Program-made: the position numbers and the translations under genes
Virus record (IMG/VR): IMGVR_UViG_3300034062_003556
Span: 1 to 24,653 of that record
Source: a virus
Direction: 5' to 3' (one strand)
Length of the DNA: 24,653 nt
The notes under the pieces: model-generated
What the model was told of the DNA's origin: nothing
The model's input: the letters and a program-made list of their open reading frames with translations, nothing else
The model's database searches: none
In this document: one piece after another, positions 1 to 24,653 of the stretch
Position numbering within the stretch: the first letter of the stretch is position 1
Layout of the letters: each line of letters begins with the position of its first letter

Positions 1-222
1 TCCAGACAATATGCTAGGCCGAAACAATTGCATCTTGCTCCAGAAACCATGATCTCCGGGCAACAGTTTTATTCGCTCACACGGTACTTCACAATCGCTG
101 AAACAAACAAATCGATGTGGCAATGTTAGATTACGTTGCACACCACGTTGAAGTTTTTCTACCCAGGTAGCATCATATCCAACTTTGCCGCCTTGCCGCA
201 GCAAACATACAACATTAAGCAT
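1..222 (-). CDS. Glycosyltransferase-like protein, N-terminal part (runs off the window)
   Basis: The minus strand is open from an ATG at 222 to the window edge, giving 74 residues with no stop. The ATG lies inside the last codons of the upstream methyltransferase gene, so the two are translationally coupled. The last residues (GFWSKMQLFRPSILSG) resemble the region just before the DxD motif of the glycosyltransferase at 4599-5336 (SWWYKMQLFNPALFQG), and the start likewise reads as a beta strand followed by a helix containing Tyr-Asp and Trp-Val-Glu-Lys. I therefore infer a GT-A-fold sugar transferase paralogous to that gene. The catalytic DxD would lie just outside the window, so activity cannot be judged. 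It is the third gene of a minus-strand run behind two methyltransferases, consistent with making or decorating a surface glycan. Confidence 0.7.
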   Translation of the reverse strand, partial: MLNVVCLLRQGGKVGYDATWVEKLQRGVQRNLTLPHRFVCFSDCEVPCERIKLLPGDHGFWSKMQLFRPSILSG

Positions 223-754
223 AGCGTTCTAGTACAATCAATCCTGATGACTTGTTGCAGTGTTCTACAATGTGCCATTCTCGATTGTGATGTAGGTAAT
301 CTATTACGGCTTCAAATACTCCTGGCCAATCACTGGGATCGTGTAACACAATGTATTTTTTAGCCAAACTAGCATGCCTGGTTAACTCAGCAATACAATG
401 AGCTCTTTTGTGTACAGTATCAATAAACAACAAATCGCATTCTTCGGCTGCTACCTCTAGGCTGCTGCCTACAGAAAATTTAAAGTCAGTTCCATTTTGT
501 TTAGCATTGTATTTTAATTCTTCAAGCACAGTTAGATGCTTGTCAGTAATATCGTAACTGCGTAATTTTTTTGGTTTACCTGAAAGCCACGCACAAGTGC
601 TAAGTCCAGTATACACACCAAACTCGGTAATGCTATCTACTTTACTGGCATATCTAGTGTAGGTATCAAATCGATCAGGACTGTCGCCAAGCCAGGCTGT
701 GGGTTCAATCACAAGATTAACAAAATCTTGTTTGAGCTGGTCTAAGCTTCTCAT
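215..754 (-). CDS. Class I SAM-dependent methyltransferase (Methyltransf_24-like)
   Basis: This is a 179-residue protein. The glycine motif EFGVYTGLST at about residues 44-53 fits the SAM-binding loop. DLLFIDTVHKRAH (about 107-119) and IVLHD (135-139) match the D-x-x-H pattern of the small methyltransferase families that modify sugars and secondary metabolites. A longer reading from a TTG at 766 exists, but the ATG at 754 overlaps the stop of the upstream methyltransferase as ATGA, the usual coupling arrangement, so I prefer it. Lying between another methyltransferase and a glycosyltransferase, it probably methylates a sugar or sugar precursor in the phage-directed glycan pathway. The substrate cannot be read from the sequence. 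A CmcI-type hydroxylase is an alternative. Confidence 0.75.
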   Translation of the reverse strand: MRSLDQLKQDFVNLVIEPTAWLGDSPDRFDTYTRYASKVDSITEFGVYTGLSTCAWLSGKPKKLRSYDITDKHLTVLEELKYNAKQNGTDFKFSVGSSLEVAAEECDLLFIDTVHKRAHCIAELTRHASLAKKYIVLHDPSDWPGVFEAVIDYLHHNREWHIVEHCNKSSGLIVLERYA

Positions 755-1293
755 TGGCTCATCCAATACACACCAAGTTTGCTTTTTTGACTTTTACGAT
801 AAGAATCTTTGATATAGTGTTTCCACGTTTCTGTAACTTCCTCATGACTCCAGTCATCCTTGACGTGTGCTTCGTGAGGATTGGGATAAGCATGCTCGTC
901 TTGCGGCATATATCTAATGGGAATACTCACAATCAATGTTTTTGCCACAGCAAGAATACGATCAACCAATACTATTGCATCTTGTTTGGTCATGTGTTCT
1001 AGCACATCACCGGCAATTACTACATCAGGATTTAACACAGCCCAGTCCACGGTGCGAATGTCTTGATTCAAGACCTGGGTGTATCGTTGTTCAAGATTGA
1101 ATTCTTCGATGTAGGGTTTCCATATTTCAACCCCAATCCAGGTGGCATCAACACAGCACTTGGCGTCCTCGCGTATGAGTTTAACATAGGTTCCTGAACC
1201 AGGTCCAATGTCTACAACAGTTTTGATAGTTGATTCGTTGGCCTGAAACCATGCTAGTGTTTCTGCTTTTCCTGATTTTAAACTGTATGACAT
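751..1293 (-). CDS. Class I SAM-dependent methyltransferase
   Basis: This is a 180-residue Rossmann-type methyltransferase. Motif I is VVDIGPGSGTY (about 26-36), the acidic residue after strand 2 is in IGVEIWKPY (Glu56), and DVVIAGDVLEHM (about 90-101) is the motif IV region typical of Methyltransf_11/23-like enzymes. The ATG at 1293 has an AAGGA Shine-Dalgarno site about 8 bases upstream. An in-frame TTG at 1308 overlaps that site and is rejected. A perfect T4-type late octamer TATAAATA (1330 to 1323, minus strand) lies 29 bases upstream, so this gene should head a late minus-strand operon with the next two genes. The likely role is methylation of a sugar, lipid or small metabolite in glycan modification. 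Confidence 0.8.
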   Translation of the reverse strand: MSYSLKSGKAETLAWFQANESTIKTVVDIGPGSGTYVKLIREDAKCCVDATWIGVEIWKPYIEEFNLEQRYTQVLNQDIRTVDWAVLNPDVVIAGDVLEHMTKQDAIVLVDRILAVAKTLIVSIPIRYMPQDEHAYPNPHEAHVKDDWSHEEVTETWKHYIKDSYRKSQKSKLGVYWMSQ

Positions 1294-1317
1294 TGTTTTT
1301 CCTTGCAAGTTTTGTTA

Positions 1318-1330
1318 CTAAATATTTATA
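1318..1330. promoter_or_regulatory. Bidirectional late promoter, overlapping octamers
   Basis: The plus strand reads CTAAATA at 1318-1324 and the minus strand reads TATAAATA from 1330 to 1323, sharing the palindrome TAAATATTTA (1319-1328). TATAAATA is the T4 late promoter -10 consensus. The sites lie in the 50-base gap between the divergent genes starting at 1293 (minus) and 1344 (plus), and each points at its gene. Confidence 0.7.
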
Positions 1331-1343
1331 TACATAGATAATC

Positions 1344-2105
1344 ATGAAAGCATTTATAATTTACCTCCCAGAACGCGAGCACAGTGTTCGCCATTCTCAA
1401 ATTATGTTGGATCAACTCCGTGAGTACAACATTGACGCTGAACTGTTTGAGGGCACACCTGGCAACCGAGCAGTTGAGTTGGCAACAAAATCCAAAAAAA
1501 CACTGTATCCTTACAGCATCAAGAATCGTGTGTTAAACATGGAAGATATCAGAGAGTTGATTCGTCCAGAACTTTATGAAGAGTTTTTAAAGAAACATCG
1601 ATTTCAGATCATTGAACGACAGCTGATTGGTGATGACGGCGCAGGTAAATTGAGTCGCCCGGGCGTGATTGGTTGTTTTTACAGCCACTATGGTCTTTGG
1701 AGAAAATGCATAGACCTTAAAGAACCCATTATGATTTTTGAAGATGATGTCAAGTTCTATCGAGGATACACGCCCGTGGAGTTTGAGGGTGTGCTGATTC
1801 TCAGTCTGGGCAAAAGTTCTTACATGACTGAACCACAAAAGACCTATTTGGAAAATCCCACAGGACCTGCAATTGCTCGCAAGTGGCAAAACTTCAGCAT
1901 GCCCGGGGCCAGTGGATACGCAATCACTCCTGATGCTGCTCTGGGCCTGGTCAAGTTCTACAAACCCTACTGGTATCCAGCTGACAATGCAATCAACCAA
2001 TTTATAACTCCCATACAAATCAGCACATATCTAATGGGCCGAAACACTCTTGCTGACGAAGGCAATATATCAATGACCAAATCCAAGGACTGGCAATGCA
2101 AGTAG
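1344..2105 (+). CDS. Family 25 glycosyltransferase (LPS-type)
   Basis: This is a 253-residue protein. The N-terminus (KAFIIYLPEREHSVRHSQIM) matches the conserved start of GT25 enzymes, which begin with a strand followed by an N/D-x-x-R-S-like segment. GVIGCFYSHYGLW (about 107-119) is the family's conserved G-x-x-G-C-x-x-S-H block. It is followed by IMIFEDDVKF (about 129-138), whose EDD is the metal/sugar-nucleotide carboxylate motif. Known GT25 members transfer galactose or related sugars in lipooligosaccharide or collagen. Here the likely target is a host or phage-made surface glycan. It begins a late plus-strand operon and overlaps the next gene by 10 bases. No strong Shine-Dalgarno site is visible before the ATG. 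Confidence 0.85.
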   Translation: MKAFIIYLPEREHSVRHSQIMLDQLREYNIDAELFEGTPGNRAVELATKSKKTLYPYSIKNRVLNMEDIRELIRPELYEEFLKKHRFQIIERQLIGDDGAGKLSRPGVIGCFYSHYGLWRKCIDLKEPIMIFEDDVKFYRGYTPVEFEGVLILSLGKSSYMTEPQKTYLENPTGPAIARKWQNFSMPGASGYAITPDAALGLVKFYKPYWYPADNAINQFITPIQISTYLMGRNTLADEGNISMTKSKDWQCK

Positions 2106-3004
2106 GAATTTTCTACAATAGCATCAGCAATCCTGCCAAGTTCAGCAACAAAGTCATGTTGATGGACAACTTTGCACAAGGGGTCAAATCTCAAGGAGAC
2201 ACCATTGAGGAATTTCGCAACAACAGTTTGCCCACTCACAAATTAGATGCAGGGTTTGTGTTGGGATATACACTCGAAGACAACTTTCGTCGAAAGATAA
2301 TTGATCAATTGCGACTGCAAAAAACGCCATCGGTGTTTGTGGACAGTAATATCTTGCACTACGGCCGTCAAGAGCATGAGTGGCACAGATACAGTCTGGG
2401 GTCAGTGTATCCAGATTCTGGAACTTATTTCTTTGACAAGTTAGACAAAAACAAATGGGCCACGTTCAGTGCCTGGCACGGGGTCAGTTTGAAACCCTGG
2501 CGCACATCGGGCAATCATATTCTTGTTTTTTGCCAGCGTCCCAAGGGCTTTAACATGTTTACCGATCAAGAAGTTTGGTTAGACAAAACCCTCACCCGCA
2601 TTCGCAAGTGTAGTCCACGTCCCATCATGATTCGCATGCATCCGGGCGACGGTGCTAGACTCAAACACATAGAAAAAATAAAAAAGAAATACGGTAATAC
2701 GGTTTCTATTTCAGAACACGCAAACATTCGTGATGCATTGGTCAACTGCTGGTGTACAGTTGGACTAAACTCAACGCCCAACGTGGTGGCCGCAATTGAA
2801 GGCATTCCTGGATACATATCAGACCCTGTGCATAGCTGGGCTGCTGACGTTGCGTTCAATGACATCAGCTGGATAGAAACACCGCCGCTGCCCGACAGGT
2901 CAGAATGGATTCATAAAATTGCCAACATACATTGGTCCAATGACGAAGTCAAGTCTGGAAAACTCTGGATGTCAATCAAGCAATATATTTCTGCTTCTCA
3001 TTGA
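2096..3004 (+). CDS. GT-B-like glycosyltransferase, capsule/polysaccharide type (probable)
   Basis: This is a 302-residue protein. The clearest signature is RPIMIRMHPGD (about 175-185), a strand followed by HP-G/R, which is typical of the C-terminal Rossmann domain of capsule-polysaccharide-type and CDP-glycerol-type transferases. CTVGLNSTPNVVAAIEGIPGYI (about 220-241) follows, matching the nucleotide-binding 'SS/NS...A...G.P' loop of those families. The protein at 3790-4635 has the same two blocks (RPIVIRPHPR; NYNSGPGIQAAIAGVRP), so the two are diverged paralogs. The start overlaps the GT25 stop by 10 bases, and the 3' end overlaps the convergent gene by 29 bases. Donor and acceptor are unknown. 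Confidence 0.65.
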   Translation: MQVGIFYNSISNPAKFSNKVMLMDNFAQGVKSQGDTIEEFRNNSLPTHKLDAGFVLGYTLEDNFRRKIIDQLRLQKTPSVFVDSNILHYGRQEHEWHRYSLGSVYPDSGTYFFDKLDKNKWATFSAWHGVSLKPWRTSGNHILVFCQRPKGFNMFTDQEVWLDKTLTRIRKCSPRPIMIRMHPGDGARLKHIEKIKKKYGNTVSISEHANIRDALVNCWCTVGLNSTPNVVAAIEGIPGYISDPVHSWAADVAFNDISWIETPPLPDRSEWIHKIANIHWSNDEVKSGKLWMSIKQYISASH

Positions 3005-3773
3005 CAAAAATTTCTAGATCTTTTCTAGTGCCCTTGGCAGTCCAGATATAACCACTTTCTTGCATTTGCCAGTCAATGTATTCAGACGGAAGATTTCCCC
3101 ACTGATATTTTGGAACTAAATCAAGCAGCACATCTTGATCAATGCCCCAGTATAAATTATCAGTTTCAATATTGGTTTTTAAAATTGTTGCGTATTCTTT
3201 TAAAAAATCATGGCCGCGCACATTTCCAGTTAGATACAATCCGCCGGCTAGATATCTGGCTTTGCGACCTGAGATATAGTGTATGTAAAAATCCCTAGCA
3301 ACATCCAATGCTGGCAAGTTTTTTCGAACAACAGCATCAACATCTATGGCTAGGGCCTGAGCAGTGGGCTGAATCAATTGTTGCAGTCGTATAAATCTTG
3401 CTGAAGCAAAGTATGTACGTTGTATTCGTTGTTGAATGCTGGTGTCCTTGCCTTTGGTCATGGCAGTGAGAATTCGCCGACGACGATCAGCAAGTTCAGG
3501 ATCTGCTGACGCAGTTGCCCACTGTTTTGCACACACATCAAATAATTCTATAGGTGCATGTTCGTGGGTAACGCTAACACGGTCTCGATTGTTACAATAA
3601 GCAATTTGTTCTGGTGTGGGATTGTAAAGATGCAAATGCACACCAAACTGAGTGTTTTGTAATACACTGTTGATCAACGCAGGACCAAAATCGTTGAAGT
3701 AATCGTGATCGCATGCGGCATAGATAAAGAAATTGGACTGATCTAACTTTCCGTGGAGTGGTGGCATTAACAT
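2976..3773 (-). CDS. GT-A-like glycosyltransferase with DxD motif
   Basis: This is a 265-residue protein read from the ATG at 3773. LAIDVDAVVRKNLP (about 141-154) is a D-x-D block as in GT8-type nucleotide-sugar transferases, here Asp144-Val-Asp146. It is followed by AGGLYLTGN (about 176-184) and YWGIDQDVLLDLV (about 208-220), equivalent to the 'FN(A/S)G...' and 'DQ(D/L)' regions of GT8-like enzymes. The frame stays open upstream to a TTG at 3797, but that would place the promoter palindrome inside the gene, so the ATG at 3773 is preferred (another ATG follows two codons later). It diverges from the gene at 3790 with only 16 bases between start codons and converges on the 2096-3004 gene with a 29-base overlap. 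Confidence 0.75.
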   Translation of the reverse strand: MLMPPLHGKLDQSNFFIYAACDHDYFNDFGPALINSVLQNTQFGVHLHLYNPTPEQIAYCNNRDRVSVTHEHAPIELFDVCAKQWATASADPELADRRRRILTAMTKGKDTSIQQRIQRTYFASARFIRLQQLIQPTAQALAIDVDAVVRKNLPALDVARDFYIHYISGRKARYLAGGLYLTGNVRGHDFLKEYATILKTNIETDNLYWGIDQDVLLDLVPKYQWGNLPSEYIDWQMQESGYIWTAKGTRKDLEIFVNEKQKYIA

Positions 3774-3789
3774 AGTTAAATATTTAACT
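3774..3789. promoter_or_regulatory. Palindromic bidirectional late promoter filling a 16-bp divergent gap
   Basis: AGTTAAATATTTAACT is a perfect 16-bp palindrome. TAAATA lies at 3777-3782 on the plus strand and from 3786 to 3781 on the minus strand, each followed by 7 bases and then a start codon (GTG 3790 plus, ATG 3773 minus). Both transcripts would start at or next to the start codon, leaving no room for a Shine-Dalgarno site. Confidence 0.65.
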
Positions 3790-4635
3790 GTGATCAAGAC
3801 ACTAGCTTATTTTCCCTTACAAGTGGCACTGAATGGCAAGTCAATAATGAATTCTTTTTTGGATTATTGTCAAGCTGCCAAAATACAAACACAAGAAAAT
3901 TCAATGACAGCAGATGCTGCTGTGATATGGAGTGTGCTATGGCACGGTCGCTTGTTTGCAAATCAAGCAGTATACGAGCACTATAGATCTCAAAACAAAC
4001 CGGTTATCATAATAGAAGTGGGTGCTCTGTATCGTGGCAACACCTGGAAGATTGCAGTGAATCATGTTAACTCACAAGGTTACTATGGTCACCTGGAGAA
4101 TCTAGACTGGGATCGTCCACGTAAATTAAAGATAAGTCTTGCTACTCAATTGCTGTCACGCCCAGAAATTGTTATTGCTGTGCAGCATCGACACAGTTTA
4201 CAAGTAGAATCCATGGCGTTCAACTGGATTCAGAATCAAATTGATCAAATTAAAAAGGTGTCAGATCGTCCCATAGTAATTCGTCCACACCCTAGATCAG
4301 TTCTAGTGCTGGATCATTTGCCTCCAGGAGTCAGCATTGAACGCCCCAACAAAGTGACCGGGTCATATGACAGCTATGACATGCACTATGATTGTCATGC
4401 TGTGGTCAACTACAATTCAGGACCTGGTATACAAGCTGCAATTGCAGGAGTGCGTCCCGTAGTAGACGCTTCAAGTCTAGCACATGCTGTGGCAGTTGAT
4501 TATGCTGACATAGAAAAACCCTACACCATTGACAGAGACCTGTGGCTCACACAAATATGCCACACTGAATACACCCCCCAAGAAATACAACAAGGCCTAT
4601 GGCTAAAAAGAATAGAACCAGCACTGACGGCATAA
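3790..4635 (+). CDS. GT-B-like glycosyltransferase, paralog of the 2096-3004 protein
   Basis: This is a 281-residue protein starting with GTG immediately after the promoter palindrome. RPIVIRPHPR (about 160-169) and the later NYNSGPGIQAAIAGVRPVVD block correspond to the RPIMIRMHPGD and GLNSTPNVVAAIEGIPGY blocks of the protein at 2096-3004, pointing to the C-terminal nucleotide-sugar domain of a polysaccharide-type transferase. The C-terminal part (DRDLWLTQICHTEYTPQEIQQGLW) parallels the same place in the paralog (DRSEWIHKIANIHWSNDEVKSGKLW), so the similarity spans the whole C-terminal half. It overlaps the next gene by 37 bases. An internal ATG exists at 3847, but the GTG fits the promoter geometry. 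The exact sugar is unknown. Confidence 0.65.
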   Translation: MIKTLAYFPLQVALNGKSIMNSFLDYCQAAKIQTQENSMTADAAVIWSVLWHGRLFANQAVYEHYRSQNKPVIIIEVGALYRGNTWKIAVNHVNSQGYYGHLENLDWDRPRKLKISLATQLLSRPEIVIAVQHRHSLQVESMAFNWIQNQIDQIKKVSDRPIVIRPHPRSVLVLDHLPPGVSIERPNKVTGSYDSYDMHYDCHAVVNYNSGPGIQAAIAGVRPVVDASSLAHAVAVDYADIEKPYTIDRDLWLTQICHTEYTPQEIQQGLWLKRIEPALTA

Positions 4636-5336
4636 CTGACTGTGCTTGTGTGATACACAGCACCGGTTATGATTGGCAATATGTGGAAAAACTACACAGT
4701 ATGTTGACCAGATTCTTGCCTGGTGGTATACGTATGCATGTGTATACCGAAGCTGATAGGCCAGTTCCTGACCACATGATCAAGCATGTGCTAACAGAAT
4801 GGCCAGGCATTGCTGGTCCCAGACGAAGTTGGTGGTACAAAATGCAGTTGTTTAACCCTGCACTATTTCAGGGCAACATGCTGTATTTTGATCTGGATTG
4901 TGTTATCGTCAATGATCTGACCTGGATCACACAATTGGATTCCACAATGTTCTGGGGAATAAAAGATTTCAAATATCTTCAACAGCACGTGAGCATAATC
5001 AATTCCAGCGTGATGTGGTTCAATACCCAGGAGTTTGCTTGGCTGTGGCAACGGTTCTCTGACCAAGGTATAGATGTTGCACGGCAAGGATGCCAGGGAG
5101 ACCAAGACTACATAACCAAAAACATAGATCTAAGTCAGCGGCGCTTTTTTGACACCAAGTACTTTCAGAGCTATCGTTGGCAATGTCTAGATGGCGGCTA
5201 CGATTTTAAATATCGACGATATCACAAACCAGGCACAGGGGTCACAATTGCTCCTGACACTGCTGTGATTGTGTTTCATGGCAGTCCCAATCCGCATCAA
5301 GTAGCAAACCCTGCAATTGCTGAACTTTGGCGTTAG
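4599..5336 (+). CDS. GT-A-like glycosyltransferase with DLD motif
   Basis: This is a 245-residue protein. MLYFDLDCVIVNDL (about 94-107) contains the Asp98-x-Asp100 metal-binding motif in the hydrophobic context typical of GT8-like sugar transferases. SSVMWFN (about 136-142) and GCQGDQDYIT (about 164-173) match the following 'NSGvm.f' and 'DQ' blocks, and HGSPNPH near the C-terminus fits the conserved HxxG/P-type end motif of the family. The start overlaps the previous gene by 37 bases with no clear Shine-Dalgarno site; a GTG at about 4650 is an alternative that would remove the unconserved-looking head. It closes the glycan cluster, and its stop (5334-5336) is directly followed by the first early promoter cassette. 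The 1-222 gene looks like a paralog. Confidence 0.75.
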   Translation: MAKKNRTSTDGITDCACVIHSTGYDWQYVEKLHSMLTRFLPGGIRMHVYTEADRPVPDHMIKHVLTEWPGIAGPRRSWWYKMQLFNPALFQGNMLYFDLDCVIVNDLTWITQLDSTMFWGIKDFKYLQQHVSIINSSVMWFNTQEFAWLWQRFSDQGIDVARQGCQGDQDYITKNIDLSQRRFFDTKYFQSYRWQCLDGGYDFKYRRYHKPGTGVTIAPDTAVIVFHGSPNPHQVANPAIAELWR

Positions 5337-5337
5337 G

Positions 5338-5366
5338 TTGACCATTATTTCCCATTCTGCTATAAT
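5338..5366 (+). promoter_or_regulatory. Early sigma70-like promoter, cassette copy 1
   Basis: TTGACC (5338-5343), a 17-base spacer and TATAAT (5361-5366), with TGC just before the -10 as an extended -10. The spacer ends CCCATTCTGC, as in copy 2. It drives the gene at 5396, which has an AAGGAG site at 5385-5390. Confidence 0.85.
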
Positions 5367-5395
5367 ACACGCATAGACAGCAAAAAGGAGCAGAA

Positions 5396-5641
5396 ATGAT
5401 TGATGTGACACAAGAATACACCGTAGAGCACAACGGACGTTCATACACATTCAAGCACGGTGATCCATTTGATCGCGGCATGTCAGACAGCTACTACGGT
5501 CGTATCCGTGGTCCACACAAGGGTGGAGTTGGTGGCACAAGTGGCCTCCGCAACACAGACCTAACCCGCCAAGAGATTGCAGACTACGGTGCAGGCTACA
5601 ACTACAACGAACACACCGGCGAGAAAAAAAGCTGGGATTGA
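5396..5641 (+). CDS. Small early protein of unknown function
   Basis: An 81-residue, Gly/Tyr/Asp-rich, highly polar protein that I do not recognise. A central glycine-rich stretch (RGPHKGGVGGTSGLRN, about 40-55) suggests a flexible region, and the tail is tyrosine/asparagine rich (DYGAGYNYNEH). There is no membrane segment or cysteine motif. It has the strongest expression setup in the window: a consensus promoter, AAGGAG 5 bases before ATG, and mostly C-ending Asn/Tyr/Phe codons, which is unusual among its neighbours. The TGA stop is built into the -35 hexamer of the next promoter cassette. Position and promoter suggest an early-expressed protein acting on the host, which is inference only. 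Confidence 0.75.
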   Translation: MIDVTQEYTVEHNGRSYTFKHGDPFDRGMSDSYYGRIRGPHKGGVGGTSGLRNTDLTRQEIADYGAGYNYNEHTGEKKSWD

Positions 5642-5666
5642 CCATTAATTCCCATTCTGCTATAAT
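5638..5666 (+). promoter_or_regulatory. Early sigma70-like promoter, cassette copy 2
   Basis: TTGACC (5638-5643), 17 bases, TATAAT (5661-5666), preceded by TGC. It is nearly identical to copy 1 through the spacer (ATTAATTCCCATTCTGC versus ATTATTTCCCATTCTGC). The stop codon of the preceding gene (5639-5641) lies inside the -35 element. Confidence 0.85.
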
Positions 5667-5696
5667 TAACACTTAAACAGCAACAAGGGGCGCGAC

Positions 5697-5918
5697 ATGG
5701 GCTACAAGGTACTGGCAGACAAGTTCGAAATGGATCAGATGCGTACCAAATACGGTCCACGAAAGGGCCTAGAAGGTCCGTTCAACTTCTCAGGTCGAGT
5801 GTTGTATTATGACAACAAACAAGGCCAGTACTACGATCCTACTACAGACTTCTATGTAGAACAGGACGAAATGGATCAAATCCATGCACAATTAATGACT
5901 GTTCTGACCAAAATCTAG
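5697..5918 (+). CDS. Small early protein of unknown function
   Basis: A 73-residue protein that I do not recognise. The centre reads GRVLYYDNKQGQYYDPTTDFYV (about 33-54), an aromatic beta-hairpin-like stretch with a repeated YYD pattern, followed by an acidic helix (EQDEMDQIHAQLMTVL). The N-terminal EMDQMRTKYG and C-terminal DEMDQIHAQL share an E-M-D-Q element. There are no cysteines or membrane segments. It is expressed from promoter copy 2 with AAGGGG at 5685-5690, 6 bases before the ATG. It is followed by a hairpin (5926-5945) and promoter copy 3. Confidence 0.75.
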   Translation: MGYKVLADKFEMDQMRTKYGPRKGLEGPFNFSGRVLYYDNKQGQYYDPTTDFYVEQDEMDQIHAQLMTVLTKI

Positions 5919-5925
5919 TACTTTA

Positions 5926-5945
5926 GTGTTGCAAAAAAACAACAC
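5926..5945. other. Small hairpin between two early genes
   Basis: GTGTTG (5926-5931) and CAACAC (5940-5945) form a 6-bp stem around an A-rich loop. No U-tract follows on the plus strand, so it is not a convincing terminator; it could stabilise the mRNA 3' end or be chance. Confidence 0.35.
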
Positions 5946-5953
5946 CCAAACGG

Positions 5954-5982
5954 TTGACCCCAAATGTCCATTCTGCTATAAT
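5954..5982 (+). promoter_or_regulatory. Early sigma70-like promoter, cassette copy 3
   Basis: TTGACC (5954-5959), 17 bases, TATAAT (5977-5982) with TGC before it. The 3' half of the spacer (TCCATTCTGC) and the downstream ATTAATACTTAAACA are shared with the other copies, while the first part of the spacer has diverged. Confidence 0.85.
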
Positions 5983-6013
5983 TAATACTTAAACAGCAAA
6001 CAGGAGCCAGCAA

Positions 6014-6238
6014 ATGATCAAGCAATTTGTGCAAGTTAGTGCCCACAGAGACAGCAACAATTTTGCACATTGTAGCAACCTAAGCCTGATGGCCAATCAG
6101 AATATGAGTGCCTTACAGGCCCAGCGCTACCTGCAGGTCATGGCAGATGATTATGCCCAGCGCGGATACGCCGTTGAGTGGATTCGTGAGGACTTTGATG
6201 CAGTGTACGAAGAAATGTACGGCGAATTGTTTGCTTGA
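6014..6238 (+). CDS. Small early protein of unknown function
   Basis: A 74-residue protein that I do not recognise. The second half (about 30-74) looks like two amphipathic helices (SALQAQRYLQVMADDYAQRG and REDFDAVYEEMYGELFA), acidic at the end. There is no membrane segment. AGGAG at 6002-6006 lies 7 bases before the ATG at 6014, which decides this start over internal ATGs (for example the M of MANQNMS). It is expressed from promoter copy 3, and its TGA stop (6236-6238) is part of the -35 of copy 4. Acidic helical early phage proteins often bind host proteins, but no partner can be named here. Confidence 0.7.
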   Translation: MIKQFVQVSAHRDSNNFAHCSNLSLMANQNMSALQAQRYLQVMADDYAQRGYAVEWIREDFDAVYEEMYGELFA

Positions 6239-6263
6239 CCATTAATTCCTATTCTGTTATAAT
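6235..6263 (+). promoter_or_regulatory. Early sigma70-like promoter, cassette copy 4
   Basis: TTGACC (6235-6240), 17 bases, TATAAT (6258-6263). The spacer ATTAATTCCTATTCTGT differs from copy 2 at two positions. It drives the AAA+ gene at 6299, which has AAAGGAG at 6286-6292. Confidence 0.85.
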
Positions 6264-6298
6264 TAATACTTAAACAACGCACACCAAAGGAGCCAACC

Positions 6299-7321
6299 AT
6301 GAGTGCAATTCGTATCGTTCGCGGAGAGTATCGTAAACGTCCCGTAGCTGACCAAGTGTTTAGTCTTGTGTCAGGGTTTCAAACAGGTGCCAAAGGCAAC
6401 TTTGTGACTGTGAAAAACGACGGCAATTTCCCTAACTGCCCTGATACGATCCGTATCCGTGTTGACAACATTTCTGATATTGAGTATACTAACGGCATGA
6501 CAGACACAACCACCAACGCTGCCAAGGCAGTGGCTGCACCAGCAGAAACAGAAGAACAAGCTATTGAGCGTATTCGTGAGCGTTTTGACATCCTGCACGA
6601 AATGACCAAGGCAGCAGTCACAGGCGACATTCGTGCCATGATTGTATCAGGTCCTCCAGGTGTGGGCAAGAGCTTTGGCGTGGAGCAAGAGATTGAAAAA
6701 GCCACCATGTTTGACAAGCTAGCAGGCAAGCGACTTCGTGCAGAAGTTGTGAAAGGTGCTGCTACTCCCATTGGCCTGTATCAGACCTTGTACAAGTATT
6801 CGGACGAAAATTGTGTAGTTGTGTTTGATGACTGCGACAGCATCTTGCTGGACGATGTGAGCCTTAACTTGCTGAAGGGTGCCTTGGACTCAGGCAAGAA
6901 GCGTAAAATTAGCTGGTTGTCAGAAAGCTCGAGCCTGCGCCGCGAAGGCATCCCGGACAGTTTTGAATTCAAAGGCAGTGCCATCTTCATTACCAATTTG
7001 AAGTTTGACAAGATGAAGAGCCAGAAACTGCGGGACCACTTGGATGCATTGCAAAGCCGATGCCACTACTTGGACCTGACTCTGGACACCATGCATGACA
7101 AGATTCTGCGTATCAAGCAAATTGCCAAGGACGGCGTGTTGTTTGCAGACTACGACTTTGAATCCGAAGTGCAAGACGAGATCATTGCGTTCATGGATGC
7201 TAACCAGAATCGTCTGCGTGAAATGAGTCTGCGTATGGCTATCAAAATTGCAGACCTGCGCAAGATGAGCATGCTGAACTGGAAGCGTCTGGCAGAAACA
7301 ACTTGCATGAAAGTAGCATAA
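6299..7321 (+). CDS. AAA+ family ATPase
   Basis: A 340-residue protein. After an N-terminal domain of about 65 residues comes an AAA+ core: Walker A GPPGVGKS (about 118-125), Walker B CVVVFDDCDS (about 172-181), a sensor-I-like Asn in AIFITN (about 228-233), and arginines in the ALQSRCHYLDL segment (250-260) that could serve as the finger. The C-terminal helices (280-340) fit the AAA+ lid. It is expressed from early cassette copy 4 with a strong AAAGGAG site. An internal promoter at 6462-6490 sits 35 bases before an in-frame ATG (6497, residue 67), which would give a 274-residue form lacking the N-terminal domain. The core resembles single-domain AAA ATPases of unknown role in large phages; the target is unknown. 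Confidence 0.85.
   Translation: MSAIRIVRGEYRKRPVADQVFSLVSGFQTGAKGNFVTVKNDGNFPNCPDTIRIRVDNISDIEYTNGMTDTTTNAAKAVAAPAETEEQAIERIRERFDILHEMTKAAVTGDIRAMIVSGPPGVGKSFGVEQEIEKATMFDKLAGKRLRAEVVKGAATPIGLYQTLYKYSDENCVVVFDDCDSILLDDVSLNLLKGALDSGKKRKISWLSESSSLRREGIPDSFEFKGSAIFITNLKFDKMKSQKLRDHLDALQSRCHYLDLTLDTMHDKILRIKQIAKDGVLFADYDFESEVQDEIIAFMDANQNRLREMSLRMAIKIADLRKMSMLNWKRLAETTCMKVA
6462..6490 (+). promoter_or_regulatory. Internal leaderless-type promoter inside the AAA+ gene
   Basis: TTGACA (6462-6467), 17 bases, TATACT (6485-6490), then 6 bases to an in-frame ATG at 6497. The start point predicted about 7 bases after the -10 falls on that ATG. Four other promoters in the window have the same geometry. 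Confidence 0.55.
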
Positions 7322-7322
7322 T

Positions 7323-7430
7323 ATGTTTGAAATTTGGGATGGTGACTTGTTCTTGTATGCTGTGGACACCCAGTACGAAGCAGACGAACAGGCCGAAGCA
7401 GGCTTTATTGTAAAAGAAATCAACAAATAA
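7323..7430 (+). CDS. Very small protein (35 aa) after the AAA+ gene
   Basis: The ATG lies one base after the AAA+ stop, and the frame runs 35 codons: MFEIWDGDLFLYAVDTQY, then an acidic region (EADEQAEAGF), ending IVKEINK. The composition is protein-like (Trp, Tyr, Phe in the first half, acidic helix in the second). The tight spacing and the terminators directly behind it suggest a real cotranscribed gene. I do not recognise a function. Confidence 0.6.
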   Translation: MFEIWDGDLFLYAVDTQYEADEQAEAGFIVKEINK

Positions 7431-7431
7431 T

Positions 7432-7464
7432 CCTGGGCGCTGGTTGGCTCCGGCCCGGGCTTTT
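7432..7464 (+). terminator. Possible first terminator hairpin
   Basis: CCTGGGC (7432-7438) can pair with GCCCGGG (7453-7459), including one G-U pair, around a 14-base loop, followed by CTTTT. It is weaker than the hairpin just downstream. Confidence 0.45.
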
Positions 7465-7466
7465 GG

Positions 7467-7497
7467 CAGGTACCCTTAAAACGGTACCTGTTTTTTT
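7467..7497 (+). terminator. Rho-independent terminator of the early operon
   Basis: CAGGTACC (7467-7474) and GGTACCTG (7483-7490) make a perfect 8-bp stem with an 8-base loop, followed by seven T (7491-7497). It closes the early block. The last two T are also the first two bases of the next promoter's -35. Confidence 0.9.
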
Positions 7498-7524
7498 GAC
7501 TTCTTGCAACAACAAGTGTACACT
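7496..7524 (+). promoter_or_regulatory. Leaderless-type promoter for the 7531 gene
   Basis: TTGACT (7496-7501), 17 bases, TACACT (7519-7524), then 6 bases to ATG 7531. The predicted start point is the A of the ATG. It directly abuts the terminator U-tract. Confidence 0.6.
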
Positions 7525-7530
7525 AGCACA

Positions 7531-8391
7531 ATGAAACATCTTGTTATTGTGCTAGGGCAGTCTGACCCGCTGACTCTTCAATTTCAAATTCGCAACACTC
7601 CCGTGGCCAAGTTGTGGGTTAACAGAATGCAGGCCCGTGGAAATTATCCATTAGATCATCCCAAAAGATTTTACGGATTCAACACCCCGGAGCAAGAAAA
7701 ATCTCGAGCAGTTGATATAATCCAACAATGCATCTCAACAATCAATGCACATTCGCCAATCATCACAAGGCCATTTGAATACACACAGGATTGTTTGAAC
7801 TATCTTCACAATATATTTGAAAAATATCACGGACTACTGGACCAACAAAATACCCAATACTGGAACACCGCACCTTTGTCAGTACAGCAGGCACTGGCAG
7901 AATTAAACATAGCAGTTCACAGATGTGAAACAGCATTGGCCCAGAGCGATCCTCGATTGGTATGTACTTGGTTTGGCATGCCCAAAACTGAAAGATTAAA
8001 CACCGAATTGCAACAAGAATACGGCACCTCAGAAATCACATTTGGTACAGTGTATTTGAACTACTGCGAAATTGGCAAAACTGCAGAAGATCTAGCACAT
8101 GACAATGATAAGTACATTGCCGACGAAGCATTCAAACCATTTGATCATTACAGTGCTGATTTTAATGTTCAATTTGGCAATCGTAGCTTGCTTAAGAAAT
8201 ACGCCAACGTTGACAATTATATTCGTCAGCATCAAGACTTTTTTCTTGCACACGGCATAAAAAATGTGTATAATATAAAAGCGCAGCCTTTGCGTTTTCC
8301 TGTAGCTGATCTAGAGTACAGTGCCGACAAAAAAGATTTACTACAAAAGATTGCACAAAGACAACATGTGCAACAAGTTACTATACAATGA
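7531..8391 (+). CDS. Unknown protein upstream of uvsW
   Basis: A 286-residue protein that I do not recognise. It starts with a strand-like MKHLVIVLGQSDPLTLQF and contains mostly helical, Gln/His-rich sequence. LVCTWFGMPKTERL and NYCEIGKTAEDLAHDNDKYIADEAFKPFDHYSADFNVQFG look like the most structured, likely conserved parts. There is no P-loop, zinc motif or membrane segment. A longer reading from TTG 7504 would overlap the promoter, so ATG 7531 is preferred; no Shine-Dalgarno site precedes it, consistent with a leaderless mRNA. Its TGA stop overlaps the uvsW ATG (ATGA at 8388-8391), so it is coupled to that gene and may work in recombination or replication, which is inference from position only. 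Confidence 0.75.
   Translation: MKHLVIVLGQSDPLTLQFQIRNTPVAKLWVNRMQARGNYPLDHPKRFYGFNTPEQEKSRAVDIIQQCISTINAHSPIITRPFEYTQDCLNYLHNIFEKYHGLLDQQNTQYWNTAPLSVQQALAELNIAVHRCETALAQSDPRLVCTWFGMPKTERLNTELQQEYGTSEITFGTVYLNYCEIGKTAEDLAHDNDKYIADEAFKPFDHYSADFNVQFGNRSLLKKYANVDNYIRQHQDFFLAHGIKNVYNIKAQPLRFPVADLEYSADKKDLLQKIAQRQHVQQVTIQ
8246..8274 (+). promoter_or_regulatory. Possible internal promoter for uvsW
   Basis: TTGCAC (8246-8251), 17 bases, TATAAT (8269-8274) inside the 3' part of the 7531 gene, about 113 bases before uvsW. It is a good sigma70 match, but as it lies in coding sequence it may be fortuitous. Confidence 0.4.
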
Positions 8392-9857
8392 AACAAGCAA
8401 CAATAATCATACGAGATGAAGTCAATATCAAGATCGAAGGCCTGGATCTTGACTGTAGAAAGAAACTGGTTAACACATTCAAGTATGAAATTCCTGGGGC
8501 AAGATATCAACCCGCAGTGAGACTGGGTCGGTGGGATGGCAAGGTAGCTTACTTTCAATTGGGTGGGTCCAGCTACATCAATCTCTTGCCCGAAATAATT
8601 CCTATTCTAGAACAATATGATTATGACATTGAACTGGATGATCAACGTGATTATTCCACTGTGTTTGATTTTGTGCAGGTAACAGAAGATTCATTTGCAC
8701 ACAAAACTTGGCCTCAGGGGCATCCTACTGTGGGTCAACCCATCTTGTTGCGTGACTATCAAGTAGAGATTGTGAACAACTATCTGCAGAATCCGCAGTG
8801 CATACAAGAAGTGGCCACAGGCGCAGGCAAAACACTCATGACTGCTGCCTTGAGCAAGAGCGTGGAAGCATATGGTCGCAGTATCATTATTGTACCCAAC
8901 AAGAGCTTGGTAACACAAACAGAAAAAGACTATGTCAATCTAGGCCTGGATGTGGGCGTGTACTTCGGTGATCAAAAAGACTACGACCGAACCCACACCA
9001 TATGCACATGGCAAAGTCTAAACAACATGATGAAGAAAACCAAGTCAGGCGAAGCCGAAGTGGACATTCAGGACTTTATCGAAGGCGTGGTTTGTGTGAT
9101 TGTGGACGAAGTACACATGGCCAAAGCAGATGCCTTAAAAACCTTGCTTACAGGTGTCATGGCTAGAGTGCCAATTCGATGGGGGTTGACAGGAACTGTG
9201 CCCAAAGAAAAGTTTGAAAGCCAAAGTCTGCTGGTAAGCCTGGGCCCTGTTATCAGCAAGCTCAGTGCCAGTGAACTACAGGATCGTGGCGTGCTGGCCC
9301 AGTGCCATGTGAACATCGTGCAACTGATAGACCATGTGGAATACAGCAACTATCAAAGCGAGCTAAAATACCTGCTAGAAGAGTCAGGTAGATTAGACAC
9401 CATAGCAGATCTGGTGCGTCGAGTAAACGAAACTGGCAATACCTTAGTGCTGGTTGACCGCACAGAGTGTGGTAGACAACTGGTAGCACGACTGGGAGAA
9501 AAAGCTGTGTTTGTGTCCGGAGCAACAAAGGGCACAAAGAGGCAAGAAGAATATGACGAAGTAGCAGATGCCACAGACAAGATCATTGTGGCCACTTATG
9601 GTGTGGCTGCTGTGGGTATTAACATACCGCGAATCTTTAATCTTGTGCTGATTGAACCAGGCAAATCATTTGTTAGAGTTATCCAGTCAATTGGACGTGG
9701 TATTCGCAAAGCCGAAGACAAAGATCATGTGCAGATCTGGGACATAACCAGCACATGCAAGTTTGCCAAACGCCATCTTACCAAACGCAAACAATTCTAC
9801 AAAGAAGCCAATTATCCGTTCTCAGCAGAGAAACTAGACTGGATGAAGATCAACTAA
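8388..9857 (+). CDS. uvsW: UvsW-type SF2 DNA/RNA helicase
   Basis: A 489-residue protein, close to the 503 of T4 UvsW. The N-terminal domain (about 1-115) includes RLGRWDGKVAYF, typical of the UvsW N-domain. Helicase motifs follow in order: RDYQVEIV (Q-like, about 122-129), Walker A ATGAGKT (143-149), IIVPNKSLV (motif Ia, about 167-175), VDEVH (motif II, 239-243), GLTGT (motif III, 266-270) and QSIGRGIRK (motif VI, 433-441). T4 UvsW unwinds branched DNA and R-loops, promotes replication fork regression and switches origin-dependent to recombination-dependent replication. It starts at an ATGA overlap with the previous gene. Confidence 0.92.
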   Translation: MKQATIIIRDEVNIKIEGLDLDCRKKLVNTFKYEIPGARYQPAVRLGRWDGKVAYFQLGGSSYINLLPEIIPILEQYDYDIELDDQRDYSTVFDFVQVTEDSFAHKTWPQGHPTVGQPILLRDYQVEIVNNYLQNPQCIQEVATGAGKTLMTAALSKSVEAYGRSIIIVPNKSLVTQTEKDYVNLGLDVGVYFGDQKDYDRTHTICTWQSLNNMMKKTKSGEAEVDIQDFIEGVVCVIVDEVHMAKADALKTLLTGVMARVPIRWGLTGTVPKEKFESQSLLVSLGPVISKLSASELQDRGVLAQCHVNIVQLIDHVEYSNYQSELKYLLEESGRLDTIADLVRRVNETGNTLVLVDRTECGRQLVARLGEKAVFVSGATKGTKRQEEYDEVADATDKIIVATYGVAAVGINIPRIFNLVLIEPGKSFVRVIQSIGRGIRKAEDKDHVQIWDITSTCKFAKRHLTKRKQFYKEANYPFSAEKLDWMKIN

Positions 9858-9860
9858 TGG

Positions 9861-9889
9861 TTGACTTTGTGGCACAAACACTATATTAT
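9861..9889 (+). promoter_or_regulatory. Leaderless-type promoter for the 9896 gene
   Basis: TTGACT (9861-9866), 17 bases, TATTAT (9884-9889), 6 bases, ATG 9896. It lies in the 38-base gap after uvsW. No Shine-Dalgarno site precedes the ATG. Confidence 0.65.
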
Positions 9890-9895
9890 TAACAC

Positions 9896-10396
9896 ATGCG
9901 AATTCTAACACTAGACAACACTTATTATGATCTTGATCATCTGCCTGAAGAAGTAGATGATATGAGATTTGCTATCTTGGATAATTCAAACCCCCAAGAT
10001 CCTGATTATCATTTCATTCCTTTGATCTTTTTAGAGAGTTTTAACGCTCCTGCACTAGTGTTGAGAATTGGTAATGCCACTATCAAAATGCCCATGGACT
10101 GGCAAATTCTAATAGGCGAGCCCGATGTTGGTGATCTAGAGGTATTGCCGTTGACCAGTATCAACGATCGCGGATTCAAGGTGTTTCAATTCAATCCGCT
10201 TACTAGCTACAGACCCAGTTTTCCAGACATTGAAATTCTGGATGTTTACCATGAAGTAAACTGGTATGCACCCAAATTAAAAAATGGGCAGATGCTGGCA
10301 GTGCCTCTGAATGATGATGCAGAACCTGACTGTGTGTACTTTGTCAAAGACGTCAGCCGCAATTGTGAAATCGTGGACTACAACAAGGCTTGGTAA
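9896..10396 (+). CDS. Conserved-looking phage protein of unknown function
   Basis: A 166-residue acidic protein, mostly predicted beta strands (RILTLDNTYYDLDHLPEE; ALVLRIGNATIKMPMDWQILIGEP; MLAVPLNDDAEPDCVYFVKDV). The middle part (about 56-85) reads like a small beta-barrel repeated toward the C-terminus (NGQMLAVPLND...). There is no nucleotide-binding motif, zinc site or membrane segment. It sits directly after uvsW with its own promoter and is followed by a 47-residue gene at a TAATG overlap, so the next three genes are probably cotranscribed. The family is not recognised. Confidence 0.75.
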   Translation: MRILTLDNTYYDLDHLPEEVDDMRFAILDNSNPQDPDYHFIPLIFLESFNAPALVLRIGNATIKMPMDWQILIGEPDVGDLEVLPLTSINDRGFKVFQFNPLTSYRPSFPDIEILDVYHEVNWYAPKLKNGQMLAVPLNDDAEPDCVYFVKDVSRNCEIVDYNKAW

Positions 10397-10539
10397 TGTA
10401 CACAGAACCTCAGTTATTTGAAACACTTGCTCGCCTGGTCAGGATATATGCGGAAAGCTATCCTGACGATCGAGAAGGACTAGAACGATTCTTGCACTGG
10501 GCACATGCACAATACGGTTACACATATGGGCCAGCTTAA
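10396..10539 (+). CDS. Small protein (47 aa) of unknown function
   Basis: The ATG at 10396 overlaps the previous stop as TAATG, and the frame runs 47 codons: MYTEPQLFETLARLVRIYAE, then SYPDDREGLERFLHWAHAQY. It appears to be two helices with regularly spaced Leu/Phe and charged residues, so the translation looks genuine. The stop lies 14 bases inside the next gene if that starts at 10526. Function is unknown. Confidence 0.6.
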   Translation: MYTEPQLFETLARLVRIYAESYPDDREGLERFLHWAHAQYGYTYGPA

Positions 10540-10783
10540 ACCAGGCGCAACCTACATTTACGAACGGGTCGGCGACACTGTGTTCAGAAGAGAGTCTGGT
10601 GCCCTGGACCGTGAAGTAGTCGGCTACGACGCCCGCACCATTGATGGCAGACCGTTGGTTGATCATATACAGGAAGAAAAACTGTGGGGTCAGATTAGAC
10701 AAGCTGCCCGGACCAATCCTGCTTTACAAGATGCATTAGAACGTGCTATAATGATTTACCAACTTAGTAAAACCAATGAGTGA
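10526..10783 (+). CDS. Small phage protein of unknown function
   Basis: An 85-residue protein from ATG 10526. Its head (MGQLKPGATYIYERVGDTVFRRE) looks like a conserved family start, a beta hairpin, so I prefer it to the ATG at 10505, which adds seven unremarkable residues. A middle segment (REVVGYDARTIDGRP) is followed by a C-terminal helix (LWGQIRQAARTNPALQDALERAIMIYQLS). It overlaps the previous gene by 14 bases and the next by 8, part of a tightly packed run leading to the clamp-loader candidate. No enzymatic motif is visible. Confidence 0.65.
   Translation: MGQLKPGATYIYERVGDTVFRRESGALDREVVGYDARTIDGRPLVDHIQEEKLWGQIRQAARTNPALQDALERAIMIYQLSKTNE
10723..10752 (+). promoter_or_regulatory. Possible promoter for the clamp-loader candidate
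   Basis: TTTACA (10723-10728), 18 bases, TATAAT (10747-10752), 23 bases before ATG 10776. It lies within the preceding gene, so it may be chance. There is no strong Shine-Dalgarno site downstream. Confidence 0.4.
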
Positions 10784-11222
10784 TAAACTACATATTGGCA
10801 ACGAAATGCGCCAACTGGATCTCAAGAACAGAGACTTCTACGACAGCTTAGATACGGAAGAACGCAAGAAGTTTAGCACATTTCTCATGATACGCTGGAG
10901 CAGTGCAGTAGAAGGCTCCCGCGAACTACAAGAGTATTATGTACAAAGTGCCAATCACTATGTGAACAAGCATTTCTTTACACTCAGCAAGCACCCCAAA
11001 CTGCAATGGTTGTGTGCAACTGCTGCAAGCCCGGGCATGGGTGCGCTACGTCATAACTGGATTGCGCCCAAAAAGAAAGAAGCAGGTGCCGGCACCAAAC
11101 GCAAAGCACTGGCCGCAATGTTTCCGCACTACAAAGACGATGAGATCGACGTCATGATGCAGATAGTCTCACAAAAAGAAATTGACGCTTATCACAAGAG
11201 TACTGGCCTTGATAAGAAATGA
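10776..11222 (+). CDS. Probable sliding-clamp loader small subunit (gp62-like)
   Basis: A 148-residue protein. LKNRDFYDSLDTEERKKF (about 16-33), HYVNKHFFTLSKHPKLQWL (about 61-79) and MGALRHNWIAPKKK (about 88-101), followed by AAMFPHYKDDEIDVM (about 113-127), recall from memory the small clamp-loader A subunits annotated in marine T4-like phages; T4 gp62 itself (187 aa) is not obviously similar. In T4, gp62 forms a complex with the AAA+ ATPase gp44 and loads the gp45 clamp for gp43 polymerase. The gp44, gp45 and gp43 genes are not in this window. The position between uvsW and the primase/helicase genes supports a replication role. The 3' end overlaps the next start by four bases (ATGA). Confidence 0.55.
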   Translation: MSDKLHIGNEMRQLDLKNRDFYDSLDTEERKKFSTFLMIRWSSAVEGSRELQEYYVQSANHYVNKHFFTLSKHPKLQWLCATAASPGMGALRHNWIAPKKKEAGAGTKRKALAAMFPHYKDDEIDVMMQIVSQKEIDAYHKSTGLDKK

Positions 11223-11938
11223 TTCAACAGTTAGTGGTCAATGGTTGCAGTTACATGGACATGTACGCTCAAGGTGGCGGCCATGTTGATCTAGCACAAC
11301 AACTTGGTATTGCCAATTGTTTCAGCCTAGCCATTGGCGGTAGTGCAAACTCTCGTATTATACGTACCACTCTCAAACACAGTTATCAAACCACAGTGCC
11401 CACGTTTTATTTACTGGGTATGACATTCCTTAGCAGGCTTGAATGGCCTATTTTGTATCAAGATACCACTCGTGAGTTTGAAGGGGTATGGACCAACCCT
11501 CAAAATCAACAATTTCAAAATCAATGGGTGCCACACTGGACTGATCAGGACACCAAACAATGGATAAAACTCAAGCTCAAAAGTGAACTTCATAGCATTA
11601 CAGATCGATTGGAAGATCTAATGTACCGCATGTTGAGTTTGCAGGACAGTTTGATTGCTCGCGGCCACCGTGTGCTGATGTATCAACAAGCAGACAACAT
11701 TTATCAGGAATTCCTTGAAGATTCTCGTTTTGAACTTTTAAAAAACAATACGGGCATCAAAGACGGGTTTGCCTGGCGATCAATTGCGTGGCAACACATG
11801 CATAAAGTTGCTGCCACAATCTATTCCGAAGGAAGTCAATATGTGCCATCAGACATGACTCATCCACTTGCTGGACATCATTTGATGATCAATACTCATT
11901 TGACACAGTACATTAAAGATAGTAAACTACTAGCATGA
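11219..11938 (+). CDS. SGNH/GDSL-type hydrolase-like protein
   Basis: A 239-residue protein. VVNGCSYMDMY (about 6-16) fits block I of SGNH enzymes with Ser11 as the nucleophile (phage versions often read GCS instead of GDS). AIGGSANSRI (about 38-47) fits the block II glycine and nearby residues. DMTHPLAGHHL (about 212-222) gives the D-x-x-H catalytic pair of block V, Asp212 and His215. SGNH enzymes are esterases or acetylesterases, often acting on polysaccharides; many such phage proteins are placed among structural or glycan genes. Here it sits between clamp-loader-like and zinc-finger genes, so its expression is probably not late. The substrate is unknown. Confidence 0.65.
   Translation: MIQQLVVNGCSYMDMYAQGGGHVDLAQQLGIANCFSLAIGGSANSRIIRTTLKHSYQTTVPTFYLLGMTFLSRLEWPILYQDTTREFEGVWTNPQNQQFQNQWVPHWTDQDTKQWIKLKLKSELHSITDRLEDLMYRMLSLQDSLIARGHRVLMYQQADNIYQEFLEDSRFELLKNNTGIKDGFAWRSIAWQHMHKVAATIYSEGSQYVPSDMTHPLAGHHLMINTHLTQYIKDSKLLA
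11900..11928 (+). promoter_or_regulatory. Leaderless-type promoter for the 11935 gene
   Basis: TTGACA (11900-11905), 17 bases, TAAACT (11923-11928), 6 bases, ATG 11935. It lies in the 3' end of the SGNH gene. The same 35-base -35-to-ATG spacing occurs at four other genes here. Confidence 0.5.
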
Positions 11939-12609
11939 CATTTGCATGTGCTTACTGCAAGAAAACTTTTGTAAAGGAAACTTCTATTGAAGTGCATGTG
12001 TGCGAGCCCAAACGCCGTGCATTACAAAAGGACGATCCCGGAGTCAGGCTTGGGTTTCAAGCATATCTGCGATTCTACGAAACCATGCAAGGATCGTCCC
12101 GTAACAAAACCTACGAAGACTTTGCTGGATCAGCCTACTATCGAGCCTTTGTGAAATTTGGGCGTTACTGCGTGGACACTCGCACAATCAATCCAGCTCA
12201 GTTCATGCTGTGGCTATTAAAGGCACAGAAAAAGATTGACTACTGGTGCAGTGACAAAGTCTATACAGAATACTTGCTGTACTATCTACAAATAGAAGCA
12301 GTGGATGATGCACTGGCTCGAGCAATTGAATACAGCATGACCTGGCAAGAAAACACAGGCCATCCTGCACATGACTGTTTGCGTTATGGTAATACCAATG
12401 CAGCATGCCATGCAATAACGTCAGGACGGATAAGTCCATGGGTGATTTACAACTCGGAATCAGGACAAAAGTTTTTGAGCGGCCTGGATCCCACTCAGGT
12501 GGCCATGATCTGGAGCTACATTGATTCAGATGTATGGCAAAAACGTTTTAGAGATCGTTCCGAAGATCAAGCATATGCACAAGAAATTTTAACCAAGGCA
12601 GGATGGTAA
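11935..12609 (+). CDS. Zinc-finger phage protein of unknown function
   Basis: A 224-residue protein that opens with a single C2H2-like finger: CAYC (Cys5, Cys8) ... HVC (His21, Cys23), with the Phe and Leu-like spacing of a classical finger. The remainder is helical and aromatic (YLRFYETM; YYRAFVKFGRYCVDTRTINPAQFMLWLL; YCSDKVYTEYLLYYL-like), without catalytic motifs I can name. The C-terminus (GLDPTQVAMIWSYIDSDVWQKRF) looks like a separate helical bundle. A DNA- or RNA-binding role is a reasonable inference from the finger and the replication context. It starts on an ATGA overlap with the SGNH gene and has its own leaderless-type promoter. Confidence 0.7.
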   Translation: MTFACAYCKKTFVKETSIEVHVCEPKRRALQKDDPGVRLGFQAYLRFYETMQGSSRNKTYEDFAGSAYYRAFVKFGRYCVDTRTINPAQFMLWLLKAQKKIDYWCSDKVYTEYLLYYLQIEAVDDALARAIEYSMTWQENTGHPAHDCLRYGNTNAACHAITSGRISPWVIYNSESGQKFLSGLDPTQVAMIWSYIDSDVWQKRFRDRSEDQAYAQEILTKAGW

Positions 12610-12610
12610 C

Positions 12611-12958
12611 ATGATTAACACTATTATGAATGGGGCAGGAATAAATGTTATTGCCAGCGGTTCCTCGACGCCCTATATTGACATGACTCGAACCAGTGCT
12701 GGCATGGTCCGATACAACAATAACAATGTTGAAGTTTATGACGGCAACTCTTGGATAATAATGTCCAGCGGCATGGTCCAGGTCAGTCTTGATGGGGTGA
12801 CCTTGGAATCCTTACAATGGGTTCGCCGCAAAATGACTGAAGAAAAGCGTCTTGAAGAATTAGCGAAGACTCATCCCACAGTGGCTGATGCCTTGTTGAC
12901 TAGAGACCGTGCAGAAGATGCACTAAAAATTACTGTAGCATTGTGTGACACTAAATGA
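12611..12958 (+). CDS. Virion-like small protein (fibre-type motif)
   Basis: A 115-residue protein. GMVRYNNNNVEVYDGNSWIIM (about 31-51) is the 'G..RYN....EVYDG..W' motif common in phage tail-fibre and neck proteins, preceded by a G-rich, strand-like head (MNGAGINVIASGSSTPYIDM). The C-terminal half (about 62-112) is a charged helix (LESLQWVRRKMTEEKRLEEL...), ending LCDTK. It is therefore an odd mix: a fibre-like module fused to a helical tail, in a replication-type gene run rather than the late region. AGGA about 8 bases before the ATG is the only good Shine-Dalgarno site in this run. Function is uncertain. Confidence 0.6.
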   Translation: MINTIMNGAGINVIASGSSTPYIDMTRTSAGMVRYNNNNVEVYDGNSWIIMSSGMVQVSLDGVTLESLQWVRRKMTEEKRLEELAKTHPTVADALLTRDRAEDALKITVALCDTK

Positions 12959-13524
12959 GCGCGGACATTGACATTGACGTGCCCAACAGAGATGCTGTGT
13001 TGCAACTGATACAGCATGTGCCTGCACAACAAAGCACTGGACGTAGACACAACTCAGGCATATATGTCACAGACATTCCACGAGATGCAGTCAACGGGCA
13101 TGCAGCATTAGACTACGAGTCAGCAGAACAGCGAGGTTACTTCAAGATAGACCTGCTGAACATGAGTGTTTACAACTTGGTTCAAAGCCCCGAACACTAC
13201 GAAGCACTACTGGCACAAGAGCCCAATTGGCAACGATTATGTACTGACACAGCCTGGGCCAGCCAACTGGTACACGTGGGCAATTATGTGGATTTGTTAA
13301 AGATAATGAAACCTGATTCAATACCTAGAATGGCTGCTTTTATCAGTATCATTAGACCAGGCAAAGCACATCTACAGCGTCGGCCCTGGGATCAGGTGTT
13401 TGCTGAAGTATGGAATGGTGATGATTCACGGGGTTACACTTTTAAAAAGGCACATGCTATCAGCTACGCTGCCTTGGTGGCCCTGCACATGAATTTACTC
13501 AATACGCCTGACCAAGGTAATTGA
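12955..13524 (+). CDS. Miniature DnaE-like protein (C-family DNA polymerase motifs)
   Basis: A 189-residue protein carrying, in the same order as bacterial DnaE (DNA polymerase III alpha), five recognisable blocks: ADIDIDVPNRDAVLQLI (3-19; DnaE PDFDVDF...RDQVI, with the two metal-binding Asp), GRRHNSGIYV (29-38; DnaE GKHAGGVVI), GYFKIDLLNM (61-70; DnaE GLVKFDFLGL, third Asp = Asp66), QLVHVGNYVDLLKIMKPDSI...IIRPG (104-136; DnaE [29 protein letters not shown]) and YTFKKAHAISYAALV (161-175; DnaE YGFNKSHSAAYALV). Bacterial DnaE is about 1160 residues; here the PHP, beta-binding and OB parts and most of the fingers are absent. The three catalytic Asp seem to be kept. It may be a reduced polymerase, or a decoy or modulator of the host enzyme. 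It starts at an ATGA overlap with the previous gene and its 3' end overlaps the convergent gene by 30 bases. Confidence 0.75.
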   Translation: MSADIDIDVPNRDAVLQLIQHVPAQQSTGRRHNSGIYVTDIPRDAVNGHAALDYESAEQRGYFKIDLLNMSVYNLVQSPEHYEALLAQEPNWQRLCTDTAWASQLVHVGNYVDLLKIMKPDSIPRMAAFISIIRPGKAHLQRRPWDQVFAEVWNGDDSRGYTFKKAHAISYAALVALHMNLLNTPDQGN

Positions 13525-13872
13525 TTTTCGTTTGGATTTTTTACGAGCAATATCCATAAGGCTACAAATGGGACCGTGTAAAATTTCCAGGTCCTTGTTG
13601 GCAAATGTTCTCAAAGTCACACGAAATTGATCCCACTCTTTACGCAAGAAAATGTTTATAGGAATGCTTCTGTTGCTTTCCCACCACCAAGTACTTGCCA
13701 GTTCCAAAAATAACATCTTGTCAGACTGATCTGTAACAGATCCAAAGTCGTAAATAGTTGTCACAATGTCATCACGATTTTGTACCACTCCCACATACTC
13801 TTGATTTGCGTAAACGCACAAGGTAATAAAGGGGTACTTTTCCGTCAGTTTTTCAAATATGTTATTGCCCAT
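13495..13872 (-). CDS. Conserved-looking T4-like phage protein of unknown function
   Basis: A 125-residue protein starting MGNNIFEKLTEKYPFITLCVYANQEYVGVVQN. Strong motifs include YDFGSV (about 42-47), LASTWWWESNRSIPINIFL (about 58-76) and the basic C-terminus (ARKKSKRKSITLVRRIE). The WWWESNR-P block and basic tail look like a conserved family found, as I recall, in cyanophage-type T4-like genomes without an assigned function. The basic tail could bind nucleic acid. ATG 13872 is only 6 bases from a late-type octamer AATAAATA (13886 to 13879), so the mRNA would be leaderless or nearly so. It is the only minus-strand gene in this part of the window. Confidence 0.75.
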   Translation of the reverse strand: MGNNIFEKLTEKYPFITLCVYANQEYVGVVQNRDDIVTTIYDFGSVTDQSDKMLFLELASTWWWESNRSIPINIFLRKEWDQFRVTLRTFANKDLEILHGPICSLMDIARKKSKRKSITLVRRIE

Positions 13873-13878
13873 CAGGGT

Positions 13879-13886
13879 TATTTATT
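13879..13886 (-). promoter_or_regulatory. Late promoter octamer for the minus-strand gene
   Basis: The minus strand reads AATAAATA from 13886 to 13879, 6 bases before ATG 13872. It is one mismatch from T4 TATAAATA. Confidence 0.65.
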
Positions 13887-13891
13887 AGCAG

Positions 13892-13898
13892 CTAAATA
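13892..13898 (+). promoter_or_regulatory. Late promoter for the 13904 virion gene
   Basis: CTAAATA at 13892-13898, followed by 5 bases and ATG 13904. The T4 late start point lies about 6 bases after the octamer, here on the ATG. It sits back to back with the minus-strand octamer at 13879-13886. Confidence 0.65.
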
Positions 13899-13903
13899 GA
13901 GTA

Positions 13904-14974
13904 ATGTATTCCACCACCGTTTATCTTTACCAACAAATTACCCGAGTGTTATTGGTCAACACTGATGGTGGCTACTTCACAGCAAGGTATGATCCAGTGT
14001 ACGCAAAATCTCTAACCATCAACAAAGGCGTGGACAATGTTCTCTTGTTTGAGTTCATTAACCAAGACCAAAAACCTGTAAATATCACAGGTAGCACGTT
14101 TGTTTTCCGTGTGATCAACCAGGCCGGCGACGAGCTGCTGGTACAAAAGGACTGCGAAGTGTTGAGTGCTACCACAGGGCGTGTTAAAGTGGTTCTAGAC
14201 ACCACTGACACCATCAACATACAAGCACAGCCTGCCAGCTACAGCATTGAACGCAAGGCCGGCAACTATGCACAAGCTGTGTATGTGGATGCCAACAGCC
14301 AAGCTCGTGCCGACTGCAATATTGTAGACTCCATACTGCCACAATTCCAGCCCAGCCAGCCAGTCACAGTGCCTGACATTTACGGCAAGAATCAATTTGT
14401 GAGCGCAGCACCCACATCTTATCCAGACTGGGCACTGAACCCGCAACCAATCAACAGCATACAACCAACTGAGTTTTACAGCAGTCAAATTGAAACCACA
14501 GGTGCTGCATTTACCACAGTAAAATTTGACCTGGTTCACTTTACCGGAGCCATTAAGGTTCAAGCTGCTGAAAACTACGAAAGTGTCTGGTATGATGTCA
14601 GCGAATCTCGTGAATATTTTGACGACACAGTTAGCGACTATTTTAACATTGTGGGCTATCATCCCTTGTTGCGACTGGCTCTAAACAACTCAATCGGTTA
14701 CGGAGCCAGCGGCACAGTCACTGTGGTCAACGGTGTGGTTACAGGAGTGTCTCTGACCAATCCAGGCTATAGCTATGTTGCTGCACCTTATGTTCAGATT
14801 CTGGGCAACGGTGCCGGTGCCATAGTAGAAGCGGTATATGGCGGCAACGGAACGGTCAGCCAAGTCAATGTGATTGCTGGAGGTTCCGGATATTTGCCAA
14901 TTCAATTCTTAGGCAGTCCATCTGCTACTGCGGTTTTCAGCAACGGCAAGATTGAAAACGTTCAATATCGTTGA
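13904..14974 (+). CDS. Virion structural protein, baseplate/fibre type
   Basis: A 356-residue protein. LLFEFINQDQKPVNITGSTFVFRVINQ (about 47-73) is the strand pair typical of BppU-like N-domains in baseplate and fibre proteins ('D..G.P.dLTGat..f.v'). The middle contains further beta-rich, Thr/Ser/Val-rich sequence, and the C-terminal third (about 267-340) carries two GxGYxxxP/GSGY elements (NPGYSYVAAPYVQILGNG; GGSGYLPIQFLGSP) typical of repeated beta-modules in tail proteins. Domain order therefore fits attachment to the baseplate by the N-terminus and exposed C-terminal modules. It is expressed from a late octamer with almost no leader. The target of any receptor binding is unknown. Confidence 0.75.
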   Translation: MYSTTVYLYQQITRVLLVNTDGGYFTARYDPVYAKSLTINKGVDNVLLFEFINQDQKPVNITGSTFVFRVINQAGDELLVQKDCEVLSATTGRVKVVLDTTDTINIQAQPASYSIERKAGNYAQAVYVDANSQARADCNIVDSILPQFQPSQPVTVPDIYGKNQFVSAAPTSYPDWALNPQPINSIQPTEFYSSQIETTGAAFTTVKFDLVHFTGAIKVQAAENYESVWYDVSESREYFDDTVSDYFNIVGYHPLLRLALNNSIGYGASGTVTVVNGVVTGVSLTNPGYSYVAAPYVQILGNGAGAIVEAVYGGNGTVSQVNVIAGGSGYLPIQFLGSPSATAVFSNGKIENVQYR

Positions 14975-14999
14975 TATTGTGTGACAACTCTGCTATACT
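14971..14999 (+). promoter_or_regulatory. Leaderless-type promoter for the primase gene
   Basis: TTGATA (14971-14976), 17 bases ending TGC (extended -10), TATACT (14994-14999), 6 bases, ATG 15006. There is no Shine-Dalgarno site. The -35 contains the TGA stop of the virion gene. Confidence 0.65.
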
Positions 15000-15005
15000 A
15001 AGCAG

Positions 15006-15977
15006 ATGCTGGATATCTTAGATTACTTACCCGCCAAGCGAAAAGTCAGCCCCAGCGGCTGGATCAGCTTTAATGCGGTGTGCTGTTATCACAACGGGGA
15101 CAGTCCAGATCGACGCAGTCGTGGCGGCATCAAAACAAACGAGCAGGGCTGGAGCTATCATTGCTTCAACTGTGGCTATACTGCCAGCTTTATTATTGGA
15201 CGCACAATAAGTTACAAAGCCCGTAAGTTGTTGGGTTGGTTGGGCATGCAAGAACGTGAGATTGACTTGATCAATCTAGAAAGTCTACGACACAAAAGCA
15301 TCAATGGCATTTTGGAAGATCGACAACAAGTTACCAACATACTGCAAGGAATTCAGTTTGAAGAACGAGAGCTACCACCCGGTGCAGAGTTTTTAACAAC
15401 AGATTTTCCAACACAATGGGATTACTTACAAAGCAGATGTGTACCTGCTGACTTTCCTTTTATGGTGCAAGCCTCGTCAAAAAGAGCCGGGGTGATTGTG
15501 CCGTTTACACACAACAACAAAATTGTAGGCAGCACAATTCGATTTTTAGACGATAGGAATCCGCGTTATCTTAATGACATGCAACCGGGCTATGTGTTTG
15601 GAACAGACTTGCTGCACAACAACTGGACTCATGTTATAGTAACAGAAGGCATCTTTGATGCGCTGTCAATTGGCGGCCTTGCACTAATGCACAACACAGT
15701 AAGTGATGCTCAAGCAAAATTGATACGACGACTGGGCAAAGAAGTCACTGTGGTACCTGACCAGGATTCTGCAGGTATTGAACTGATTGATCGTGCCGTA
15801 GAACTAAACTGGGCAGTAAGCATACCTAACTGGGGTGCAGACGTTAAAGATATCAACGATGCTGTGAAGAAATATGGTAGACTAGGCGCATTGATAACTA
15901 TCATGCAGGCTAGAGAAACATCTAAAATTAAAATTGAATTACGAAAGAAACAACTTGTTAAAAGACTACGGAACTGA
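15006..15977 (+). CDS. 61: DNA primase (T4 gp61-like, zinc finger plus Toprim)
   Basis: A 323-residue protein, close to T4 gp61 (342). The N-terminal zinc site is formed by Cys26/Cys27/His29 (VCCYHNGDSP) and CFNCGY (Cys53, Cys56). The Toprim domain has VIVTEGIFDALSIGG (about 210-224; Glu214) and TVVPDQDSAGIELIDRA (about 248-264; Asp252, Asp254). Gp61 makes short RNA primers for lagging-strand synthesis and works bound to the gp41 helicase, which is the next gene and overlaps this one by 44 bases from its TTG start. The C-terminus is basic (ELRKKQLVKRLRN), consistent with helicase or DNA contact. It is expressed from the leaderless-type promoter at 14971-14999. Confidence 0.9.
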   Translation: MLDILDYLPAKRKVSPSGWISFNAVCCYHNGDSPDRRSRGGIKTNEQGWSYHCFNCGYTASFIIGRTISYKARKLLGWLGMQEREIDLINLESLRHKSINGILEDRQQVTNILQGIQFEERELPPGAEFLTTDFPTQWDYLQSRCVPADFPFMVQASSKRAGVIVPFTHNNKIVGSTIRFLDDRNPRYLNDMQPGYVFGTDLLHNNWTHVIVTEGIFDALSIGGLALMHNTVSDAQAKLIRRLGKEVTVVPDQDSAGIELIDRAVELNWAVSIPNWGADVKDINDAVKKYGRLGALITIMQARETSKIKIELRKKQLVKRLRN

Positions 15978-17400
15978 TGTACAACGACTGTTCCTGGAGA
16001 TGATACTTCAGGATGCAGAAAGTTATGTTCGTGTGCAGAACATCTACAATCCAGAAAACTTTGATCGTAGTGTAAGACCTGCGGCCGAGTTTATCAAGAC
16101 ACACAGTGTGGACCACGGCACTTTGCCCACTGCTGCACAGATCGCTGCAACCACAGGGATCAAGTTACAACACCTGGATGAATTCAATGAAGGACATCAT
16201 GCTTGGTTTATGGAAGAGTTTGAAAACTTTACCAAGCGGCAAGAATTGGAACGTGCTATTTTGAAAGCAGCTGACTTGCTGGAAAAGGGCGACTACGATC
16301 CTGTGGAGAAACTGATCAAGGACGCTGTACAGATCAGCTTGACCAAGGACATGGGCACAGACTATTTTGATGATCCAAGTGCTCGTATCAACAAGTACTT
16401 TAATGCTGGAGGACAGGTCAGCACAGGATGGCCACAAATGGATCGATTGTTGTATGGTGGATTCAGCCGTGGTGAGTTGAACATATTTGCAGGCGGATCA
16501 GGCTCGGGCAAAAGCCTGGTCATGATGAACATTGCACTCAACTGGTTGCAACAGGGCTTGAGTGGTGTGTATATTACACTGGAACTGAGTGAAGAACTAA
16601 CCAGTTTGCGAAGTGATGCAATGTTGACCAGCATGAGCACCAAAGAGATTCGCAAAGACATCGAAACCACTGCGCTCAAGGTCAAGATGATTCAAAAGAA
16701 GTCTGGACAGTATCGTGTGAAGGGGTTGCCGGCACAAAGCAATGTGAATGATATTCGTGCTTATTTGAAAGAAGTACAGATACAAACAGGCATTAGAGTG
16801 GACTTTGTGATGGTAGATTATCTTGACTTGGTCATGCCAGTGAGTGCTAAAGTTAGTCCCAACGATTTGTTTGTGAAAGACAAGTATGTGAGTGAGGAAC
16901 TGCGTAATCTAGCCAAAGAACTGGGCATTTTGTTAGTGACAGCCAGTCAGTTGAACAGATCAGCAGTGGAAGAAATTGAATTTGACCACAGCCACATTTC
17001 AGGTGGTATTAGTAAAATCAACACAGCAGACAATGTGTTTGGTATCTTTACAAGTCGTGCTATGAAAGAGCGTGGCAAGTATCAGATCCAGTGTATGAAA
17101 TCTCGAAGCTCGACCGGCGTTGGTCAAAAAATTGATTTGGAGTATAACATTGAAACCATGCGTATTACTGACGAAGGCGGGGACGAAAACGGTTACAACA
17201 AACCACAAAGTTCAATCATGGAATCAATCAAGGCCAAGAGCCAGGTTGCTGCAAGCTCCGATGCTGCCTGGGCCGCGCCTGCAGGAGGCACACACGTTTG
17301 GGACAAGCCTGTGGTCAAGCAAGGAGATGTTGCCAAGGTTTCAGCAGACGTTCAAAGTGCCAAGCTGAAACAAATGCTGGGCAAGATCAAAGCGTCATAA
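15934..17400 (+). CDS. 41: Replicative DNA helicase (T4 gp41-like, DnaB family)
   Basis: A 488-residue protein (T4 gp41: 475). The N-terminal helical domain (about 10-140) includes DAESYVRVQNIYNPENFD, the DnaB-N-like part. The RecA-like core begins at STGWPQMDRLLYGGF (about 163-177), with Walker A GGSGSGKS (187-194), TLELSEE (about 215-221), Walker B FVMVDYLDLV (291-300) and a Gln in TASQLNRS. It forms the hexameric 5'-3' helicase of the fork and partners with gp61. The start is uncertain: the first in-frame candidate is TTG 15934, and TTG 15955 is equally possible, since no ATG exists until residue 23. The tail (about 440-488) is Ala/Lys-rich and looks flexible. Confidence 0.9.
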   Translation: MNYERNNLLKDYGTDVQRLFLEMILQDAESYVRVQNIYNPENFDRSVRPAAEFIKTHSVDHGTLPTAAQIAATTGIKLQHLDEFNEGHHAWFMEEFENFTKRQELERAILKAADLLEKGDYDPVEKLIKDAVQISLTKDMGTDYFDDPSARINKYFNAGGQVSTGWPQMDRLLYGGFSRGELNIFAGGSGSGKSLVMMNIALNWLQQGLSGVYITLELSEELTSLRSDAMLTSMSTKEIRKDIETTALKVKMIQKKSGQYRVKGLPAQSNVNDIRAYLKEVQIQTGIRVDFVMVDYLDLVMPVSAKVSPNDLFVKDKYVSEELRNLAKELGILLVTASQLNRSAVEEIEFDHSHISGGISKINTADNVFGIFTSRAMKERGKYQIQCMKSRSSTGVGQKIDLEYNIETMRITDEGGDENGYNKPQSSIMESIKAKSQVAASSDAAWAAPAGGTHVWDKPVVKQGDVAKVSADVQSAKLKQMLGKIKAS

Positions 17401-18206
17401 TGATATACCTGGATTTTTTTTCAGGCAGTCATGGGCACTTTCTAGAGTATGTAATTAATACGTGGATATTCAAGGGTCCACGAGTACCTGACATTTTTAC
17501 TGAGCACGGTGCTTGTCATCAGATTCGTAAAGACACAGCATACATGGCACACAGAATAGTAGAAGCTGCACATTATACTGAGTTTAATATATCACAAAAT
17601 ACTCCAACCAAGGTAATTAGAATCAACATTAGTCAGGATTGGGCCAACTGGATATATCAAATCAATGTCATGAGTCGAGCCGGTGATATACCTTTAGAAA
17701 AAAAAATAAAACTAATTTCAGAATCAGTGAGACGTAGTCCCGCCAAACTTAGAAATGAATGGTATGCTAAATTTAATTCAACAGTTGATGGATATCCTCT
17801 TCCCGACAATTGGAGTTGGATTGATTTACCAGCTTTTGAGTTTTGCATGGAAAGTTTGTTTGATCTAGTGGAATTTTATAATGAACTATATCGCTTGGCT
17901 GAGTTTTTAGAAATAACATTTGTGCCTGACCAAGAACTAAGTGATTTGTCTGAAGAATTTTTAACTAGGAATCAAGGATGGCAACATTACAAAGAATGCA
18001 AACACCTAGTGCATGCTGCAATAGTAGGAAATAACATTGAATTTTTCAGCACCGAAATGTCGCAAGCATTGATCAATAGTTTGTTGTCAAAATCTGTTGG
18101 AATATTTGATGGAGAATTGTTTGATAATGATAGTTATCCTAGCAACACTTGCCAGTTATGGAACATGGTGGATCAACACTTAAAAACTTTTGATCAGAAA
18201 TTTTGA
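17400..18206 (+). CDS. Unknown protein, possible sulfotransferase/P-loop-like
   Basis: A 268-residue protein starting at ATG 17400, which overlaps the helicase stop (TAATG). The in-frame extension to 17298 would lie entirely inside the helicase gene and is rejected. The head DFFSGSHGHFLEYVINTW (about 5-22) resembles the 'GSHGNFLEYvlN' start I associate with phage sulfotransferase-like and glycan-linked proteins; the loop lacks the usual Lys of a Walker A. The rest is helical and aromatic. The DNA is more A/T-rich than the helicase, with many AAA/TTT runs, suggesting a different origin. It forms a tail-to-head run with the SGNH-like gene behind it, so a glycan-modification role is plausible but unproven. 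Confidence 0.6.
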   Translation: MIYLDFFSGSHGHFLEYVINTWIFKGPRVPDIFTEHGACHQIRKDTAYMAHRIVEAAHYTEFNISQNTPTKVIRINISQDWANWIYQINVMSRAGDIPLEKKIKLISESVRRSPAKLRNEWYAKFNSTVDGYPLPDNWSWIDLPAFEFCMESLFDLVEFYNELYRLAEFLEITFVPDQELSDLSEEFLTRNQGWQHYKECKHLVHAAIVGNNIEFFSTEMSQALINSLLSKSVGIFDGELFDNDSYPSNTCQLWNMVDQHLKTFDQKF

Positions 18207-18207
18207 T

Positions 18208-18918
18208 ATGAAGAAAATTTTTTGTTTTGGTGACGGATTTGCAACTGGACATATATGGCCAGAATGGCCTCAGATTTTACAAACGCTGCTGCCCCAATAC
18301 CAAGTGATCAACACAGCAGGAGTTGGGGCAGGCACTGAATTTTTAGTTTCAGGATTTGTGGATCTAGTAGATGGTATGCACGACAGCATAGTAATTTTTC
18401 AATGGCCTAACGCAAATAGATTCGACAAAATGATTCAAGATGATTCCTGGCAAAATATCATTGCCAACGATCCAACGTATTATTTTAACGTCAATGTTGA
18501 TTCACAAGATCGTAAATGGTGGTTGAGTAGTGCCAGCACAGTCCAAGAAGTTCAAGACTATCACAAACTGTATGTGCAGCTAGGCCAACACAATCGTAGA
18601 CAACAGATGTATCAGACCCTGGTATCGCACACAGCCGCTAATTTAAATTGTCAACTAGTTCATACTAGCACACAGTCAGCAGACACATTCAGCCAGCACA
18701 GCCGATTCGGATTAACCCGGCAGACACAAGTACAACCGTCTCCAATTGTGCATTTCTATTGGTTAGTTGAACAAATTATTCCGCAAATTGATATCACTGT
18801 TGATCAAAATTTACAAAAAGAATTGGAATTGTTGATTAATCAAACACCCTGGATTCCATATGACCCTGATCGAGAATCAATATGGTCAGACATAAATGCC
18901 AAACTCGAGTTTAAGTAA
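18208..18918 (+). CDS. SGNH-like protein with altered nucleophile position
   Basis: A 236-residue protein from ATG 18208, one base after the previous stop; a TTG at 18190 is not preferred. FCFGDGFATG (about 5-14) sits where SGNH enzymes have GDSxTxG, but the catalytic Ser is replaced by Gly. TAGVGAGTEFLV (about 36-47) and QWPNANRF (about 65-72) fit blocks II and III, and PSPIVHFYWLVEQI provides a candidate block V His. It resembles the 11219-11938 protein in layout but not in its GCS nucleophile, so it may be inactive, use another residue, or bind glycan only. Its 3' end overlaps the convergent fibre gene by 8 bases. Confidence 0.55.
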   Translation: MKKIFCFGDGFATGHIWPEWPQILQTLLPQYQVINTAGVGAGTEFLVSGFVDLVDGMHDSIVIFQWPNANRFDKMIQDDSWQNIIANDPTYYFNVNVDSQDRKWWLSSASTVQEVQDYHKLYVQLGQHNRRQQMYQTLVSHTAANLNCQLVHTSTQSADTFSQHSRFGLTRQTQVQPSPIVHFYWLVEQIIPQIDITVDQNLQKELELLINQTPWIPYDPDRESIWSDINAKLEFK

Positions 18919-20116
18919 TTGAACCTTTGATCACTGCAAAGCGTAACACAACTGCTTCTCCTAATGTGCCCGCTGTACGATTAGTCAACGTAATTACTGC
19001 TGACCCTGTGGTGCAATTGCCGTTGACGTTGTAGGCGCCAAGTGTAGCTCCTCCAACAATGTTGATCAACAGCAAATCACGTGTGCCAATAGTAGAGTTG
19101 GTTAGCGTAAAACTCACAGCAGTAGCCGCAGCCAAGTTGGTATTCTGCATGGTGATTTCACCAGATGGTTTGTTCAACACCACTGTACCAGATTTGTTGC
19201 CAGACTGTGAAATAGTGCCGCCTGCTCCTGCTGCATAGCCCACAGTTCCGGCGCTGGTCAAACCGATACCAGCAGCACCGGCCACAGTTACGTTACCAGT
19301 GACACTTGCAGTTCCTATACTAGCGATTCCAGTAGTAATAACATTGCCTCCAGCAATATTACCTGTGACGCTTAGGTTGCCAGTTATGTTGCCCGAGAAT
19401 GCACTGATGCCGCCCACGTTCAGGTTGCCGCCAATGCCCACACCGCCTGTTACAACCACAGCACCTGTGGTGGTACTGGTGCTCACAGTGGTGTTGGTAA
19501 AAGCTATAGGTGTACTAACAATACCAGGATCACGACTGTTGTCAAAGATCCAAATGGTTGTGCCGCCGTCAACGCTCACAAACTCAAATGCATAGTTGCC
19601 CACAGCGCCAAATGTAATGGTGTTTGATACACCAGGTGTGCCCGGCGATACACCGCCAATCGTGGCAATGCCCTGACTCACTGACGCTGGCAAGGTCACA
19701 GTGTGTGCAACGTTGGTGATGTTGAAACCCACTCGTACAGTGCCAGCAGATCCACTGGCAGGAAAGTTTGTGAAACTCAGGCTAACTGATCCTGTGGTAC
19801 TGATTTGTTGGAATGCTGCTGCTGAATAATCAATGGCAATACTGCCACTGGTTGTGGTAATAGGCAAATAGGTATACGAAACGTCATTTAGTTTCACAGC
19901 ATAAATGAGATTGTCTGCCATGTTGTTGTTCAACGTAGTGCCCGACAGTGCAGCCTTTAGCACAACCTTGCTTTGTAGGTCGTCTATTTCGTTTTCGGCA
20001 TATTGAAAGTTTGTTTTGATGTTGGTAAAGTTGTCTCTGAAGCCCTGGGTGTTATTGGGCACGCCGGCAACTGGATAGGTACCGTCGATATTGTTTGGGT
20101 TGATTTGGCTGGTCAT
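18911..20116 (-). CDS. Fibre-like virion protein with glycine-rich repeats
   Basis: A 401-residue protein. The N-terminus INPNNIDGTYPVAGVPNNTQ GFRDNFTNIKTNF (about 5-37) followed by AENEIDDLQSKVVLKAAL (about 40-57) is a block I know from T4-like marine phage virion proteins, possibly the attachment end. About 215-290 is built of 'TGGVGIGGNLNVGG', 'GNITGNLSVTGNI' and 'GTASVTGNVTVAG' units, the beta-helix-like repeats of phage fibres and spikes. The C-terminus (about 335-401) is a beta-rich domain, possibly a head or trimerisation unit. ATG 20116 has AAGGA about 9 bases upstream and a late octamer at 20144 to 20137. It is probably a tail-fibre or other surface protein; whether it meets the receptor is unknown. 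Confidence 0.8.
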   Translation of the reverse strand: MTSQINPNNIDGTYPVAGVPNNTQGFRDNFTNIKTNFQYAENEIDDLQSKVVLKAALSGTTLNNNMADNLIYAVKLNDVSYTYLPITTTSGSIAIDYSAAAFQQISTTGSVSLSFTNFPASGSAGTVRVGFNITNVAHTVTLPASVSQGIATIGGVSPGTPGVSNTITFGAVGNYAFEFVSVDGGTTIWIFDNSRDPGIVSTPIAFTNTTVSTSTTTGAVVVTGGVGIGGNLNVGGISAFSGNITGNLSVTGNIAGGNVITTGIASIGTASVTGNVTVAGAAGIGLTSAGTVGYAAGAGGTISQSGNKSGTVVLNKPSGEITMQNTNLAAATAVSFTLTNSTIGTRDLLLINIVGGATLGAYNVNGNCTTGSAVITLTNRTAGTLGEAVVLRFAVIKGSIT

Positions 20117-20136
20117 TTCGTAGTCCTTGTTATAGA

Positions 20137-20144
20137 TATTTATT
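20137..20144 (-). promoter_or_regulatory. Late promoter octamer for the fibre gene
   Basis: The minus strand reads AATAAATA from 20144 to 20137, 20 bases before ATG 20116, with an AAGGA site between. It is back to back with the plus-strand motif at 20160. Confidence 0.7.
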
Positions 20145-20159
20145 CAGACCCTGAAATAG

Positions 20160-20166
20160 CTAAATA
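20160..20166 (+). promoter_or_regulatory. Late promoter for the 20185 operon
   Basis: CTAAATA at 20160-20166, 18 bases before ATG 20185, with a weak AAAGG at 20171-20175. It points away from the fibre gene. Confidence 0.65.
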
Positions 20167-20184
20167 ATCCAAAGGTCTTGAGCA

Positions 20185-20433
20185 ATGCAGAAAAAAACTC
20201 GAAGTATTCTAGAAGAATTAGAATCACTGTATGTAGAACGTGATCAGCGCTTGCTGATCGAAAATCGTGCTACAAACGTGATTGCTAATGCCATACGACT
20301 AGTAGAACAAATTGAAGCTGAGTATGATGCTGAAGCAGCAGACAATCTCACAAGAAAATTACTCAATGCCATTCGCACCAAAGACGCAGGCAAGTTCTCG
20401 CGTTCAGTAAGGAGAACCCATGCAGATTCATGA
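20185..20433 (+). CDS. Small helical late protein of unknown function
   Basis: An 82-residue, highly charged protein made almost entirely of helix. ILEELESLYVERDQRLLIENRATN (about 8-31) and IRLVEQIEAEYDAEAADNLTRKLLNAI (about 37-63) have heptad-like spacing, suggesting a coiled coil. The C-terminus is basic (GKFSRSVRRTHADS). No catalytic motif is visible. It is the first gene of a late operon, overlapping the next start by 14 bases; the two following genes look virion- or nucleic-acid-related. A structural or chaperone role is possible; function is unknown. Confidence 0.7.
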   Translation: MQKKTRSILEELESLYVERDQRLLIENRATNVIANAIRLVEQIEAEYDAEAADNLTRKLLNAIRTKDAGKFSRSVRRTHADS

Positions 20434-21193
20434 ATTAACACGTAAACAACCCATCAAAGAAGCATCAGTTGGTGGAGCGCTTGGCGGAGCAGCCAGCGTA
20501 GTAGGTGGTATAGCATCACAGTTGGTCAACAAAGCTGCTGCTGCCCAGGGCTTGAATCCAGTGATTGGCGGCCAACAAAAAGCCACTGTGGCTGGAGCGC
20601 AAGACGCAGCCTTCTCTGCCACTGATCCACTGATTAAGGGTCTAGCAACTGCTGCTGCAAAAGAATGGAAACAAACTGTCAGCGAACTGATGCAAACCAT
20701 GAAAACTCCAGCTGGATTAATGGCAACTCGTCCAAGTGAACTACCACCAGCCCAATTACAACAGGTGCTGGAAGACATGGTGTCAAGATTGATTGGTGAA
20801 CCGTATGAATCGTTGGTCAATAAGGTAAGTGCAGAGGCACACGACGGAACAGGCAAACAATACGCTGCCAAATTAACCACATCCATTAAAAATCAAATTG
20901 ATGCTATTGTGGCACAAGAACAAACAGCTGGCAAACCTGATCCCAACAAAGAGTCAGCACTATGGAGCACATTGGCAGCAGCAATTTCAGATGCCAAAAG
21001 CGAAATAGAGTTTAGCTCCAGCAAAGGTCAAGGCGCTGTTGCTCGGCCTGGCCTACTGCCGCCTGCATCAGAGCAATTGGCAGATGAGCTGGGAATGTCG
21101 GACCAAACCATTGCTGCTTTGCAAAATTATATCAGACTTAACGGCAGCAAAATAACTCCTGCACTAGCAGCGTTGTTGGGTGGGGTCAAATGA
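20420..21193 (+). CDS. Ala/Gly-rich late protein, probable virion component
   Basis: A 257-residue protein. The head MQIHELTRKQPIKEASVG is followed by a glycine/alanine-rich stretch (ALGGAASVVGGIASQL, about 20-35), which could be a membrane-active or flexible segment. The rest is helical, with Gln/Ala/Lys-rich parts (LQQVLEDMVSRLIGEPYESLVNKVSAEAHDGTGKQYAAKL). A conserved-looking C-terminal helix pair follows (EQLADELGMSDQTIAALQNYI). AAGGAG (20409-20414) gives a strong start at 20420. It is translationally coupled to the nucleotidyltransferase-ligase-like gene (ATGA overlap at 21190-21193), so the two may act together. The glycine-rich head recalls phage proteins delivered with DNA; this is inference. 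Confidence 0.65.
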   Translation: MQIHELTRKQPIKEASVGGALGGAASVVGGIASQLVNKAAAAQGLNPVIGGQQKATVAGAQDAAFSATDPLIKGLATAAAKEWKQTVSELMQTMKTPAGLMATRPSELPPAQLQQVLEDMVSRLIGEPYESLVNKVSAEAHDGTGKQYAAKLTTSIKNQIDAIVAQEQTAGKPDPNKESALWSTLAAAISDAKSEIEFSSSKGQGAVARPGLLPPASEQLADELGMSDQTIAALQNYIRLNGSKITPALAALLGGVK

Positions 21194-23121
21194 ATCTGAT
21201 CGAAGGCGGCAACGTATTCAAAGACAAAATGGGTCTGCCACTCACGCAGCGCATTGATCAAGCAGACATACCCGGCACTGTGCAGTGGTTGGAAACTGTA
21301 ACAGGGCTAGACTTGACCAGCACAGAAGATCCTGCTACAGGTTATCCTGTAAAATGGCTGGGCAGCACAGGCAAAAAACCGTCATCGGGAGACTTGGATC
21401 TGGCAGTTGATACCAACGAAATCACCAAGGGCGAATTAAAAGTCAAACTAGATCAATTTGCCACAAGTCAGAGTCAGGACCCAAGAGAGTTTGTGCGTAT
21501 GAGTGGCGAAGCTGTGCATTTTAAAACACCCATACTTGGCAATGCTGATAATGGTTTTGTACAAACAGATTTTATGTTCATGCCTAATGTTGAATGGGGC
21601 TCATTCTTTTTGTCTGGTGGTGTTGATTCTGAGTACAAAGGTTTGTACCGCAATATACTCTTGAGCTCGATTGCCAAGAGTTTAGGACTCAAGGCTTCTG
21701 CTAAAGGAGTCACTAGCAGAATAACAGATCAGTTAATACCAGGCGGACTTGATCCTGACCACGCTGCTGAAGTATTGCTGGGCAAAGGCCGCACTCGAGA
21801 CAATCTCAAAAATGTCGAAGCCATTTATGCTGCTCTAGCACGTGATCCCAAGAAGGACGCCAAACTTGAAGACTTCCGTCAATATCTTGCTAGGGACAAT
21901 CTCAAAGAGCCGTCAGCGTCGGTTGCTGAAGATGATGTGGGATTCCTGGGACGACTACGTGATCGCATTGTGAATCGTGGTTACGTGGCCCTGGTAGAAA
22001 ACAACATGATTGTAGAAGCTGCTGAACCCGGAGTGGGCGGCAGAGCCAAGGGCATCGAACACCTGGAAGATTTAGTGTTTCGTTACGGCGCCGCTGGTAT
22101 ACAACAAGCACTAGACATTGTCAAACATGCCACTGAGTCCCCTGGAACAGTTACTGCCAAGTGGGACGGAAAACCAGCTGTGATATTTGGCCGCAAACCC
22201 GACACCGGTGAGTTTGTGCTCACAGATGGTTCAGGGTTTGAAGCCAAGGGCTACGACGGACTTGCTACCAGTCCACAAATGATGGCAGATATACAAAGCA
22301 ACAGATCTGGAGACAGAACTGAACTGATCAACCTCTATGCAACACTGTTTCCAGTACTAGAAGCTGCTTTGCCCCCTAACTTCCGTGGTTATGTCAAGGG
22401 AGATCTGTTGTACATGCAACGTCCTCCTGTGATAGCTGGCAACTATGTGTTTGAGCCCAACACTATTGAATATCGTATTCCTGTCAAAAGCTCTATGGGA
22501 CAGCGCATTGGCAACAGCAACATAGGTGTTGCTGTTCATAGTATGTACAGTGATGCTGGTGAACCACGACAGCCACTTGGCGGCGTAGCGTTCAATGAAG
22601 TACCAGGATTGTTACTGGAGCGTCCTGCCACTCCTAACACCTTGGAAACTGATCCAGCCATTGAAAAGCAACTGCGAATGATTGTTCGCACCTACGGAAA
22701 CAGCATGAAAACTCTGTTTAACCCAGCTGAACTTCGTACTGCACAAATCACAGATTTGTTCAAGCTGGCAGTGGATTTTATCAATACCAAAGTGGGTGCT
22801 CCGTTACAACCTGCTAATCAGTTGGTAATAGAATTTGGCAACTGGTTAAAAACCAAAGTAACTCCACGCAAGTTCAACAACATTGTGGAATATTTGAACA
22901 GTCCCAGCAGCAACATTGAAGCCCTGGGCGCAGCGTTTTATGCATTTGAACTGCTGCATGCACTCAAGATGCACCTTAAAGATCAAGCAGACGTTGCCAA
23001 TCCTGGCGGGGAAGGTTGGGTCATGGCCACGCCTGCAGGCTACGGCAAGCTGGTTTCTAGGTTTGATCCCACTGCATTTGCTGCTCAAAACCGAGCTAGA
23101 AATAACCCTCAACAGGCGTGA
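21190..23121 (+). CDS. Two-domain protein: pol-beta-type nucleotidyltransferase plus ligase-like KxDG domain
   Basis: A 643-residue protein. The N-terminal part has the nucleotidyltransferase signature: G58-S59 in WLGSTG, then SSGDLDLAV (Asp68 and Asp70) and a third acidic residue in VQTDFMFMP (Asp127), the hG[GS]...DxD...D pattern of pol-beta-fold enzymes. The central part has a ligase/capping-type motif I, VTAKWDGKPAVIFG (Lys324-x-Asp-Gly327), followed by a motif-III-like YVKGDLLYM (Gly404-Asp405) and an IEYRIPVKSS segment that may match motif IV. The two signatures are joined by about 180 helical residues (about 150-290), with a C-terminal helical part after about 480. The chemistry suggested is nucleotide transfer plus formation of a covalent lysyl-AMP, as in RNA or DNA end repair; substrates are unknown. 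It is coupled to the gene before it in a late operon. Confidence 0.7.
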   Translation: MNLIEGGNVFKDKMGLPLTQRIDQADIPGTVQWLETVTGLDLTSTEDPATGYPVKWLGSTGKKPSSGDLDLAVDTNEITKGELKVKLDQFATSQSQDPREFVRMSGEAVHFKTPILGNADNGFVQTDFMFMPNVEWGSFFLSGGVDSEYKGLYRNILLSSIAKSLGLKASAKGVTSRITDQLIPGGLDPDHAAEVLLGKGRTRDNLKNVEAIYAALARDPKKDAKLEDFRQYLARDNLKEPSASVAEDDVGFLGRLRDRIVNRGYVALVENNMIVEAAEPGVGGRAKGIEHLEDLVFRYGAAGIQQALDIVKHATESPGTVTAKWDGKPAVIFGRKPDTGEFVLTDGSGFEAKGYDGLATSPQMMADIQSNRSGDRTELINLYATLFPVLEAALPPNFRGYVKGDLLYMQRPPVIAGNYVFEPNTIEYRIPVKSSMGQRIGNSNIGVAVHSMYSDAGEPRQPLGGVAFNEVPGLLLERPATPNTLETDPAIEKQLRMIVRTYGNSMKTLFNPAELRTAQITDLFKLAVDFINTKVGAPLQPANQLVIEFGNWLKTKVTPRKFNNIVEYLNSPSSNIEALGAAFYAFELLHALKMHLKDQADVANPGGEGWVMATPAGYGKLVSRFDPTAFAAQNRARNNPQQA

Positions 23122-23135
23122 TTTTTCCAAACTAA

Positions 23136-23142
23136 CTAAATA
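23136..23142 (+). promoter_or_regulatory. Late promoter for the abundant structural gene
   Basis: CTAAATA at 23136-23142, 43 bases before ATG 23186. Unlike the leaderless cases, this one leaves a leader with a small hairpin and AAAGGA (23172-23177). Confidence 0.7.
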
Positions 23143-23148
23143 AAAGCA

Positions 23149-23163
23149 GGGATCATGTGTCCC
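23149..23163 (+). other. Small hairpin in the 5' leader
   Basis: GGGA (23149-23152) pairs with TCCC (23160-23163) around a 7-base loop. It starts close to the predicted 5' end of the mRNA and may protect it from decay. The stem is short, so chance is possible. Confidence 0.35.
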
Positions 23164-23185
23164 ACTAACTTAAAGGAAATTTATC

Positions 23186-23596
23186 ATGGCAGTATTTACA
23201 AAAGTAAACGGAACCACACAACCAGTATTTGCACTGGACGTAGGAAATGGTTCCATCGCAGGAACAGCTAACGTAGCAGCTCAAGGTCCAGTTCAGATCC
23301 AAGGTCCAAAACTTGACTTCTTCACTTTGACAGCTAACGCCGCGTTGACCAACGCTGGTAACGTTAACGGTTACTTGAACAACGTGTTGACATCTGTTCA
23401 ACAACTTGGTACAATCGCAATTTACCAAGCCGGCGCAACAGCTGGTACAATCAGCTTGGCTATCTACCCAAGTGGCGCTTACACCACAACTACTCTGGTT
23501 GCTGCTGCTCAAACAGCCAACGCAACTGGTGGCTTGAACATTGGCATTCCAACTGCCAACGTTACTAGCACAGCTAGCTTCACTAACTTGGCTTAA
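23186..23596 (+). CDS. Abundant small virion structural protein (probable)
   Basis: A 136-residue Ala/Thr/Asn/Gly-rich, beta-type protein (VAAQGPVQIQGPKLDFFTLT; GTIAIYQAGATAGTISLAIYPSGAY), with no cysteine, lysine-poor, and no enzymatic motif. The first half resembles small structural proteins of T4-like marine phages, as I recall. Expression features are the strongest in the late region: a late octamer, a leader with a hairpin, AAAGGA 8 bases before ATG, its own terminator, and Asn almost all AAC with Phe mostly TTC, unlike neighbours, so it is probably made in large amounts. A decoration or tail/capsid accessory protein is a reasonable guess. Confidence 0.7.
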   Translation: MAVFTKVNGTTQPVFALDVGNGSIAGTANVAAQGPVQIQGPKLDFFTLTANAALTNAGNVNGYLNNVLTSVQQLGTIAIYQAGATAGTISLAIYPSGAYTTTTLVAAAQTANATGGLNIGIPTANVTSTASFTNLA

Positions 23597-23620
23597 TAGC
23601 TAGGTTTAGTTGACCACCTC

Positions 23621-23654
23621 AACCCTGGACGTAAAAAATCCAGGGTTTCTTTTT
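23621..23654 (+). terminator. Rho-independent terminator after the structural gene
   Basis: AACCCTGGA (23621-23629) and TCCAGGGTT (23639-23647) form a perfect 9-bp stem around a 9-base loop, followed by TCTTTTT (23648-23654). Confidence 0.9.
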
Positions 23655-23658
23655 GGCC

Positions 23659-23665
23659 TTAAATA
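23659..23665 (+). promoter_or_regulatory. Late promoter for the 23674 gene
   Basis: TTAAATA at 23659-23665, 8 bases before ATG 23674, immediately after the terminator tract. It leaves essentially no leader. Confidence 0.6.
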
Positions 23666-23673
23666 TCTGTCTA

Positions 23674-24108
23674 ATGAGAATACAGTGCCGAACACTTTTT
23701 GATTGCAGTTATACAGGCGTTACAGGCAGCTTCCGCACTAGTATGATCCCGTTTGAAGACAAGTCGGGACAACCGGTACTAGATCTTGCTGACTGGAATC
23801 GCAGTAGAAATCAACAGCGCAACTGGGAAACTTTGTTGCAAATACTGGGACTCAAAGCACAACCTACAGACCTGGTGTTGCCTGTTCACCGGTTGGGAAC
23901 ATGGGAATTTGAATTTGCCATAGAATCTGAAGGTGTGTATCTAAATGGCAACAATCCTGATCCACTGGCAGGCCTACTGCAAGACTGCAATGGAGTGCCA
24001 ATGCTGACAGGACTCACCGAAACAGCAGGAGTTGAACGTAGTATTTCTACTCACGGCCCTGATCAAAACATTTGGTTTGTGTTACTAAATAATACACTGG
24101 AACAATAA
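23674..24108 (+). CDS. Late protein of unknown function
   Basis: A 144-residue protein from ATG 23674. A TTG at 23653 in the same frame overlaps the promoter and is rejected. The start (MRIQCRTLFDCSYTGVTGSFR) looks like a conserved head, followed by WNRSRNQQRNWETLLQILGLKAQP (about 40-63) and beta-type VHRLGTWEFEFAIESEGVYL (about 69-88). No motif with an assigned function is visible. The end FVLLNNTLEQ contains the late promoter of the next gene (24085-24091). It resembles conserved late hypotheticals of T4-like phages, so a virion or assembly role is plausible. Confidence 0.7.
   Translation: MRIQCRTLFDCSYTGVTGSFRTSMIPFEDKSGQPVLDLADWNRSRNQQRNWETLLQILGLKAQPTDLVLPVHRLGTWEFEFAIESEGVYLNGNNPDPLAGLLQDCNGVPMLTGLTETAGVERSISTHGPDQNIWFVLLNNTLEQ
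24085..24091 (+). promoter_or_regulatory. Late promoter for the membrane-protein gene
   Basis: CTAAATA at 24085-24091, 18 bases before ATG 24110, inside the end of the preceding gene. A weak GGAA lies between. Confidence 0.55.
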
Positions 24109-24109
24109 A

Positions 24110-24376
24110 ATGGCTGATACCACCGACATCGAAAAGAAAAGTCTGGAAGCACATGTGGAATTGTGTGCAGAGCGATACAAAGCATTGGAACGGCAATTTA
24201 CAGACGTTAGGTCAGACATAAATGATCTCAAAATTATGGCAGAGAACACTCATAGATTAGTTCATAAAATGTCAGAAAATCGCAACAGTCAAGTGATCAA
24301 CTGGGGTATAGGCATGATTGGAGTGCTGCTGGCAGTGTGCGGTTGGTTGATAACGCAGTATGTCAAAACTCTATGA
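24110..24376 (+). CDS. Small coiled-coil protein with C-terminal membrane segment (XhlA-like)
   Basis: An 88-residue protein. Residues about 8-58 are charged and helical with heptad-like spacing (AHVELCAERYKALERQFTDV; DINDLKIMAENTHRLVHKM), then VINWGIGMIGVLLAVCGWLI (about 62-81) is a hydrophobic membrane span with a short positive tail (TQYVKTL). This layout, a coiled coil then one transmembrane helix, is that of XhlA-type phage membrane proteins linked with lysis. A holin-like or other membrane-anchored late function is therefore possible; no lysin gene is in the window to support it. It starts two bases after the previous stop and overlaps the next gene as ATGA. Confidence 0.65.
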   Translation: MADTTDIEKKSLEAHVELCAERYKALERQFTDVRSDINDLKIMAENTHRLVHKMSENRNSQVINWGIGMIGVLLAVCGWLITQYVKTL

Positions 24377-24653
24377 ATAAAGAGCAAAAGCTAGAACGCT
24401 TTGCTGAGCGAGAATTCAAGAGAAATCTCGACAACATGATTGTGAAAGAAGATGACGGCAGTTATGTTGTGTTTGGCAAGTATCATATAACACAACAAAC
24501 ACACGGATACATGGTCAGCACTTGGTCATCAGACATACACTGCTTTGACAGCAAGCGCAATGCTGTAAGCTGGTGTGTAGCAGACAAATTTAATCAGCTG
24601 ACTTTGGCCAACACAATTTTAAATTTAGACCGTAAAAAACAAACATTAGCAGC
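24373..24653 (+). CDS. Late protein, N-terminal part (runs off the window)
   Basis: The ATG at 24373 overlaps the membrane-protein stop (ATGA), and the frame stays open to the window end, 93 complete codons. The protein begins MNKEQKLERFAEREFKRNLD, followed by beta-type sequence (SYVVFGKYHITQQ; YMVSTWSSDIHCFDSKRNAV) and ends NTILNLDRKKQTLA. It is not recognised; one domain of about 90 residues is visible, with no membrane segment or catalytic motif. It is likely cotranscribed with the membrane protein. Full length is unknown. Confidence 0.7.
   Translation, partial: MNKEQKLERFAEREFKRNLDNMIVKEDDGSYVVFGKYHITQQTHGYMVSTWSSDIHCFDSKRNAVSWCVADKFNQLTLANTILNLDRKKQTLA

Follow-up and report, generated by a model that had tools for sequence, protein, structure and literature searches.

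A phage AAA+ ATPase gene with a conserved candidate start signal at the boundary between its N-terminal domain and its core

The gene considered here lies at positions 6299-7321 of a 24,653-base virus record, the whole of which was analysed and is referred to below as the window; close relatives (L011 and L019) are found on contigs of 340 and 349 kb, and the phages concerned are large ones known through environmental DNA. The gene and its signals are laid out as follows.

6235-6263, plus strand: promoter cassette 4, TTGACC-17-TATAAT, for the full-length mRNA (consensus match)
6287-6292, plus strand: Shine-Dalgarno AAGGAG of the full-length start (sequence; duplex energy -7.9 kcal/mol)
6299-7321, plus strand: full-length AAA+ ATPase, 340 aa, ATG start, phrog_1250 / NrdC.10 family (profile matches)
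6299-6490, plus strand: N-terminal beta domain, strands within residues 3-64 (AlphaFold models)
6462-6490, plus strand: putative gene-internal promoter TTGACA-17-TATACT (consensus match; wobble bases kept in relatives)
6494-6541, plus strand: disordered linker, residues 66-81 (pLDDT < 50)
6497-7321, plus strand: predicted short form, linker and AAA+ core, 274 aa, from Met67, on a predicted leaderless mRNA from 6497 (-10-to-ATG spacing)
6551-7318, plus strand: AAA+ core (Walker motifs, Pfam, AlphaFold model, structure alignment)
7465-7492, plus strand: intrinsic-terminator-like hairpin that could end both transcripts (10-pair stem, then a T run), a consensus match only, with 12 such sites in 1-12500 against 10.5 in shuffles

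The protein matches the phrog_1250 profile over residues 50-338 (E = 1.2e-82), a family whose function is given as unknown in its PHROGs entry, and reaches 23.3 bits against a cut-off of 21.2 for Pfam AAA (PF00004). The Walker A motif is GPPGVGKS at 6650-6673, and Walker B lies around VVVFDDCDS. Matches to the window protein occur in 1236 of 50,697 phage records. An AlphaFold model built with 41 relatives as input has a mean pLDDT of 72.0 and a pTM of 0.53, and the N-terminal domain modelled alone has a mean pLDDT of 86.9. In the predicted structure, residues 66-81 (pLDDT < 50) part the N-terminal domain from the AAA+ core, which puts Met67 at the junction of the two, where a sequence-only reading of this DNA had already placed the in-frame ATG at 6497.

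Structural comparison of the core with known AAA+ proteins (VIA-align) gave Z scores of up to 11.8, with an rmsd of 3.7 over 209 residues. NorQ/CbbQ, sigma-54 activators, Orc/Cdc6 and DnaA all fall within 1 Z unit of one another, and there are weak sequence matches to RFC; no single AAA+ clade stands out as the closest to the core. ClpB has two AAA modules, and two modules define the ClpB/Hsp100 family; this hallmark is not present in a protein of 340 aa with one Walker A. The beta N-terminal domain ahead of the AAA+ core, seen in the AlphaFold models of the window protein, aligns with that of family members from RB14, vB_Pa-PAC2, Atu_ph07 and Vibrio phage. Searched alone against phage records (tblastn, E 0.1), the domain of the window protein found no match, and we give it no fold name because its best Foldseek match to a solved structure has an E of 0.78. 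Other searches on the family were also negative. PADLOC, consulted for a defence role, had no match for two family members, and NCBIfam had none for three of four, the fourth giving two weak, sub-threshold clamp-loader matches. The vB_Pa-PAC2 protein, used alone as a query over viral contigs, found no relative. A literature search on PHROG 1250 found no paper, and searches on internal or leaderless starts in phages returned no title on an nrdC.10-family gene.

The promoter ahead of the gene is one of four near-identical cassettes (5338-5366, 5638-5666, 5954-5982 and 6235-6263), each TTGACC-17-TATAAT with a TG before the -10; in those at 5638 and 6235 the TGA that ends the preceding gene lies partly within the TTGACC. 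The small protein encoded at 5697-5918 resembles the OCRE domain below threshold (22.8 bits, cut-off 24.7) and matches phrog_13298, whose function is unknown. The sequence-only reading held that a full-length form is driven by cassette 4, and the 340-aa open reading frame, its AAGGAG and the TTGACC-17-TATAAT promoter are indeed all present. Among relatives with enough 5′ sequence, a promoter-like site (at least 10/12 within 120 nt of the full-length gene) precedes 77 of 77 genes that have Met67 and 108 of 114 others.

The same reading proposed a promoter inside the gene that points at ATG 6497. Such a site exists, TTGACA-17-TATACT, which matches the consensus at 11/12. Sites of 11/12 quality number seven in the whole window, the four cassettes included, against 0.57 expected in first-order random sequence (both strands, 60 draws); one of them, TTGACA-17-TACAAT at 23387-23415, lies inside the open reading frame 23186-23596. 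The ATG lies 7 nt past the last base of the internal -10. This is the usual distance from a -10 to the start of transcription, and the A of the ATG is therefore the expected first transcribed base, so that the short mRNA is predicted to be leaderless, a point that goes beyond the earlier reading. The Shine-Dalgarno duplex at this ATG is weak (-2.2 kcal/mol, calculated, as were all duplex energies, with the anti-Shine-Dalgarno string).

Whether these bases are held as a promoter or simply as codons was examined in sets of relatives. The first set held 133 distinct genes (L031, L037, L108, L109 and L114 excluded), and a set of 80 sequences left out L031, a cut gene, and 12 identical sequences. 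From 388 sequences in all, 369 were kept, those taken out being 11 genes for the core alone, three cut at the contig start and some in which no start was placed; these gave 258 distinct genes, and those at 55% identity or more form the set of 200. Met stands at column 67 in 84 of the 200 (the Met67 group), a count that keeps 8 distant genes with Met there by alignment only.

A first test of synonymous change was not decisive. Codons around 263-280 (7085-7140), for which no cause was found, are as low as the promoter segment, and low synonymous change alone is thus no proof of a promoter. The test was followed by comparison with control columns, by shuffling of codons and by scans that left wobble bases free. 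In the Met67 group, Asp56 is GAC in 73 of 73 genes, with no change on the tree against an average of 8.6 over Asp columns; Thr64 is ACT in 73 of 77, the fewest changes among 11 Thr columns; and Val55 is GTT or GTA in 77 of 77, the second lowest of 15 Val columns. Relatives without Met67 have GAT in 40 and GAC in 11 at Asp56 and use all four Val codons at Val55. The control Asp60, four codons past Asp56, is GAT in 50 and GAC in 32 genes of the Met67 group. The joint constancy of Val55, Asp56, Tyr63 and Thr64 has a p of 0.004 by random draw over columns of like residues. A promoter score of at least 10/12 is reached by 79% of Met67 genes, against 20% after synonymous codons were shuffled within genes; in 22 of the 84 the -35 reads TAGACA, which matches less well.

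The spacing is held as well. TA[T/C]ACT stands at the exact leaderless distance from the ATG in 73 of the 84 Met67 genes and TATACC in 3, the remaining 8 being the distant genes aligned by chance, and a -10-like hexamer at this distance precedes none of 1980 other in-frame internal ATGs. A promoter pattern with its wobble positions left free, but with the ATG required, matched 78 stretches of viral contigs, 40 of them distinct and all in this ATPase family. Asp56 is GAC and Thr64 is ACT in 78 of 78, and the control Asp60 is GAT in 52 and GAC in 26. Only 8 of the 78 stretches lie outside relatives already in the set, and the weight of the scan is the absence of any synonymous variant across the viral collection. 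RNA structure was tried as a cause of the conserved bases and rejected, no consensus pair appearing in 32 sequences.

These counts bear on the view that codon or protein constraint alone accounts for the conserved bases, the promoter and the Shine-Dalgarno sites being chance. It draws on the low synonymous change seen elsewhere, as at codons 263-280, on another Asp column that equals Asp56 in invariance, and on Tyr63, whose wobble is the third base of the -10 and which is unconstrained (10 changes against 11.2 expected). The free-wobble scans with their Asp60 control, the 1980 control ATGs and, in relatives without Met67, the rarity of GGA at all 18 other Gly columns counted speak against it, and we regard it as highly improbable. 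By these counts the promoter bases do more than follow the protein code, and one of the outcomes that the sequence-only reading had named as fatal to its proposal did not arise; at the -35 and -10, wobble bases are kept even though the code would allow others.

Many relatives that lack the promoter carry, at that position, an internal Shine-Dalgarno start, which the earlier reading had not mentioned. In the first set, 75 genes have Met at column 67, 39 have Asp and 19 have Glu. Among the 58 Asp or Glu genes, 48 have GGA at Gly66 and with it a GGAG Shine-Dalgarno sequence, five bases before a Val codon, and the Val codon after GGAG is GTG in 52 of 57. In the set of 200, GGA encodes Gly66 in 64 of 91 genes that lack Met67, against at most 21% at the 18 other Gly columns, and in 1 of 55 genes that have Met67. 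An in-frame start codon follows 2-4 codons on in 61 of 63 GGAG genes, where 32.6 would be expected from their own codon use (at +3, 55 GTG and 1 ATG; at +4, 4 ATG and 1 GTG), and in 9 of 28 genes without GGAG. A second free-wobble pattern found GGA in 42 of 42 and GTG in 42 of 42 matches (15 distinct sequences), 21 of the 42 lying outside relatives already in the set; both scans largely resample the contigs of those relatives. The two signals are not strictly exclusive, since L102, L130 and their relatives retain TATACT beside GGAG and GTG. Distant members have different linkers with strong sites, such as CGAGGAGGACATTATG in L242. Over the 258 distinct genes, a linker start with a duplex energy of -6 or better is present in 93 (36%), where shuffled codons give 9.7% and core windows 5.4%; a limit of -8 leaves a small excess (5.0%, against 2.9% and 1.5%, respectively). 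A conserved initiation signal, either the Met67 promoter or GGAG with a start, is thus present at the boundary between the N-terminal domain and the core.

The internal promoter might instead be real but serve the open reading frame at 7323-7430 or tune the level of transcript, with no short ATPase in the lineage of the window. That frame, of 35 aa (MFEIWDGDLFLY...), lies directly 3′ of the ATPase gene, and a transcript from the internal promoter would also include it ahead of the terminator-like hairpin. Yet the small frame is recognisable after the gene in just 24 of 197 relatives, the ATG sits on the predicted +1 of TA[T/C]AC[T/C] in 76 of the 84 Met67 genes, and sister lineages have, at this position, a signal for translation alone. 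We think it very unlikely that the promoter has such a role without a short ATPase.

Separate genes for the two parts of the protein, for which the sequence-only reading had looked to relatives, exist as far as the core is concerned. Eleven loci, among 388 sequences of which many come from the same contigs, encode the AAA+ core without the N-terminal domain. Their reading frames begin in the linker region, and every one is preceded by a promoter-like site (9 to 12 of 12) and a Shine-Dalgarno sequence (-5.6 to -9.3) of its own. The core-only protein is therefore a natural product in some phages. The counterpart did not appear: no gene for the N-terminal domain was found at E 0.001 in these 11 records, which are fragments, by a search that recovered its positive control in 5 of 5 records, and no second copy of the ATPase gene was found there. 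The first residues of three core-only proteins (MVAKTIKF and similar) resemble, by eye, the linkers of two-domain members (NTVKF). This likeness, together with the promoter-like sites and linker-region starts of the 11 loci, would fit a history in which an N-terminal domain was joined to an older gene for the core alone that already had a promoter and a start, Met67 and the promoter now being unused fossils of that gene. Unused remains should drift, yet the wobble bases are held in 78 of 78 matches at two codons, and in genes without Met67 a different signal, GGAG with a start, is often there and is held at silent positions. We consider this history unlikely.

When the 200 genes are labelled by the leaderless arrangement or by a linker start at -5 or better, 74 have the former, 89 the latter and 37 neither. 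In the sub-clade of L067 and its near relatives, 10 of 16 genes lack both the leaderless arrangement and a linker start at -5 or better. Both signals are also missing from the homologs examined of RB14 (T4-type) and of Ackermann type, in which no linker start reaches -6. On the trees the arrangements are intermingled, with 26 changes over 200 genes on the protein tree and 15 over 147 genes on the DNA tree, and L123 and L163 have identical core proteins with different start signals. Independent pairs for Gly66, too few for significance on either tree, were 3 supported pairs on the DNA tree (2.2 in the expected direction, 0.0 in the opposite) and 2 on the protein tree (0.9 and 0.8). After clustering at 70%, a linker start at -6 or better is found in 14 of 51 clusters, several of the per-cluster nulls being above 0.2. 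The independent-pair tests are thus underpowered, and repeated switching between the two signals is suggested rather than shown.

The reading that we prefer, and consider probable, is that two ATPases, one long and one short, are made from this gene, the latter through an internal promoter and leaderless mRNA or, in sister lineages, through an internal GGAG. Its basis lies in the DNA and in predicted structure: the anatomy of the gene, the predicted domain boundary, the conservation of both signals at the nucleotide level, the core-only genes and the near absence of GGA where Met67 is present. The long form, with N-terminal domain, linker and AAA+ core, would be transcribed from cassette 4 and translated from a standard ribosome-binding site, and the short form, linker and core, would begin at the junction of N-terminal domain and linker. 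In the lineage of the window, the gene-internal promoter would give a transcript that begins at the A of ATG 6497 and is translated without a leader, and both proteins would be produced. As the short form would here need its own transcript, its timing could differ from that of the long form. Sister lineages would translate this short protein from the long mRNA, by way of the internal GGAG and of a start codon, GTG or ATG, that follows within a few codons, and one mRNA could yield both forms. The ATPase may be an oligomer of mixed long and short subunits in which the N-terminal domain sets the partner or substrate, much as the sequence-only reading had proposed a mixed hexamer as a way to govern substrate binding, and, by analogy with ClpB and T7 gene 4, rings with fewer N-terminal domains would be the likely use of the short form.

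That relatives mark the second start with one of two different signals suggests that the short form matters. We are inclined, with confidence a little above even, to a broader view, that this family of large phages maintains a single truncated AAA+ isoform by means of two interchangeable devices, placed at almost the same codon and exchanged even where the cores are identical (L123 and L163). Transcription would then set the ratio of long to short form in one lineage, and translation would do so in the other. On this account, two products with their start points are predicted for a phage ATPase family present in more than 1200 phage records, and the core alone is suggested to have a job of its own. 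The family would also allow leaderless initiation to be compared, in nature, with Shine-Dalgarno initiation for the same protein. If rings do mix long and short subunits, the role of the N-terminal domain in the phrog_1250 family becomes testable.

Known systems offer parallels to parts of this arrangement. The gene 4 proteins of T7, of 63 and 56 kDa, are a phage ring ATPase in a long and a short form made from an internal start. The likeness to the present family lies in the two forms of a phage ring ATPase; T7 gp4, however, is a RecA-type primase-helicase. T4 nrdC.10 (PMC1524935) belongs to the same family as the window gene, with an N-terminal domain followed by an AAA+ core; RB14 nrdC.10 differs in that its linker contains no start at -6 or better. 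In the jumbo phage AR9, late promoters were mapped inside open reading frames and N-terminally truncated proteins were suggested, although a conserved internal start placed where two domains meet is not described in the available part of that report (PMC5312081). ClpB is closer in the kind of protein, an AAA+ ATPase with a conserved internal GTG start past its N-terminal domain, itself attached through a short unstructured linker, and with coexisting long and short forms; it differs in being a cellular disaggregase, and no leaderless alternative is described in the available text (PMC6168691). The direct precedent for the leaderless device is Shigella VirF, in which, according to the part of the article at hand, a gene-internal promoter gives a leaderless mRNA, with its 5′ end 1-2 nt before an internal in-frame ATG, and thereby VirF21, an N-terminally truncated product beside VirF30 (PMC5101355). 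VirF is an AraC-like regulator, not an ATPase (PMC5101355). In the phage gene, where promoter and spacing are read from the sequence, the transcript is predicted to start on the ATG itself, and sister genes appear to use an internal Shine-Dalgarno signal in its place.

What the first reader, a model, noticed from the sequence alone, without database searches (positions are those of the whole stretch)
21190..23121. Fusion of a pol-beta-type nucleotidyltransferase and a ligase-like KxDG domain in a late gene
One protein carries GS...GDLDLAV...TDF (the nucleotidyltransferase carboxylates) and, about 250 residues later, AKWDGKPA with a downstream KGDLLY, the motif I/III pattern of ATP-dependent ligases and capping enzymes. 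The pairing suggests end modification followed by sealing, for example tRNA or other RNA repair against host nucleases, or DNA end repair during packaging. It is expressed from a late promoter and coupled to a possible virion protein, so it may even be packaged.
Basis: partly seen in the sequence, partly recalled or inferred. Interest (0 to 1): 0.8.

Follow-up and report, generated by a model that had tools for sequence, protein, structure and literature searches.

The report
Phage polymerase-like and ligase-like fusion enzyme
One phage gene joins a small DNA-polymerase-like enzyme to a ligase-like enzyme from a protein family of unknown function, and the two sit side by side or fused in dozens of other phages, which suggests an unrecognised phage tool that fills in and seals broken nucleic-acid ends.

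Summary
The second half is Pfam DUF6267 (E 6e-28), a family without assigned function. K620-x-V-x-R624), which complete the covalent-nucleotidyltransferase set and stay invariant in very distant members. Nearest solved folds are ATP-dependent DNA/RNA ligases (C half) and family X DNA polymerases (N half), though no PDB hit passed E 0.001. Of 80 viral loci found through the N half alone, 76 encode DUF6267 just downstream: 13 fused, 63 as neighbours, mostly overlapping; at least three fusion/fission events are forced. Rhizobial and Pseudomonas jumbo phages pair the same N half with a divergent RNA-ligase-like protein. Cyanophage DUF6267 is paired instead with a HIGH-type cytidylyltransferase, and three contigs fuse all three. 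Most likely function: fill-in then sealing of nucleic-acid ends or gaps, DNA slightly favoured over RNA. It is not RlaP and not the replicative DNA ligase, which related phages encode separately. No activity is shown; virion packaging is only suggested by PA5oct annotation.

The parts
21190..23121 (+). Fusion protein gene, 643 aa: family-X-like nucleotidyltransferase plus DUF6267
21190..21909 (+). N half (residues 1-240), Pol-beta/family-X-like nucleotidyltransferase domain
   Evidence: AlphaFold model pLDDT about 75-93 over much of it; PDB matches family X polymerases, prob 1.00, best E 3.5e-3
21361..21399 (+). GSTGKKPSSGDLD (residues 58-70) with carboxylates D68 and D70
   Evidence: invariant in 23 and in 28 homologs
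21568..21570 (+). D127, third carboxylate (VQTDFMF)
   Evidence: invariant in 23 and in 28 homologs
21916..22056 (+). Low-confidence linker between the halves (residues 243-289)
   Evidence: pLDDT below 50; absent or variable among homologs
22030..23118 (+). C half (residues 281-643), DUF6267, ligase-type adenylyltransferase core
   Evidence: PF19782 E 6.1e-28; model pLDDT 85.2, pTM 0.80; eight best PDB matches are ATP-dependent ligases
22159..22170 (+). Motif I K324-W-D-G
   Evidence: invariant in A1, A2 and A4; K-x-D-G in 76 of 76 partner proteins
22396..22410 (+). Motif III-like K-G-D405-L-L
   Evidence: D405 invariant in A1, A2 and A4
22654..22998 (+). Helical insertion (residues 489-603) between motifs III and IV
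   Evidence: secondary structure of the model
23011..23022 (+).
   Evidence: E, G, V invariant in A1 and A4
23047..23061 (+).
   Evidence: invariant in A1 and A4; K-x-[VI]-x-R in 75 of 76 partner proteins
20185..20433 (+). 82-aa protein, PHROG 11854 virion structural; conserved companion of the cassette
   Evidence: present in 72 of 80 N-half loci
20420..21193 (+). 257-aa protein of unknown function, overlaps the fusion gene by ATGA
   Evidence: a relative in only 1 of the 80 N-half loci
20160..20166 (+). CTAAATA, possible late-promoter-like motif
   Evidence: not significantly enriched in the window

Best explanation
A two-step end-processing enzyme. The N half is a minimal family-X-like polymerase (palm with three carboxylates, thumb-like tail, no 8-kDa domain) that adds one or a few nucleotides to a 3' end or fills a short gap. 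The C half (DUF6267) is an ATP-dependent ligase-type adenylyltransferase: K324 takes AMP from ATP and passes it to a 5'-phosphate end, and the 3'-OH made by the first half attacks and seals. No OB-fold follows motif V; the helical insertion (residues 489-603) probably grips the substrate. DNA ends or gaps are slightly favoured as substrate over RNA, in phages that carry a separate ordinary DNA ligase. Shown here: motifs, predicted folds, conserved pairing and repeated fusion. Inferred: activity, order of steps, substrate.
For: All catalytic residues of both halves invariant. Fold matches: ligases for the C half, family X polymerases for the N half. N half and DUF6267 adjacent or fused in 76 of 80 loci, with at least 3 forced fusion/fission changes. 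The same N half beside a divergent ligase-like protein in Phosso, Atu_ph07 and PA5oct; two of those partners are found by the DUF6267 model and the Atu_ph07 one weakly hits PF09414 RNA_ligase, E 0.002. One N-half homolog hits the Pol beta thumb family, E 0.0061, below cut-off. The gene lies near primase and helicase genes; cyanophage DUF6267 lies beside uvsX and gp41. Related contigs have their own DNA ligase.
Against: No PDB fold match reaches E 0.001 and TM-scores are low. Sequence-profile searches of PDB chains find neither polymerases nor ligases. No OB domain, which DNA ligases use. Motif III has D where ligases usually have E. Most cyanophage DUF6267 has no N half but a HIGH-type partner, so the ligase-type half does not always work with a polymerase. 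No biochemistry.
Confidence: 0.5

Rival explanations
1. RNA (tRNA) repair against host nucleases: the N half restores nucleotides at a cleaved RNA end and DUF6267 reseals it, in the manner proposed for RlaP with Rnl-type RNA ligases.
For: A Pol-beta enzyme working with RNA ligases has been proposed for jumbo phages (RlaP; PMC7824862). The Atu_ph07 partner protein weakly matches PF09414 RNA_ligase (E 0.002) and carries the name RNA ligase in the structure library. An archaeal RNA ligase is among the best PDB folds. Lack of an OB domain is more usual for RNA ligases (general knowledge).
Against: The N half is not RlaP by profile and its folds point to family X DNA polymerases. No tRNA gene in the window. 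The partner genes seen are replication and virion genes, not kinase or phosphatase end-healing genes.
Confidence: 0.27
2. DUF6267 and its partners modify something other than polynucleotide ends: for example protein AMPylation, a nucleotide-linked small molecule, or capping, with the HIGH-type partner supplying an activated nucleotide.
For: DUF6267 is paired with a HIGH-type cytidylyltransferase-like protein in 146 of 160 cyanophage-type loci and fused to it in phrog_455 and in three viral contigs. Capping enzymes appear among weak fold matches. Pol-beta nucleotidyltransferases that modify proteins are described in injected phage proteins (PMC5512222).
Against: Does not explain why the same N half is paired with an RNA-ligase-like protein in other jumbo phages. 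Ligases outrank capping enzymes among fold matches.
Confidence: 0.18
3. A virion component whose enzymatic folds are relics without activity.
For: The PA5oct homolog of the N half and several neighbours are annotated structural by ESI-MS/MS; the 82-aa companion is called virion structural.
Against: All catalytic residues of both halves are invariant over great divergence, which relics would not show.
Confidence: 0.04

Closest known systems
Pfam PF19782 DUF6267 / phrog_455 (e.g. Prochlorococcus phage Syn1_160)
   Same: The C half is a member by profile, with the same KWDG, GD, EG[YW]V and KxVxR residues
   Different: Cyanophage members lack the family-X-like half and have a HIGH-type cytidylyltransferase partner instead; the family has no assigned function
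RlaP (PF10127) with Rnl-type RNA ligases
   Same: Same logic: a Pol-beta nucleotidyltransferase paired with a covalent ligase in phages (PMC7824862)
   Different: N half is not RlaP and C half is not Rnl1/Rnl2 by profile; usually separate proteins as described
Family X DNA polymerases (Pol beta, lambda, mu, TdT, ASFV PolX)
   Same: GS...GD-x-D motif, third Asp, best PDB fold matches
   Different: No sequence-level match, no 8-kDa domain, no established template or substrate
ATP-dependent DNA and RNA ligases
   Same: Motifs I, III-like, IV, V and best PDB fold matches
   Different: No OB domain, a long helical insertion between motifs III and IV, Asp in motif III, no profile match
LigD-type bacterial end joining
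   Same: Works-like analogy only: polymerase and ligase activities fused to process and seal ends (general knowledge)
   Different: LigD's polymerase is of the unrelated primase type; Ku was not looked for; not a member

Membership tests
DUF6267 (PF19782) | Profile match over the curated cut-off | tested here: met
   98.7 bits against a cut-off of 27, residues 289-625
Covalent nucleotidyltransferases (ligase/capping superfamily) | Motif I KxDG with invariant Lys | tested here: met
   K324-W-D-G invariant; KxDG in 76 of 76 partner proteins
Covalent nucleotidyltransferases (ligase/capping superfamily) | Motif III acidic residue | tested here: inconclusive
   G-D405 invariant at the expected place, but Asp instead of the usual Glu
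Covalent nucleotidyltransferases (ligase/capping superfamily) | Motifs IV (EGxV) and V (Lys) | tested here: met
   E608, G609, V611, K620 invariant
Covalent nucleotidyltransferases (ligase/capping superfamily) | Fold | tested here: inconclusive
   Best 8 PDB matches are all ligases, but best E 0.013, TM about 0.2; Atu_ph07 RNA ligase and PA5oct partner in the viral library, E 3.5e-3 and 2.6e-5
ATP-dependent DNA ligases | OB-fold domain after motif V | tested here: not met
   Only 19 residues follow R624
ATP-dependent DNA ligases | Profile match PF01068 | tested here: not met
   P0001 and 17 members of A4 do not match
RNA ligases Rnl1/Rnl2 (PF09511, PF09414) | Profile match | tested here: not met
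   P0001 and A4 do not match; only the Atu_ph07 neighbour protein does, weakly
Family X DNA polymerases | Three catalytic carboxylates in GS..GDxD and a later D | tested here: met
   D68, D70, D127 invariant in 28 sequences
Family X DNA polymerases | Palm and thumb fold | tested here: inconclusive
   49 of 50 listed PDB matches are family X, prob up to 1.00 but best E 3.5e-3; one homolog hits PF14791 thumb at 0.0061
Family X DNA polymerases | Sequence-profile match to known members | tested here: not met
   A5 profile finds no polymerase among PDB sequences
RlaP (PF10127) | Profile match | tested here: not met
   No match in P0001 or A5 members, nor in six related contigs
Enzymatic activity of either half | Adenylylation, nucleotide addition, joining | not testable with these tools
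   needs bench work

The most novel reading that the evidence does not exclude
A phage-encoded, virion-carried fill-and-seal module: a family-X-like polymerase plus an OB-less ligase of the DUF6267 family, in some phages with a third, HIGH-type nucleotidyltransferase in the same chain, that repairs or joins the ends of incoming phage DNA. It would be a Ku-independent viral end-joining system, parts of which hundreds of phages carry.
Probability: 0.15. Interest if true: 0.85.

Novelty: new variant of a known kind. Interest (0 to 1): 0.65.

Why it matters
DUF6267 occurs in hundreds of phages (323 annotated phage records match; at least 500 viral contigs each) and has no assigned function; no paper in the searched library names it. 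Here it gets a testable enzymatic identity and a defined partner. If right, many cyanophages carry an unrecognised ligase-type enzyme beside their replication genes, and a further group of phages carries a polymerase-plus-ligase tool. That would give phage biology a new end-repair pathway to test, and possibly new ligases for the laboratory.

Tried and rejected
Chance motif matches: rejected, because the residues are invariant over great divergence. RlaP or a CCA-adding enzyme for the N half: no Pfam match, and fold matches go to family X polymerases. Replicative DNA ligase: rejected, related contigs carry a separate one. NAD-dependent ligase: none in the related contigs. Profile searches of PDB sequences with A1, A4 and A5 led nowhere. 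hhalign against four phage DNA ligases gave nothing, but only four close templates were available; against three jumbo-phage partner proteins it aligned only motif I (probability 22%, P 0.001). The PF09511 search rang in no control genome, so its silence is uninformative. The first alignment (A2) put TPAGY of the window against TPEGY of cyanophages; intermediate homologs (A4) show that EGWV aligns with EGYV. Flavobacterium phage immuto has an N-half relative without DUF6267, and the Lak-A2 N half has a thymidylate synthase gene as its large neighbour, no KxDG partner seen. Three of the 80 contigs with room for it (L294, L311, L324) also lack DUF6267 nearby.

Full report
Observation. The ORF at 21190-23121 is real: 643 codons, ATG start, overlapping the preceding 257-aa gene by ATGA. 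The N half has GSTGKKPSSGDLDLAV and VQTDFMF; the C half has TAKWDGKPA and YVKGDLLY. The C half is Pfam DUF6267, a family of unknown function (E 6.1e-28), and phrog_455. The N half matches no Pfam family.

Ligase-type half. With intermediate homologs from other viral contigs, an alignment of 17 sequences down to about 20% identity keeps invariant H291, E293, D294, K324-W-D-G, G334, G340, G400, D405, F421, P423, Y428, G437, H450, K593, E608, G609, V611, K620, V622 and R624 (A4; domain positions plus 280). K324-W-D-G is motif I, G-D405 stands where motif III stands, E608-G-W-V is motif IV and K620 is motif V of the ligase/capping superfamily. The spacing from E608 to K620 is the same as in the cyanophage Syn1 protein (EGYVLHKDGSMIK). 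A domain model on 50 homologs has pLDDT 85.2 and pTM 0.80. Its best eight PDB matches are all ATP-dependent ligases: LIG3, Pfu ligase, nucleosome-bound LIG3, an archaeal DNA ligase (two entries), LIG1 and archaeal RNA ligase 5d1o (two chains). Capping enzymes and the Naegleria RNA ligase appear lower. None reaches E 0.001 and TM-scores are about 0.2; a helical insertion of about 115 residues (489-603) between motifs III and IV probably contributes. Only 19 residues follow motif V, so there is no OB-fold domain.

Polymerase-like half. In the whole-protein model much of residues 10-240 has pLDDT about 75-93. Forty-nine of the 50 listed PDB matches are family X DNA polymerases (lambda, mu, beta, TdT, ASFV PolX); the top ones have prob 1.00, best E 3.5e-3. 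Pfu DNA ligase appears at rank 22. D68, D70 and D127 are invariant in 28 divergent N-half sequences. The stretch after D127 (W-x-F ... YKG-x-x-R-N-x-L-L-x-S-x-A-K-x-x-G) resembles the start of the family X thumb by my own reading, and one homolog hits the Pol beta thumb family at E 0.0061, below its cut-off. A sequence-profile search of PDB chains finds no polymerase, so I call the N half family-X-like and do not file it as a member.

Link between the halves. A scan with an alignment of four stand-alone N halves and the window's (A3) gave 80 viral loci. In 76 a DUF6267 protein lies downstream on the same strand: 13 in the same ORF, 52 as overlapping neighbours, 7 within 151 bases and 4 about 920 bases away. 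Of the other four contigs one ends soon after (L319). A tree of 69 N halves needs five changes between fused and split, three of them forced by well-supported branches. In jumbo phages the same N half lies beside another KxDG protein: directly after it in Sinorhizobium phage Phosso and Agrobacterium phage Atu_ph07, and with two genes between in Pseudomonas phage PA5oct. The PA5oct and Atu_ph07 partners (matched by protein length and phage) are recovered by the DUF6267 model in the viral structure library, E 2.6e-5 and 3.5e-3, and the Atu_ph07 one weakly matches RNA_ligase PF09414, E 0.002. Two divergent ligase-type families beside the same nucleotidyltransferase argue for one joint function.

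A second partner. In 160 cyanophage-type and Melnitz-type DUF6267 loci no N-half motif was found, but a HIGH-type cytidylyltransferase motif lies in the same stretch in 146. phrog_455 itself spans both domains. Three viral contigs (L289, L290, L322) join N half, DUF6267 and HIGH domain in one chain. What the HIGH domain contributes is unknown.

Context. In the window the gene lies downstream of primase and DnaB-type helicase genes and of the 82-aa gene. The 82-aa family is present in 72 of the 80 N-half loci; in RaK2 and 121Q it follows the gp41-like helicase gene and is annotated virion structural. Six related contigs each carry one ordinary ATP-dependent DNA ligase elsewhere, no NAD-dependent ligase and no RlaP. 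No tRNA gene was found in the window.

Mechanism. The most economical reading is fill and seal: the N half adds nucleotides at a 3' end, DUF6267 adenylylates the 5'-phosphate end and joins the two. DNA is slightly favoured by the family X resemblance and the replication context. RNA remains possible because a partner protein's nearest sequence match is an RNA ligase and because an RNA-repair pair of the same logic (RlaP with RNA ligase) has been proposed for jumbo phages (PMC7824862). Catalysis, order of steps and substrate are inferred, not shown.

Novelty. DUF6267 is a known Pfam family without function, and no paper in the searched library names it. A Pol-beta nucleotidyltransferase paired with a ligase is known in kind. 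This pair of families, their repeated fusion, and the alternative HIGH-type partner appear undescribed in what I could search. I rate it a new variant of a known kind.

Noticed in passing
L290:2030-5359, L322:5929-9756, L289:3814-6006: Single chains that carry three nucleotidyltransferase domains: family-X-like, DUF6267 and HIGH-type cytidylyltransferase-like, with long extra C-terminal regions in L290 and L322.
   Followed up: partly
L331:4914-7634 (Flavobacterium phage immuto gp088): 907-aa protein with a Pol-beta-like motif (GS...FGDLDI), a HIGH-type domain annotated NadR and a metallopeptidase-like HExxH motif, directly after an N-half relative.
   Followed up: partly
window 20185-20433: 82-aa family (PHROG 11854) shared by RaK2, 121Q, PA5oct and Phosso, found in 72 of 80 N-half loci; function unknown.
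   Followed up: partly
window 12955-13524: Stand-alone 189-aa protein matching a PHROG called DNA polymerase (phrog_11778, E 3e-53); similarly short genes called DNA polymerase lie near primase genes in RaK2 and 121Q.
   Followed up: no
window 18911-20116 (minus strand): 401-aa gene on the opposite strand just before the cassette, phrog_18251, unknown function.
   Followed up: no
L311:2606-3583 and L324:4950-5939: Two contigs with an N half but no DUF6267 nearby; the gene overlapping the N half upstream is unrelated to ligases.
   Followed up: partly
L084:5824-6501 and 39 of the 80 N-half loci: A 225-aa, mostly helical-looking protein that directly follows the N half in Phosso recurs near it in 39 loci; no PHROG match.
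   Followed up: partly
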